The position numbers and the translations under genes were made by a program. From the NCBI GenBank assembly GCA_021234155.1, contig JAJEKV010000049.1:8962036-9026035 (forward strand): a stretch of 64,000 bases of DNA, read 5' to 3'. The notes beneath the pieces were generated by a model, which was not told where the DNA came from, did not search any database, and was given only the letters and a program-made list of their open reading frames with translations. Every line of letters starts with the position of its first letter. Position 1 is the first letter of the stretch. This stretch comes from Isoetes taiwanensis. Taxonomy: Eukaryota; Streptophyta; Lycopodiopsida; Isoetales; Isoetaceae. Shown here in pieces: positions 1 to 64,000 of this stretch.

Positions 1-430
1 ACAAAAATATGCCAAAATAAATTAGAATATGACCAAATATATGTCAAAACATTGCCAAAAAAGTGACAAACATGGCCTAAAATATGTTAAAATAGGTGTC
101 AAAAAGGTGCCAAGACAGCTTGGGTAATTCTTTGACATCTATATTGTCATATTTTAGGTTGTTTTTTGACAATTTAGTGTCATCTAGAGTGTCATATTTT
201 ATATCTATTTTTGTCACTTTTTTGGCAATTCTTTGGCACCTACTATGTCAATTTCAGATGAGTTTTTGTCACTTCTGGCAAGTCTTTGGCACCTATTTTG
301 TCACATTTTAAGTTGTCTTGGCATCTTTTTGACACCTATTTTAACATATTTCAGGCCATGTTTGTCACTTTTTTGGCAATGTTTTGACATATATTTGGTC
401 ATATTCTAATTTATTTTGGCATATTTTTGT
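1..430. repeat. Inverted repeat, 116-bp arms (cut by window edge)
   Basis: Bases 1-116 and 315-430 are near-perfect reverse complements. For example ACAAAAATATGCCAAAATAA at the left edge matches TTATTTTGGCATATTTTTGT at the right. The 198-bp loop (117-314) is made of related words such as TTTGTCACTT, TTTGGCAA and GGCACCTA, so arms and loop share one repeat vocabulary. The structure could be a foldback transposon end or an inverted satellite. The left arm may continue beyond the window. Confidence 0.85.
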
Positions 431-575
431 CATCTATAAACATATTTGGGTAATTTTTTGTCACTTTTTCTAGCAAGTCTTAGTCACATTTTTTACTATT
501 TTAAATCATTTTGTTGACACATTATTATCATCTATTTGGCACATGTGTCTATTTTTTTTAGCAATTTTAATTCAT
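431..575. repeat. Degenerate continuation of the GTCA/GGCA repeat
   Basis: The words TTTTTGTCACTTTTT, AGTCACATTTTTTA and TTTGGCACATGTGTC continue the pattern of the neighbouring inverted repeat at lower fidelity. No ORF is supported here. Confidence 0.5.
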
Positions 576-644
576 AATAATTAGTTCACAATGTCTGAGA
601 AGAATACTGGACATGAATTCTATATGAAACATAGAAGCAATACA

Positions 645-711
645 CATAGAAGCATAGTTCATAATGTCTCAAACGAACGATACGCATAGAAGCATAGTTC
701 ATAATGTCTCA
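645..711. repeat. Two direct copies of a 27-bp word
   Basis: A 27-bp word starting CATAGAAGCATAGTTC occurs at 645-671 and 685-711, a 40-bp period, with a decayed third partial copy after 711. No function is visible. Confidence 0.7.
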
Positions 712-800
712 TAGAAACATAGAAGGATGTCTGAAAAGAACAATACGCATGAATTGTTTACGAAGAAGTTTATGACAAACGAAATAATAAAGATGTTTGA

Positions 801-914
801 TTAAACACTATTAATTTCAACCTCCTCACTGTCAGTACTAGATGTAGTATCTTCACTTCTAGTGCCAGTGCTAGATCCATCGCTTGAACTTCCACTGCTT
901 GATGATTCAGACAT
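801..914 (-). CDS. Small acidic serine-rich ORF, unrecognised
   Basis: A complete 37-codon reading frame runs from ATG (complement of 912-914) to TAA (801-803). It is almost entirely Ser, Asp, Glu, Thr and Gly (starts MSESSSSGSSSDG). Such composition is typical of a disordered acidic tail and can also arise by chance. It may be the last exon or a fragment of a larger gene. No splice partner, promoter or homologue can be named. Confidence 0.2.
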   Translation of the reverse strand: MSESSSSGSSSDGSSTGTRSEDTTSSTDSEEVEINSV

Positions 915-1080
915 ATCCAACTACATAGGAAAAAAAATAACTTATATGGCTACAATATTAAAAGTTATCAACATCTCCCCGCTCTAAAGGGTTGTTTGGG
1001 GAAAAAACCGTGACAAGAATAGGCTTACTGTCAAACTGTACAAATACAAAAAGAAATATAGACACAGATATGTACATGTA

Positions 1081-1956
1081 TCAGGTAAGTGCCAGAGGAC
1101 CGAGCTGATCTCGGCGATCCATGATCTCTTGAATGTATGAACCCAACCTCCGTACCAAGCTCATGCTCAGCATCTCATGCAGGGGCTGGCCAGGATGGAC
1201 CAGCTCAGCATAGCGTATCCGAATGTTATCATATGCCGAACAACCATGAAGGATGTGGCATTCGTCTTCCACATCTCCAACCTGGTAGCGTTCACAAAGC
1301 CTCTCCTGACATAGCTCCCCAACCCATCTTCCTGTCTCCATCTGGAGATGGTGTGCACACATGTGCAGATAGAGGCAATGGATTTGTGCCTTTTCATGGG
1401 TAGATGAGTGCGCAGGTAGCATTGCGGGCCCCACTCCAACCTGGGATTTATGTGGCATTGATAGTGTGCCGTCTTGACCTGTTCAGGGGTGCTGGCATCC
1501 CATAGCTTACTGAGGAGGCTCTTAGGCATTGAGGCCCCATTGCCATAGTGTAAGCGAGGTGAGGGAGACAAGTATCGTCCATGCTGACCACCTTCTGGAA
1601 GTAGACGATGTGTCTGTCAAGGGCCCCTCTTTGAAGAGGCAAGAAACCTGTTTCCTGCAACAGTATCTGGTATGGGACTGTGGACTTCACCCCTAGGGCT
1701 CGTGCCAAGAAAGCTTTCTGCACCTTCTCCAAGTCATTCCAAGAATCACTGGGCTCCAGACCTCGACCTCGTACAAAAGCACAGGTTCTACTAGCACCTG
1801 TGATTGGTGGGCCCAATCATACAAGTCCGCCTTGTGGCTATTGTTCTCCATTGCATAGAGTGCCTTCCAACCTACTGCGGCCCCCAGCCGGATGGAATTG
1901 TCCCAGTTCATGGCCGACGGGAACTCCACCCCCAAATATTTGTAAATGGACACCAC
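1081..1956 (-). pseudogene. LINE 3' domain (post-RT region with Cys/His motif), broken
   Basis: Overlapping minus-strand frames carry the C-terminal LINE region. They include a stretch related to YEVEVWSPVI..W..LEKVQKAFLARALG, which recurs in copy 4 at 60386-60592. Near the end lies a Cys/His-rich segment (EDECHILHGCSAYDNIRIRY) like the terminal zinc-binding motif of LINE proteins. At least three frame changes are needed to read through. Confidence 0.7.
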
Positions 1957-1998
1957 TTCAACATTTTGGCCACGATAAGTGAGGATTAGAGGCGTTGG

Positions 1999-2837
1999 CT
2001 AACATGCGAACGCTACCAGAACTACCTTGGTTTTGGCTAAGATGACGCGCATGTCAGTCACCTGGTAAAATGTGTCCAGGGCATCGAGATGGCGTTGCAT
2101 GTCTGCCTGAGTGTGTGTTAGAAGGTCTATATCGTCAGTATAGATCAGCCGCCTGATGATCTGTTGTAGGAGGTGAGCCCCAGTGCCTCCATTATCAGCG
2201 AGCCATCTCTCCAGCTGATCAATATACAGGCCAAATAGTGTGGGAGAGAGAGGGCATCCCTGGCGGACCCCGATACTGCTCTCGAATGGTTGGCCACTAG
2301 TTGCAGCCGGCTGGTGCATGTCTCATATAACTGTACACCGGGTTTTGCAGTTCGGCAGAGACGTCTAGCTGCTGCACCCTTGCCCACAGCTTTTCCCGAG
2401 GCACAATGTCAAAAGCCTTGGCGAAGTCTTAAGCAAAAATACAGATCTTGCAATGTGAAGATATGATCTATGGTTGAGTGCCTCGGCTTGAAACCTGCCT
2501 CTGTGAGTGCCCGCTGCTTCTGCCCATCCTGTCAACTGTCGCTCGACGATCCCGACGAGGAGCTTTGTGGGTAATTGGCCGGGCAATGCGGGTCTCCTGC
2601 CTTGTAGATTGGGACAACCCTGCTAGTGGTCCATTGCAGGGGAAAACCTTCCCGCAATGCCTTGTTGAACATGTCGGTCAGTACCAGTGCCATGGATGGT
2701 CCTGCCCACTTGAGTAACTCTGCCTGCATGCCATCAAGGTCTGGTGCTTTTCCATTGACTAGATATTGCAGCCCCTGTGTTACCTCCGCCTTTGTGATTT
2801 CTAGTACTAGGCCCTGCTGGGGGGTAATGCTGCCCAT
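1999..2837 (-). pseudogene. LINE reverse transcriptase, frameshifted
   Basis: In order, the frames show VNGKAPDLDGMQAELLKW (RT finger), VVPIYKAGD, then SSIGVRQGCPLSPTLFGLYI and the active-site loop RLIYTDDIDLL. The usual YADD box is YTDD here. The palm Asp block around 2380-2450 is in another frame and damaged. Copy 2 preserves YADD, so the YTDD change is specific to this copy. An active enzyme would synthesise cDNA from LINE RNA at the target site; this one cannot be translated. Confidence 0.85.
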
Positions 2838-3167
2838 GCACCCTCAGGGTTGTAGAGCTACTGTAGGTATTGCCCTCACTAGTCTGGAGTGATGTTTATT
2901 GTAGGCAGCACTGGCCCCCTGAGCACTCTCCGTCAGAAGGTCCTGGAATGACGTTCTAGGAGGAAGAACATTTCCTGTTGATGGGCTGCAATGTACCTGG
3001 CCTTTCTAGCCTTAAGGAAAGTACGGTATTGCTTGACTGCATTTGAGCGTAGAGCGGGTCTGTGACTTAACAGAGCCAGCATTTGCATTCTTTGCACTCG
3101 GCATCAAACCACTGGTTACGCGAAAAGGTCGTAGCTCTCGAGGTTTGCCGGGGTGACTTCTCCCAAA

Positions 3168-4070
3168 TCACCTCTCCGCAGTAGCCCCGAGGATTTCATT
3201 GAGTCTGCCTGCCTGCTGCTCCAGCGTTGAGCATTGTGAGATGCTTTCCAGATCCTCCGTAAGCATCTGGGAGTAAGTAGGAGCGCGCTCATAGTCCAGT
3301 CTGACCTGGGGCATACGCAAAGGTATTGGATAGGCGTCTAGGGCAACCCGCCAAGCCAGCTGCAAGTAGAGCGGCAGGTGGTCTGAGTCCACCTCCTCAT
3401 CCCTACTAGCTGTTTCCACTTGAAAATATCTGACGAGGTGCATGTCTTGCTCAGCCACCAAAACATAGTCTACAATGCTGGACCCACCTCCTTGGTTCTC
3501 CTGCGTGCAAGTGTGCTGGCTGGAGGACGGCTACTGTGCTAGCCCATTGCAAATCACTAGGTCAAAGATACTGCAGAGCAGCAATAACTGCCTCCCATAG
3601 CGCGAGACCTGAATGTCAGCTGATGCCCGTGGCCAAGCTCCTTCTGAAGGGCTCAGCTGCAATACATCATCTGTCAGAGGGTCAAATCTCATCTGCTGTT
3701 CCGTGCCAGTGCAGGCATTGAAGTCTCCAACGAGCATGATCCTACCCTCCTGCTTGTGCTGTTGTATGTCATCGTATAGATTGACATAGGGCTCCAACCT
3801 ATCCACACCCGGATGGTTGTGATAGAAGTTGCTCTTGGCATGTGGGAAGTAGCAGGCCGCCACAAAGAGAGGGCTACCACTGCAATTCTGCACGCGCACC
3901 CACAGGTACCTGCCTGTCTTGCGCGGGAAAACTAACTGTGCCAGGGTTGTCCCGTAGTAGCAGGAAACTCCTCCGTATCCTCGCTTTCCTGTGCATTCAT
4001 TGAAGACAGAGTAGCGTTGGTATCCTGGCAAGTCGAGTAGTCTATGTTCAACATGCTCCCAAGTTTCCAT
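3168..4070 (-). pseudogene. LINE apurinic/apyrimidinic-type endonuclease, broken
   Basis: Two minus-strand frames (3531-4070 and 3168-3461) form an EEP-fold nuclease. Visible words are RYLWVRVQNC, GRIMLVGDFNACTG (catalytic GDFNA block), SRYGRQLLLLC and DSDHLPLYLQL (catalytic SDHxPL block). A frame break near 3465-3530 separates the last two. This domain nicks the target in LINE retrotransposition. Confidence 0.8.
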
Positions 4071-4620
4071 GAGGAAGATGAGGTCCGTATTGCTGGCAGC
4101 TGAGTTGAAACTGTCTCCCTTCTGCCATGGGAAGCCCCGACAATTTCAAGAGACCATGAGTAAGCACAAGCTGGCAGGAGCTGCAGCAGTAGATTTGGCG
4201 GTGGCAGCACAAGGGGTGGTGGTAGAGGTGGAGGCAGCATGTTGGCATGTTTGCAGTGGCAGGTGAGGCCATTATAGCAGGATGTGCAGCTAGGGTCACA
4301 GCAGAAGGGCCTCGAGAGTTTGAGGTGTCTGCATCAGCATTAGGTGGCCTGAAGATCTGCATCCTTCCACGGACCAGCCCTGCTACGCGTCCCTGTTTGT
4401 GGACACTCTTGACTTTCTCCAACTCATGCCTACGGTCCTCCTGCCATGCCGGAGTCAGATCCCGGTCCATGTACAAGGCAGTCCCCTTCAACTACCTGCC
4501 TTGGTGCAGGATGGCTGCTCGTTCTTGTATGTCCCTGACTGTGAAGATGACTACCGGGGGACGTTCAGGGCACTGGGCCCCATGAGTGTCGCCCTAACAA
4601 TGTGTATCATCCAGGCCAGG
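4048..4620 (-). pseudogene. LINE ORF1-like RNA-binding segment
   Basis: The minus strand reads VVIFTVRDIQERAAILHQGR, then LKGTALYMDRDLTPAWQEDR with a basic tail. This is the layout of the ORF1p RNA-binding region found in LINEs (phrase 'YMDRDLTPAxQEDR'). It lies directly 5' of the endonuclease. The frame is interrupted. Confidence 0.6.
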
Positions 4621-4789
4621 ATCTGTGTTTGGAGTTGGTTGATGAGGTGCTCTCCTGCCTCCTATGTCAAGCCGCGCACCACCACATTGTGCTCCTGCGT
4701 TTCCGCTCCTAGAACTCTGAGGTGGTCGGGCTCGTGGTGGCAGCTGCATTCGCTGTTTGCAATGTGCGGGGCGTGGGTTGTGGCCTGTA

Positions 4790-5060
4790 GAAGAACTTAG
4801 AATACTTTCCCCGCATGTTCGAGGAAGTTGGAAGTTGGAAAATGCACAACCAAATGCAAGTGATAATGCAAGTGTTGAATTGATAAAGATACAAGACAGA
4901 TGAATGGTCAAAGTAGAATGCGGATCCTTTTCTGAAGAACCAGAGATGCAAGAATATAGTGGGTTATGTCAGGTCTAAAAATGCAATCTAAGAAAGAAAA
5001 ACGGGAGGAACCATTCTAAGAGATTTTTCATCTCTCAACAAAATGAGGTTACCAACAGTT
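4790..5060 (+). pseudogene. 3' fragment of unrecognised gene X (copy A0)
   Basis: These 270 bases are about 93% identical by eye to 7914-8183 inside segment A. Both contain GTTGGAAGTTGGAAAATGCA and GAACCAGAGATGCAAGAATA. The fragment is sandwiched between the 5' end of LINE copy 1 and the 5' end of LINE copy 2. In this copy the segment reads through a different start and ends at the same TAA as its relative. No protein family was recognised. Confidence 0.75.
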
Positions 5061-5669
5061 TTCTCCCTTACCGTCGAGGACAGCAGGAACCATCGGCAGG
5101 ACCTGTACTGCTGTTTTGTGGACTTTGCAAAAGCTTTCGACACAGTACCCCGGGAAAAGTTGTGGGCGAGATTGCACCATCTGGGGCTCCCTATGGATCT
5201 GCAGAACGCAGTGTACAAACTGTACGAGAGCTGCACGGGCCGCATGCAATCGGAAGGACAGTCATTTTCCAGTAGCATTGGAGTCAGACAAGGTTGTCCT
5301 CTCTCACCCACACTCTTTGGACTTTACATTGACCAGTTGGAAGTCTGGCTTGCTGCCAATGGGGGATCGGTATCACCGGTATTTGCACTGTGTCATCCGG
5401 CAGACTCATCTATGCGGATGATGTGGACCTCTTGGCCCATACACCGAGGGCATGCAGCACATCTAGATGCCACGGACACATTCTCCCCAGCGACGGATAT
5501 GTGTGTCAACCCCGCCAAGACTAAGGTGGTCCTCATATCCTCCTCCGTCATCCGGCACCTCCCGGCTCACTTATCGGGGGCGATGGTAGAGGTCACACCC
5601 GGCTACAAGTACACGGGGTGGAATTTCCGTCCTCAATGTATTGGGATGCATCCATTAAGCCTTCGGTGA
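5043..5669 (+). pseudogene. LINE copy 2 reverse transcriptase fragment
   Basis: The longest open frame covers the RT palm from FVDFAKAFDTV to the turn motif VRQGCPLSPTLFGLYIDQLE. It then loses frame before the YADD box and regains sense around NPAKTKVVLISSSV. The first ~18 bases belong to the host fragment of X, not to the LINE. Confidence 0.75.
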
Positions 5670-6712
5670 CCGCAGTTGGAAGACGCCAGTAGCAATGCAA
5701 AACAATAGTCACAGGCAGAGTTGTATGACTGGGGCCACCAAATCCACATTTGTTCCGAGGCAATGGTGGAGCCAGATTCTTACGTATGGGGTTAGAGGTG
5801 TGGGGCCCAAATGTCTTTGGCGACTTGGAACGACTTAGAGCAGGTCCGTAAGGCATTTTTGACGCGGGCACTTGTGGTCAAGCCCTCGGGTTCCATATCA
5901 AATCTTGTTGCGGAGACATGATTACGCTTTACTGCATGATGAGCCCTGCGACTTCGGGGGCTTGTTGGAAGGACAAAGAGAGCCCGGTGGCTGGGGCGTT
6001 GGAACGTAGACGCACATAGGTGCATCCAGGTGCACCACGCGCCCGGCCGGATAGGCCGAGGGGTACTTGGACTCTTGTTTCTGGGGAAGCTCGGGACCAC
6101 CATGCTCGGAGCGGTAAAGGTGGCACACTACAAACAAAGACATAAACCCCACCCCGGTTCGAGGCCCACGGCTCTACCTGCATTCTCGGTTGCCCATGAA
6201 GAAGTGCGGGGATCATGGCGCGTCCATTCAACAGGGCCCACCGCCTTCGGCTTGAGACGGGTCTGGGTTGGAGAGCCGCCCGGGACGGGCTTTTTGTCGT
6301 CGTTGCCCGGCCGGGGTTGTTGAGGATGAAAGCCATGCCTTCCGTGAGCTGTCCAACCTATAGTCGATTCGGCTCGCTACATTCTCTTGGTGCGACCTGG
6401 TTCCCGCCCTCACCTGACGCTACTCGGTCTTGTGCGCCGTCAGTTCGATCCCTTGGCTCCTACCTTCAGGAGGTTTTGGATCTGCAGACTCACCTCCGCC
6501 CCCGGGCGCCTACCTAAGGTGCCGAGAATTTCTGTGTATATGTATATTTGTACAGCTGCCAGCAGGCTTGTTGCTGCGATGGTTTTTCCCTCCTAAGGGG
6601 TTAATCCGGGTAGCAACGGGCTTGCTGCACCCGTGTAATTTGGGTCCCATAGGCCGATTGGCCTCCACGGACGATAAAAGAACCTTCCTTCCTTCCTTCC
6701 TTCCTTCCTTAG
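5061..6712 (+). mobile_element. LINE family 1, copy 2 (5'-truncated)
   Basis: It starts inside the reverse transcriptase. FVDFAKAFDTVPREKLWARL holds the first catalytic Asp. SSIGVRQGCPLSPTLFGLYI follows, and LIYADDVDLLAHT (the YADD box) lies one frame away at about 5407-5445. The 3' domain decays through 5700-6520. The 3' end carries the family word GGGTCCCATAGGCCGATTGG (6643-6662) and GACGATAAA, followed by a CCTT microsatellite tail. The host sequence resumes at AGCTTTGAAAACCC (6711). The 5' truncation is usual for LINEs. Confidence 0.85.
6688..6711. repeat. (CCTT)n microsatellite, LINE tail
   Basis: About five and a half CCTT units follow the LINE 3' word GACGATAAAAGAA. Copy 3 ends in a (TATTC)n tail at the same place, so a short tandem tail rather than poly-A seems typical of this LINE family. 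Confidence 0.85.
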
Positions 6713-6943
6713 CTTTGAAAACCCATCCCAAAAAAACTATTTTTGATTAAAACCTTATTTTCCAATCAAAATTTTATAAAGAGCATTTGCAAACGTTTCA
6801 CGTGATCACGAAAACATTTCTATATTATAATGTTTTGATGTGTGTCGTGGAGCCCTAGATCGGGTGCCCCAGGTTGACTCTTTGAACGGATGGCAAGGAT
6901 CAGTAAAAAAAGGGCAAAAGGGCTTAAGGTTTTTTAAGGGCAG

Positions 6944-8240
6944 CAGGTTTCTAGCAAGGGGTTCTGGCACTCGGCTATGGCTATCAGACCTTGTGATTTA
7001 AGGAGCTTTGTGAGCTACGGAGCTATGCCTAAGCCCCAGCAACAACCGTGGCCTATGTGCAATTGCTTAGGCACAAACCACAAGCAAATTAAGAAAGCTT
7101 TCTAGCTATGTTTCAATTCTGGCTTCAATTTCCTTTAAGAGAAATGCCAAGTTCTGTAGTCAGAATTCCAAATCTACACTTAATGGGAAGGATTTATATA
7201 AGGTCTACATGATCTTTGGTATGATGCAGCACATTCGAATTTATGGAGAATGATTCACATAAGCTCCATGCTATCATCTGCATGTTGCAACACAGACATA
7301 CTGTAAGGCGCTTTTGCTTTTACATGGGGGTGTTGGCAGTGGATTGGAGCATATATATGATGAAGCAGAGGGCTTCGAGGCTTCTTGAACCTGGGCTAAC
7401 TCGAATTGAGCTAGAAACAGTTATAAAAAAATGCTCTTCTTCTATTCTATGACAAGGTTTGGAAGAAAAACTGAAAGAGCTTGAGGTTGATATGGATGAT
7501 TTGGAAAGAAACTTTTTGTCGCCTTTTGATCCGTTGTCCACACTCTATCCCGCGCAAAGATTCTACATTTCTCAGCTTTCATTTCCTATCTAAATTTGTT
7601 TCCATGAACTGTTTGGGAGAATCTGAACTATATAGAGTTTTCTTTCCTTCTAAAAGTAAAGTGATTTTAAGCGCATAAATGAATTTTTGGAAGAACATGG
7701 AATACAACGTGAGAAACTAATGGGATGAACTTCTGCCAACCTTAATAGGATGTAGTTAGAAAAGCAATTGGTATTGATTTTATAGGAGAAAACAAAGGGT
7801 TATTCCATGAGGCCAATGCTCTGCAAGAAAGTTTAGATTCTGTGGAAGATGATATTGAACAGAAGCTTGACTTTCAAAGTATACTTGAGATCCTAGCTAG
7901 ACAATTATTGGGAGAAGAACTTAAAATACTTTCCCGGCATGTTGGAGGAAGTTGGAAGTTGGAAAATGCACAACCAAGTGCAAGTGATAATGCAAGTGTT
8001 GAATTGAAAAATATACAAGACAGATGCACAGTCAAAGTAGAATTCGGATCCTTTTTTGAAGAACCAGAGATGCAAGAATATAGTGGGTTATGTCAGGTCT
8101 AAAAAGACAATCCAAGAAAGGAAAAAAGGGAGGAACCATTCTATGAGATTTTTCATCTCTCAACGAAATGAGGTTACGAACAGTAAACCGAAGGCTAGCC
8201 AGGATGGAGCCAATAAGAAAACTTAACAACAGATCTAGAT
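6944..8240 (+). pseudogene. Unrecognised gene X, copy A, decayed
   Basis: Three copies in the window share this sequence, so it is a real former gene or element. Short coding-like runs in shifting frames are ALGYGYQS-type (6975 on), DLYKVYMIFGM (7192-7225), SRLLEPGLTRIELETVIKKC (7366-7435), EEKLKELEVDMDDLERNFLS (7463-7522) and EDDIEQKLDFQSILEILARQ (7845-7904). The last two look helical and charged. Frame changes and stops are frequent. I do not recognise the family. Copy B keeps the first block open for 112 codons. Confidence 0.55.
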
Positions 8241-9618
8241 CTCTTCAATAGCTTAAGGTGAGCAGCTTTTCCTGTAAAATTCTATAAAATTCTGGACATT
8301 ACTAATTTAATAAAGAATATTATTCTTTAACATCCTATCTTTGATTCATTGTATTTTGCAGGCTGCAGGGTGTGCCTGAAGATATCGAACATAGAGAATA
8401 GGTAGTTTTTTTTTATCTTGGATAGCAATTTCTGAGAATTATTGCTTCATGTGTATGTTGATTGGTCGGTTGCTCACAGGTTGCTTACAGTGGAACTGGA
8501 GCTCAGGATTTGCTCGAGGCAATTGACTTTCTAATTATCCAGATTTAGCATCGCATTAGCTTTTACATGAAGGCCAGAGATTCTTTGAATGGAATTTTGT
8601 AACCAACAAAAAGTACATTCCTCTTTAAAACCATCATGCAATATACAGACGTATTATGCCAGTACCTATAGACTAAGAAGGCATCAACATGAATTTTCAT
8701 GATTCTGGGAAGAACTTTGAGCAGCTACACCGGGTTCCAACGCTTAATTCTCATTGATTTGTAATTTTAACTATGGATATTTGGCTTACGCACATTGATG
8801 TATTATTATCGCCGACCTTGAATTCCAAGCATCTACATCAACATTTGTAGTAATTTGATCATTTTATAGAGTCACCTAAACTTGATGTTGCTAGACACTT
8901 TTCAAGCTATAATGTTAGATACTTAGGTACATCCAATATTAGGTACTCATATCACTACTATTTTAGGTACATTTAGATTTATAGGCGTGACTAGAAGCCT
9001 TTGTGTCTTAACATGGCCCTAAGTTAAATAAATGCTTAATCCATCAAAAAATAAAATAAAATGTCCAACATTGGTACGTCATTGGTAAATTTTATAAAGA
9101 AGGGAACAACAATGACTTGCAAGGCTTTGTGTCTTAACAAGCCCTAAACATAGTGCTTAATCCACCAAAAAATAAAATTAGATATCCAACATTGGTAAAT
9201 TTTATAGAGAAGGGACCAACAGTCTATCAGCTATTTAATGAGGCCCTTAAACCTTTAGCAAATATATTCCTTAAATTCATGTACAACTTAATAAATTAAG
9301 CAGATTACATGAGCTTTTAAGCAACAATTCTAACCAAATTCTAGGTCAGTAATTTCTTACTATTCTACTTAAATTGCAGCTTTAAACTCGTGATTGACTC
9401 TTGATTGGATGTATGGAATTATAAATGTTGATACATGTCCTTTAACATGACTCTGATTAGGTCTATGAAATTATGAATGTGGGTCTTATGATATGGATGT
9501 AGGTCTTGTGGGTTTCACTATCATGATAATAGAAACTAGGACTTGTTCCACAAAAGAGAATAAGAACTAGAAGGAAGCAATAGTAATTGATGTTGCAATT
9601 GAGGTTCTAAATTAGACT
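8241..9618. other. Gene-free spacer of segment A
   Basis: No coding signal is visible. The part 8550-9400 is homologous to 38600-40460 (inverted), and 9400-9618 to 32010-32300 (inverted). Inside is a locally repeated pair of ~90-bp words (9060-9130 and 9180-9240, around CCAACATTGG and GGTAAATTTTATA). Confidence 0.7.
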
Positions 9619-9745
9619 ATAGGTGAAGGGACTGGGTGCAAATATCGTTACCCTGGTTTTGGTGATTCCATCGTGGTGAATACTTTCCCGCGGAATCACA
9701 GACCCTCCGGCAACGGGATCCGTTCTGGAGGGCCCGTTGTCCGTA

Positions 9746-9762
9746 CCTGACAATGTCAGGTG
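9746..9762. repeat. Hairpin ACCTGACAATGTCAGGT in MULE left end
   Basis: A perfect 8-bp stem with a one-base centre lies in the left subterminal region. The right end carries the related word GCCTGTCAGGTACGG near 11452. Confidence 0.6.
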
Positions 9763-10172
9763 TACCTTCTGATGGATCCCAGCCATCCGTCTGTAGGGTC
9801 CATCCTGGCCGTCCGTTTTATACCTTCCGGCAGAATCACATTTGTCAAATACCGCCGGACAGAATCACAGCTCTGTTATTCCATGCGACGGAATCACCAT
9901 CCAGAATAATCCAGAATATTCCAGTAAAAATTCAAATTTTTTACGTCCTATTCTTTGTTCTTGTGGAAGGTGTTTCACCTAGTGCCGGCTATGGCGGCTT
10001 GCTCCGGCGATGGCGCCTCTTCCAATACAATCCCGCGAAATTTTTGGCATCGAATGTTCTTGAAATAAGGCCTCCAAACTTTAGAAAAAGGGCATGGTTT
10101 CAGCAAATCCGGCATGGGTTCAGCAGGATTTATGCACGTTCAACAAATCCGCAAAAGGGCATGGGTTCGTGA
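9753..10172 (+). other. Long ORF inside MULE, probably fortuitous
   Basis: A 139-codon frame spans the left subterminal repeats and the start of the cargo. Its first half translates simple subterminal repeats, and the second half overlaps the repeated GGGCATGG(T/G)TTC words. No family was recognised. It could be translated, but the composition argues against a conserved protein. Confidence 0.2.
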
Positions 10173-10235
10173 GGGTTTCGGCATGATTTCAAAGAAATCC
10201 GCAAAAGGGCATGGGTTACGCAAATCGGCATGGTT
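10085..10235. repeat. Cargo tandem words AAATCCGCAAAAGGGCATGG
   Basis: Imperfect repeats of AAAAGGGCATGG(G)TT, CAAATCCG and GGCATG(A/G)TTTCA occur about five times in 150 bp within the MULE interior. Their period is irregular at roughly 25-45 bp. Confidence 0.6.
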
Positions 10236-10387
10236 TCATCGGGTTTATGGCGAAAAACTTCGAACCCGGGCTGTCAAAACCGGTGGAATGCTCTGTTCTT
10301 CTTGATTGGAGGCTAGATGTCCCTTTCTTTTTCTACTTATTTTTTCTTCACTCGTAGCTCAAATCCGGTGAATCTGCCTCCATAGCC

Positions 10388-10522
10388 ATGGCACACAACA
10401 CCTTATTCTCTCTCTTCCTCTTCTTAGCCCCCTTTTTTCTTTTTCACGCTTCCTCCCGCTTGCTTCATCCCCTTTTTTCTGGATCGTTTGATTATTTCGG
10501 TCTTCTTTGGAGTTTTTTCTAA
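10388..10522 (+). CDS. 44-codon ORF with signal-peptide-like start, in MULE cargo
   Basis: The frame starts MAHNTLFSLFLFLAPFFLFH, a short polar start followed by a strongly hydrophobic core, which is how plant secretory signal peptides look. It continues with ASSRLL and stops at 10520-10522. It could be a captured first exon of a host gene (Pack-MULE cargo). A pyrimidine-rich strand also produces Leu/Phe runs by chance, so confidence is low. Confidence 0.3.
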   Translation: MAHNTLFSLFLFLAPFFLFHASSRLLHPLFSGSFDYFGLLWSFF

Positions 10523-11183
10523 GCTTGATGATGCATTACGGAGGAGGATTTCAATCACATATAAGAGCCTTAAAAGACTTGTTTTGTCATTGGCGGTTCT
10601 ACAATATTCGAGCATGATCGAATCTTTGTGCCAATGGCGGGATCATTTTCTATATGTTCGTTTGCCAATCCCCGTTTGGTAGTAATGAAGGCGTGAGAAA
10701 TATATGTTTGGGTATTCTAGCATGAGAATGAGACTTGTGCGAGGGTTTTACTGCGGGTCTTGTAGTTGCATTTTATGTAAGTTCTTGCTAAAATCACAAG
10801 CAATGGGTTATTTTGTCACATTCACGGATCTGCACGCTTCGTTTAAAGCAAAATTTTAAGTAGCATTGGCTCCCCGAGTGCTCCCCGAGTCTCGGTTTTA
10901 TCTTGTTCTTGCTTGAAAATACCACCGTTCTTGTTTTTTTCTTGCTTTAAAGCGGCCATGGCATTGCCAATATTGGCAAGGGGTTCAAATCCCCATCCAC
11001 AAAAATTCTGGGCAGTGCATAGAATAACAATGGACAGGCACACAAAAAAATGGAGTAGCGCAAGTTTATATTTTCTTCCAATTCAATCCACCCTGCTTGC
11101 TTTTGCAAGCAAATGTAAGTTATACTTTGAGAATCTGCCGCTCATTTGCAGAAATTGAAAATGCCAAACATTGGGCTTCTCCA

Positions 11184-11350
11184 GGTGATTCCTTCCCGAG
11201 GAATAGTACGCGGTGATTCCACGGGAGAGAATATTTATGCGGTGATTCCACGGGAGAGAATATTTACGTGGTGATTCCACGGGGGAGAATATTATCGTAC
11301 GCGGTGATTCCACGGGGGAGAATATTACCGTATGCGGTGATTCCACCCCG
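11184..11350. repeat. MULE right subterminal array, GTGATTCCACGGG(G)GAGAAT units
   Basis: Starts at about 11184, 11212, 11241, 11270, 11303 and 11335 give a period of 29-33 bp. The repeat core is GGTGATTCCACGGGAGAGAA. Subterminal arrays of this kind are usual transposase-binding regions in MULEs; the binding itself is inferred. Confidence 0.85.
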
Positions 11351-11460
11351 CAGGATCAATTCCATGTGATTCCGTCGCGTAGAATAAAAGGTTGGTGATT
11401 CCATCCCGCGGTATTTCGCAGACGTGATTCCGCCGGAAGGTATAAAATAGAGCCTGTCAG

Positions 11461-11519
11461 GTACGGATAACGGGGCAGGTACGGATAACGGGGCAAGAGG
11501 GTACGGATAACGGGGCAGG
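11461..11519. repeat. Three copies of GTACGGATAACGGGGCA
   Basis: The 17-bp unit occurs at 11461, 11478 and 11501 near the MULE right end. The inverse word CCGTTGTCCGTAC lies in the left end near 9734, so it is part of the imperfect terminal inversion. Confidence 0.8.
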
Positions 11520-11601
11520 AGGGTTAGTGATTCCGCGGGAGAGTTTCACCGCGATGGAATCAACCAAAACCAGGGTAACGATATTTTCACCCATAGGTGA
11601 A

Positions 11602-12298
11602 AGTGGGTAGTAAGCTTTAATTAATCAGCATGTGGCATTAAATAATCCAAAGAGTACGAAAATGATGTATGAAGCAAGGACAATGATAATATTCAAATGT
11701 CAACCTCGTTGGGCTTGAAAGATTCCTTTGGGAATTTTATATGGATGACGTGTCAAAGCGTCAGACCACAGCTTTCAGAAGTCCTTCCATTTCTGACAAT
11801 TCAAAGTGAATTTTACAATAACTGCCACGCATAATTGCATGGTATGGCCCATCATTGACTTTGTCTTTATTTTTTATTGGTCAGGCAGCACAGCATGGGA
11901 ACGTAGCCAAAAGTCAGGACCGTGCAGGACAATTGTAATTTTTAAATGCGGTTTTAGGTCTAATAGATCTGGATATTTGTTTGAAGTGGATCCCAATGCA
12001 AGTATGATATTGTTATTCTATGTTGTTTGAAGTGATGTTGATGCTAATGCAAGTATGATAGCCTATTGGTTTCCATGGTTTTTTTTTTTTTGATAAATTT
12101 GTCGTGTTAAAGGATTTACCACAGAGCAAAACGGCACTATCAAAAACTCGGCACCATGCAAAATTAACCATTTAAGGTGTTGGGCCAACAACTTCTTTCG
12201 GCTGGAGTCATTTGTAGGATTCGGTGCGAAAGACACCACTATAACTTAAACAAGAATTTGGCTAATTGGTTTGAAAGTTTTGAAAGCGTCTTCCAACA
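11602..12298 (+). promoter_or_regulatory. Upstream region of the receptor kinase
   Basis: About 700 bp between the MULE and the kinase start are conserved, with indels, in inverted copy B (31235-31960). The shared part runs across the start codon into the first ~45 coding bases, supporting this as the gene's own 5' region. CTATAACTTAAAC near 12239 is the only weak TATA-like word close to the start. No specific regulatory element is claimed. Confidence 0.5.
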
Positions 12299-15071
12299 AT
12301 GTTACGCCTGTGGGCTTTGGCATTAATCTGGTGTCGTATCCTACCCACAACGGAACCTGCCAGTACCCAGGAGATCAATGCCCTCCTCGACTTTGGATTC
12401 ACAATCTGGACCAATAAATCTAGCGATCCGTGTGCTTGGAGAGGTATTACTTGCAACAATAATACCAACATTACCAAGATCTATCTGGATACCGCACGTC
12501 TAAGTGGTACCTTTCCATCCTCAATTGGCAATCTCTCCTTTCTTGAGGATATCCAGCTAGGCAACAACTTCTTGACAGGTGAAATACCTTCTTCAATCTC
12601 CCATCTTAAATCCTTGCAACGTCTGGGGTTGGGAACCAATAATCTAACAGGCAACATCCCAACAGAGATTGGAAGCCTGATCAACTTGAGAACTCTTTAT
12701 CTTGACAATAACAATCTCTCGGGCCCAATTCCTCCATCTCTGGGGAATTTGATCCATCTGGAAGAGCTGGTTTTGTCTACTAACTTTCTGACAGGGACCA
12801 TTCCACAAGAATTTGGAAGGCTAAACAATCTCACCTTCCTTTTGCTAAATGCTAACAAATTGAGTGGGGAACTACCTTCCTCTTTCTCCAATCTCACCAA
12901 CATAAAAACGCTTACTCTCTCAAACAACGCACTTTCAGGCAATATATCAGTTCTAGAAAGCATGTCAGCAGTGCTTGAGAAACTTTGGCTCCAAAGAAAC
13001 AACTTTTCTGGTGCAATTTTCAACACCTCTTTTCCCAATCTGGAAGAGCTTGATTTGGGCTTCAATAACTTCAGCGGAAGTCTTCCAGCAGGTCTGGAAG
13101 CCCCAAGTTTATCTCGATTTTTTGCTGGCCACAATAGACTGACAGGGTCCATTCCATCAAGCGTTTCTAGTAGTCTCACACAGATTTCCAATATAGATGT
13201 TTCTCACAACTCGCTAACAGGGTCATCAAAGATGTATGTGTCACCGAAGCAGCAGGATCTCGCCTTCAACTATTTTGATGACTATGAGCAGGCACTGAAG
13301 TGTGATACCCATGGTGCAGCTTCCAACTTAAGTCTTGGGGTGTGCTACCCATCAATTACAGGCTCCAGAACAGGCTATGGGATCAACGCAGGTGGAGATG
13401 CCACTACTTCTGGAACCTCCACATTTCAAGCTGATATCAAGACTCAAGACGATGTCTTCACAGGTTTGTATAAAGTTGCCGACAATTGGTTCTTAGAAAT
13501 TTCTGGCTGGGATGGAGGAACTGTATCACTTACATCTGCGCAAGATATCTACAAGAGTATGAGATGGTCCTCCACATACCTTGCGTATCATGGTACAGAG
13601 CTTAGAAATGGTAGGTACGAAATTACTCTCTATTTTGCTGAATTGGTAGAAAAAGTCTATGTAAATTATCGCCTTTTCGATGTGCTCATTCAAGGAAAGA
13701 TTGTGGCCAAGGATTTGGATGTTGTTAGAAAGGTTGGACAGAATACTGGTTATCATTTCAGTGCTGAAGAGGAGGTCATAAATGGAACTCTATCCATTGA
13801 ATTCATAGTAAGCCGTGAGAATTACTGGGGTCCTAAAACAACAGGACCCATGATCTCAGCTATTTATGTATCTCCAATGTTTCAAGTTAAGAAATCAAAA
13901 ACAAAATATCTAATCATTATTATTCTAGGAGCCGCAGCGTCTATTTTGGTCTTGCTAGGATTGACAGTGGTTTTGATCAGAAGGCGCAGAAAAGCTAACA
14001 GAAATCTTATCTCAGAGAATGAAACCGGTTATTCTACCGCCATCATCTCAAAGATTGGACCAACCGTTTATACATACAAGCAGTTGCTTCAAGCTACAGA
14101 GGGATTCAATGAGAAACTAATGCTTGGAAAGGGAGGATTTGGTGCTGTGTATAAAGGGACTCTTGCAGATGGAAGTGTTGTTGCAGTGAAGCAATTGACA
14201 AAAAAGACGAAAAAGAGTGAAGAGACATTCAAGAAAGAAATTGCAATTCTGAGCATGATACAGCACCGCAATTTGGTGGGAATCAAGGGATATTGTTTGA
14301 ATGCAGGCATATCTTTACTTGTGTGTGACTTTATAGAAAATGGTAGCTTAGAAACTTTCTTGTTCAAGGGGCCAGTGTTGAATTGGCAAGCCAGGCGCAA
14401 AATAGCAATAGGAGCTGCCTGTGGGCTGCAATATTTACACGAAGGATCGAGGTATCAAGTGATCCACTGTGACATAAAACCAGAAAATATTTTGCTAGAT
14501 AAGGAAATGAATGCTTGCATTGGAGATTTCGGCCTTGCAAAACTCTACAAGGAAAGGGTGGCACAGGTTATTGTCACCAAATTGGCTGGAACAATTGGCT
14601 ACATTGCACCAGGTAAGATCCAATTCTTTGTTCAATACAAGTTGAAGTAAGAAGTTAAACACAAATATAATATGACGTTAAAACTACTAACTAACTATAT
14701 TGACTAATTATGGTGTAAACATCATTTCAGAGTATTCAGCCTCTTATGAAATATCAGAGAAGATAGATGTGTACAGCTTTGGTGTGGTGTTGCTGGAGCT
14801 GGTGAGTGGCAAAAGAGCCATTAGTGATAATTTCAGCTATGCTGTGAGCCATGCACAGGAGATGGCTTATGTGCAGCCCAATGATCTATTGAATTTGGTA
14901 GATGAAAAGCTAGGTGGGGAGTTTGACAAACAAGAGGCATTGGACATGAGCACCATAGCCGTGCTATGCACTCAGACATCTCCAGATGCCAGACCAAGAA
15001 TGAGAGATGTCTGGCTCATGCTCAACAACACCATTCCAGTCCCTCCACTCCTAATAAAGCCTACGCCATAA
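12299..15071 (+). CDS. LRR-malectin receptor-like protein kinase (subfamily VIII type)
   Basis: Two exons, 12299-14612 and 14731-15071, join through a GT-AG intron of 118 bp at GCACCAG/GTAAG...TTTCAG/AGTATT. The product has 884 residues. In order it shows a hydrophobic start (MLRLWALALIWC), an LRR N-cap with the pair DPCAWRGITC, about nine leucine-rich repeats (residues ~60-315), a malectin-like domain (GYGINAGGD, ~360-520), one membrane helix (YLIIIILGAAASILVLLG, ~538-560) and a kinase. Kinase residues are intact: GKGGFGAVYKG loop, VAVKQL lysine, HCDIKPENILL catalytic loop, DFGLAKL, and APE rebuilt by the splice. It is probably an active plasma-membrane receptor; the ligand is unknown. HCD replaces the common HRD. 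The best match is the LRR-VIII/malectin class. Confidence 0.93.
14613..14730 (+). other. Intron of the receptor kinase
   Basis: The donor AG/GTAAGATC and acceptor TCATTTCAG/AG restore the kinase APE motif (A-P-E-Y-S). Without splicing, translation would stop at 14650, before the kinase C-lobe. Confidence 0.9.
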
Positions 15072-18000
15072 ACCTGGCCAACATGACCAAATTCTTCATA
15101 TACAAAATGTTTAATCTAAATTATGAGTATGTCCTCCGTAATGATTCTATGTAATCTCCATGAACAAACACATATCAATCTGTGCTCGTACGCATCATCA
15201 ATCCCTGCCAAAGGACATATTGATGTGTTTTATGTTTTTTCATAAAGAGGTACACCTCATACCTCTTTACTCACTATATGATCCAGGCTATTTGGATCAA
15301 TCCAGTCTCAATTCGATTTTTCCTCTCATTCATCATATGTTATCAAAAATCTCTTTATCATTTTGTCTTCAGAAACGTTTAGTCTAAGTTATGACTTCTT
15401 CTTCTAATCTCTACCGTTTTGCCTTTATATCTTGAATTTATGTGGTTTGTTATCCAAATGTAGTACTGTGATATGACTGAAAATCATTCCGCCTTTGAGC
15501 TTTCTTTAAGACAGAGCCATTATAGATTGAAAAACGCATATCTCAGGATAAGGAGTCAGAATTTGATTAAATGATCCAAAGAAGGATGCTGGACACAAAC
15601 TTGCTATTAACCAAGAGAACGTTACTGGCTAATCAACAAATATGACAATGCATTTTATGCCCTCTTTGGATTAATGCTAAGAAGTGGGTCATTTAAGATT
15701 ACAGAGGCAGTATGATCAGTTCTAGAGCATCTAGAGGCATGTCAAACAGGGGAAATAACTATCAGTGCATATCTTCTCATTCGGACATATCTGCTTCACC
15801 ATAAGAAAAAAACGATCTATGCTTCCAAAGCAAGAAGCCTGAAAAAGTCAAACAAGGATAGAAGTAACCTGCAAAGTGTAATACTGTCTCATTCAACCAT
15901 ATATAAGAAATTCAATCAATAGATCTTGCTTGGAGGGATAATGATCACGTGCAGCCCAAGAATCACGCCACATGATTTCTCAAATGCCATGAATGTTTAA
16001 CTATCTGTTTACAGCTCAAAGGCCCCAGACTTGGTCTTTTCACAATCTCTCCGTGTGGTAATTCTTCCATCTGTTAGGTCACCTCATATAGTACAAATGA
16101 GAAAAGTAAGGGAATAAGTTCATACCTCTGGCAATATGTTCTCATGCAAAGGCACATGTAATGTAATGTCATTTGGGGAACAGTGCTGTGAAGTAAACAT
16201 ACAGATTATTAGAGAAGATCCTAGAAACTTTTCAAGAACAAGGTTTGGCAGCACAGTAGTCGACCCTGTTTCCGACCATTCTACCACCTAGATCGTGGTC
16301 GGCAAGTTTTATCCCAAGGCCGCCGGAGTGAAAAATGAACAAATTGATTTTTCCCCTCTTCGTTTTTGGTTTAGGGTCCTGCTTCCATTTCTGTGGCTAA
16401 AGCAGGCTAGGTTGAGTATTTTTGCCATATTCAATCTTGGAGCAGGTTAAAAGATGTTTGATGTTGTCTCATGGTCAAGCCGGCAATACCATCTATATCT
16501 GGCTGCAAAGCTATGATCGCTTCAAAACAGGTGAGCAAGTTTAGGCTTCATTTTTTGTGCAAAATATGGGGCTCCATTCTTGAGCCGAATCCATGGCTTG
16601 ATTACAGGTAGCCGAATTCTCTTTCTATCTTTGACTGCATTATGCAAGATAAGGGCAACATCAAATCCAAGGAAGTCTCTCTTCAAATGTTATTTCAAAG
16701 TTAGTGATTCCCACATGCTTGCTTAGGCTACGTTCACATGCGCCTCCGACCGGACTCAAGATTCAAGGCAAGTAACCAGAGAGTTCAGAAATCCCCCTCC
16801 ATTTCTGAAAAATCCAAGCTAGCCTTAGAAGTTGACCTCAAATTTTGAAGTTAAATATGAACATGGGAACTAGCTCGACTTCACCTTGACAAGAAATTTG
16901 GAAGTCCGGTCTGTTTCATGGGAACGTAGCCTTAAGCTAGAAAGACTTACCAACAGCTCATCATTTCTTCTTGCTTCTGTCTTCTAAAAAGCATACCATA
17001 TTTGAGATCAAAGATAGGAATGTACTTCGCTGCATCGAATCCTTGCATCAGATATTTCTCTGGATAATGGTGAGATAAGAAGGCAGAATCTGCAAGTTTA
17101 TGGGCATAACAAAATACTTAATGCTGCATTGGTGACATCTTTTGCTCTCTCTTTTAATGGCTGTAAAACAAGAGGCTGTGTTACTCTGATCTCAAATCCC
17201 TGTCCTATTTCTTTGTTTTACAAGGTAGCCAATTTTTTTCAAATCCATGTTCTATTTCCTTTTTTTACAAGGTCGCCAAATTTTTAGCAAGGTTGCCTAA
17301 CCCGAGGTGACCGATTTGCTGCGAGTCTAGCTATGCCCCGTGTCATGCCATGCCAGCTTTTTTCATCTCAATCGTTAGATCTCTTAATTTATGAATCGAT
17401 GACTAGGAAAAATAGAAAACCCAGGTAATTTCTTCAGTAGGTCGCGGCCCTAACCATTTCGACCCAGAGGTGACCGGATGTCATTCATCGTCTTGAAAAG
17501 GGGTTGGTCTTATTTTCACGTGGAAGAGGCTATTGGTGTTTCTGGTTATTCGGTTGCTAAAAAACAGGCATACAAAATCCATATAGTGGTGCTTGGAATA
17601 GGTTTTGGTTGCCATAAGATCTTTGTTGGCTGTTGGATGTATGACGTTGATCTATGGCAAAGCATAGTGTATCTTTTCTCTGAAGAAGAAATTGAGTACT
17701 GGTATCTTTGTTGAATCAAACCTAGGCTTGCACGGCTGCAGGATCGAGTTGGAGTTTTCCCAGCCGTATCCATGTTTTTGAAGGATTTGGATTTAGGATC
17801 TGCATATAATTGTGTTTGCATCATCATGGCTTATGGCTTGAAGCATGCAAGCTTTTGGAGATTCTAGCGACTTAGCTCGTCTACTTCAAGCTCCTCGCTA
17901 CTTGATTTGCCAGGCACACAAACGGCTTTGTAACCTTCTCCTTTAAGGTAAGAGTGCAGTTGTCTGCAATTTTTTTTTCCAGTTAGGTTTCATCATGTGA

Positions 18001-18413
18001 CTCCGTGAGATGGAGAGAGCATAATAATTATGTCTCTCTAGTATATTATGATAAGCTTCCAATCATATTGCTATGACCTAACCATCATCCAATTAAATTG
18101 GGATTATGTCAACTCCAAAATCACGCCAACCTGCTGTTGTCTTCTAGGGGGTTTTTGTTTTTTTTTATCTTTTTTTTTGGACTTGATAAATAACATAAGG
18201 TTGCGATTCACGTGTGACGTTTCATATGTGAATTGAAATATGCAAAAATGAAGAGCAAGTTGCTAAGATAGATGAGACCAAAATTGAACAGCATTTAGAT
18301 GAAAATATTAGGTTTGATAATAACAGATTGCATTATTTGCGAGGCAATTGAAGACTCGAAATTATCGATACATGGCACAAATATCATATATATTCCAATA
18401 AAACATTAAGAGA
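15072..18413. other. Gene-poor stretch between the kinase and the ParB/methyltransferase pseudogene
   Basis: Apart from the MITE at 16726-16931, no gene is supported. The open frame at 17478-17714 has no recognisable domain and no splice context. The region holds A/T-rich sequence, the ambiguous words AAGGT(A/C)GCCAA near 17223 and 17270, and the probable 3' flanks of both neighbours. Confidence 0.6.
16726..16931. mobile_element. Tourist/Harbinger-like MITE, 206 bp
   Basis: The termini are GGCTACGTTCACATG (left) and the inverse of GGCTACGTTCCCATG (right). Both are flanked by TTA (16723-16725 and 16932-16934). A 3-bp TTA duplication fits PIF/Harbinger-type MITEs. No coding capacity. Confidence 0.75.
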
Positions 18414-19038
18414 TCAATCCATGTTTTTCCACGTATTTAACAAGGTGTGGTTCCATGTCAGCGTTCTATCCAGTTCTGGGTATGAATCTAACACACCCAC
18501 CGTCATCCCCATAGCCAAATTATTCATAATAGACACAAACTTCACCAGAAAATCATCTGTCGCAAAGTTTTTTGGATCGTAAGATGGTGGATTCAGGGTC
18601 TGTGCTTGATTGTAGAAGCATTTGAGAGCATCATCATCCACTATGATTATATCATCCTTATTCTCGATACCAAGTTCGTCCATCATGTTACTCAAGTGTT
18701 TGATGAAGATAGGCTTGCCTGTTGGATCCTTGGGATTAGTGAACTTCACACATTTGTTCTGATCCCAAAAGGTCAACCAATGTCTACGCATTCCCCCCAG
18801 TGCCTCCAAAGTATCCTTGATGTTCCTTAGTTCCATGGATGACCAAATACCAACTCGAAATAACCTGAATGCCTCATCTAGCATCTCCTTCAAGTGCGGC
18901 CGCGGATAGATCCACTTGGTGTTTGATTCTACTGGTGTCTGATGAAACTGATCTCTAGCCACTTTATTTTTCGAAAAAGTCTTGCAAAGGACTCCGTTTA
19001 GGTCGAACACCACAATTTTCTTAGAAACGCAATGCAAG
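18414..19038 (-). pseudogene. FCP1/CTD-phosphatase-like HAD domain (last exon of the fusion)
   Basis: This 207-codon stretch is open throughout. It shows HAD motif I as VVFDLNGVLC, IYPRPHLKEMLDEAF (FCP1-type), a motif II region FRVGIWSSMELRNI and motif IV DDIIIVDDDALKC. In active phosphatases motif I is DxDG(T/V). Here the second Asp is Asn (DLNG), a change common in plant FCP1-like proteins but expected to weaken catalysis. The acceptor TTTCAG/CTTGCATTG joins in phase 2 to the upstream exon. It could have started as a separate gene captured by exon fusion. Confidence 0.8.
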
Positions 19039-19249
19039 CTGAAACATCAAACATGTATCTGGTCAGCAAGATATGATCACACAAACAATACAAACGCGCC
19101 AAGCATGATTTAAGTTAGTCTTAACCAAATCGCGCTCGACGTGATTTAATGTGACAACGAAATATAATCAAAGCACGCTTGGCGCGATTTGATTCAAGGG
19201 TAATATAAATTAAATCACGCGTGGCGCGATTTCGTATGCAAGGCCATAC
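19039..19249 (-). repeat. Intron with CACGC..GGCGCG palindrome-like words
   Basis: This 211-bp intron carries at least four motifs on the plus strand: GCGCCAAGCATGATT, GCGCTCGACGTGATT, GCACGCTTGGCGCGATT and CACGCGTGGCGCGATT. They resemble the larger array in the neighbouring intron. Confidence 0.8.
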
Positions 19250-21201
19250 CTATCATCTTCAGTTTCGTTGTCGTCGTCGGCGTCATTCTCCCCTTCGCCA
19301 CCCTTAATCTCCATGCTCTTCTGAGTGTTAGAATTGTTATTTTCTATTAGTTCCTCTACGTCCTTCACAACTGATATTATTTTAGTATTGATTTGGCAAA
19401 CCTGTGAATCACTATAGTCGCCTGGGTTGCCAATGGTCCCTTCACTTTCGGTTGCCCTATTAATTAGATCCTTGTTAACCTGTGAATCTACTCTATTGTT
19501 GCTTGCATCACCCGCAAGGGAGGCAAAGATATTCCCTAAGTTCGCCTTCATCACATTACTTTGAGCAGCCAGTTTAGCAGCCACTTCGTCATTGCTTTCC
19601 TTATCGGGCTACGGATTACTAGTTCCCTCACCAGAACCATCGACCACTTTTGAATTGGACAAGTCTACGAGGCTTTTGATTGCTGAAGATTTCAGGTTGC
19701 CATAAGGGCCTTTAGGAGATTTGGCAAGCACATGCATGAGGAATGGTTCAAGAAAGTCTTTGGCCTGCTCATCACTCACAAAGCAGTGACATCTTCTAAC
19801 ACCCATAAGAGCCTCTCGGGCAATATAACCTCCAACATGAAGCTCCAAGCAGGTTGTGGGCCCTTCTCCTTAGTTTGTAGCTCGTACTTGATTTCACCAC
19901 TTAGGAGGGGGTCCCGATCCTCATCCTCTTCTGACTCATCCTGTTCCTGATTCTGATCCTGATCCGTATGATAGAATATAGTTCTTAAGTCTGGATCATC
20001 TAGAAGAAAACATTCCCATGCACTGCTATTGTCACCCTTGGCCTTAGCAATATCATATTCCTCGTCTGACATCATGGCTATCATAATAAAGATCACATGT
20101 GCCATCTTCCGTTCTGTTCACAGCTCATTATCCATAACATCATATATTAGGCATCCCTCCCTAATAACTTTGAGGCACTCCAGATCATGAGCAGCGGATA
20201 GTGCATGCAGATGTGACTCACCAGAAGGACAAACGATGACAATAGTGAAGGACCTCTCGTTGTCAATCCTATACAAACGGGTAAAGAAGTCATTGTAGTC
20301 CTTCTCGTTCATGCCCATATCTCCTCTCCCACCCCTGCTGTCCAACACAAAGAGTGATATATTTTTAAGGCAAGAAGTTGATTCTGGCAAGAGACCTTTG
20401 TACCCAATGGAGTCTGAATACTGGACAGTGTCTTCTTCTCCAGTAATCTTCTTCACAAGGGCCACTTTTCTTCTCAACTCGGCCAGTACCTTAGGGCGTA
20501 GAGTCTCCTTATGTTTTGCATTTTTAGCCTTCCAATTCTTTAGGAAATTCTTTGACCAGAATACAAACTTCTTGATATCATCATTGCTGACCTTGTATTT
20601 GTCCAGCAATCTAATTTCAGATAATGCCACATCCCCCGATAGCCTTTGTAACTCAGCTCCTACAGTTGACTTCATTGTACGTACATCCTTCACATGGCTG
20701 CAACACTCAATGAAGGACATCCTATCCTTAGTGAAAGCACTCTTTTTGTATAAGACTTTCTTCTTTAAGCATTGGTCTAAAACTCAAATGGTCTCAGCGT
20801 CGTCTAGCCCCTGAGTCTTTCTCATCTCTGTTACATTCAAGTCAAAGATGCTTACATCAACAGGAGGCATCCTACCCATAGTATCTGACAGCTTCCCTTG
20901 TGCATAAACGTCCCAAAATTCATTCCACTTTTGCCATACTGCCTCCTTACAAAAGACAATCTTATACGAGTCTGTTGGGCCTGACCTGCTAGATAAGCTT
21001 TCAGAAGGATCTGCAATGTCATCACCACCTTTTTTCTTTGATTTTTTTGCAGTCTTCTTCTTCTCCTGTATAATTGTCTGCGACAGAGTCCGCTCCAGCA
21101 GCTTGAATGCCTCAGACTTTGACCCGCCCTGTCTGGTGGGTAATGGGCAGCCATATTCCACCCATTGTTGACGGGCGTGGCGCAGTTGCTCCACGTATGG
21201 A

Positions 21202-21651
21202 CTGCAATAGTACAGACATTGAATCAGTATCATAGAATAGAAACACGCCGGGCGCGATTTGAATAGAATTGATCAACAGAAAAATCACGCCTGGCGTGAA
21301 ATGAATTAAGCTACTAATGCAATTCATGCCAGGCGTGCTTTCAAATCAATTGAATTCACGCCAGGCGTGCTTTCAAATCAAAACAATTCACGCTTGTTTT
21401 GATTAAAAGCACGCCAGGCGTGAATTGGTTTGATTTGAAAGCACGCCTGGCGTGAATTGATTTGATTTGAAAGCACGCCTGGCGTGAATTGTTTTGATTT
21501 GAAAGCACGTCTGGCGTGAATTGTTTTGATTTGAAAGCACGCCTGGCGTGAATTCAATTGATTTGAAAGCACGCCTGGCGTGAATTCAATTGATTTGAAA
21601 GCACGCCTGGCGTGAATCTTAAAATGCTAACATCCTAACACAGTTAATTAC
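21202..21651 (-). repeat. Intron filled by a 32-bp palindromic tandem array
   Basis: The 13-bp dyad CACGCC(T/A)GGCGTG starts at 21286, 21325, 21357, 21410, 21442, 21474, 21506, 21538, 21570 and 21602, with a half unit at 21389. From 21410 the period is exactly 32 bp. Flanks read AATTGATTTGAAAG in one orientation to the right of ~21400 and the reverse complement to the left, so the array is itself inverted about its centre. It sits wholly inside a GT-AG intron that joins two in-frame exons. Confidence 0.95.
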
Positions 21652-22795
21652 CTTTTGTATAGAAATGTCTTCCCCATTTCATTCAAAGTTGCACTAATCT
21701 CAGCCAAATCTGCAGGTGAAGTATTGGCATCCACCAAGAGACGACATCTCCTATACGCATAGTGATTGTAGAACACGCTTTGGCCTGTTTGTTCTGCCTG
21801 CCTGATGAGGGCCTTCTGTGCCTCAATAAAATGCTGCCCGTCGATGATGACGAATTTAATGTTATCATTTAACATTAACTCCTCGAAGTTCGTCCACACA
21901 GCAGGCTTGTTCAAGATCATATCCCAAGGTAACACATCCGCTGGCATAGGCATTTAACCTGGATTACTAATCATGCTCTGAACAATATCCATGGCATGTG
22001 CTGGATCATATCTTCTGCTAACATAAATGGAGCTTGGTGAACGGATGAGGGACTTCACATGGATCTGAAAAGTTTCCTTAAGACCCAATGGATCATGGTC
22101 AGAGTACTTATTCAGCTTGTTCATGGCCTCTAGCTGCGCCACCCTGTCCTGTTCATTCTCAAAAACAGAAGCCTCCATGCCTTCGACAACTGCAGGAAGA
22201 ACATCCTTCCCTAGATTTAGGACCCTCCTCGAAGCTTTCAAGTCAGCTAATTTCCTAGCTTGCTACAAATAGTGACTTGGTGTCGGTTTATTAAACATTC
22301 CTCTACGCACAGCTGCAACCCCTTGGCAAATAGATATTGGCGTAACTGCTACATTGGTGGGCCAGCCATACTTAAAACATGTCTCACCGTTCACATCTGT
22401 CCTCATGAACGTATCCTTGTATGCAGTAGCTCTACAGTGAGTAAGTCTAAGCAGATCTTTCTTCTGCTTATGTGTAATCTCCAAGAGCAATTTGCAGTTG
22501 GTGTCGTCCTCTTCCTCACAAGAGATTAGGATCCCTTGTTTGGTCATCTTGTATGCTTCCGTTTTCCTCGAGAAGAGAGTTAAGTCGAGCTTGCCATTTG
22601 TCTTGGCAAGGTCAACGTACCACTCGGCACCCTCGTCCATTTCCTCTTCAGGGCACGCAGGGTCAGTGGTTGCTATAAGAATCGGCCCTTCATCATCTAA
22701 TGTGATATCATATGGTACTGCATCTGGGTCGTCTACCCTTGATTTCTTACCAGGAATAGACCCCAAATTATTAGGGGTTTTCTTCCTCTTGGGCA

Positions 22796-23286
22796 CTGCA
22801 AAAGAAGATGAACATTTTTTTATAGTATTTTCCAGAACAAGAGATCACGCTTGGCGTGAATTTAAGCCTAAATTAGTATAATTCACGCTTGGCTTGTTCG
22901 TACTGTGTACCATGCTATGCGTGAATTTGAAGCTAAATTAGTATGCATCCAGATTTTAAGCTATGTACCCTTTATGAATCCATATTTCACACTATTTAAC
23001 CTCATTGAACACTGCTATCTCTAACTGTCAAACCTCCAGCTCTAAATAGGTGTGTACCCCTCTGTTAAAAAATACTAAGAACTATATTCTTTAAACACAG
23101 AGCAAAATTATGTTCTTAAAAAACAGACAATCAGAGCATTAACTGAAGGTAATAATTTAAATTCATGCAAAGCATAATAACTCAAATTCAAGCAAAGCAT
23201 ATTAACTGAAGGCAAGGAAATAACTCAAATTCATGCAATGCATAATACTCTCCACACACTGTGTATTCAGAAGGCAAATTAAATAC
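22796..23286 (-). repeat. First visible intron, with the same CACGCTTGGCGTG words
   Basis: Words CACGCTTGGCGTGAATT (about 22846), TTCACGCTTGGCTTG and GCTATGCGTGAATT lie in the 491-bp intron near its 3' end. The donor CAAG/GTATTT and acceptor TTTTGCAG/TGCCC give a phase-1 join that restores frame. Confidence 0.75.
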
Positions 23287-23447
23287 CTTGAATAGGGGTC
23301 TGATCAACGTCCTCTGAAACTTGAGAAGAGCCAGGTTTTGAGTTTCCTCTGCCACCGCTTCCTCGGCCCCGTCCGCCTCGACCACCTCTGGTTTTAGAAC
23401 GCAAGGTCGCTCGGATAAGCGCTCGAGCTGCTCGAAGAAATAGCTTT

Positions 23448-23873
23448 TTCTACCTGTACGAGAAATAGCTTTTTCTAACTGCACGAGAGAAATTTGAATT
23501 TCAAGAAAACACAATATGCAGTTTCGAAATATTCTTGACACATAAAAATAATACTGACGAAGATTCACTATAAAAAAAAAAAAGAACCCGTCCGCCGACT
23601 TCTTTCATTGAGTTTTTAAAAACCAATCTACCGTGTTCTTTCATTGATTACATTTATCCCGCTTAAATATAGTTAGCCTAAGCTTTCTTCTAACTCGAAT
23701 TTTTCCCGACCGCCTGGGTTTCCATAGCGCCTGTGATTTCGAGAACTCGAATCAGCTTCTCAAGAATGGCTACAGAATTCTGGTACTCATCTCATTCCTA
23801 TAGCTTGAACATTAATTTCCAATAGTAGGTGTCTAAATAGGCAATTGTCTGCAGTGTCGAAGATGAATGTTTC
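23448..23873. other. Undefined 5' region of the ParB/methyltransferase pseudogene
   Basis: A 27-bp tandem duplication of AGAAAAAGCTATTTCTCG(T) occurs just upstream of the first visible exon (23440-23495). An in-frame stop follows it, so neither the start codon nor the first exon can be placed. The rest is A/T-rich with no further gene. Confidence 0.5.
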
Positions 23874-24100
23874 ATGTTAACTACAAATCAGAAAAGGAAA
23901 GTAGGATTATGCAAGATCGACTCCATCGATCCGACTACAAACTGTCATGGAATTCTGCTCGGGGATAAGTATGTCCAGGTTACAGTGATTAACTGCTGCG
24001 CTATGGATGAAGCTTTACCTCGCAGACACCCCTGTGGGGAGGAGAAAGTGTTAAAACATTTGTTGCATGGCCAAGAAACCGCTTAAAAAAGGTATGTAAC
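23874..24100 (+). pseudogene. Fragment resembling the C-terminal domain of plant transposon TNP-type proteins
   Basis: The frame KRKVGLCKIDSIDPTTNCHG..LGDKYVQVTVINCCAMDEALPR fits a module seen in plant En/Spm-related TNP proteins ('V..STDP...GG.PLG..Y.EV.V.....DE.LPRP'). A shift near 24045 moves to FVAWPRNRLKK, the usual ending. The match is from memory of the family pattern. It is a short relic with no transposon ends visible. Confidence 0.4.
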
Positions 24101-24479
24101 ATGTATTACGTTGTAGAAATATAGAAGTAGACAAAATTTGTTGTATTGATTGGCAAAAGTTTACAATTATATATAATCTGGATAAACCAGACATACAAAA
24201 TCCCAGGCTGTTTCAAACACAGTCTACTGTTTCAAGCCCAGTCTACTGAGTAGCTTGGCTATCGATACTCCCATTTCCATTCCAGGGCATAGTGAATTCT
24301 TCTGGTAAAACCCCAGCAAAAATAGAACCTTTGTTCTCTGAAGATGAATTTTTAATCATTCTGAATTTAGTGTCAAAATAGTTTGCATAGTGTCAAAGAA
24401 TAATATATAGTGCCCCAGTGCATTGTATTTGCTAGAAATCACAAATTTTGTGCAGTACATATTTGCTAGGCCTGAAAGC

Positions 24480-24562
24480 ATATTTGCATTCAAGTTTATT
24501 AGGGATTTGTTTTTGAAAACAGATTTGCGTTCAAGTTTATTAGGGATTTGTTTTGTTATGCA
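24480..24562. repeat. Two direct copies of a ~40-bp word
   Basis: TTCAAGTTTATTAGGGATTT occurs twice (about 24490 and 24530), each followed by GTTTTT/GTTTTG. Minor local duplication. Confidence 0.7.
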
Positions 24563-25516
24563 AGGTCTACATACGAGCATACATTTCTTGGCTACTAGGC
24601 CATTGTTATGGTCCCCTTCTAAAAGTTTATTATGCTCTTTACGAAACTTGCCTTCCCTAATGCTCTTCACGAAGCTTGCCTTCCCGTATTCTTCTTTATA
24701 GAGAGTAACTATTTTGAATAATGTTTTATTCATGGTAGAAAATCTGAGAACGGCTACGAAATTATATATCAACAGATGAATGTAAAGCAAAAAGGATTCC
24801 ATTGCTCCTATTTAGTAAAAAACAATACATTAACAAAGTGCAGATGCATTGATAACTGAAGAGTGAGGTTGATGAATTGCGACTATAATATGAAATGCTC
24901 TTAGATTATTTCTGGTGGCGATAAATTTCTTGTAGTTATAATTCTCTTTAAATCACAGGTCTAGTAAATTATCGAGGCTCGTGAGCTCCTGGCCGTCCAA
25001 TCTTGATCTTGAGGTGTTAAAACCAAGAACTCGTCACATCAGGAGAATAGAAGATTATTGGATAACTCACGCAATTAGTATCACTTAATGGGTATCATTT
25101 AATGGGTTTTTTGGAATCATTGGATCCCGGCACATTTACAAGAATATGCTAAATCAAGGGTCAAATGATACTCGTCAGACCCCTGCACAAAAGCATGCTC
25201 CTCATACAATGTATTCTCCATATGAAGCAACATGGAATTAAAAGGAATACATGGGTTAAAACCATTGATCTAATAACAATCTATAACAGACCCGAGAGAC
25301 ACAGATTGGCAATCAAGTCACCAGGCAAGCACAAAGAAGAGTGAAGGCATGCTCCGTGAAAGAATTGCCATATTATAAAGCAGTAAAATTATTATATGCA
25401 TTGACGCTGAATAATTGTTTCTTGGTTGCCGCTATATTTGTGTGCTTTCGTTTGTAAGATAGAACAAAGAATATAGAAGATCCATTGAAACTGTCAGGAT
25501 TTCAACTTCCACAAAT
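24563..25516. other. No gene seen
   Basis: Low-complexity A/T-rich sequence. Two copies of GTATCA(C/T)TTAATGGG occur at 25078 and 25091. Nothing else is supported. Confidence 0.5.
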
Positions 25517-25708
25517 CTACTGCTGTGGGTTTACATCATCTACACTGCTGCTTTTGGCAGGTCCGCCCTGAAGATCAACAAAACCCTCCTCCTGCTCAGG
25601 CGTTGACTGTAGAAGAAGCCAAATCGGACCATGGATCGTCGCCATGACCTGTGGTCTGTTATCGCATGCACCACAACACCGCACATGCAACACCTGCTGC
25701 ACCTTCAT
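25517..25708 (-). CDS. Possible terminal exon, unrecognised
   Basis: An open run of 63 codons follows a good splice acceptor (TTTGTTGTGAACAG/ATGAAGG). It contains VLHVRCCGACDNRPQVMATI and ends in a hydrophilic tail SSVDDVNPQQ. Its composition is more protein-like than the surroundings. No family was recognised and no partner exon was found, so it may be a fragment. Confidence 0.3.
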   Translation of the reverse strand: MKVQQVLHVRCCGACDNRPQVMATIHGPIWLLLQSTPEQEEGFVDLQGGPAKSSSVDDVNPQQ

Positions 25709-25849
25709 CTGTTCACAACAAATAGAAGAAGAGATTCCCGTTCAAGACCATAGCACGCAAACAGAAAGCAAAAAAACAAAAAACAAAAAAGTTCCATGTT
25801 TCTCAGCAAACCATTACCAAAATCATACTAAGTAGTCAATTTCGGCACG

Positions 25850-27029
25850 TTATGTGATAACTCATGCGAGATTATCCTTGAATCCAATTCAATCCCTATA
25901 ATAAATCTGTCATTGATGGTCAGACCTGTTCTTGATCGTAGGGCTAAACTGGAGCTTAATTCCTCCGACTCGTGATGTAAGGGGGTTAGTATGCTTCTCT
26001 CTAGCAGTTATTTTTAGGGCAAGGTTATTTTTATATTTCATTCAGTAAAATTACATCAAAAAGATGAAGGTTGACTTCATTGTTCCATGGACAATAACAT
26101 ACTTGAGCTACCAGGCTCGTGGATTATTATACAAAACCCATTGGAGGGAAGCATTAACTCCCTCATAAAATTTTCTAATTAGCAGACATAACCAAGGTGG
26201 AATATTGATAATTCTTCTTCCATTCTAGCTTGTTCCCTGATCTCGTCATGAAATAAAGGTATGCCGCTTCTTAATGTTCTTAATTTATCTGATGCATTGG
26301 CCAATACCGCCAATACCTAGATATCTTAAAAATTACCAATTTTTTCTATGCTCCGCATTACACAATTGACAGCTCTAACATGTCATAGATTCATAGTGGG
26401 TGTCTTCCTTGTACCTCGTGTATCTACATGCTACATCCATGGTGGTGAGAAATGGGGTAAAAGATCCACTGGACACTTTAGAGCTAGGAAAGAGGGTGAG
26501 AGCGAAAGGAGGGAGGCCAAAATTGAAAGGTATTGGAAATGGATACTAACAACTTATTTTACAAAATTAATTAACATAATGAACATTTGGAGAGTTTCTG
26601 CTCTTGTAGCTTCCCTAGCGGCAGTTTCTTCTTTCCATTAAGCGTTCCTTATAATCCATTTGCCTCCAAGATCTAAAACAATCCAAATCTTTAATGATTT
26701 TCTAGAATAACAACATATTCTTAAAAAGAATATAGTTTTAATAATAAGTCGTACAAGGTGGAAGTGCGATAGCAATGCCACTGGCAATTGTCAGTATATA
26801 GTGTGTTAAATCTAGGTATTAGAATCTAATTTGTCTTGGATGTACTGCTAGTGGTAAACAATAACATTGTGGAGCAACATCCAAGTTATATGCGTATATA
26901 TCAAACAAAAAATGTTGATCACTCCTTGATGCGCATTGAACAATGTATTCATTATTGAATGAAGATGAATAGAAAAAATTTCAAATTTTAGTTGGAAAAA
27001 CTTTCAAATCTATACTTGGATGTGGAGCG
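25850..27029. other. No gene seen
   Basis: The open frame at 26348-26641 has no recognisable domain. The sequence is A/T-rich with no clear repeat. Confidence 0.5.
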
Positions 27030-27600
27030 ACAAATAATCATTGTTAATGCCCCAAAGCACAGGACTATTCCTAAGGTACAGGAAAGAGCCGAAGGGCAAA
27101 GGGCAGGCATCCAGGCACGTCAGGGGCTAAGGTCACGCCAACCAAGAAGAAGCGACCACGCGACTCCATGACCTAAGGAATCCACGGCCTGCCAACTTTC
27201 AATGCCACTCATTATGGCAATAATAATTCCACAAGTTATGGCAGGAATCATGGTAGGTAACCGAAGATTCTCAAATGGCAGATCCTTCGCTATTTTAGGC
27301 TGAGGTTATTGTATTATATATACCAGAAGATTAGACATAGATATTTAGATAAGTTTAGGTGTTTTTTGTCCTTTCAACTTTCATGTATTCTTTTTGATCC
27401 TTCAAGAGATCCTTATTTTCTTATCAATTGTTGTCTTATTTTCTTCACTCAATTTTGTATTGCAAAGCCCACGTGACAAGTATTCTTCATTTATGGAGTG
27501 GTTTGTAGGACACACGGGTTCTCACAGAGGATTGTCCCCAAACTCTCCCGAATCCGGACCCTAAACACTGTCGCCAATTGCCGAGTCCTAGTCTTCCATA
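27030..27600. other. Promoter-like unit, possible LTR fragment
   Basis: A TGTTAATG start is followed by a GC-richer stretch, a TATA-like TATTATATATACC at 27311-27323, and a T-rich, pyrimidine-rich stretch ending near CTCACAGAGG. This is the layout of a plant LTR (U3-TATA-R-U5). No second LTR or target duplication was found, so it is only a possibility. Confidence 0.25.
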
Positions 27601-27739
27601 TACCATAATGTATTATAATATTGGCACCAAGCTAATAATATAGGTTGTAGTACCCATAAGTTGCTAGATGCTGAATTATGGGGATATAATTTCGAGACAA
27701 TGCATTGTTTCTTATGCTTAGAGCTTGGGTATATGGATA

Positions 27740-28320
27740 TCATGGAGCAGCAAATTTTGTTGATGATTCTAATAACTCCTTCAAACCTGCCAATTTTGTT
27801 GATGATTCTAATGACTCCTTCAAACCTGTCGAATCGAAGTGGAAGCAACTCCTTCAAACCTGCCGAATCGAAGTGGGAGAAAGCAACATCAGCATTAGAG
27901 CTCTAAGAAAATATCTTGGCCTTTTTCTTACCTTCTCTCCCCTTCTTATTTTCGCCATCTTGGCCTTTTTCTTACCTTCTCTCCCCTTGTTATTTTCGCC
28001 GATTTCATTTCATTCTGGGCATAGAAGCCAAGATGGGAGTTTTGCAACTTTCCTACCTTCTCTTCCCTTCTTATTTTCGCCGATGGGAGTTTTGCAACTT
28101 TCCTACCTTCTCTCCCCTTCTTATTTTTACCGATTTGCATTCCAGGCTTTGTTCTAAGTCTTCAAATTACATTCTCCTTTTTTTACAGCTATGCCGATTT
28201 GAGTCCCAGGCCTCGTTCTAAGTCTTCAAATTACATTCTCCTTTGTTCCAGATACGTCGATTTGAGTCCCAGACCTTGTTCTAAGTCTTCAAATTACATT
28301 CTCTCTCAAGGCTCAAGGCC
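27740..28320. repeat. Cluster of three adjacent minisatellites
   Basis: First, AATTTTGTTGATGATTCTAA with CTCCTTCAAACCTG (two full copies plus a partial, 27754-27860). Second, CTTACCTTCTCTCCCCTT with TTATTTTCGCC (about six uneven copies, 27925-28130). Third, CTAAGTCTTCAAATTACATT with GATTTGAGTCCCAG (three copies, 28154-28305). Different repeats side by side suggest a slippage-prone tract. Confidence 0.85.
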
Positions 28321-28504
28321 AAAGGCTCGAATAGCCCATCTTCCAACTCCTTTCCATTCCAAGAGAATTCTGACAATAACCGGAATTGAAACCCCCACCC
28401 ATAGGGTTGAACACCCTTCTCTCCCCCTCCCCCCAAATACCAACCACTAAGGGTGGGCATTCTTTATGCTTTCCTTTTAATCTTTGAATCCCTAAATACT
28501 CCTT

Positions 28505-29490
28505 GTGGGCTTTTTATTCACTTATGGACCTTGCGGACTCCAATCAACAATGGCCACTTATGTACCCCCCCTACCCAAACCCCCACCAGGATGGAGACAC
28601 CCCTCAAGCCACAGCCCACACCCAGGCCCAGGCCCAGCCCCCCACTACTGCCATGCATGGCCCCAAGTTATCGATCTCAGACAGGACAAGCCCGCCCAGG
28701 AGGATCAAGCGGATGGTCCCCCACGTAAACCGTTCCGACCAGACGGCAAGAACAAGGGAGAGGCCACTTCCATGAGGAGAGAGGCACGGGCAAAGGCCCA
28801 ATCAGCAAGATTGACCCAAGAGGAGATTGATTGTTGTTCAGGCCCGATGGCAGACCAGGCACAGACGACGACTTTGAAAAAACTGGAGGCACGAATCGCA
28901 TGCAACAAGACTCGAATTACAGATCTGGTAGAAGAGATTCAGTCCTCGACGCCCCATGTTCTCAGAAGACAACTGGCAGCAGAGAGACAATGGATTGCAG
29001 AGATGAAAACCCGAACATAACAACTGGAAGACACCATCCGTTTGGCACACATCGAAAGACAACAACAGAAGCAAGATCTTGTTGGCCTGCGGGCTCGTGT
29101 GGAATCCCTCTCCACCATCATAGAGACCATGGCACAAGATAGGCAGCGTGCTGATCAGGAGACAAGGGCAACCATCTCCCCCCTCCAATCAGAAGTCGTG
29201 GAGGCTGCCACCACCATGCGAAGCGTGCAGATTGACGTTGAAGTGAGTCAGTCGGGGTTGAAAGCGCTTCAGAGGAAGGCCGACGCACGAGATCAGGAGT
29301 TGCAGGAGCTTCAGGCAACCGTCGTCTAGCAAGGCAAGGGCCTTCATGCGGAAGCCCATGAACCATTGCGGCGATGCACACATGAATTGGAAAGGCAACA
29401 GCAATTCCAGCAGGCGCTAAGCTCCCAGCTACAGAGAGCAGAGGCCACAGCACGGGATATGACAGATCCACATACCCAATAGCCTGCAAG
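28505..29490 (+). pseudogene. Proline-rich and coiled-coil gag/ORF1-like ORF with stops
   Basis: One reading frame persists from about 28540 to 29480. It passes in-frame stops TAA near 29018, TAG near 29327 and TAG near 29480. It starts with a proline-rich stretch, then a basic segment (RREARAKAQSARLTQEEID), then long heptad-like helices (LEARIACNKTRITDLVEEIQ; LVGLRARVESLSTIIETMAQ; ELERQQQFQQALSSQLQRAE). This is the look of a retrotransposon gag or LINE ORF1 coiled coil. It directly abuts segment B at ~29550. The element family is not certain. Confidence 0.5.
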
Positions 29491-29552
29491 ATTCCAACCA
29501 GGGCGGCCCACCGCTGCATCACCAAGCTGCCCCGTGCCACCATCCCACATCT

Positions 29553-31115
29553 GGCTAGGGTCTCAAGTATACTTTGAGAGTCAACCTTCTATTCAATACT
29601 ATCTTCCACTGAATCTAAACTTTCTTCCAGAGCATTGGCCTCATGGAATAACATCAATACCAATTGCTTTTCTAACTACATCCTTCTCTCCACCATGAAG
29701 GTTGGCAGAAGTTCATCCAATAAGAACAAATCGTCATAGAAGGTACGTGTATGTAACCTCCATCTGCATAAATAAGAAGGAGATTCATCAAGAAGAAATA
29801 GGTCAAATTGCATTACTATAAATATGTAATAAGTATCTGCTATAGCATAGTCGGGGAAGAGTGATTCATAAGGACACCCCAAGAAGATTTTGCATACACC
29901 TAATCAAAATGCAAAGGCACGACAAAGGAATAAAAAAAAAGGAGCTAGTGAAGAAAATGCGCAATATTTCTCCTTTTCAATGTATAATTTGACTTAGTGC
30001 CAAAGACCTTGTGAAAAAGCCTGAGACCTTGTGAAAAAGCCTGGGATTATTTTAATTATCCTCTTTAGTTTCTCACATTGTATTCCCTGTTCTTCCAAAA
30101 ATTCATTTATGCACTTAAAATCACTTTACTTTCAGAAGGAAAGAAAACTCTATATAGTTCAGATTCTTCCAAACAATACCTGGAAACAAATTCAGATAGG
30201 AAATGAAAGCTGAGAAACGTAGAATCTTTGTGCAGGATAGAGTGTGGACAACAGATCAAAAGGCGACAGGAAGTTTCTTTCCAAATCATCCATATCAACC
30301 TCAAGCTCTTTCAGTTTTTCTTTCAAATCCTATCATAGAATAGAAGAGCATTTTTGGATAACTGTTTCTAGCTCAATCCGAGTTAGCCCAAGTTCAAGAA
30401 GCCTCGAAGCCCTCTGCTTCATCATATATATACTGCAATCCACTGCCAACACCCCCACGTAAAAGAAAAGCGCCTTACTGTATGTCAGCGTTGCAGCATG
30501 CAGAAGATAGCATGGAGCTTATGTGTTCTCCATAAATTCGAATGTGCTGCAGCATACCAAAGATCATGTAGACCTTATACAAATCCTTCCCATTAAGTGC
30601 AGATTTGGAATTCTGGCTCAAGAACTTGGCATTTCTCTTGAAGGAAACTGAAGGCAGAATCGAAACATAGCTAGATAGCTTTCTTAATCTGCTTGTGGTT
30701 TGTGCCTGAGCAATTGCACATAGACCACGGTTGTTGCTGGGGCTTAGGCGTAGGCTCCATAGCTCACAAAGCTCCTTAAATCGCAAGCTCTGATAGCCAT
30801 AGCCGAGTGCCATAACCCCTTGCTAGAAGCATGCTGCTCTTAAAAAACCTTAAAGCCCTTTTGCCCTTTTTTTACTGATCCTTGCCATCCGTTCAAAGAG
30901 TCAACCTGGGGCGCCCGATCTAGGGCTCCATTGAAGACACACATCAAAACATTATAATATAGGATTGTTTTCGTGATAAATCAAAACATTATAATATAGG
31001 ATTGTTTTCGTGATAAATATCACATGATAACATTTGCAAATGCTCTTTATAAATTTTGATTAGTAATAAAGGTTTTAATCAAAAAATAGTTTTTCTTGGG
31101 CTAGGTTTTCAAAGC
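29553..31115 (-). pseudogene. Gene X, copy B (inverted), decayed
   Basis: Reverse complement of 6715-7904, with an extra ~340 bp at 29721-30065 that copy A lacks. The open block 30475-30813 (112 codons; ALGYGYQSLRFKELCELWSL, then ...DLYKVYMIFGMLQHI) is the best-preserved part of X in the window. A 36-bp tandem duplication around CAAAACATTATAATATAGGA lies at 30944-31015. Function unrecognised. Confidence 0.6.
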
Positions 31116-31189
31116 CAACGGAGAAAGTTCTTTTGATTTAAATGAAATTTAATGGCTAAGATCAGCTTGGGCAAGATTTATCGGAGGGC

Positions 31190-32350
31190 CAAAAAGGGAT
31201 AACACTAGACTAATGCCACAACCCACAAAAATACCATTGTTGGAAGATGCTTTCAAAACATTCAAACCAATTAGCCAAATTGTTGTTTAATGTTCTTCTT
31301 CTCACCGATTCCTAGAAATGACTCCGAGCTGAAAGTAAGTCGTTGGCCAACACCTAAAGTGGTTAAATTTGCATGGTGCCACCTCAAGTTTTGGATAGTG
31401 CCATTTTGCTCTGTGGTAAATCCTTTGAGTAACACGGCAAATTTATTAAGAAAAACATAAAAAACAATATCATACTTCATTCGCATCAACATCACTTTAA
31501 ATATCATAGAAAACAATATCATACTTGCATCTCCACTTCAAACAAATGTCCAGATCGATTACACCTGAAACCATGTTTAAAAATTACAAATGCCGTGCCC
31601 AGTCCTATTGCCAATGACTTTTGGCTAGGTTCCCATGTTGTGCCGCCTGACTTCAAAAAATTAAAGACGAAGTCAATGGTGGGACGTACCATGCAATTTC
31701 ACCTGGCAGATTTACTGTAAAATTCACTTTGAATTGTCAGAAATAATGGTGAAGGATTCCTGAAAGCTGTGGTCGAAATTTTGATATGTGGCACATATTT
31801 CGAATTCCGATTATTGCCACGGGAACATAATGTGGACTTAACCCTTCCACATAAAATTTTCAAAGGAATCTTTTAGGCCCAATGAGGTCGACATTTGAAT
31901 GTTAAAATTGTCCTTGTTGCATGACATACATCTTTCTCCTTGGGTTATTTAATGCCACAAGGTGATTAAAGCTTATTGCGCACTTTCACCTATAGTCTAA
32001 TTTAGAACCTCAAATGCGCTTCCGTCTAGTTCTTATTCTCTTTTGTGGAACAAGTCCTACTAGTTTTCTCATCATGAAACCCACAAGACCATATCACAAG
32101 ACCCACGTTCATAATTTCATAAACCTGATCACAGTCATATTAAAGGACGTGTAGCAACATTTATAATTCCATAGACCCAGTCCAGAATCAACCAAAGAAG
32201 AGGTTACATGTTGTAGCTTAATTAACTTGCATTATGGCTCCCTTTGCGTTTTAAAGGACACGTACCACAGTTATAATTCAATAGACCTAATCAAAATCAT
32301 TTAAAGAACGAGTACATGTTGTAGCTTAATTGAATTGCATTTTGGCTCTT
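31190..32350 (-). pseudogene. Kinase promoter plus first ~45 coding bases, copy B
   Basis: The minus strand matches 9400-9627 and 11602-12345. It crosses the kinase start codon as M-V-F-L-W-V-V-A-L-V against M-L-R-L-W-A-L-A-L-I in the intact gene, then meets a stop. Homology ends there and the sequence passes into gene X. It holds the empty insertion site of the MULE (single ATAGGTGAA, about 31967-31975 on the complement). Confidence 0.75.
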
Positions 32351-33439
32351 TTGGCACTTCGAACATCATAAATATAACAAGGTGCTACGCACGGAGGGTT
32401 GCCCTCCATGGCCGGAGGGTGAAGTGGCTTGGGAACAGTTTGACAACCACAGTACCACCCTATCATTCCCTGCCCTCTTGTTACTCCAAGAGTACACATT
32501 AGAAGAAGAAGGGGCGTTTGTTGTCTCCATTGTGCGCATTAATCTGTCAAAATATTATGTGATGAGACATGCCTGTATCAATTTTCTCTTGGTCTGGCCC
32601 ACATTCTATGTAGTCAAGTACATAACTACATAACCAGTAAATAACTACATAGTCAATATAAAAGAAATATCGTTTTTAAAATTTTGTCCAACATATATCC
32701 ATCGTATGCCCAACATTTATATATTCTTAACACTTTCCCATCATTTTTTTGCATATGTTGGCCAATATTTAATGCGTAACACTTATTAATATTTCGAGAA
32801 CTATTTTTCAACATTGCGAACCAGGATTGCATAAATATATGCAAGTAACATTTGTCAATGTTTGCTAAGTATTTGCCATGATCTACCCATGCATAGCTAT
32901 CATTGAAAGTAAACCCAATCTAAGAAATAGCATTCTGCCGTTTTTTACCCCTCCTCAATGCTAAAATTGCATATCACAATCCTCCAAACGCATTGGACTT
33001 GCAAGCTTTTACCCATGTTTATGTATATAGGTTTCACCAAAGGAACCAAAGGAACAACTAGAAGATGTGCCATGATATTGTAAATATGATTGTTATTGAT
33101 AGGCCATGAAACTATTAAAGATGTTAGCTAATCTATTATTATTGTCATTCACTCGATGGTAAGGAAGTTGAGAACCATCAACAAATTGCATCAATTGTTT
33201 TAATAAATGCAATCCTCCACTAGCAGGGGTGCACAGGACGCGGTTGTATGTTATATATCTGGTACTGGTACATATATTATATATACTACAAGTCTTTGTA
33301 CTATGTAGAGCCTGTACGAAGTTGAATATACATGTTTTCAGGATTGTAGCTAGTCGATTGTATGAGCCAATCCCATTAAGATTCATAAGAGTATGTGTGA
33401 GATTTCATAAGATTTTGAAAACTTGTTTCTACTTCACTA
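32351..33439. other. No gene seen
   Basis: The word AAGGTG(C/T)T(A/G)(C/T)GCAC.GAG.GTTGCCCTCCA at about 32378 recurs at 43888, so a short dispersed repeat is present. Otherwise A/T-rich with no coding support. Confidence 0.5.
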
Positions 33440-34020
33440 GATTTTATTAATGTCCGCAAATTCCTTGCAAATCCATCGACTTTTCATAAAGGTGAACATG
33501 GTTTTGATAGACTTTCTATGACAGTCATTCGTGCAAAGATTCCTATAGATTCCTTGGGATTCTATAAGGGTCTCATTAGATTCCCTTACATCCCCTTAAG
33601 GTTCCTAAGGTTCCACAAAGATCTGCTAGATTCTTTGATATTCTGTGAAGAATCCGTCGGGCTCTTCAATATTCCCTTAATATTCTCCTAGATCCCCTTA
33701 ATATTTCACTGGGTTCTCTAAGATTCCTCTAGATTCACTTAAGATTCTCTAAGAGTCTCATAGATGCCTTAGAATTCTATGAATATTCTCCTAGATTATC
33801 TAAGGTTCTATAAAGAATCCCTTATGTTCTCCAACATTCCCTTAAGATTCTCCCAAGCTCCCCTAAGATCCAAGAGCCCTATAGATTTTCTAAGATTATA
33901 TGAAGATTCCCGTACATTCTCTAAAATGTTAGTAGGCTCCTCAAAATTCTTCTAGATTCCTTCAAGATTCTTCGAGAGTCCAAGATTCATTAATCTTCCT
34001 TGTGATTCTATAAAGACTTT
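33440..34020. repeat. Highly diverged (AGATTCY/CCTTAAG)n satellite-like tract
   Basis: For nearly 600 bases the sequence is built from variants of AGATTCT, CTTAAGATT, TTCTATGA and CCCTTA at irregular 12-25 bp spacing. The units are partly self-complementary (AGATTCT/AGAATCT). A similar short tract is at 43430-43495. No coding potential. Confidence 0.6.
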
Positions 34021-34094
34021 ACCATGACTCTTCAGTTGGTGGTTTGCTTTGTCGATATTGGAGTCCCATCCATTACTCACTATGTTTATTTAAC

Positions 34095-34160
34095 CCAGAC
34101 TATAAATACATGCCCGACTTTATTTAACCCAGACTATAAATACATGCCCGACAATGTCGA
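34095..34160. repeat. Two direct copies of a ~33-bp word
   Basis: TTTATTTAACCCAGACTATA followed by AATACATGCCCGAC occurs twice in a row. Perfect local duplication. Confidence 0.85.
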
Positions 34161-34384
34161 GCATTAGTCCGGGGAATTTGTAAACTCATGAGAATGATAT
34201 ATTGTTTTTTAATCTATTTGTAGGCCTTTGGCTTCGTAGAAGGGTATATAGATGATGGGTACTCATGATGAAGTGTTATGCAAATTAAACATTGGCATGC
34301 AAAATAACATAATAAATGAATCAGCAAAATAGGGATTGTTGAACATGTGGAATGGGTAGAATTAACGAGTTTACAGCCTGCAAG

Positions 34385-34706
34385 CACCACATATCACACT
34401 GTCTAATACTACACCTCATTCTCATGCCGCACCACATATCACACTGTCTAATACTACACCTCATTCTCATGCCAAGAGGTGTTTGCATGCATATAATCGG
34501 ATACTGGCTTCAGAAATATTTGCCTTGCACCACATATCACACTGTCTAATACTACACCTCATTCTCATGCCAAGAGGTGTTTGCATGCATATAATCGGAT
34601 ACTGGCTTCAGAAATATTTGCCTTGAAAACATCTGAAAGAAATGCAAACTCTACTGGCTTCAGAAATACTTGCCTTGAAAACATCTGAAAGAAATGCAAA
34701 CTCTAC
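34385..34706. repeat. Nested direct repeats (three overlapping word families)
   Basis: CACCACATATCACACTGTCT units (44 bp) start at 34385, 34430 and 34528. AAGAGGTGTTTGCATGCATA units (54 bp) start at 34474 and 34573. TACTGGCTTCAGAAATA(T/C)TT units (~52 bp) start near 34602 and 34652. Copies are nearly identical, indicating recent stepwise duplications in which later steps copied earlier ones. Confidence 0.9.
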
Positions 34707-35965
34707 GTCCTTTAGTTGGTTAGAAAGAGCATAAGTTGTTGCTTGGAAATAAAATTTGGGTTGGCCAAATATCATAGATACTAGTAGAATGCCCTACAAC
34801 TTACATCTAATAAGACACATTTTACTGGATCGTAAATATTGGTTAATAGGACATCTGCTTTCACTGAAGCAAGATGCCTGGTCATCTTTGGCAATGCAGT
34901 GCGCTGAAAAGTAACGTGTCAACTTCTGTTGAATTATAGAACTGAACTTTATCAATATTGAGAATGTCATAGATTCATTGCGCTGGACATGCTGCAAGAG
35001 CTAGCAAGAGTTCATTGAACTGGACATGCTGTGGAAAACATTCGCGACCTGCAAGAAGCAAGTGGCATTTCACAAAATAGAAATACCAACATTTCATAAT
35101 ATGTGCCCACCAGTCGTTTGCAATAATGCCATAGCACATCTACTACAACACAGAATCTTAAATTTGTAACACGCTTCAGAATAAGGGATTATTGAGAGAG
35201 GATAATCAACATAATCACAAAGAATTGGATAAGCATCAACGTGATCGCATAGGATGATCTTAAGAACCATCAACATAATCTCATGTTAAAGGACATAGAG
35301 GAAAGAAACAATGCATGTAAATGTGCAATCACAGATTGGAAATGGTAAACCTTTGCCTAGGGCATGGGAAAAACTGTGTATGACTCTAGGAAGGCTGAGC
35401 ACATCCTTGCAGCATCTGAGCTACCAATGGCAACAGAGGACGCTTGACAAATAATAGAAATCACATATGATAAGAAGATATCTGCACATTGTCTTCTTGC
35501 TGCAACATTCAACTCTTGTGGTTTGCTGTGTCCTGCAATCTGCGATCACCTGCATTCCAGTAACCATGGGGTAAAACCTACATCAGAGATGCTCTTGAAA
35601 CACAGAAAAGTGTAATGCAGACTTCAGAATGTGTGAGAGTGTACTTTGTTCAGCAATACTCAGCAGCTAATTGTTAGTTTCTACAGACCATAAAAATTCC
35701 ACGTTATCCAAGTTCATACCAACTGCTTTCCAAACTTCTATCATATACCTTCATACTGTCTGGATTTTCTCAAGATCACCCCCATCTTACTATTCAGTTG
35801 TGCAAACCAATCGCCAACCCAAAACTTGAAAATGCAGCCTGCGTTCAATATACAATGCTTTCATCATTCCCTGCAGAATGTACGCACTCGCATCACCATC
35901 AAAATCACGAGTCACCATCAAAATTTCAAACATGCCAGAAATCAAGCCATTCCATTACGGCATAA
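34707..35965. other. No gene seen, downstream of the truncated mS29 gene
   Basis: I searched this strand for the missing C-terminal exons of mS29 and did not recognise them. Small open frames here lack domains. Confidence 0.4.
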
Positions 35966-37208
35966 CCTGGATATAATATTTAAACAGCATAGGAAAGAGC
36001 GAATTTTGTAGATGGCATGCCTGTAGAGCTGATTCCGCTTGCCCTGGAGTGTCCCAAAAGCCAGTCAATTCGTTAAAAGAAAAAATATTCTCATGCGTCC
36101 ACATTTTCCCCCTAGACTCATAAAACACAAGCCATCCTTGAGATCTTGCCCACGATACAATCATTGCAAGAGCAAGACTTTTCCCACTCCCAACAGGGCC
36201 ATCCAGAAGATACTGCCTGCATGGTTGAATTACTGCAAGAAAAATCAGAACGAACAGAAGAATGTCATAATAACATTCAATACATGTATCACATGCGACT
36301 AGAAGACGAAGACTTGCCCAGCAAGAACATACCAGCATACCTTCAGCAAGTTTTTCTTTTGTAATTTCCCTTGTTGGAGGGCTATCTACACCGTCCACTG
36401 GAGCTTCTAATTTAGAATCTTCTTTCCATAAAGCATTGAGTGGAAAGACATTTGACATGTTGTAAGCAAGCTTGCCTGTCAATGTAAACTGCATTCGGTT
36501 GCATAAAGATAAGACTTGGCTCCTGACTAATATGCTGCTATTTCCTGTGAGATCAAACTCCTTGGATGCCCCAGATGGCAAACCTTCCGCCAAGTACTGT
36601 GCAATGTCCTCTTTCCTAGTATCAGAACCAGATGCATTGATTAGCATCAAATCCCATTGTCAAATAGAACCATATTCATTAGTATCCTCGCAATCTAACT
36701 CCTTTCCAAATTGAACGTAGAAGTTATTATATATCTTCTGAAGCTAGCTACATGGTATGGAGAAACAGCTACCGATATTGTCCACATTCCATATCCTGTT
36801 CAATTAAAATCGTAAACAGTCTCACCTTAGAGAAATATACTTGTTGATATCAGCTTTTTTCAACTTAGAGATATCCATAGTAGAAGCAAAAAGAGAGGGG
36901 TCTTTGACAATTTCAACGAGACCGGGACCGTAATTTATAACGAGACCTTTGGCATCAAAAGCCACAGCCCTGCCAGGACCCTGGCTCCGATGCTCCATAC
37001 CGAACCCCATTCCAGGACCAACATCTTCACTCTTGGAAGCACCCTTGCCCTTTGCTCCGGCCTTTGCAGGAGCTCCCTTCTTCTCCTTCATTAGAAATGA
37101 AGAGCCATGAATTCGTCTCACAGACGACCCATTTGGGCCATGAATCCTTGAGCTGCATTGTGCAAATAAGTTGGATCGGAGTTTGATTAGAACATGCCTG
37201 CCCTTCAT
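35966..37208 (-). CDS. Mitochondrial small ribosomal subunit protein mS29 (DAP3), 5' half only
   Basis: Exon 1 (37208-36826) encodes a likely mitochondrial presequence (MKGRHVLIKLRSNLFAQC, basic, no acids) and ends ...KKADINKYISL. Splicing from AG/GTGAGA to ACTAG/GAAAG at 36615 joins in frame to RKEDIAQYLAEGLPSGASKEFD, typical of this family. Exon 2 ends near 36329-36341. Exon 3 from about 36212 has the P-loop YLLDGPVGSGKSLALAMIVSW, then GWLVFY and ELTGFWDTPGQAES. mS29 is a GTP-binding mitoribosomal protein. The C-terminal half is not found downstream, so the copy looks truncated or its last exons lie far away. Exon 2/3 boundaries are tentative. Confidence 0.8.
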
Positions 37209-37879
37209 CTTCTAGGGTCGAGCTGCGCCATAGCCACGCCTGCGAAGGAATGGGGCTGGATCACCGACAGGCAGCAGCCAGTTTAGAGCAGTCACCAGCA
37301 TATGCTAGGCATATGTCAGATATATACTTGGATATGCCCACAAACCCACATAAACGAGGGTTTGCCCCCCTAGGGGCAACCCAAAAAACAGTCGTGTTAA
37401 AACCAACTTAAATCCTAAAAAATCTTGCTATTTTTTTGTGTTTTTTCATATGCGGTTCTAGCATATCACCTAGATCTATGATATATATGTCATATCCTCG
37501 TAACACTCGTAATGACTCTAGAAGTGACTAACTACTACCAATTGCACTCCAGTATTTTCAACAATGGTTGTATTAACCATATCAGTTGCTCACTAAAGCA
37601 GCCCTATAAAAGTACGTCATTGTTTGTTTCTATGCTTGAATTTCCAATATTGAATAACAAATACATACAAAAGGTAAGAGCATTTGTCATGCATGTGATG
37701 ACCATACGAATATTGTACTCTTGCCTATTTTTTACGCAGAGCGTCCTCTCCTCTTCCTGCTTCTTGGAGGTTTATTCGCACTAAGGGTTCAGTTTGGCCT
37801 CTACACCTTCCAAACTTCTTCATTAATTTGGGCTCTCGATTCGAGGGGCCATTCTCACAGTCCAAATTAGGGCACATTC
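37209..37879. other. No gene seen
   Basis: A direct word (GCATATGTCAGATATATACT) and A/T-rich sequence. The open frame at 37512-37784 has no domain. Confidence 0.5.
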
Positions 37880-37899
37880 AACAACATGCACGCTGAAGT

Positions 37900-38130
37900 A
37901 ATGCATCCAATGATGAGGCACTGCATGACACTACATTTTTCTCTGGGATGGATTGGAAAATATTCGCAGCTTTGGCAAGCTGTCCACACTACGCATAAGC
38001 CTTGATAATTATGGTCCATGGCATAATACCTTTTGCATGAAATTTTTCAACCATATGAAGAGCTCCTTTGATGCAAATATGTTGCACATAAGCTACAAAT
38101 ATCACCTTCCATAAGACCATCAAGATCTCA
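37900..38130 (-). pseudogene. PPR-protein relic
   Basis: The minus strand reads GALHMVEKFHAKGIMPWTII, IKAYA, stop, CGQLAKAANIFQSIPEKNVV and SC. This is the plant PPR pattern '...Y(A/S)KCG.L..A..VF..MPEKNVVSW'. The stop falls where Lys is usual. Only one to two repeats remain. PPR proteins act in organelle RNA processing; this fragment cannot. Confidence 0.65.
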
Positions 38131-38599
38131 AGAATTAACTTTATCTTTTGTGAGATCCTTGCCACATTGCTTCAACATGAAGAAATTATGAGTATATCAA
38201 GCATAGCCTTGCATGGTAGGAGACTCAAATGCTCAAATTTTGGGCTAGAAGGCGTTTGTTGGGCTGAACTTTGTGCGCTTGTGCGACATATACAATGTAA
38301 ATGATGTACAGTTTAGTGAGAACATCTTTTTATTGGGATGCTTTATATCATTAAACAACCATTTCGATTCTTGTAGCATTAGGGTGGCAGAAATTAAGAT
38401 TAATGTCTATTTCTGGAAACTATAGTTGTGACATCCAATCTCGTTCCACGTGAAGCCTAATTTGTTCATAATAAATCACATCTAGAAGGTGGTTGCTGGG
38501 CTGAATATTGTAAGAACCATATTAAAGTTGATGAGGGATCTCATAGATCTGGTAAAAAGAGGAGTTAACAACCTTGATCATGCTCTTGAGTTTAAAGCT
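38131..38599. other. No gene seen
   Basis: Noncoding A/T-rich DNA between the PPR relic and segment C. Confidence 0.4.
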
Positions 38600-38857
38600 A
38601 CAATTTAAATCGAATAGTAAGGAATTACTAATCTAGAATTTGGTAGAATTGTTGCTTAAAAGCTCATGTAATCTGCTTAATCTATTAGGTTGTACATGAA
38701 TTTAAGGAATATATTTGCTAAAGGTTTAAGCGCCTCACTAAATAGCTGATAAACTGTTGGCCCCTTCTCTAGAAAATTTATCAATGTTGAACATTTTATT
38801 TTATTTTTTAGAATATGTTAAGACACAAAGCCTTGCAAGTCATTGTTGGTCCCTTCT

Positions 38858-39866
38858 TTTACCAGATCTTACTCCAGGAGACAAGTTTTCTACCCTTCAA
38901 GGGGCTGCGGAAGGCCATATTATTTACTTCCAGAAGGTGGTCGCTATGGGTAATACACGTTTGCCCAACCTTGCTTTGGTCGTAGCAATGGCTCCCCAAT
39001 GCCTCAAAGCCTGCTGGAAGGACAAGCAAGCTCAGTGGTTCTCACGTTGGAATGTACAGACAAACAGATGCGTACAGGTACGGACAAAGAAGGATTACAA
39101 TGCACTAAAACTGTATCTAGATGCTAGTTTCCTTCACTGGGATGCAGATGCTCTGGCACACGTTAAGATGGCACACTATCAGCAGCAAGTCAATCCTAGA
39201 CTCAAGAGAGGCCCACACCAGTATTTGTACATCCATTTGCCCATGAAGAAGCGCAGACTCATAGCTTCCATTCGCATGGGTGCACATCGTCTCTGCATTG
39301 AGCAAGGCATTGGACTTGGGAAGCACAGGAGGATAGGCTTTGTCAGTATTGCCACTAGGGCGCCATTGAAGATGCATATGCTGTCCTCTAGATCTGCCCA
39401 GCCTTTGCCCATATCCGAGTGCGGTATGTTCGGTATGTTGGGCTTGTTGGGGCCATACCTCCAGGAGGTTATGGGTACACGGACTCAATTGTGTCCTGTA
39501 CAATTGTATAGTGTACTGTCATACTTATTACTGCTAAGATTTTTCCCGCGAAAAACCTTCGGGGCGGGGGTTTTTAAATCTTGACAGTAATACACTTGCT
39601 GCTCTCTTTTTGTTTGGGTCCCATAGGCCAATTGGTCTCCGTGGACAATAAAAAAATATAGGGGAAAACTACAAAATACCCCTAACTTTTTGCAAAATTC
39701 ACAGTATACCCGTAACTTTCTAAAAATTCACAAAATGCCCCTAAACATCTATACGTTAGGGGCATTTTATGAATTTTCTAAAAGTTAGGGGTATGTTGTG
39801 AATTTAGCAAAAAGTTAGGGGTATATTGTAGTTTTTCCCATAAAATATTCTATTCTATTCTATTCT
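38858..39866 (+). mobile_element. LINE family 1, copy 3 (3' part only)
   Basis: Segment A continues ...CATTGTTGTTCCCTTCTTTA uninterrupted, whereas here the LINE sits in that word. The open run to 39584 gives the post-RT domain (EGHIIYFQKVVAMGNTRLPN; KMAHYQQQVNPRLKRGPHQY; MKKRRLIASIRMGAHRLCIE). The 3' end has GGGTCCCATAGGCCAATTGG (39615-39634), GACAATAAAA, then a (TATTC)n tail interrupted by a foldback element. A TTCTTT word flanks both sides and may be the target duplication. Confidence 0.85.
39661..39840. mobile_element. Foldback MITE in the LINE 3' tail
   Basis: The arms 39661-39747 and 39754-39840 pair almost fully (AAAACTACAAAATACCCC against GGGGTATATTGTAGTTTT). Each arm contains two or three CCCTAACTTTTTGCAAAATT-like words. 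The loop is about 6 bp. It splits the LINE tail (AATAAAAAAATATA / TAAAATATTC), with ATA on both sides as a possible target duplication. Confidence 0.85.
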
Positions 39867-40463
39867 TTATAATATTTACCAATGTTGGGCATTTTATTTT
39901 TACTTTTTGGTGTACTAGCAAATACTTAACTTAGGGCCATGTTAAGACACAAAGGCTTCGAGTCACGCACAAACATGTAGGTTGTGGTTCAACAACATGG
40001 TCTTTAAATCTAAATGTACTTAAAATAGTAGTGATATGATTACCTAATATTGGATGTACCGAAGTATTTAAGATTGGAGCTTGAAAAGTGATATATGATA
40101 TTATTTTCCAACATCAAATTTAGGTGACTCTACAAAATTATCAAATTACTACAAATACTGATGTAAATGCTTGGAATTCAAGATCGCTGATAATAATACA
40201 GTAGTGTGCATAAGCCAAATATCCATGGTTAAAATTACAAATCAATGAGAATTAAGCATTGAAACCCAGTGCAGCTGCACAAAGTTCTTCCCAGAATTAT
40301 GAAAATTCATGTTAATGCCTTCTTAGTCTGTATATATTGGTACAATACTTATGTATATTGTATGATGTTTGAAAAAGGAATGTACATTTTTGTTGGTTAC
40401 AAAAAAAAAAAAACCGTTCAAAGAATCGGTGGCTTTCATGTACGAGCTAATGCGATGGCATGA
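39867..40463 (-). other. Spacer of segment C
   Basis: Inverted match to 8550-9080. It contains a poly-A run (40390-40402) absent from copy A at that place. No gene. Confidence 0.7.
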
Positions 40464-41128
40464 AAGCAAAGGCGCCTTACAGTACGTCACAGTTCCATCA
40501 TGCAAAAGATAGCATGGAGCTTATGTGAATCCTTCTCCTTAAAATTCGTATTTGTTACAGCATACCACAGATCATGTAGACTTTATATGAATCCTTCCCA
40601 TTAATTGCCAATTTGGAATTCTGGCTACAGAGCTTGGCCATTATCTTAAAGGAAATTGAAGCCAGAAACGAAATAGAGCATACACCTGGAAAGCTTTCTT
40701 CATATGCTTGTGGCTTGTGTCTGAGCAATTGCACATAGACCACCGTTGTTGCGAGGACTTGGGCATAGGCTCAAGAGCTCACAAAGCTCCCTAAACTGCA
40801 AGCTCTGATGACGTAGACAAGTGCCAAAACCCCTTGCTAGAAGCCCGTTGCCCTAAAAACCTTAAGTCCCTTTTTCCCTTTTTTGAACTGATCCTTGTTG
40901 TCCATTCAAAGAGTCAATCTAGGCCGCCCGATCTAGGGCTCCATTGAAGACGCACATAAAAACATTATAATAAAGGATTATTTTCGGGTTAAATATCATG
41001 TGATAACTTTTTTAAATGCTCTTTATAAAATTTGAATGGGAAAAAAAGTTTTAATCAAAGTTCCTTTTTGGGCTGGATTTTCAAAGCTAAGGGAAAAAGT
41101 TCTTTTGATTTAAATGTTAATGCTTAAG
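40464..41128 (-). pseudogene. Gene X, copy C, internally deleted
   Basis: Matches 6715-7316 of copy A inverted (for example KDSYKVYMI against KDLYKVYMI). It ends at the deletion junction near 40462, so the second half of X is missing. Non-functional. Confidence 0.65.
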
Positions 41129-42150
41129 ATTTTTTTTTTATGAACGTGGACCTTTATTACTCAAAAGAATACAAAGAGTACAGGGGGACTCAAAACCCAG
41201 TGAAGAAGATGTCCACTAGAGCAACACTACCCACCACATACATGACACAGAAAAGCAAAGAATATATAACACCACGAGCACAACTGTTTGCTATGAGCAA
41301 GCCTGAATCTGAAGATATCGCTCCCAAATGACACTCTTAACGTCGTCCTTTAAGGAAGAACACTTGTACGCCTTCACAATGCGACTACGAGCATCAATAA
41401 GCACTTGCGTATCTGAAAAGACCTGTCCCTTGAAGATGAGGAGATTTCGTCTCTTCCAGATGAACTAGATGATCCAAGCAAATGCTAAATGGAAAGCCCT
41501 CTAAACCCTCTTTGCCAACTTGCCCCAAGAACTAGGATAGACTGACAATAGGACCTGCTGACTATTCAAGTCACAATAGAAAAGGCTCAAAAGCCACTGC
41601 CAAGCAAATCGAACATGGTGACACAAGAAAAAGCAGTGCTCAATTGTCTCATTCCTCTGCATGCAAAGAAGGCAGATCACAGAGACTTCTGGATGAAATC
41701 TATGAACAACAGTGTTTTCCTGCACGCATCTATGAAAATGGTCTGCCACCATAAGATAGATAGCTTAGGATGGAGCAATTTATCCCATACCCATCGCTAA
41801 CTTTGGCGATGGAGGCAACAATTCAAGATGAAGTAGGACCACATACATCGAGTGCATCAGGTGCTCCTTAACACTGCCATGAACCACCCAGAGCTGAGGA
41901 GCCACGTCTTGTGGATGTGGAGGACGAGTAGCAGCTACTTTTTCCCAAATGCCACGGTCCCAACGAAGGAGGAGGAACTTCAATCTGAACTCATTCCACA
42001 TCAACAATCTTATCTCATTATGCCATGCAAGTACTTGAGCACACCCGCTGCTCGCTATCGGCGCTGCGTCAATGGATGGACAGAAGGGACCAGGGGACAA
42101 TCCGCTTGGCCATCACCCAAAGGGATCCACCAGCAACTAGCTGTAGGTCT
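41129..42150 (-). mobile_element. L1-type LINE fragment, 3' end
   Basis: The minus strand ends in a poly-A (T-run at 41131-41139). It encodes the RT-associated zinc-binding module: VICLLCMQRNETIEHCFFLC, followed by HVRFAWQWLL. That is the C-x2-C...H-x4-C pattern of plant L1s. Upstream frames (41780-42100) are decayed. It is inserted in segment C between GCTTAAGATT and GGCAAGATTGATCGGAGGG. Confidence 0.8.
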
Positions 42151-42170
42151 TGGGCAAGATTGATCGGAGG

Positions 42171-43010
42171 GCCAAAAATGGAAGTCCTTTTTATTGAAAA
42201 GGCACAACCTAATATGGAGCAACCATACCAGTGCAGCATTCCAACTTGCGGCCAACCAGGTTTTGGAGAGGAACGACGAGTGCAATCATCCATCTTGCAA
42301 AATCGTGGAAGTGTTAGATGACGCCAAGAGATCTGAAGACCATGTCAAAGATCTCGTTACTGTTTGATTATGACTCATTAGAAGATTGGATATTTTGTTA
42401 TTTAGTTTTGAGTGATTGAATGTAACTCATATTCATTCTAGCATAGGACACAAGCGCAAGGCACGGGGCAAGCAAAATAGAGCACAGGATGAGATCCAAT
42501 TGATTCTTTAAATCTGGACTTTTACAAGATTGGGTTAGGTTTGGCCAATCGATACGCATTTATGGTGGCATTGCACATGATATGAGAAGATGTCTGTTCA
42601 TGTGCTTAGAGCAGCCAGATTGCTTACACACAAGCTCTATACTACTTTGGCCAAAGCTGAATGCATAAGGAAGCAGATTATAATATGTGAAATTTTAAGA
42701 GAAGAATGATCTTAAGGTGCAGAGGGATACAAGATAGTAGAGGGGAAGTAGAATAGGGCACAAGGGAATGCTCTAAAGAGCATTCCGGTGACCTGCAAAT
42801 AGCGAACGCAAAAAAAGATTTGAAATTTTGAGTTGTGGTTGTTTATGGGATTTGCACTTTTTTGCTTTTGTTTTCCAACCAAAATAACATCTCCTATAAC
42901 AATCCATATAAATATAATAATATATAAAACTTATCATGCTAATCTGGACATCTTAAGTTGAGTACGATAAATCTGGACATGCTATGCTATACAATGAATG
43001 CCAGATCTTT
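42171..43010. other. No gene seen
   Basis: No coding signal; A/T-rich DNA past the end of segment C homology. Confidence 0.5.
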
Positions 43011-43322
43011 TTTTTTCCTTGAAGGACGTCATTTTATTTATCATCACATCATGAGTACATTCTACATCACATTCTACATAACATGGAAGCCAATCCACTA
43101 CCTAGGCACAATATACTAAGAATTGATTTGCATATGATTATCTAGTACATATGGCAAGTCTAAGATCTTTATCACATGACCGATTGGTCGTACTTGAACC
43201 CCTGACCTCGGGGCAATGGATTTTTAAGGTCCCTATTACTAGACCGATGTTGACCATGTTTGAACCTGTGACCTTGGATGGCAATTTAAGGTCCTGCTAC
43301 TAGACCATGCCCTAAAGGACAA
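43011..43322 (-). mobile_element. tRNA-derived SINE candidate with a dimeric head
   Basis: On the minus strand two polymerase III-like heads lie in tandem. The first has A-box TGGTCTAGTAG (43297-43307) and B-box GGTTCAAAC (43258-43266). The second has CGGTCTAGTAAT (43235-43247) and B-box GGTTCAAGT (43192-43200). A-to-B spacing is 30-35 bp as in tRNA genes. A unique body follows, ending in an A-run (43011-43020 as T on plus). No clear target duplication was found, so the call is tentative. Confidence 0.6.
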
Positions 43323-44077
43323 ACCCCTAGGTTATCATGTATGATATAGTACTTCATTATGTGACTAACTAATTTATATATATATACAAGTCGTTTGTAA
43401 ATTAGAGTGTGAAATTTTTTGTAAAAATCCACGTGATTCTATAAATATCCTCTTAGATTTCTTGTTATTTCCTTAAGATTATATTCTATGATCATTACTC
43501 AGTTATGCAAATGAAAGAACCTCAACTATGAACCAACAATTGATTCTTGATCTTGCCATGAGGAATCTTAGACATGCCCAAAGGTTCCTTGAATTTCCTA
43601 AATTCTCTTGGTCATTTTCTATTGTAAATTGGAAAACAAAACACACATACTGTTGCAGTTTGTGGGAAAAGAAGTTTTGTGCCTTGTGCTTTGTGCTTCT
43701 GGACAATGTTGATTATAAATTTCACTATCGAATTGGCAACAATTTGTTGATGTGCATTTGCAAGGCCTTTAAATTTAGGTTGCATTAAGTCTTTGCTTAA
43801 TTTCTTTGTAACAAAAAGGATTTTAAACAATTTAGTTATATGGGTTGTTTATGAGAGATGTTATTTTGGTTGGGAAAAGAAATAAACAAGGTGTTGTGCA
43901 CAGAGTGTTGCCCTCCAGTTTCTTGAGGGTAAAGTGGCTTAAATAAAACCGTGTGGAATCGAAATATCTACTTCAAACCCTTCACTACATCTGCCAACTC
44001 AATATTTAAATTAAACTAGATGCCTATTATGTTCTTACAATGAGTTTGTAAATCACCTACATTGATCGACAAGCACA
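43323..44077. other. No gene seen
   Basis: A short (AGATT)-rich tract at 43430-43495 resembles 33440-34020. The open frame at 43528-43788 has no domain. The dispersed word at 43888 matches 32378. Confidence 0.5.
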
Positions 44078-44400
44078 TCCACAAGTGCCCCTCGATCAAA
44101 TTGTGTATGTAACTGAGTAATTGAGTGTTGTAGAAATGTCTGAACATGTTTGATGTCTTCCAGACACAATGTCGGCATTTTCCCGTACTCATAATATTTT
44201 AAGCTGTAGGTCTTTGTCTATGGCATCCTTAAACGAGTCGCAATGTATGAAATAGTTCGGAAAAGACTAGGGAACAAAATGCATATCCAATGTAGCTTGA
44301 ATACTAAAAAGGGCTTGTAGTAGTTTTATATCCATACAATTTATATTGTCACAACCTGGGTCATAGCATATGGTTATCTTCCTTGGCCAATGCATATAAA
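44078..44400. repeat. Left copy of a ~300-bp duplication flanking the Helitron relic
   Basis: TCCACAAGTGCCCCTCGATC through GAACATGTTT matches 46510-46585 with few changes. Further words (GAATACTAAAAAGGGC; GTCATAGCATATGGTT) match 46675-46700 and 47277-47293. This copy shows the site without the L1 insertion found in the right copy. Confidence 0.75.
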
Positions 44401-44999
44401 GATTGTAAGTTTATTGTATTACAACAGCTCCCTCAGAATGTTTTCGTGGAATCTTATGAGATGCACCGTTTAACCACCGAAGGTTCGGCCTGGCTTATGA
44501 TTACCTTGTTTGACATTATATTGACTAAGCATGTATGTTAGTGTTTTCCATTTAACTCCTGAATTGTAGATTTCTATGTTTATGGTGACACAAATTTAGA
44601 ATGCTTAGTTACTTATTCTTGTAGCTCACTTGTCGATTTGCATATATATTCCTTAACGTTCAATGGCAGTATGAAGACACAACAACAATTTGATGTGTTT
44701 TTTGTGCCTTACATGCCAGACATCATGTAATGTACCATCTTCAGTATTTATGTTTGGAAATCTTGTTTGCATCTATATTGCTAGATTTGTTTGGTCGTGG
44801 CATAAGTTGAAAGTTTGAAAATATTTGATCGCAATGAGAAAAGTGTGTAGTAACCGTTGATTTAAAAAAAAAAAATATCCAAACATGCTCGGGATTCTCG
44901 ATAAGGTCTAAAAAAGAATGAGAAAACAGCGCAGTATTTACTTTGGAGTTGACATTTTATTGTTGACATCTTGGAAATTACACATTGAAGAGGTAACAC

Positions 45000-46180
45000 A
45001 TCATTGCTCATATAGTGAGTTGAGCAATTTCATCCCGTACGATCTCTTTGTAGACTGGAGTAAATCTTCTCTTGTTTTTTATAGTGCTCCTTGTCTTGAG
45101 ATGTCTTGAATTTGTGTGGTGCACCTTGAGAATGCGACATAGAGCTGGCCATGGGCAAAGACTAGCATTGGGAGATAGATGCCAACGGAGGTCATGGACT
45201 GACTTTGTGACTTGTTTAAGGTCATTAAGAATGCGAGTCGCATAGGGAACTACTTTCACTTGAAGGGGAGGAGGTCATTGTCTGACGGCTCCAGCATTAT
45301 CATTGATATGAGGACCCATGTTCCTTTGTAAGTGCCTGTGATTATCTCTGCATCTATGATCCATGATGACGAGGAGGCAGGTGCCATTACAAAGGCCGGA
45401 CTTTGGGTTCATGTTTTTGAGTAGGATGATAATGGCACCATCTTTAATGTGCAGCTTATGCGGTGCCATGCCAGAAGGGGTCAGGTGGTTGATGAACTTG
45501 ATTGGGAAGTTCCTTGTAGCATCTTCACCTTTTGCAGTGATGGCATCTATGCTTGTCTATATATGGAGTTATCCATGTAATCTTAGAAGGATCTTATTGC
45601 ATTGTTGATCCTTACTGTGTCTTCATTCTTTAGTGTCAAGATGGCCTTGTCGTACAACAGGTGTACATTTGCCTCTATTATTTGCTTGCCAAATATGTTG
45701 TCAATCAAGTCTTCTTCCACAACGCATTCTTCAGGTATCTCAACCAAGTCCTGGTCGAGCCCTGGCTCATTGATCATCCGTTCCCTGTTACCAAAACGTA
45801 GCAGCCAATTTGAGAAGGTTTGTTCATCTTTTCCGGCCCGCATATTTTGCTCAGCTTGTGGGTCCTGGAGTTAGTCCACAGGGGGTTCCTCTTGATACAC
45901 TTCGAGATGACTTCCGCCATTGTTGCATCTTGACCACAGGCAACTGCTGTCGAAAATCGTCGCCGGTGAGCATTATCATTCCTCCAAGGGGCCTTTCATC
46001 TTGGTATATCTCACATAAAACCCTGTCGACGGTAGTGAGTGCCTGTGTATGTGTCATCCCCATTTTGTCCCAGAACATGATGCTTGCCTTTCTAGTTATC
46101 TCTGCTTGTTGGCTTGTTGCACGCAGTGCGAAGGTTGCTTCTTGTGTCATGTTGAGCGGTAACTTGAATGTTAAATGAAC
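45000..46180 (-). pseudogene. Helitron Pif1-like helicase, C-terminal half, broken
   Basis: In minus-strand order: MFWDKMGMTHTQALTTVDR, DERPLGGMIMLTGDDFRQQL with PVV (Pif1 motif III), RINNAI, then KDGAIIILLKNMNPKSGLCN (family 'LLRNLNPKSGLCNGTRL'). In another frame come [20 protein letters not shown] and R (motif VI, 'VFSHGQLYVALSR'). Several frameshifts separate these. Rep and Helitron ends were not identified. The helicase drives rolling-circle transposition in intact elements. Confidence 0.85.
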
Positions 46181-46509
46181 TGTTTGTGCTCACTTCAAGA
46201 GGAGGTTGGCAATGCCTGTCCAAGCCACTGATACAACGCCGATGCCACATCTTCTCATTCTCATTCTCTTATTATGCTGATCAGTCTATTAAAGCAGAAT
46301 GTTCTGCATGTGCCTTCTGGGCCATCCACATTGATACATGGTACTTGATACTAATTGATTGCATCGAGGATAATATCGGCTATGTGCTACTGCTTGCTGT
46401 TGAGCTTGCCGTAGTTTTCCTGCCCTTCTATCAACTTCTTTTCTACATTGAAGATGGGTTCATTTGGGAAGCTACCTAGAATATCTAACTGTGGTTTTGG
46501 CTGTCCAAG

Positions 46510-47320
46510 TCCACAAGTGCCCCTCGATCAAATTGTGTATGTAACTGAGTAGTTGAGTGTCGTAGAAATGTCTGAACATGTTTTATGTCTTCATCTATAA
46601 CACTGTTGAACGTGTGACAACATATAAGAGTCGGAATAAAAGTAGGGATGAAAGTGCATACCCAGTTCATTTTGAGTATTAAAGAGGACATGTAATGTTT
46701 TTTTTTTTTTTGAAGAACTGTGTCATCAATATATTAAAAGGATGGTAGTGTTACAAAGCAAGTGAGGAGGAAGGAGAACTGCCCCAAAGAGATAGCGATA
46801 CCTCGACATTCCACAACAAACTCACAGAAAAACTGCAACTCTACTGCTGTACAAACCGACCATACAACACCCAAGAAGTCTCGCCAAATGGCAAACTTCC
46901 GCTCTCCTAATCCCGGGAAACACCAGAAAGCTTTGAAATAGCTTGTACCTGAGTCGAGGAATCAGAGAGGCTGCAGGCTGCTGAATCCCCTGAAATATCC
47001 ACAACCGCCGCTGCTTCCAAATCAGCAACACCAACCAAGCCACACACAGATGCAAGGCTTGCTGCCGCAAGAGCGGCCAAGCACCAGGATACACATGAAG
47101 CAGCAACTGCTGGCTAGTCAATCTCACCTGAAACAGAGCCCTAACCCAATTCCAGGCAGCCTGTAAGTGAGGGCATAAAACCAGACACTAACCCAACCCA
47201 GGCAGCCTGAAAGTGAGGGCAAGAGGACATGTAATGTTTGTTCGGCCACACATTTTTTTTTTTTTGTCACAGTGTCAGTCATAGCATATGGTTTTCTATA
47301 ACAAGTAGAGGCATTGTTTC
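46510..47320. repeat. Right copy of the ~300-bp duplication, carrying an L1
   Basis: Homologous to 44078-44400, with an L1 fragment inserted at AGAGGACATGTAATGTTT. Together the two copies bracket 2.1 kb that includes the Helitron helicase relic. Confidence 0.7.
46701..47220 (-). mobile_element. 5'-truncated L1 insertion with perfect 19-bp target duplication
   Basis: AAGAGGACATGTAATGTTT is repeated exactly at 46682-46700 and 47221-47239. The insert ends on the minus strand in poly-A (T-run 46701-46711). It encodes the tail of an L1 ORF2 (VRLTSQQLLLHVYPGAWPLL; WLVLLIWKQRRLWIFQG). A perfect duplication suggests a fairly recent event for this window. Confidence 0.93.
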
Positions 47321-48894
47321 TCCGCTTCATTTTTGAGCATGTGTATGTTGCTACTGGTGATATGTGAACTATGTATTTAATAGTATATTTAGACAAGTCA
47401 TTAGTTCATGGAATGCAATGATATGAAAATAGCTTCATGTATAAATGCGAAAGATGCTCTCAATCATATGATGTGATGTTTTTGAAAGTAAGGGGTGCAT
47501 GTAACTTATTTTATTGCATAGAGCAAGAGTTGGTTGTGTTTGGAACTGCAAATTGACCTATTTTAGACTTTCTGAAGAATATATGTGGTGTTTGCTTCAT
47601 GAAATTTAGGTTATATGTTTTTGGAGTACGTGATCATGTGAATTATTATTGAATTTCTTCTGGTTTAGATTTTAGAATGAGCACCTCTTTTGATAAGTCA
47701 GGTGGCTCTTTCTGACATCGTACTATACTAACAATGGCTTTTTTCTTAACCTTAAATATTATAACGTGTCAAAAATACCGTCTTTTCCAGCATGAGTATC
47801 ATCATAACACATGCATATTCGAATAATTTAACTACAACTTGTATGTGCCACCTAACACTCTAATATAAAAGCTGAAAATACATTTTAGTTTTTGTATATT
47901 AAGAAGGGGAAAAAAAAGAAAAAGAAAAGGACTATGGCAATAGCTTCCTAGGTAGAAAGTTTTTGTCTCTTAGGGTTGGTGGATATGGGATCAACAATGT
48001 TAGTAATAATTGAGTGGATAGCGTTCACATAGCTAACTTACCTAACTGTTTAACCTTGTTGCTACTACGGCTACATTTCCAAGATTTAAATTTTGCATTA
48101 GGACATCTGATAAAAAATCCTTTATAGAGAGTCTTTTTACCTAGCAATTTGATAATTTATCACAACATTAAGCAACGGTTAGCAGGAATACAAGTTCAAT
48201 GTGCTTGTGAGGGTCTAAAGGTCATGTTCTTCTTGTCTCATTTGAGAATGAGCACTAGTACTCGTGAATGCCTTTGAATGCCATCTCACTAGTCATATTA
48301 AAATGTTATCTCATTGTCTATTTTTAATGCGTTAATGTTCTCTCTTGTTTGGAAAACATGATACCCTGAGTTTCATGTAGCGCAATGATAAGACAACCAA
48401 ATAATTTTAAGAATAAAGGGTGGAGAAGGTCATGTAAGTAATCTGGACTAGGCAACAAATATGAGCAGCCCATAAAAGTGGCAGTCTTGTATACAAGTTC
48501 TTATTGAGTAGATTATTCACTTAGCAAATCAGAGGCACACTTACACTAATAATTTCTCTGAAGGGTCTATTGATATTTTCCAGAAGTTATGCCCTATAGA
48601 ACTTTGAACCTTGTTCATAGAGGAATATTAGCTGCCCTTACTTCCTTATCAAATGGCATGTCAATGTGTTATCTTGCGACACATTTCAGCACTCTGTGTT
48701 GCATCATCAAAACCTTCCTAGCAGACATCTCTTCTTTGGAATATGTAGCATAATAACAGGGGGTTTTCTTTGTGTTTTTGTACGCTTTTCACTAAGGTTT
48801 TCCTATGATTTCGTGATGTATTCAAATGGATGTACTAATGCGTACATCTAGAGTGCACCATTTCTGAGCCATTGATTTTAGCCTTTTTTTTTTC
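47321..48894. other. No gene seen
   Basis: A/T-rich DNA. The open frame at 48666-48851 has no domain. Confidence 0.5.
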
Positions 48895-49070
48895 AATGGT
48901 CAACAACCAATGGCTCACAACAAAAGCCCTTTTTTTGTGCGTGTGGTACATAATGGTCAACAACCAATGGCTCACAACAAAAGCCCTTTTTTGTGTGGGT
49001 GGTGCATAATGGCCATTGCAACAACCAATGGCTCACAACAAAAGCCCTCTTTTTGTGTGTGTGGTGCATA
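48895..49070. repeat. Three tandem copies of a ~57-bp unit
   Basis: Units start at 48895, 48952 and 49008. Each contains CAACAACCAATGGCTCACAA and CAAAAGCCCT followed by a T/GTG run. The third has small changes. Confidence 0.9.
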
Positions 49071-49269
49071 ATGGGCACATGAAGGGCTTGAAGGGCGCAT
49101 GTAGTGCAGTTTCCCCACCGGCAACACATTTCTTATTATAACTTTTGATCCAGTTAAGTTATCTATGCGAAAACCGCAATTTTTCGGCCGGGTTTGGTAG
49201 GCTTTCACATCCTACCAGCTGATTAATTAATATAGGATTGCGTTATTGGATATTGTTTTATGGCTCATT

Positions 49270-49513
49270 CCGAATGAAGCTTGCAAAAAATTACCATGCA
49301 TTTTTAGATTTTGAGGCAGTTATTAAGCAAATTCCAAGGCTTCTAGATCCTTGTGCTAAAAAACAGAAAAGTTTCCCACTTTGGTTTCTCACCGAATGAA
49401 GCTTGCAAAAAATTACCATGCATTTTTAGATTTTGAGGCAGTTATTAAGCAAATTCCAAGGCTTCTAGATCCTTGTGCTAACAAGCAGAAAAGTTTCCCA
49501 CTTTGGTTTCTCA
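49270..49513. repeat. Perfect tandem duplication, 122-bp unit
   Basis: Unit 49270-49391 (CCGAATGAAGCTTGCAAAAA...GGTTTCTCA) is repeated at 49392-49513 with a single small difference (AAAAAACAG against AACAAGCAG). Recent event. Confidence 0.92.
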
Positions 49514-49830
49514 CCGCCAAAGGCTGCTGTTAAATTCCAGTTGAAAAATGTTTGTGTATGGGTGTTGCAAACTTTATGACTTTCAGAATAATGGGATCAA
49601 TCTGCTCTATCTTTATGGTAACTTTTACTTATGTTCTATTTGTTTTATTGTGATGAAATTCAAAAGCTACGGTGATGAAAAGCCTCAAATGAATTCTAGT
49701 TTTTTACGGTTTGAATTCTAAAATTTTTGTCACACTTAGGGATGGGGAGGGGATGACGTTTGGGGCCAAAATTTTTTTTTTTTGCACAAACCATTAACAT
49801 CCAACATATAAAAATTAAATCCCCCAACAC

Positions 49831-50345
49831 ATAACAACCAACACATAACAACCATTGACATTAACAACCAACACATAACTACCATTGACATTAATTAACA
49901 CAACCATTGGGTCCAACACATTTAAATTAAAATCCCCCTTAAACCCCAAACGGTTTGGGTGCATATTCACACGGGAAGTGACGTAGGGCAGCGAGAGCCC
50001 TCATAATTGTATTTTGCACATACGAAATCAACACCATATAGTATTCCACTTGAAATCTTATAGTATTTTGCGAATCTTGTTATACAATATAGCAAATTTT
50101 GTACTTGCATACCCCACAAACGAGGAACTTTATGTACGGTGTAGATTAAAGAATAAGGGGTGAATATGCCTATCCAACAGCTTTCGTTGCCCGGAGTCAC
50201 CCCGTGTGAATATGCACCCAAACCAAAGGGGGTTTAAGGGGGATTTTAATTTAAATGTGTTGGACCCAATGGTTGTGTTAATTAATGTCAATGGTAGTTA
50301 TGTGTTGGTTGTTAATGTCAATGGTTGTTATGTGTTGGTTGTTAT
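49831..50345. mobile_element. Foldback element, ~150-bp arms
   Basis: Arms 49831-49982 and 50196-50345 are reverse complements with few mismatches (ATGCACCCAAACC against GGTTTGGGTGCAT; CAACACATTTAAATTAAAAT). The outer part of each arm contains ~27-bp repeats of CATTGACATTAACAACCAAC. The centre (49983-50195) is unique and noncoding. Ends and target duplication are not resolved, because the left flank continues with similar AACA-rich words from 49785. Confidence 0.85.
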
Positions 50346-51650
50346 GGAGGGCTTCAATGGTTTCTATTGCTTTAATGGGCATGACTAGTAAAGCTACCAT
50401 AGCTACCTCAAGAAACAAATGTGTTATGGTCGCGGTTATCTACAAACTCAGTTATCATTCCATTGAGTCCATTTCACATTGTTGATGCATTTGCAAGGAG
50501 ATGCATTATGATGTCTTCATCGATTTCTATATTGTCCAAATTCAAGGGATGTTACATTGGTACATATGTTAACTAGTGTATCCTTGGCAAGTTTGAACAG
50601 AGTAGAATGGACAATTTTTACAAGAAATTTAGGGCATTCCATCCTTGTTGGTTAATTCGCACTTTTGATTGCAGTAATTGGTGTTGTAATCATTTTGATA
50701 GTTTCTTATTCGCACTAGTTGATAATCAAGTTTCATGTCTTCCCAGATGATAAAATGTGGCTTATTTGATAGCCTCTTCATTTTTTTGAAAATGGAGAGA
50801 ATAGAAAATAGCAAATAAGCAGGCTCCTCAAAATTATAACCAAATATTCCTTGAGAGAGCAAAATCATTTGTTTGTCAGATTTTCAATTAAATTTAGAAT
50901 TTTCAATAGTCTTGAATTTGAGACTTCAAGTTCCTGTATATCCGGTTAAAAGAGTGCCTCAATGCCACGTAGGACTACAACTTGTTGTAATATACTATTT
51001 TCCAATACACCGTTTTTGTTGTTTGATAGAACTTAAATTGTTGCGGTAGATGTTTATTCCAAGAGACTAGTAACAGTGATTGCAAGAGCACGAATTGAAT
51101 GGCATTAGCAATTTTAGATATGCATTTTAGCTATTACTTTTCAGCAGGAGGTATGGCACATGATAAGCTTTATTCATCCATGGTCTTATTAGAGTGCGAT
51201 TAATGGCCAATCTTTAGTAATATTTCTTGGTTTTGCTTTACAATATTAGATGACATCGGTTACTCTAATGATATCAATTGCACATGGTTGATACAGATTT
51301 TGAATGACTTCAAAAACACTCCAAGGATATCAAATGCACATGGCTGACAACAAATTTTAAATGACTATAAATCTTCAAGAACACGTTTATGTATTTCCAG
51401 TTTGCATTGTTATACGTAAACATTTTGGACATGTTCTTAGAAGAAACCCTTTGAAGGCGGCGTACTTGTTAAAATAGATAGTGAGAACCACTTTGCTTGC
51501 TTGTTTGTTGTATTGAGCATACACAAATATTATTTGTTACAATAGTGCTAAGGTTCATGACTTATTCCAGTTACTCCTATTGGTAAGAAGAATAATAAGA
51601 GAGTCTAGTTTACTGCTAATAGCCCAACACTAAATTTAAGAGTGTACGCC
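50346..51650. other. No gene seen
   Basis: A/T-rich DNA. The minus-strand open frame at 50629-50868 has no recognisable domain. Confidence 0.5.
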
Positions 51651-51660
51651 AGAAAAAATA

Positions 51661-53705
51661 TGTTGCTTGACGAAAATTGTCATATGGAATACGAGGGGAA
51701 TCATGGGTTCCCTCAAAAGAAAAAGAGCCGTTATTGCAATTAAGGAGTTGAAAGTAGACATTGTGATGTTGCACGAACATAGACTGTCCAAGTTTGAAGC
51801 AGCTAGGCTTGGTAGCTGGATGAATCCAGTTCGAGACTCAATTTGGACACCTGCTGATGGTATTAAAGGTAGTATTTCTATAACTTAGAAGGGGCTTAAA
51901 TGCTTAGATAATTTTGTCCACACTTCAGAGGTGGACAATTGCTATTCTTGAGATTGAAAAGAAAAAGATTGGGATAGTCAATGTATATGCCTCCACAGAA
52001 CCCTACTGAATGAGAGGTGTAGCGGCTGAGAATAGCCAATTAGTTGCAAATTCACAATCTAGATAATATCCTAATGGTTGGTGACTTCAACAACACCCCA
52101 GCTTGAGATCAAAAGTTAGGGACGAAGATTAATATGACCAGCAAAGATAAAATTTCTTGGGATAACCTTATGACTTATTTTTGTTGCATCCCCCAACCCC
52201 CTCAGCGGCGTCTTACAATGCCTGTTCTTGGAGTAATAAAAGGAAGTGGGATCAGAGAGTGTACTGCTTGCTTGATAGGATCTACCTATGCAATAAAACT
52301 CTCGACTTTGAGATAATGTAATTGTTACTACTGATAATAGGAACTCGATTTCAGACCATTACCCTCATATCTTGGAAGAAATGGATTTATCTCAAAAGAG
52401 AGAAAAAATATCTCATTTCAAATGGACACGGTTGCTTAAACTCATATGCTTTTGTGAGGATTTCAAGAAGTTTTATAACTCTCTACCTTTGATCAAATCA
52501 ACGGAATCCATGAAGGGGTTTCTTGGAGAAACGAAGAAAGTCATTGGATAAAATAGTGGGGAAAGAACTGCTACTTGGAAAAGAAGGAAACCATTTATAT
52601 CGAAAGGAAAGAAATTAGGAAAGAGCTCTTTATGGACAAGAATAACTTAGCTCTGTAAGAGAGAGAATCAAGACTTGAACTCCAAGTGAAAAGTATTAAA
52701 GAGGATGAGGCTAAGGCTATGGCAGTGAGGAGAAAATATACCTATATAAATAGCATGAATAAAGGTAGTTCAGCCTTTTTCTTTAGAGTAGCCAAAAGTA
52801 AGTTACTCAATAATGGTATTGTCGGGGTTAAGGTTACTCAATAATGGTATTGGATCAGGATTGAAAACTTCTTTCATAATGAATACTCCAAATTGTTTGC
52901 TGAAAACCACTGGATCAAAGTAAACTCCAGGCTTTTTTTGAAGAGATCCCAACTAATAACAAGCAAATAGATGAAGAAGACATTTTAGTGATTCCCTCAG
53001 AAGATGAAATAAAGGGTATACTCAAGTCCATGGCTAAAGGAAAGAGCCCGGGCCCTGATGGTTTTCAGCCAGAATTTTACGTGGAATTCTGGGATGCTAT
53101 GAAAGCTAATCTAACCATTTTCTTCCAAGGGGCTTGGAAGGCCAATAAGTTGAACCCTGCTATTAATGCTGGTCATATAGCATTGATTCCTATGCTGAAG
53201 AATCCAGAATCAATTGGAGATTGGTGTCCCATAATCTCTCACCAATATTACATACAAAGTAGTGGCAAAGATTTTGGCTAATAGACTTAAATGTGCATTT
53301 CATGCAGTAATTAGTCCATCTCAGTCAGCTTTTCTTCCCAATAGGAATATTTTGGATAATTACATGGGTGCAACTGAGGTTTTACATTGGAATAAATTAT
53401 CCAACCAAGGGCGCATGCTGCTCAAATTAGACTTCAAACGAGCTTATGACACCATTCATTGGGAGTTCCTAAAGAAAACTATGAACCACTTGGGATTCTC
53501 AGACCAGCTATACAATAAGATTTGGGGAATGAACATCGCATCTTTCTTTGCTCTTCTTATGAATGGTACTTCCACTAAATTGTTTGACTATAGAAGGGGT
53601 GTAAGACAAGACTGTCCTTTGGCACCCCATTTATCAAACTTATTGCATTATCGTTATTTAGGTTCATTGGATCTTGGAATATTCCTAAAAATATGCCAGA
53701 TCTAG
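51661..53705 (+). mobile_element. L1-type LINE, 5' half of ORF2, decayed
   Basis: Endonuclease start KIVIWNTRGIMGSLKRKRAV and KVDIVMLHEHRL (51667-51790). GDFNNTPA lies at 52080. RT follows from 52988: MAKGKSPGPDGFQPEFYVEF, LANRLKCAFHAVISPSQSAF, KLDFKRAYDTIHWEFL (first catalytic Asp) and GVRQDCPLAPHLSNLL. The copy stops right after that motif, at about 53700, before the YADD box. Stops and indels are frequent. A short tandem duplication (GTTACTCAATAATGGTATT at 52801 and 52831) is internal. Confidence 0.88.
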
Positions 53706-54339
53706 AGTCCACAAATATACACCTCACGCCCCCGTATACTTGAGCGCTCCCTTATGCACATGGGTATAAATATGAGAGAGAATGCTAAATACGGGGCCAC
53801 GAACCATTGCGAAGGAAAAAAAATGGTCCCCACAATCACAAGCGTTCATTCGCTTCTGAACATCATACAAAGGCATGAACAACATACAAAGGCATGTGGG
53901 TAACATCGGATTCTGCAAGCAGATCCTAAGACGGCAAAATCTTCACGGCAAGCAGAGCCCAACATGCCAGCAGATGTTTGCCGCAAAATCCACACCATCG
54001 GTTGTACTACCGCTGCCGTTTCCTCCCACCGTTTCCTTTTGAATAGAGTCTCAGCCATGAAGCTGATTCCTTCATGCACACTGTTTGCCTGCTTCAATCG
54101 GCCAGGAAATTGTTTGCACCAGAGCAAGTCTGTGCAGTCTGCAGGAGAGCAAATTTTGCGAAGCAAGTCCGTCCAAATTCGTCCGTCCAAATTCGTCCCC
54201 TGACCTAGAAAGGAAGGCACACCCATTTCTAATTGCAAACCACTAACAAGTAAAACAAAAAATTCAAACCCCCTTTTCTCGCTCCACCATTGCCAAAATC
54301 ATAAGAGATAATTTGGCACCCTTATTCCTTATTCCTTAT
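53706..54339. other. No gene seen; unrelated DNA breaks the L1
   Basis: From TCCACAAATATACACCTCAC onward the sequence is no longer LINE. It is GC-richer (53960-54200) with no named domain. Tandem pairs CATACAAAGGCATG (53867/53885) and CGTCCAAATTCGTC (54168/54179) are visible. Confidence 0.5.
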
Positions 54340-54712
54340 TGTGGTAGAAATGGTGACAAAGCTGACTACTAGTCTACATGCTCAACAGAATGGTATTGCT
54401 AAGAGGAAGAATCGCACCATCATGAATGTTGTGCATTGCATGCTTTGTGCAAAATTGCTTGCTCGCTTATTTTTTGAAAGGCAAAACTTCATTAGAATCC
54501 TAGTCTGGTATTAAACCCAATGTTGCTAATTTGTATTAGAATCCTAGTCTGGTATTAAACCCAATGTTGCTAATTTGTGCAGTTTTAGTTCGTTGCTAAT
54601 TTGTGCAGTTTTAGTTGGCTGTAGTGCTTATGTTCATAATCCTACTGAAAAATGCAAAAAGATTGATGATGTTGCTATGAAAGCTATTTTCCTTGGGGAA
54701 ACGTGTTACCCA
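54340..54712 (+). pseudogene. Ty1/copia integrase relic
   Basis: TKLTTSLHAQQNGIAKRKNR and TIMNVVHCMLCAKLL match the copia integrase pattern 'TPQQNGVAERKNRT...M'. Later, GCSAYVHNPTEKCKKIDDVA and MKAIFLGE match 'CxAYVHxPKExRxKLDxK..xCIFLGY'. Between them are direct repeats (AGAATCCTAGTCTGGTATTA at 54491 and 54529; GTTGCTAATTTGTGCAGTTT at 54569 and 54592). Confidence 0.8.
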
Positions 54713-56163
54713 TGCACTTTAGTTATACTAGCACTTTAGTTACACTGTCACATTACCAATCAAAATCTCAAACAAAATTTAGAACATATGTTAATTAGAG
54801 TACGAGGAATTGAACCCCAATAGCATCAAGCTATTCCCAAGACTCAGACCGTGGATTGATCTAATAAAACAGGATTAAACCTTGTTTTAAACAGACCCAT
54901 TTTGAGCAAACAAATATATATAGCATAAACTCCATTTTAGTCGATGAAAATATAAAGAGAATGCAAACTAGAACAAACTCTCTCTATGCAACGGTCGAAT
55001 CTCCAGTTCTTGCTTTGTGTATCTGCTCAACTACGGTGACCACTTCTTAACCAGCAAAAGCACAAAGAGGCATATCATTCGTCCTGAAACGTTGATTAAA
55101 CCTCCAGCTAGCAAAGCAAAGTGAAATTTTGGATGCATGGGGAAATCTTAAAACAAACAATGGAAAGGTTAGATCTACAGCGAGTTAGATCTTCAAGCCA
55201 AATAGAAAAGCTAGATCGGCAAGATGATGTCCATATCGCAAAAACTACTACTAGAAGGCTTCCAGAATCTGCATTTGAATAGGGAACTATATAACTACTG
55301 CCCTGAACAAAGGCTAAACGCAAGCCAAAGCAAATATTCAAGCATAACCATGCAGCAACAAGAAAGCTGCGATAATATGACTCAAATCCGAAAGCAAAGC
55401 TAAAGCTTAAGAAACTAGGTCAGCACAGGGAAATCATAAGCCATGGCCGGTATTGCTGTTCAGATGGCAGCGGACATGAGAGGCGAGAATAAGCTGAACA
55501 GGGGTTATATTAAATATAAAGAAATATAAATATAACAATATAATATTGGCAAAAAATCGGCCAACGACAAGATTGCCGCATAGGATTTGGCTTTCTTCCA
55601 CGTGGACGGCAGCAAATTTTACATTCATGGAGGGCACGCGCTATGCGTGTGCCATCATGTGCCGGCTAAAAATAAAATTATCCTAAAGGTAACGCCGTGG
55701 CAAACATATTACCGTTGGAGATTCTATAATCCGTTAGGATCGTGCCACGCCAGCACATACCTTTAGCTTTACCTGTGCCATGTTTGGCAATCCGTCGGCC
55801 GATGTTTATCTTTAGTGCCATGTTTGGCCCTTTTTGGCCTGCCCGGAAGAATGGAGTATATGTACCGGGTTTTCCAATTCCTCGCCGTAGAAGCATGGGG
55901 GTGGGAGTTCTATTCTTTAAATGACGGATTCATAGCCGCTGACACCTACAGACAACAATAACGCCTACTATAGTAAGACTTTCTTGTACTCACTTAGTTT
56001 TCTGGGCTTTAGCTTTACTTTCTGAGTTATATTATAGCAGCTTTCTTGTTTCTTATTTCGATGGGGGCCATGGAGCTCATAGACGTGCAAATGCTTATGG
56101 TTAATGTTAATGCCAGAGCTTGAAGGCAAAAGCGGACACTTCCTGTGAGCGAATCAGCAAAAA
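54713..56163. other. Gene-free region upstream of FTR1
   Basis: No coding gene is supported. A local pair GTGCCATGTTTGGC occurs at 55776 and 55818. A weak TATA-like TTATATTATAGC lies at about 56027, 137 bp before the FTR1 start. GC content rises towards the gene. Confidence 0.5.
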
Positions 56164-57129
56164 ATGGTGGAGCTTTTCAGCGTTCCGGCGTTCTTTATTC
56201 TGTTCAGAGAGACGCTGGAGGCGTCGATAATTCTGTCTGTGATGCTGGCGCTGATGAACAAGATGGTGGAGGATGTGGGGCGCCGGAGGAGGATGAAGAA
56301 GCAGGTGTGGATGGGAGTGGTGGCCGGAGTAGGGACGTGTATGGCTGCAGCGGCGGTTTTCTTATCTCTGTATTACACTGTGGCGAAGGATGCATGGGAC
56401 AGAACAGAGTCCCTGTGGGAGGGGATTCTAGGCCTGGTGGCAGTCATACTCATCACGCTCATGGCTTTCTCAATGATTCGAGTGGACACGTGGCGGGACA
56501 AGTGGGAACGCAAGCTCACCAAGGTGACGCAAGAAGCAGTCGGAAGGGTCGATGGCACCGCTAAAAGCGACAGCGCGGACGACGTTGCTGCATCCGGCAA
56601 TGAGCTGTCCTTTAAAAGCCGGTATGCTCTGTTTCTGATACCCTTCACCGTGGTATTGCGAGAAGGCGTAGAGGCAATTATTTTTCTAGGAGGAATCGGG
56701 CTGGAGGGATCCGGCACTGCCTATCCGATCCCTGCCGTCGTGGGGGCCGCGTGCGGCATCCTGGTTGGGTATCTGCTGTACAGGGGAGGCAACAAGGCTG
56801 CCTTTAAGGTCTTCATGGGGGCCGCAACCTTGCTGTTGCTGGTGATCGCAGCTGGGTTGTTTGCTGGTAGTGTCCACGAGTTCGAGGAGTACACCCACAA
56901 CGAGCATTTCGTATGGAAGCTTAAGTGCTGTGGCGACGGCAACAACTTCTGGTCGCTCCTTAACGCCATCGTCGGATGGCGTAACGAGGCTACTACCGGC
57001 ACCCTCTCTGCTTACATTCTCTACTGGGTCTTCGTCGTCGTCGCACTCTTCCTGCTCCGCATCAAGTGGCGTCGCCAGGATGCCGCATTGAAGGTGGACG
57101 ACTCCACAAACACCTCTAATCCGGTCTAA
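56164..57129 (+). CDS. FTR1-family high-affinity iron permease
   Basis: An intact, intronless 321-codon frame. It carries two REGLE-type metal motifs, RETLE (residues ~16-20, in FFILFRETLEASIILSVML) and REGVE (~166-170, in PFTVVLREGVEAIIFLGG). There are about seven membrane helices: ~5-31, 48-70, 84-105, 155-180, 190-206, 216-236 and 284-304. FTR1 moves ferric iron across the membrane, in fungi together with a multicopper ferroxidase; no ferroxidase gene is in the window. The start MVELFSVPAFFILF fits the family, whose first helix is at the extreme N-terminus. The gene is much richer in G+C than its surroundings. It is known in fungi, algae and some seed-free plants. Confidence 0.93.
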   Translation: MVELFSVPAFFILFRETLEASIILSVMLALMNKMVEDVGRRRRMKKQVWMGVVAGVGTCMAAAAVFLSLYYTVAKDAWDRTESLWEGILGLVAVILITLMAFSMIRVDTWRDKWERKLTKVTQEAVGRVDGTAKSDSADDVAASGNELSFKSRYALFLIPFTVVLREGVEAIIFLGGIGLEGSGTAYPIPAVVGAACGILVGYLLYRGGNKAAFKVFMGAATLLLLVIAAGLFAGSVHEFEEYTHNEHFVWKLKCCGDGNNFWSLLNAIVGWRNEATTGTLSAYILYWVFVVVALFLLRIKWRRQDAALKVDDSTNTSNPV

Positions 57130-59713
57130 CAAGTTCGCTTATTTCAACCCCATCCCTCTTTTGTAATTATTTTATTTGTTGCCGCTTATTTCAACCCGAT
57201 CTCTCTCTTGTAATCATATGTTCCAAGAATTATTTGCTTTGGTCATTTTCATATACATCTTTAATATACCAATCTTTTTGTTTCACAGTGGCACTTTATC
57301 TGAAAGAAGAGGCTATGTTTAAGAAATATTTGCTTCCTTCATTTTCATCTACATCTTCTTTAATATATGAATCTTATTGTTTGAGAATAGAATACCTTAT
57401 CTCAATTATCTCAAAGGAGAGGCTATTCACGTACTTAAAAGGTGAATTGCACACGTTAAAACTATTAGATTTTTCTAACCGCTTAATAATGCTATCACAT
57501 TCCAAAATTGGGTTGGAGTACTTTCGTTGCATTCTAGATAGCTTATTTAGCCATCTCTCAAAATCTAACTTCAATTGAAGTTCCAAGTTCAATTGAGGTT
57601 TCTTTTGGATTTGATTGATCCTTTGTCCTCCTTTTTTCTCGATGTTTTAATTAGTGACACTATTTGTTTATGATGGGCTTCCATAGATTTGACCTTTTCT
57701 TTTAATCATTCATCTCAAAATAATTTGCCCAATTCGTTTGGTATTTGGGGAGGGTATTCTGGCAATGGTGGGGACTAAGATTCTGGTATTGTATTGTATT
57801 CAAAATGGTATGTTTGTGCAGGTGAGAGCTGCTTATTTGTTGCGGGGGTCAAGTTTCTATTTGGGTGATGCGTTTGTTCTATTTGGGTGATGCGTTTGTT
57901 CTTTTTTTTTTTAAGTGAGCTCAATAGTTTAAAAAAAATTGGCGGCGTTTTTTTAGGGCGTGGATGAGAAGGGACGCTCCCTTCTTTTTTTGGCAAGGGC
58001 AGCGGAGGAGAGGCAGGCACAGGGCAAACGCAGGGGAGGTCTGGGCTGGTTGTGTGTTGAAGCAGACCGGCATGGTGACTTGAGGAGCTGCATTGCCTCG
58101 ATCTGAGACAGGGCCTGAGTTGCAATTAGCCGATTCCATCTGTGTGATTCGATTTGTGTGCAGGTCGATGGCAGGGCTGTGGCGTGGAGCGAAGATGATA
58201 TCAAGGGAGGCGATCTGAAGCAGCTCGGTTTGGCCTGGAAACTGACCGAAATAGGTTCAGGAGGGTTGACCTGAAGGAAATAGGGCCACACAAGAATCTG
58301 GAAGGGGCCATAGCCGCCATAATCGGAGGTGCATGTCTGCAGCAACCCAAGCCGGATATGCACCAAAGTAGCTTAAAATTAGTCTGAGGGTGTCGGCAAT
58401 CAGACCCGAAGGCCCGATTTGCATGTTAGAAGCCCCATTCCGGCAGTCCATAGCCCGCCTTCAGTGGGTTCTGCAATTCTTTATTTCCTTTTTTTTTTTT
58501 TGCACGAACCATTGCTTCGTTTTGCACCATTGAAACTTTTCGTGGGGTGCATGTGGAAAAAATTAAGGGCCCTTGATCTGAGAATATTCCCCAGATCGAT
58601 GGTCCAGAAAACAAGATATAAACCTTCAAAAAGATCAACAACTATTGGTAAGACAAAAAAATAAAAAAACAAGAAAAATCAAAGCAAAATAGATATAAAC
58701 CTTCAAAAGACGCTGCCTCAAAATGAACAATGGCATCGTTGATAACCCATTGCTGGACTTGGAAGTAAGAAAATAGGGGAAGAAAGAAGGGGAGATTCTA
58801 CCACGTCATTGCCATGTCCGACCACCTTGCATATGACGATTTAGTATACAGATAATATTTTTTAAATGCAAATTATATTTGGTTAGTACACAACTATAAA
58901 ATTACATTCAATTGAAAATACCCTTTTCCTAGAAAATACCCTAGCAGCTACTACAATCTTCTATAATTCTTGTGTTATGTGGTAATTCCATTTTTGAACC
59001 ACACCCCCCTTTCTTGAATATACTCCAATCCATTTGCAAGTTCCCTTTTGACCCAATCTCCCCTTTCTTGAAAACACTCTGATGTGCATTTACAATCACT
59101 TTTTTTGTTCAAGAATCGCCTGTTTCTACTAATTTTCCATCTTTAACTACTAGTTTTTCCTATTAGGATATACCATTTTTGTTCAAGAATCCCCTATTTC
59201 CACTAATATTCTCCCATAAGATATGTCCTTTTATTCAAAATTTTCAATTGCAAAAAAGACCCCATTGCTCTTGAGCTCCCCGGTTCCTCAATGGGGGATT
59301 TTTCAGGGGATTTGAGAACTTTTTATTGTTGTGTTAGTTTGCAAGTTGCGTTTTACTAAATTGTTATGTAGAGAATACATTGTCATTTATGATGCACCTA
59401 CCACATAATCAAATATTGATATGCAACGATAGAAATCAATACTATTAACTCTGATTCATTTTACTGATTTCTTACGTAGAGAATATATTGTCATTTATTA
59501 TTCACCTACCACATGATCAGATATTGATATTCAAGGATACGAACCAACCATCAACACTGAATGTTTGGGTCTACATTCAATTGAATGCTCATAACTAAGG
59601 ATACTACCATATAGAACAATGCAGATATTATTTATTACAAGAAAAAGTCTGAAAAATTGCAAAGCAGTTACAATCAAGTGCAAATCTGTTTCTATTCTAA
59701 ATACGCACTAAGT
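57130..59713. other. Gene-free region between FTR1 and LINE copy 4
   Basis: The minus-strand frame 57374-57592 (LELQLKLDFERWLNKLSRMQ) looks helical but matches no family I know. A local duplication of TATTTGGGTGATGCGTTTGT lies at 57857 and 57880. Two related A/T-rich words (59390-59430 and 59480-59530, CACCTACCACAT(A/G)ATCA) also repeat. Nothing else is supported. Confidence 0.5.
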
Positions 59714-60625
59714 TTATCGTCCAAGAAGATCAAACGGCCTATGGGACCCAGAAAAAGGAAGTGTAGCAGACGTATTATTGTTCGGATTAAAAAATCCCCA
59801 CTACGAAGAGTTTACGATGAAAAAACCATGGCAATAAGAGGAGTGCTAACAAATTGTATAATATACATAGTGATTGTGCCATCTATTAAGGCAGTGTGCG
59901 AGGACATAATTGAGCCCACCTATCCATGAGCTCTTGAAGATATGATCCCAGCAACTGCACTAAAGCCATGCCCAAAGTCACATGCAGCAACTGGTTGGGC
60001 CTGACCAATTTGGATGTGATGATACGCAGGATACTCACAAAGCCTATTTTGGTGTGGCTCTGCAATCCATCCGCTTATCTCAATTCGGAGGAATGGAGAT
60101 GATGACTTTGCATTTTTGTTGGGCGGATGGGTATGTAGGTAGTGTTGCGAGTTCTGTTCTAGTGTGGGGTTTATGTGGCACTGATAATGTACTGTCTTGA
60201 CCTGCTCAAGGTGCTGGCATCCCAAAGCTTGCCGACGAAGCAAACATCAAGCTATTGAACCCTCTTTTCCTTCCAGCAGGCCTTGAGGCATTGCAGCCAG
60301 GTTGGGAGACGAGCATCAACCATGTTGACCACTTCTGAAGTAGATGATGTGGCAATCAAGGGCCTTTCTATGTAGAAAGCAGAATTTAATACGGGACCAT
60401 AGATTTCATTCCCAATGCTCGTGCTAAGAAAGCTTTGCGCACCTGTTCCAAGTTATTCCAGGTAGCAAGATACAACACTGGGCCCCAAACTTCCACCCCA
60501 TATAGAAGAACATGCTCCATCAAGACTCTAAATAAGTGTGTGGTAGGCCCAGTCATACAACTCCACTTTGTGACTATTATTTTGCATTGCATACAGGGCT
60601 TTCCAACCCGGTATCACCTGCAACA
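59714..60625 (-). mobile_element. LINE family 1, copy 4 (3' part only)
   Basis: The minus-strand 3' end carries GGGTCCCATAGGCCGTTTGA and GGACGATAAA, the family ending. Upstream lie VEVWGPVLYLATWNNLEQVR with KAFLARALG (60386-60592) and the post-RT words TVHYQCHINPTLEQNSQHYL (59920-60243). Several frame breaks. The copy is 5'-truncated within the RT-distal region. Confidence 0.82.
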
Positions 60626-62497
60626 AGTAATATACTAGTTTTTATAATTTATACCTGGTTACTTGTACTAGTTTCATGGTCTATTAAGATAATGTTTTAT
60701 CAGTTCTAATTTACCAATCAATTGTTTTAGGGGTATGGTCTATGGTCATGCATCCATATCAAATTGCCCTAGAAACCCCTTATTATTGTGCTATATATTC
60801 AAGTTTATTTTACATTTGTAGTATTGTTTGATTTGCAGTATGGTTTTAATACCAAATTAGTTGTCATAGTGGTTATTTGTAATGTTTATCCACAGAGGTG
60901 GTTACTCATACTGGCTACTCGCAATGCTTATTTAATGTGTAGCACAATAACATAAACAATGTAAGTAATTAATCAATAAGAAACCATTATATTGTAAAAA
61001 AGTAATTAATCAATAAGAAACCATTATATAGTTTTTACACAATTCCTTATCTAGCGGCCGCCTTCTGTCTCTCTTGTCAGTTTGTCAGAGTCAGCTCTAA
61101 TTTATCTCCTCCCTTTTTCTGTCACATTAATTAAATTAAAGGGAGGGTTATTTAAGTTGCAAATTTACATCTTATGAACTCAAGAATGTTGCACAGGTGT
61201 ATTAGTATAACACTATAACTATATTCTAGTATTGCATAAGCATCCACAAAAACCATAAAATAAGTAGCAAAATCCAATAGTATTGCATAAATAAGGTCTA
61301 CAAAAACCATAGAACATAGGTAGAAAATTTCATAGTACATTGCGAACGATGTCCTGATCTAGCTATCTTTTTTGTATTTTTCAATGTTATGCCTCGCAAC
61401 AAGTTTTGCAATCTCCCTTGCTGAAGTGCCAATATCATCCTCAGGTTGTACAAATTTTTAACATATGCATGGACCTCATCATCATATGGCTTCTCTCCTT
61501 GTCCAAATGGTGCTCTTTTGCTTTGTCTCCTGGAAGTAAACAATTATGAAATTTATAAACTCTAATAATAACTTAGAACTGTATAAATTGATCAAACATC
61601 AATGAACATAGAAAAATGAAAACTAGGAAAGATAAGAAAATATGATATTACTGATATGAAAAATCAATATGCTTTCTCCTTCTTTCTACAGATGACTATA
61701 GATTTGTTTGACCTCTTCTTTCTGCTTTATAGACCAGACTTCTTAGATCTTAGAGTCTACTGCCCACTAAGAAGCAAATGAAACAAAGAAATAGATCTAA
61801 TTCTGTGCCAAAAATGGCAAAGGAATCACAAGCAATCAGAATTCAAGTTTTTAATTCCATGTCAGTATTTGTTGATGGCACAAGAAGCATGGCTATAAAT
61901 TTAATATGACCATAGGCTTAATATACCATAGATCTGAAATCAATACACACAATGATCAGTGCAGACAGAGAACTAACCTTAAAAGAAAAGGAAGCTTATG
62001 GCCATAATTGTAAATAGCTCAAACATGCACTGTAATCTCAGACCCTAGAAGAAGAAAATTCCATCCATCTAGATACACTGAAGAAGGATCACCGGAGACT
62101 CTCCATGGCAGTTAAGATTTGTCATGGCTAAAGATATTTGTGAAATATCATACAATATTTGTGAAAATGGAATAATAGAAGCAGAGTTTCATTAAATTTG
62201 GAAATTTCGTGATTCCAATTTCTTGCGAAATCAGTTTCTTCCCTGTTTTATCACAGACTTATCGATAGATATGGCACTATCTACTTAACAAGAAACCAGT
62301 TATCATGCAAAAACCGCTACATTTGATATAAAACGGCGCAGTTTTAGTTTTCAAGAAGAGAACCATGGCGCCATTTACTAAGAAAGTGTGAGGAAAAGCG
62401 CCCCGAAAATGTCAAAAGCAGATATTAAAATGCCAAAAAACGCCGGTAGGCAAACAAAATGGCGCGACCGCCTCGTTTGCTCGAAATTAATTACGAA
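60626..62497. other. No gene seen
   Basis: A direct pair AGTAATTAATCAATAAGAAA (plus CCATTATAT) occurs at 60963 and 61002. The minus-strand frame 61298-61543 (EVHAYVKNLYNLRMILALQQ) could be a gene fragment but is unrecognised. Confidence 0.45.
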
Positions 62498-62607
62498 GCA
62501 AATAGCGCAAACGCGCTATTTGCTTTAACGAGAAACCGATCAAATAGTGCAGGCGCACTATTTGTTTTAACGTAAAGACCAAGCAAATAGTGCGCTTGCA
62601 CCATTTC
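62498..62607. repeat. Three phased hairpins with 4-nt loops
   Basis: Hairpin 1 (62498-62523): GCAAATAGCGC-aaac-GCGCTATTTGC, perfect 11-bp arms. Hairpin 2 (62541-62564): CAAATAGTGC-aggc-GCACTATTTG, perfect 10-bp arms. Hairpin 3 (62584-62607): CAAATAGTGC-gctt-GCACCATTTC, two mismatches. Centres are 42-43 bp apart, and linkers share TTTAACG(A/T)(G/A)AAACC-like words. Between hairpins 1 and 2 both arms change together (CGC/GCG to TGC/GCA), keeping pairing. They lie just past the 3' end of the pseudogene ending at 63010. Confidence 0.9.
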
Positions 62608-62660
62608 CCTATAGATAACACATTTTTACACAAGGCCATGTAGTTATATATTAATAAAAA

Positions 62661-63335
62661 TACAATTTTTTATTAATAGTCCTGATCAAAGTGTGAGTCA
62701 TCGACTTTCTCATAGTCTGCAGGGTTAATCTTACTGCGGTCAATTTGCTCCTCCTGCTCAGCTCCACCTTGGCCGGATGTCTCTCCTTTCTCTCCACCTT
62801 GACCTGATTCGTCCTCCTCATTTTCTCCCCCGACTGCTCCACCATCTTTAATAGTCAAGACTTCGCGCTGGCCAATGGCCTTTGGGGCAAGCAAGGGGTA
62901 TAGGGCGTTCTATGCATTTAATCTTCACGAAGTCATGCTCATATGTCGCACTGATTCTTCCTACATGAAGTGATACCCTAGATAGAGCTCCAGCAGATAC
63001 AATTTTTTTTTAATAGTCCTGATCAAAGTGTGAGTCATCGACTTTCTCATAGTCTCCAGGGTTAATCTTACTGCGGTCAATTTGCTCCTCCTGCTCAGCT
63101 CCACCTTGGCCGGATGTCTCTCCTTTCTCTCCACCTTGACCTGATTCGTCCTCCTCATTTTCTCCCCCGACTGCTCCACCATCTTTAATAGTCAAGACTT
63201 CGCGCTGGCCAATGGCCTTTGGGGCAAGCAAGGGGTATAGGGCGTTCTATGCATTTAATCTTCACGAAGTCATGCTCATATGTCGCACTGATTCTTCCTA
63301 CATGAAGTGATGCCCTAGATAGAGCTCCAGCAGAG
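62661..63335. repeat. Tandem duplication, 337-bp unit, of a gene 3' end
   Basis: 62661-62997 and 62998-63335 are almost identical. Differences include CTGCAGG/CTCCAGG and GATACCC/GATGCCC. The unit covers the C-terminal ~110 codons and the stop codon of the minus-strand methyltransferase-fold gene, so the outer copy (62661-62997) is a detached second C-terminus. Confidence 0.95.
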
Positions 63336-64000
63336 AAGAAATCTAGTACAATGGTACCCGAATGGCAGAGCTTATCAACAAGGTAGAACGCAGTTGCAGG
63401 ACCAATCTGCTTATGAACCAGGTATTCTCCTTCCATACCCTGCCAACTGAATTTAAACGTGTCTTGCAGGAGTTTTTTGGCCATAACATCTCCCTCACTT
63501 CCGATGGCTTCCTTAGGAATAGGAGGAATTGGCGGGAGCTTCCGAGGGTGATCACCATACAGCCTGAGATCCAGGTCTTCATCAGGCTCTCCGTGTGTGC
63601 AGAAATCCTCGTGGCAAGAATGAGAGCATGTGGCTCTTTTATTCCTGTACCACCTGTAGCGCCTCCTCTTCATACATTCCTACAAACACTCTTGACCTGG
63701 ATTCCAGTCTTTCAAGCACAGTGGCAAATAAAAAGTTATGCTCCGGCCTGACGAAACATAGAATCCAGTATGTCTCTACATCTGTCATCTGTGAGACGGT
63801 ATCGAAGAATGCTGTTACAGTCTCACTATTCCAACAGGAGTAAGCTGCCTTGCATCTAAACATATCATGCTGGCAGGTAGCGTTGTTTTTTCTAGCGGTA
63901 TCCCCCTGGCAGTGACATGTTCAACAAAGTATCTAGGCATGTCCTTCTCTGTTTCGGGCTTAAGGATTTTGCGAATGGAATTGGCCAATGAGATGGCATA
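62998..64000 (-). pseudogene. Second methyltransferase-fold family member, C-terminal part (window edge)
   Basis: Read from the edge: PETEKDMPRYFVEHVTARGI, then LPASMICLDA (motif IV position). A frame change leads to ETVTAFFDTVSQMTDVETYW-ILCFVRPE. After another change comes an extended Pro/acidic linker (DEDLDLRLYGDHPRKLPPIP), a motif I segment GTIVLDFFSAGALSRASLHV-GR and ATYEHDFVKIKCIE. A last frame change near 63215 gives an acidic Gly/Glu-rich tail ending SHFDQDY, stop at 63010. Motif IV before motif I is the beta-class order of DNA amino-methyltransferases. The catalytic (D/N/S)PP(Y/W) is not seen. It aligns with the Rossmann part of the pseudogene at 18.4-23.4 kb. The N-terminus is outside the window. 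Confidence 0.65.

Follow-up and report, generated by a model that had tools for sequence, protein, structure and literature searches.

Few plant transposons are known to carry their own regulators, and the published case that we found is VANC, the accessory gene of the MuDR-type VANDAL elements of Arabidopsis, for which the motif arrays lie in introns and other non-coding parts and differ from family to family (PMC5735166, PMC10398659). Other DNA transposons carry genes able to act on DNA modification, i.e. the TET/JBP genes of fungal KDZ, Plavaka and other elements (PMC12730594) and the methyltransferase genes of the eukaryotic-type Mariner-2_PGv and Mariner-1_OLpv (PMC3627910). A transposon-linked, bacterial-type amino-methyltransferase occurs in a eukaryote as bdelloid N4CMT (PMC8885841), and bacterial Bce_0392 joins a ParB domain and an adenine methylase in one protein, a type of fusion for which nicking activity is reported (PMC5512222).

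The locus studied here lies in a 64,000-nucleotide stretch of the Isoetes taiwanensis genome (the window). Like VANDAL/VANC, it represents a plant DNA transposon accessory gene with family-specific non-coding arrays, its own introns included; unlike it, the gene combines a ParB/sulfiredoxin-like domain, a methyltransferase fold and a HAD domain, the putative transposase is a DUF7869 protein, the target site duplication (TSD) is 4 bp, the motif is palindromic, and the system is known from sequence alone. The fungal elements have another enzyme fold and other hosts, while the Mariner elements were found in viruses and have other methyltransferase families, with ParB and HAD domains unmentioned in the available text (PMC3627910). 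N4CMT differs in belonging to the host, for which it marks transposons and silences them, and in having a chromodomain fusion and a catalytic SPPY (PMC8885841). Similarity to Bce_0392 is remote, with Ser at the place of the active-site arginine and motif IV missing from the window family. By title and abstract, no described family of this kind was found among open-licence PMC papers.

We conclude that the locus is very probably a dead, truncated copy of a high-copy DNA transposon of ~12.3 kb, with the following features:

18080..24322, minus strand: partial transposon copy that keeps its gene-proximal (3') end and is truncated at ~24322 on the other side
18080..18110, no strand assigned: terminal inverted repeat (TIR), one mismatch to the 31-bp family pattern
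23287..23447, minus strand: exon 1, RGG repeats; upstream limit uncertain, ATG of other copies lost
22796..23286, minus strand: intron 1, palindromes at 22846 and 22884
21652..22795, minus strand: exon 2, which opens with a basic NLS-like segment, encodes the ParB/sulfiredoxin-like domain and contains two in-frame stops
21807..21851, minus strand: ParB-like core VIIDGQHFIEAQKAL, inside exon 2
21202..21651, minus strand: intron 2, array of the palindrome CACGCC[A/T]GGCGTG, mostly in a 32-bp register
19250..21201, minus strand: exon 3, encoding a linker, the degenerate methyltransferase fold (beta class) and an acidic tail; three stops, one deletion
20322..20348, minus strand: VLDSRGGRG, at the place of a DPPY-type motif IV; family II counterpart ADLPYG
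19807..19848, minus strand: LELHVGGYIAREAL, at the place of motif I (FxGxG); family II counterpart DAFSGSGTT
19039..19249, minus strand: intron 3, palindromes at 19174 and 19216
18414..19038, minus strand: exon 4, FCP1/UBLCP1-like HAD domain (NIF) with DLNGVL signature; 3' end frameshifted in the window copy

Of the 12 fetched copies, 6 have alignments that break off at 18079/18080 and 4 have alignments that break off on the opposite side, at 24315-24322; a search allowing up to six mismatches found no second TIR in the window.

The four exons and their GT-AG introns (23287/22795, 21652/21201, 19250/19038), drawn by an earlier sequence-only reading, are real and kept in other genomic copies: for introns 1, 2 and 3, the donor GT is present in 7/7, 10/10 and 8/9 other mapped copies, and the acceptor AG in 9/9, 11/11 and 7/8. 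The RGG and NLS-like segments, the ParB-like core, VLDSRGGRG, the motif-I-like segment and VVFDLNGVLC of that reading are all present. Its single continuous frame does not survive in the window copy, which has five in-frame stops (22263-22265, 21954-21956, 20784-20786, 20118-20120, 19609-19611), frameshifts, and lacks the ATG found in 7/7 translated copies and taken as the start codon. One frameshift comes from a deletion at 19857/19858, where eight other copies have 59-67 extra bases (breaks in blastn alignments) and a ninth aligned through; part of the methyltransferase region is gone. The HAD end is out of frame relative to four other copies. The window copy of the three-domain gene is a pseudogene. 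Among the copies examined none has every exon open; exons 2 and 3 are open in L007, and the frames of two complete elements, C258 and C112, are broken.

The suggested location within a transposon proved right, as TIRs and target duplications surround family members. The 31-bp TIR pattern gave 1847 + 1877 matches in the genome (reversed control, 0/0). Twelve TIR pairs, out of at least 16 listed, were fetched; their spacing is 12.3-12.8 kb, and an exact 4-bp TSD is found at all 12. Elements C258 and C112, with perfect 32-bp TIRs, were read inside (12,287 and 12,288 bp), and tblastn places ParB/methyltransferase-like/HAD exons and transposase exons in both. Pfam matches over cut-off were DUF7869 in one (2.1e-6) and NIF in the other (2.8e-7), the DUF7869 gene of C258 being detected by tblastn only. 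Both TIRs plus DUF7869-type ORFs are present in c1027, a copy of the window type, and an arm of c1049 matches DUF7869 at 4.4e-23. The element thus very probably consists of two divergent genes, DUF7869 on one arm and the spliced ParB/methyltransferase/HAD gene on the other, with the DUF7869 protein as the likely transposase.

Three other origins were rejected. (i) A single host gene does not fit the at least ~150 scored genome matches to each of the three exon queries. (ii) For a non-LTR element or spliced retrocopy, the copies keep introns and end in TIRs with TSDs. (iii) Helitron 3' ends are expected to carry CTRR; here the 3' end lacks it, and 119 of 200 shuffles fold as well as this end does.

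An endogenous virus (polinton-like or giant-virus remnant) is a most improbable source. ParB-methyltransferase fusions and polyvalent proteins do occur in bacteria and phages (PMC5512222), but the elements are of 12.3 kb with 4-bp TSDs, and no viral structural or polymerase family was matched over cut-off in the ORFs scanned with Pfam; the full-length copies examined were two. Viral and prokaryote contigs were scanned by patterns, a method limited to close relatives, and yielded no confirmed relative; a phage search with the window family's exon 3 found none either. The descent from phage or bacterial ParB-methyltransferases that had been proposed is not shown, the sister methyltransferase described below being only ~22-28% identical to phage enzymes (best 20 of 938).

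The gene of C258 and C112 belongs to a diverged subfamily, with roughly 30-45% protein identity to the window type. The order ParB-like domain, beta-class methyltransferase fold, FCP1-like HAD holds across the family, this subfamily included, and the HAD exon was not seen as a separate gene among the copies examined, the result that the sequence-only reading had named as speaking against a fusion. Over 11 computable copy pairs dN/dS is 0.15-0.72, mostly 0.15-0.5, and below 0.55 in 10 of the 11. High-copy DNA transposons are established to capture host exons, and the HAD part is FCP1/UBLCP1-like, so that captured host genes might be hitchhiking here with no role for the element; we consider this very unlikely, given the constancy of the three-part gene's position between such diverged subfamilies, the low dN/dS, and the related ParB-methyltransferase genes in two more high-copy families.

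Those two families (II and III, the window family being I) also point to the ParB-like and methyltransferase identities. Profile searches, the check proposed earlier, found neither ParB nor a methyltransferase above Pfam cut-offs in the window family directly, and no ParB_N (PF02195) match over cut-off anywhere in the genome; exons 2 and 3, each searched alone against the PDB, gave nothing below E 0.7. The predicted ParB-like and methyltransferase homology instead emerges through the sister families in the same genome. Family II encodes an intact-looking beta-class amino-methyltransferase (PF01555, 4.7e-20); its terminus pattern has 341 + 355 genome matches, with hardly any opposite pairs among the places listed. 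A methyltransferase profile of families I+III scores family II at up to 21.1 bits, a value reached by 0 of 4000 shuffles (best 6.6), and when 366 real ORFs were ranked by profile, ten family II ORFs scored 5.3-14.5 bits and the best ORF outside the families 0.9. Single-family tests are weak: family I alone scores II at 5.0 bits at most (3 of 4000 shuffles as high), family II alone scores I at 2.5 bits (29 of 5000), and hhalign of I against II is not significant (profile Neff 1.2-1.6). Motif IV precedes motif I in family II, with exon B (ADLPYG) before exon C (DAFSGSGTT), and also in the degenerate families I and III. By the joint-profile tests, the window-family region is a homologue of the beta-class methyltransferase domain.

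For the ParB region, families I and III match at 7.6e-18 at best (phmmer). Against the PDB, the joint profile matches sulfiredoxin best, at E 0.42 and in register; beta-lactamases take 4 of the 12 rows listed in the same search, at similar E values of 0.44-0.55. Other matches at this place were DndB (0.061) and a phrog ParB (0.11), none over a cut-off, and for family II TIGR03764, a ParB family (0.0011), and DUF6551 (0.0023), below cut-offs. Several weak matches thus fall at one place. An active-site arginine is given as typical of the ParB/sulfiredoxin superfamily (PMC5512222); families I, II and III lack it, with GxHS in 7/7 aligned sequences and Ser where the arginine is expected. At the core most other copies have GQHS or GNHS and L014 has DRQHS, while F occurs in both the window copy and L011.

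The HAD domain that had been recognised in the last exon stands on a Pfam NIF match of 7e-15 (55.5 bits, cut-off 21.8). Its nearest PDB entry is UBLCP1 (0.0045), and TIGR02245 matches at 1.1e-4, below its cut-off; a single-sequence search against the PDB returned nothing at E 0.001. FCP1/SCP-type HAD phosphatases bear the signature DxDx(T/V), in place of which DLNGVL is read in the window copy, L011, L005, L012 and C258, and DQNGVL in L004; L006 is broken there, and the L009 sequence does not include it.

Catalytic signatures of all three domains are thus altered in the window family: GxHS, VLDSR and DLNG. The (D/N/S)PPY of motif IV is replaced by VLDSR in family I and VLDTRG in family III, its variant DLPY being confined to family II, and the SAM-binding FxGxG of motif I is HVGGY in family I and kept as FSGSG in family II. 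The three-part order of the sequence-only reading holds; with methyltransferase and HAD signatures altered across the family, it is no evidence for an active methyltransferase-phosphatase. In an alternative reading the protein is an active enzyme: the HAD domain would remove phosphate from the tail of RNA polymerase II or from a DNA end, element DNA would be the substrate of the methyltransferase, and DNA binding would be secondary. The NIF, UBLCP1 and TIGR02245 matches, the purifying selection and the DLPY and FSGSG of family II speak for this, the window-family motifs, the VLDTRG of family III, and the VLDSRG and DLNG of the diverged C258 copy against it, and we judge it unlikely.

The palindromes of family I are restricted to non-coding DNA, with 0 of 94 sites in exons (10 copies), as are the different palindromes of family II (0 of 31 sites, 4 copies), whose arrays adjoin splice sites within introns; in family III the palindrome lies upstream of the gene, outside introns. 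The commonest palindromic word has CACGC arms in family I (50), TATTC arms in II (30) and ATGGC arms in III (15), against at most 2 in shuffles. The intron palindromes may be binding sites of the element's own ParB-like protein, and this restriction makes the CACGCCWGGCGTG array a directly testable candidate target.

Taken as a whole, the locus is probably best explained as a dead copy of a DUF7869 transposon with a putatively self-recognising, VANC-like accessory protein. More tentatively, by analogy with VANC, this protein would be a putative sequence-specific DNA-binding factor regulating its own element: it would recognise the palindrome arrays located in its gene's introns, and binding would mark the element's copies for regulation or for escape from silencing, as VANC does for VANDAL. 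The enzyme domains of the window family would serve as scaffolds, their catalytic signatures apparently lost, and a protein of three former enzyme folds has been retained under selection. The role of amino-methylation of DNA in plants is disputed; one genome here holds three high-copy families with related ParB-methyltransferase-type proteins, including one apparently intact bacterial-type amino-methyltransferase, that of family II, which may methylate element DNA on the amino group (6mA or 4mC). A speculative and rather doubtful extension is a self-recognition system evolved by a lycophyte superfamily of DUF7869 transposons, in which the ParB/sulfiredoxin-methyltransferase protein of each family would bind a family-specific palindrome array in its element's non-coding DNA, mostly in its own gene's introns, one lineage retaining an active amino-methyltransferase that writes 6mA or 4mC into element DNA in the plant nucleus and the window lineage having made scaffolds of all three folds. 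How a transposon distinguishes its own copies from other DNA becomes a testable question.

The arrays might instead be transposase sites, splicing signals or RNA hairpins, the ParB-like protein acting elsewhere. We find this somewhat unlikely, as each of families I, II and III has its own palindromic word, which fits a co-evolving protein; transposases differ between families too, however, so this does not fully discriminate. The intronic position of the arrays, which in family II adjoin splice sites, would suit such other roles, binding of the arrays by the protein is a prediction from sequence, and the family I palindrome is almost missing from the diverged complete elements (0 sites in C258, 2 in C112), in which no other palindromic word leads either (3 copies for the commonest, 2 in the shuffle). 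Non-coding arrays of a family-specific short motif are thus seen in families I and II and not in the C258/C112 type. Subfamily copies c943 and c1018 have 1 and 5 sites of the family I palindrome, and the C258/C112 type carries only a related repeat, AAATCGCGCC.AGCGCGTTTT.

Family I, to which the window's ParB-like/methyltransferase-like/HAD gene belongs, is a transposon and not a gene. In the genome (1,658,258,908 bases, 1110 contigs), each of three exon queries gave at least about 150 scored matches (first-look candidates 3192, 7075 and 3818); these matches rule out a single-gene reading of the window locus. Among twelve copies fetched at 10 kb each, the alignment to the window ends at 18079/18080 in six, and the end motif itself was found in nine. 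Two copies, c1027 and c1049, have the motif in reverse complement on their far side. The first of these, c1027, which is of the window's subfamily, thus has both ends; they are 13.7 kb apart and flanked by a 4-bp duplication, AATA, judged by eye. A genome-wide scan allowing up to three mismatches finds the 31-bp end 1847 times on one strand and 1877 times on the other, and the reversed pattern 0 times on either. At least 16 close opposite end pairs are present among the first 100 places listed; 12 of these (spacing 12.3-12.8 kb) were fetched, ten being read only at the flanks, and exact 4-bp duplications flank all 12. The two pairs read whole are C258 (12,288 bp) and C112 (12,287 bp), elements of a diverged subfamily. 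In both, one arm is the ParB/MTase-like/HAD gene, with stretches of 27-61% protein identity to the window family, the other arm is a second gene pointing away from it, and the reading frames are broken. The suggestion of the sequence-only reading that the window gene lies possibly within a transposon is thus borne out by the ends, the duplications and the gene's place inside these two elements.

The window copy is dead. Its minus-strand exon anatomy stands as first drawn, with GT-AG borders conserved in most other mapped copies; the continuous frame claimed for it does not, since five stop codons interrupt it, a deletion at 19857/19858 shifts it, the HAD end is frameshifted too and the start codon is missing. 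Pfam searches of the window pieces exceeded the cut-off for the HAD exon only (NIF, 7e-15, confirming that domain), and for none of the other pieces. The element is cut off at about 24322, on the side away from its one remaining end:

18080-18110, surviving terminal inverted repeat of the window copy (one end kept)

The second gene of the element matches DUF7869 in Pfam (4.4e-23 in copy L017, 2.1e-6 in C112); two pieces tested from C258 gave no Pfam match, and there the gene was recognised by tblastn. We infer that this gene is the element's transposase. A divergent DUF7869 ORF (1.5e-28) lies alongside one family II copy. In the window, about 26 kb from the element, fragments at 49979-50129 (minus strand) resemble the N-terminal part of the family's DUF7869 gene (54-83% identity over 23-41 aa).

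Two sister families carry related genes. PF01555 gave at least 150 matches in the genome (1444 candidates), all listed ones over the curated cut-off, and four of these loci, L019-L022, all belong to another family (II), likewise spliced. Its motif IV reads ADLPYG and its motif I DAFSGSGTT, or close variants of these, and the ParB-like exon, in loci that cover it, contains GGNHSFKA. The joined exons of family II match PF01555 at 4.7e-20 and NCBIfam CcrM at 1.2e-12, the latter below the model's cut-off, and its ParB plus amino-methyltransferase gene appears intact. Family III yielded at least 150 matches (4187 candidates); its gene combines a ParB-like exon with a degenerate methyltransferase end.

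Representative loci of the sister families in the same genome
L023 5389-7623, family II, high-copy ParB plus beta-class amino-methyltransferase gene
L024 3435-6166, family II, the same gene
L030 566-3998, family III, high-copy; lysine-rich stretch in a long N-terminal region, a ParB-like domain and a degenerate methyltransferase end
L031 668-4236, family III, the same arrangement

The family II end pattern occurs in 341 + 355 copies, with hardly any opposite pairs among the matches listed; in some copies the end carries a perfect 20-bp palindrome (GGGAGTGCTGCAGCACTCCC).

Over the ParB region, the ten best family I ORFs match family III with values from 7.6e-18 to 1.4e-14, fragments more weakly, and the match runs on, in order, into exon 3. 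For the methyltransferase region, family I finds III at 17.0 bits (0/4000 shuffles), and a joint I+III profile finds family II at 10.8-21.1 bits, the best reached by 0/4000 shuffles; the family III pieces were picked after their motif likeness had been seen. Single-family tests were weak (I to II 5.0 bits, 3/4000 shuffles as high; III to II 8.4, 2/4000; II to I 2.5, 29/5000; II to III 2.2, 11/4000). When the I+III profile was run on 366 real ORFs (100 aa or longer), the ranking was topped by ten ORFs of family II, of which four are two ORFs counted twice (in L021 and L023), with one family I fragment among them, the next ORF reaching 0.9 bits; the family II piece L022:650-1135 is not among the top 60. 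The joint ParB profile finds family II at 10.2 bits, narrowly above all 4000 shuffles (best 10.0), and among real ORFs at 12.1 and 7.7 bits, where the next ORF scores 7.3. G-x-H-S-x-x-A is conserved in the joint ParB alignment, whose best PDB match is sulfiredoxin, a member of the ParB/Srx superfamily (E 0.42; Srx in 6/12 rows, beta-lactamases in 4/12). No ParB match of the window family is significant taken singly; the earlier ParB-like call for exon 2 is supported because several such matches coincide at one place.

The family I protein is conserved, being maintained by selection while its enzyme signatures are altered: GxHS stands at the position of the superfamily arginine, VLDSR replaces DPPY and HVGGY replaces FxGxG in the methyltransferase, and the HAD signature is DLNGVL. 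In the 11 of 16 pairs where it was computable, dN/dS was 0.21-0.52 for the ParB exon (4 pairs), 0.15-0.72 for exon 3 (4) and 0.24-0.44 for HAD (3), figures that are rough because pairs share sequences and include time as pseudogenes. Synonymous sites are saturated in the remaining five (pS 0.81-0.86, pN 0.27-0.34).

Sites matching CACGCC[A/T]GGCGTG with at most two mismatches number 15 in the window, all in the three introns and none elsewhere in the 64 kb; shuffled windows have 0-3 (n=20). At one mismatch, ten family I copies, window included, have 0 sites in exons 2-4 (about 35.6 kb), 79 in introns, 13 in the 900 bp preceding exon 2 (largely intron 1; the queries did not include exon 1) and two elsewhere; in c1049 the assumed gene span is stretched by a second ParB-like gene. 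Diverged-subfamily copies c1034, c1018 and c943, left out here, have 9, 5 and 1 sites when two mismatches are allowed. The arrays are family-specific in I and II: four family II copies carry GTATTC[C/T][A/G]GAATAC, with 26 sites in introns, five upstream and none in exons or elsewhere. An unbiased count of palindromic words gave families I, II and III each their own leading word, that of III being ATGGCGCCAT, upstream of the gene, and gave none for the C258/C112 type. The family I palindrome has 0 sites in C258, which has a related repeat, AAATCGCGCC.AGCGCGTTTT, and two in C112. A 19-mer around this palindrome is found 386 + 427 times genome-wide, against 0 for the control, and of 100 places listed, 71 are no more than 10 kb from an exon match listed for family I, where about 0.5 would be expected. 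Because the copies are related, these palindrome counts represent few independent events.

The nearest parallel to the family I accessory protein is VANC, the anti-silencing proteins of Arabidopsis VANDAL elements, likewise with family-specific motif arrays in introns and non-coding parts. There the accessory protein recognises and binds arrays of a short motif that differs from family to family, which lets the element evade silencing (PMC5735166, PMC10398659). By this logic the ParB/Srx-type protein would bind the palindrome arrays of its own element, and such putative binding would affect the element's silencing or transposition.

Transposons with DNA-modifying genes are already known, and DIRS elements carry methyltransferases. 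Fungal transposons carry TET/JBP genes (PMC12730594) and viral Mariner elements methyltransferases (PMC3627910). A literature search, with most subscription journals outside its reach, found no plant transposon with a ParB/MTase-like/HAD protein described.

Two ORFs were recognised by eye: one at window 14691-15071 (plus strand) resembles the end of a receptor-like kinase domain (VYSFGVVLLELVSGKRAI), and one inside a transposon copy (L017 7445-7885, plus strand) the end of a PIF1/Helitron-type helicase (SYAITAHKSQGGTIEGK). At window 62660-63334 a 337-bp unit is tandemly duplicated, nearly perfectly (99% identity).

Follow-up and report, generated by a model that had tools for sequence, protein, structure and literature searches.

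A 13-bp palindrome, CACGCCWGGCGTG, was found to be specific to one transposon family, in which it lies in non-coding DNA, and it was tied to this element in every sampled region of the genome. The window, that is, the whole 64-kb stretch of Isoetes taiwanensis DNA analyzed here, carries the palindrome in the introns of a gene that is part of a high-copy DNA transposon with terminal inverted repeats (TIRs). The palindromes are probably sites bound by the second protein of this element, which would mark the element's own copies in a manner resembling that of the VANC proteins.

Structure of the Transposon

Matches between the window and other genomic copies ended at 18079–18080 and at 24322 (blastn), and the C96 copy had a length of ~12.4 kb. 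The TIR AACCATCATYCAATTAAATTGGGWTTATGTC was present, inverted, at both ends of the element. Target duplications of 4 bp, composed of A/T, flanked all three copies having both ends (ATAA in C96, AAAA in C1018, and AATT in C953); in a further search for paired ends, both ends were recovered in 2 of the 10 copies examined. The 78-bp 3' end of C96, which also contained a CACGCC half-site, gave 973 first-look candidates in the genome, and the best 40 were all 100% identical. The two Sola-like traits, a 4-bp A/T-rich target duplication and a short TIR (given for Sola2 in the available text of PMC3627910), were both present. The features of the window copy are listed in Table 1.

Table 1. Features of the transposon copy and its second gene in the window
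Feature	Position	Strand	Remarks
Transposon copy, 5'-truncated, decayed	18080..24322	-	~6.2 of ~12.4 kb; 3' end at 18080
TIR AACCATCATCCAATTAAATTGGGATTATGTC, element 3' end	18080..18110	+	Matches inverted 5' end of other copies
Lone half-site CACGCC near 3' terminus	18122..18127	+	42–47 bp from terminus
Second gene exon 4	18414..19038	-	NIF/FCP1-like HAD phosphatase domain, PF03031, E 7e-15
Second gene intron 3, 211 bp	19039..19249	-	2 decayed motif matches: 19174–19186, 19216–19228
Second gene exon 3	19250..21201	-	Methyltransferase-like by eye only; stops and frame change
Second gene intron 2, 450 bp	21202..21651	-	11 motif matches, 8 of them exact; array of 32-bp units, inverted near 21400
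Motif cluster inside intron 2	21244..21614	.	Motif scan
Second gene exon 2	21652..22795	-	ParB-like (DGQH-type) region by eye; weak DndB match; 2 in-frame stops
Second gene intron 1, 491 bp	22796..23286	-	2 motif matches: 22846–22858, 22884–22896
Second gene exon 1	23287..23449	-	Translation and splice sites; limit at 5' side provisional

Full copies encode a divergent putative transposase with a weak Pfam match to DUF7869 (E 4.9e-5 and 0.0011, short of the curated cut-off), and two metagenome relatives of it were found in a protein database search. Among the matches listed, 13 of 13 transposase/second-gene pairs within 20 kb were divergent (0.25 expected).

All three introns of the second gene in the window had GT...AG junctions. 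In-frame stops were located at 22263–22265, 21954–21956, 20784–20786, 20118–20120, and 19609–19611, and the frame changed at 19857/19858, where six relatives had 65–74 extra bases. Because the relatives carried Q, W, or R at the compared stop positions, the stops were attributed to decay and not to recoding. The copy in the window is a dead relic in which the sites have been retained. Exon 2 showed no clear C-to-T excess (9 of 21 substitutions), and Rfam and tRNA scans of the 64-kb window gave no match.

Distribution of the Palindrome in the Window and the Genome

The earlier note had described the palindrome in every visible intron of the gene and had not noticed it elsewhere in the window, with a 32-bp array in the central intron that was inverted around ~21400, and both descriptions were confirmed. 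Scanning at ≤2 mismatches gave 15 matches to CACGCCWGGCGTG in 64 kb (0.33 expected; 0 of 100 shuffles reached 15), and all 15 were confined to the three introns of this one minus-strand gene. The two matches in intron 1 had 1 and 2 mismatches, and those in intron 3, decayed forms only, had 2 mismatches each. TRF resolved the intron 2 array into 2.3 + 7.0 copies with a period of 32 bp, and the spacers reversed orientation near 21400.

Exact CACGCCWGGCGTG sites numbered 1771 in 1.658 Gb, compared with 1 for the reversed control. Element DNA was present in 20/20 sampled regions around motif sites; 19 were tied to the element by tblastn of the gene and one (L018) by a blastn search with the upstream part. 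These regions, on low-numbered contigs only, covered 22 of 24 site clusters among the matches listed. The concern that sampling was biased toward the motif was answered, since copies chosen by protein also carried it. Twenty such copies, with 65–93% protein identity, were taken out of 109 matches listed; the motif followed exon 2 in all 20 with ≤1 mismatch (exact in 19), and 167 instances were counted at ≤2 mismatches, compared with 0.12 in shuffles. The motif thus recurs in paralogue introns. A 17-mer scan of viral contigs gave one match in each of 6 contigs.

Two origins raised earlier for the intron repeats were rejected. A general satellite spreading at large was rejected on the element DNA found in 20/20 site regions. 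In introner elements, the intron itself is mobile and is inserted into many unrelated genes; here the introns lay at the same junctions in the window and its nine aligned relatives, and it is the 12.4-kb element that is mobile.

When the window was aligned with these nine relatives, 77 motif instances fell in introns, and the 33,976 bp of exon sequence contained none. The intron 1 motif was found in 9/10 aligned copies; intron 3 was wholly or partly kept in 6/10, with the motif in 3 of those 6. In several copies, motif sites also lay between the two genes of the element, so the intron-specificity looks like a by-product; the C73 copy had no motif site between its two genes.

Conservation of the Core and a Symmetric Variant

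Among instances at ≤2 mismatches, the core positions were 91–99% identical and the flanks less so, and the 13-bp core recurred amid different spacers in introns 1, 2, and 3 and between the genes. Comparison of exon 2 of the main family with L081/L082 gave a dS of 0.66–0.76 and a dN/dS of 0.18–0.24. The introns downstream of these two loci (L045 and L046) retained arrays whose spacers were barely alignable. Array copy number varied among copies, and several had an array inverted in the middle. Units within an array could be homogenized through copying instead of selection.

The inverted array of intron 2 might act at the RNA level, as a long hairpin that either gives rise to siRNAs or forms a splicing structure. 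The window's intron 2 folded to -208 kcal/mol (z -18), the central inversion recurs in other copies, and L045 folded better than shuffles (z -8.6), as would any palindrome set. However, the L045 array has a single orientation without such a long hairpin, and in the window, intron 1 and intron 3 each have just two sites. Of the within-family changes, 101 were one-sided; double changes were non-pairing in 2 cases and compensatory in none, their number being limited by the 2-mismatch cut. An RNA-level role was considered very unlikely.

A symmetric variant of the palindrome, CGCGCCWGGCGCG, occurred at 1639 sites, compared with 1 for its reversed control; with C or T at the variant position, in any combination, there were 51 sites versus 18 for the reversed control. 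The half-sites of the two forms were CACGCC/GGCGTG and CGCGCC/GGCGCG, respectively. CGCGCCWGGCGCG was located in L083 and L084, upstream of related transposases, and, in L088, in introns 1 and 2 with 1–2 mismatches. L088 alone links the G variant to the second gene, and the motif difference rests on two related loci. Neither motif was detected in 3.4 kb of L087, which has a diverged second gene (26–42% at the amino acid level per matched stretch), and L085 and L086 had no motif in the 1.8 kb preceding the transposase.

These counts also bear on the possibility of a neutral minisatellite spreading within the element and being amplified with it. Such a repeat would be expected to show tandem 32-bp units, blocks in inverted orientation, and a copy number that varies, but the same core sits among different spacers at four kinds of location and persists at dS ~0.7 while the spacers barely align, and the A and G forms far exceed their reversed controls while the C/T forms do so much less. 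This was the least probable of the explanations considered.

Recruitment of a host transcription factor, with the sites serving the element as enhancers in its introns and promoter, was unlikely as well. CACG cores are common among plant factor sites, and the sites lie both upstream of the second gene and in its introns. On the other hand, the contrast with reversed controls and the 20/20 link to the element would be unusual for a host factor site, and a symmetric, family-specific switch better fits a co-evolving protein of the element.

Proposed Function and the VANC Systems

Binding by the second protein was the favored explanation. The sites would be bound by a DNA-binding protein encoded in the element, most likely the product of the second gene, with each palindrome recognized as a dyad by a protein dimer. 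Binding within the element would mark its own copies, and the bound protein would counteract host silencing or otherwise control the expression and transposition of those copies. The introns would be used as non-coding space in the 12-kb element, and subfamilies would change the protein and both half-sites together. The earlier idea of a self-tagging element fits this proposal, with the gene in a transposon and the motif within the element family and recurring in paralogue introns. Neither result that the note had named as speaking against its idea was obtained.

Alternatively, the palindromes could be transposase binding sites or internal transposition enhancers. A CACGCC half-site does lie 42–47 bp from the 3' terminus, and the motif also tracks the transposase: of four relatives with 77% identity, two had the other variant and two had none in 1.8 kb upstream. 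Nevertheless, no full site was seen at the termini, and most sites were found in introns of the second gene, far from the ends, whereas the usual targets of transposases are terminal or subterminal repeats. Overall, this alternative was judged unlikely. Maize Spm TnpA and MuDR MURA are thought to act on the repeats of their own elements and to relieve silencing. The element protein proposed here would resemble them in acting on its own repeats; unlike the sites here, theirs are terminal or subterminal. MURA is also named in the available text of PMC10398659.

VANDAL elements are Mutator-like, with ~9-bp duplications. VANC proteins of VANDAL21 and VANDAL6 act in anti-silencing in Arabidopsis, and the VANC21 motif is a 9-bp sequence, YAGTATTAY, in arrays of one orientation (available parts of PMC5735166 and PMC10398659). 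As in VANC/VANDAL, motif arrays occurred here in the non-coding DNA of the element and differed between related families. However, the present motif is a 13-bp palindrome, the second protein gave no family matches to VANC, and the element has a TIR, a 4-bp duplication, and a DUF7869-like putative transposase that is not Mutator-like. Binding and demethylation are shown for VANC, whereas the second protein here is a candidate for such a role. If the proposal is true, a lycophyte element outside the VANDALs would provide a second and independent example of the strategy used by VANC. Many natural copies are available, a sister site class one symmetric change apart provides a built-in control, and the system offers a ready test of co-evolution between element proteins and their sites.

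Domains of the Second Protein and ParB-Related Systems

The earlier note had labeled the gene ParB/methyltransferase, a label that profile searches did not support. The second protein had no Pfam match to the ParB family (no ParBc), and the nearest match was DndB (best E 0.0043, short of the cut-off, in 2/5 members). For methyltransferase, there was no Pfam match for two exon 3 sequences and no NCBIfam match for one, and exon 3 may encode a remote methyltransferase homologue. PDB searches gave no credible match, and a word-based search of limited reach gave no homologue among the scored candidates from 5.8 billion proteins.

In bacterial ParB/parS systems, palindromic sites are clustered near the gene of the site-specific protein. 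The element shared this arrangement with respect to its presumed site-specific protein, and differed in that no ParB family match was obtained and the sites were scattered through a transposon. A ParB/parS-like self-recognition in a land plant is a tentative possibility. The protein would load at the scattered half-site dyads, spread, and mark or protect the copy, and subfamilies would be non-cross-reacting through the symmetric A:T to G:C change (positions 2 and 12) together with a change in the protein.

Sola1-1_Ec32 of Ectocarpus has a ParB-like + DNA methyltransferase accessory gene (1104 aa) on the opposite strand to the transposase (PMC12477816, available text). Its authors propose that the transposon encoding such an accessory protein is itself bound and modified by it, and for green and red algae they cite Iyer 2011 and Petroll 2025. 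No target motif for the algal ParB-methyltransferase transposons was found in the literature searched, including the available text of PMC12477816. Binding of the own element was thus already proposed for the algal Sola1 protein; new here are the land-plant case and the explicit candidate sites. Like Sola1-1_Ec32, the present element is a DNA transposon whose large second gene is encoded on the strand opposite the transposase, and its 4-bp A/T duplications are as in Sola2 elements (PMC3627910, available text). Unlike Sola1-1_Ec32, its ParB and methyltransferase domains lacked HMM support, and it was found in a land plant, with a length of ~12.4 kb versus 21.5 kb. It also carried an extra exon, the last one, encoding a NIF-type HAD phosphatase, a domain absent from the label given earlier.

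Palindromic sites in the window

In the window, 15 stretches matched the A form of the 13-bp palindrome, CACGCCWGGCGTG (half-sites CACGCC and GGCGTG), with at most two mismatches, against 0.33 expected. All 15 lay inside three GT-AG introns of one minus-strand gene, designated here as the second gene. The earlier note's observation of the palindrome in every visible intron, with none noticed elsewhere in the window, was thus borne out, as was its description of the central intron as a 32-bp array inverted around ~21400, since the orientation of the array switched near 21400.

Table. Features located in the window
Feature	Position	Strand	Remarks
Intron 1	22796-23286	-	GT-AG; CACGCCWGGCGTG matches
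Intron 2	21202-21651	-	GT-AG; CACGCCWGGCGTG matches, 8 exact
Intron 3	19039-19249	-	GT-AG; CACGCCWGGCGTG matches
LRR-malectin receptor kinase reading frame	12284-15071	+	
P-loop ORF	35955-36659	-	matches to DAP3 (E 2e-6) and STAND NTPase
FTR1-type iron permease ORF	56149-57129	+	PF03239, E 3.7e-57
Tandem duplication	62660-63334		337-bp unit, 99% match

Association of the motif with the element

Site counts over the whole genome (1,658,258,908 bases in 1110 contigs) and the comparison of paralogue introns, both proposed in the earlier note, showed that the motif belongs to the element. Exact CACGCCWGGCGTG occurred 1771 times and the reversed pattern once. Exons of the second gene were matched (tblastn, E 1e-3 or better) in 19 of 20 10-kb regions around exact sites, and the remaining region (L018) matched the upstream part of the element; these regions represented 22 of the 24 motif site clusters among those listed, all from low-numbered contigs. 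Because these regions had been picked by motif, 20 copies were also chosen by protein from the 109 exon 2 match rows (match reaching the exon end, identity spread 65–93%), and 650 bases were read from the end of exon 2 onward. All 20 carried the motif with no more than one mismatch, and in 19 of them it was exact; allowing two mismatches gave 167 instances, where shuffled sequence gave 0.12.

The window and nine relatives contained 77 motif instances in introns, and none in 33,976 bp of exon, in the 8.4 kb immediately upstream of exon 1 or in 1.4 kb at the 3' end. The motif was present in all 10 copies of intron 2 and in 9 of the 10 copies of intron 1; of the six copies that kept intron 3, three had it there. 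Farther upstream, between the two genes, sites reappeared in several copies; none was found there in copy C73.

Anatomy of the element

The second gene is a transposon gene. DNA similarity of the window copy to other copies stopped abruptly at 18080 and 24322, and other copies extended ~6 kb further upstream to a second end. The two ends were inverted copies of one another, and the full length was ~12.4 kb. The three copies with both ends recovered were flanked on both sides by ATAA, AAAA and AATT, respectively; in one round, ten copies were tried for flanks and both ends were recovered in two. The 5' part contained an ORF on the strand opposite to the second gene, with weak DUF7869 matches that fell short of the curated cut-off (E 4.9e-5 and 0.0011) and two metagenome relatives in the protein database, which we take as a putative transposase.

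A first look at the genome gave 5221 candidates for the protein of exon 2 (109 matches from 108 scored), 12470 for the transposase (96 scored) and 973 for the 78-bp 3' end (the best 40 scored, all 100%). Among the matches listed, 13 transposase/second-gene pairs lay within 20 kb, against 0.25 expected, all divergent.

At locus L022, transposase-like ORFs (1664-3130 and 7376-9998, by reading only) appear to share the strand of the second gene, which sets this locus apart from the divergent pairs. At L023/L024 (C68, ~488344-504537), two half-elements faced each other, both broken in intron 2, with TTAG adjoining the 5' end of one and the 3' end of the other; they may be a single rearranged element.

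Product of the second gene

In exon 4 the profile search found a HAD phosphatase domain of the NIF type (E 7e-15). A region of exon 2 looked ParB-like by eye, as the earlier note had labelled it; in the profile search exon 2 matched no ParB family, and its nearest family was DndB (E 0.0043, under the DndB cut-off). The methyltransferase label found no support in profile searches, in which the exon 3 region matched no methyltransferase family. No homologue of the second protein was found among the candidates scored from the protein database.

At least 13 of the genomic matches listed ran the whole length of exon 2 with no stop. Nine frames, chosen for being uninterrupted, and the window were used for dN/dS. 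Exon 2 gave 0.46–0.97 within the main family at dS 0.03–0.11, and 0.18–0.24 at dS 0.66–0.76 between the main family and the diverged subfamily L081/L082 (16 comparisons); the latter values indicated that the second protein was under constraint.

Conservation of the core

Between subfamilies, motif-bearing introns and intergenic parts had mainly the core and a few adjoining A/T in common, and some pairs also aligned past the core. The long hairpin in intron 2 of the window had a z of -18, and L045, a downstream intron of the diverged subfamily, -8.6. The array units of L045 had different spacers and a single orientation, so the long hairpin is not general. Core changes within families, tallied over motif instances at up to 2 mismatches, comprised 101 one-sided, 0 compensatory and 2 non-pairing double changes; that they were one-sided and never compensatory speaks for the motif acting as a DNA site.

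Sister site class

Stretches upstream of four transposase relatives (L083-L086, adjoining transposases of 77% identity) contained no CACGCC..GCGTG core. L083 and L084 held five exact copies of the G form, CGCGCCWGGCGCG (half-sites CGCGCC and GGCGCG), which was not found in L085 or L086. The exact G form occurred 1639 times genome-wide, against 1 for the reversed control. Pooled counts for C or T at the variable position, in either half, were 51 against 18. In 20 fetched intron stretches, the symmetric cores were A in 93 cases and G in none.

The G form may go with a diverged second gene, with one locus for this and one without. In the gene beside L084 (L088; 33–61% identity per matched stretch), introns 1 and 2 carried the G form at 1-2 mismatches, and the A form was not found; the gene beside L083 (L087; 26–42%) had neither form in the 3.4 kb read. 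Upstream of the same transposases, GAAGCCGAGAA was repeated in 4/4 stretches and ATTATAGGTTA in 2/4; short repeated words of this kind might serve other subfamilies as their site class.

Proposed mechanism and known parallels

Beyond the observed element, its anatomy, its tie to the sites, their conservation and the two site classes, a dimeric element-encoded protein would bind the palindromic sites. The second gene's product is the most likely candidate, and binding may serve marking, anti-silencing or control. According to passages of PMC5735166 and PMC10398659, VANC motifs sit in the introns and upstream parts of VANDAL elements and vary between families, and the sites here likewise lie in introns and upstream parts and differ between families. 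The closest published gene arrangement found, in a portion of PMC12477816, is that of Sola1-1_Ec32 of Ectocarpus, where a ParB-like/methyltransferase gene lies opposite to the transposase and self-binding of the element was likewise proposed. In outline, such systems have precedent; what is added here is the set of sites, their occurrence in a plant, an exon for a phosphatase domain and the division into two site classes.

Other features of the window

The kinase end of the LRR-malectin frame continued in a second ORF past 14650. The iron permease ORF was uninterrupted, and the FTR1-type family is better known from fungi and algae.
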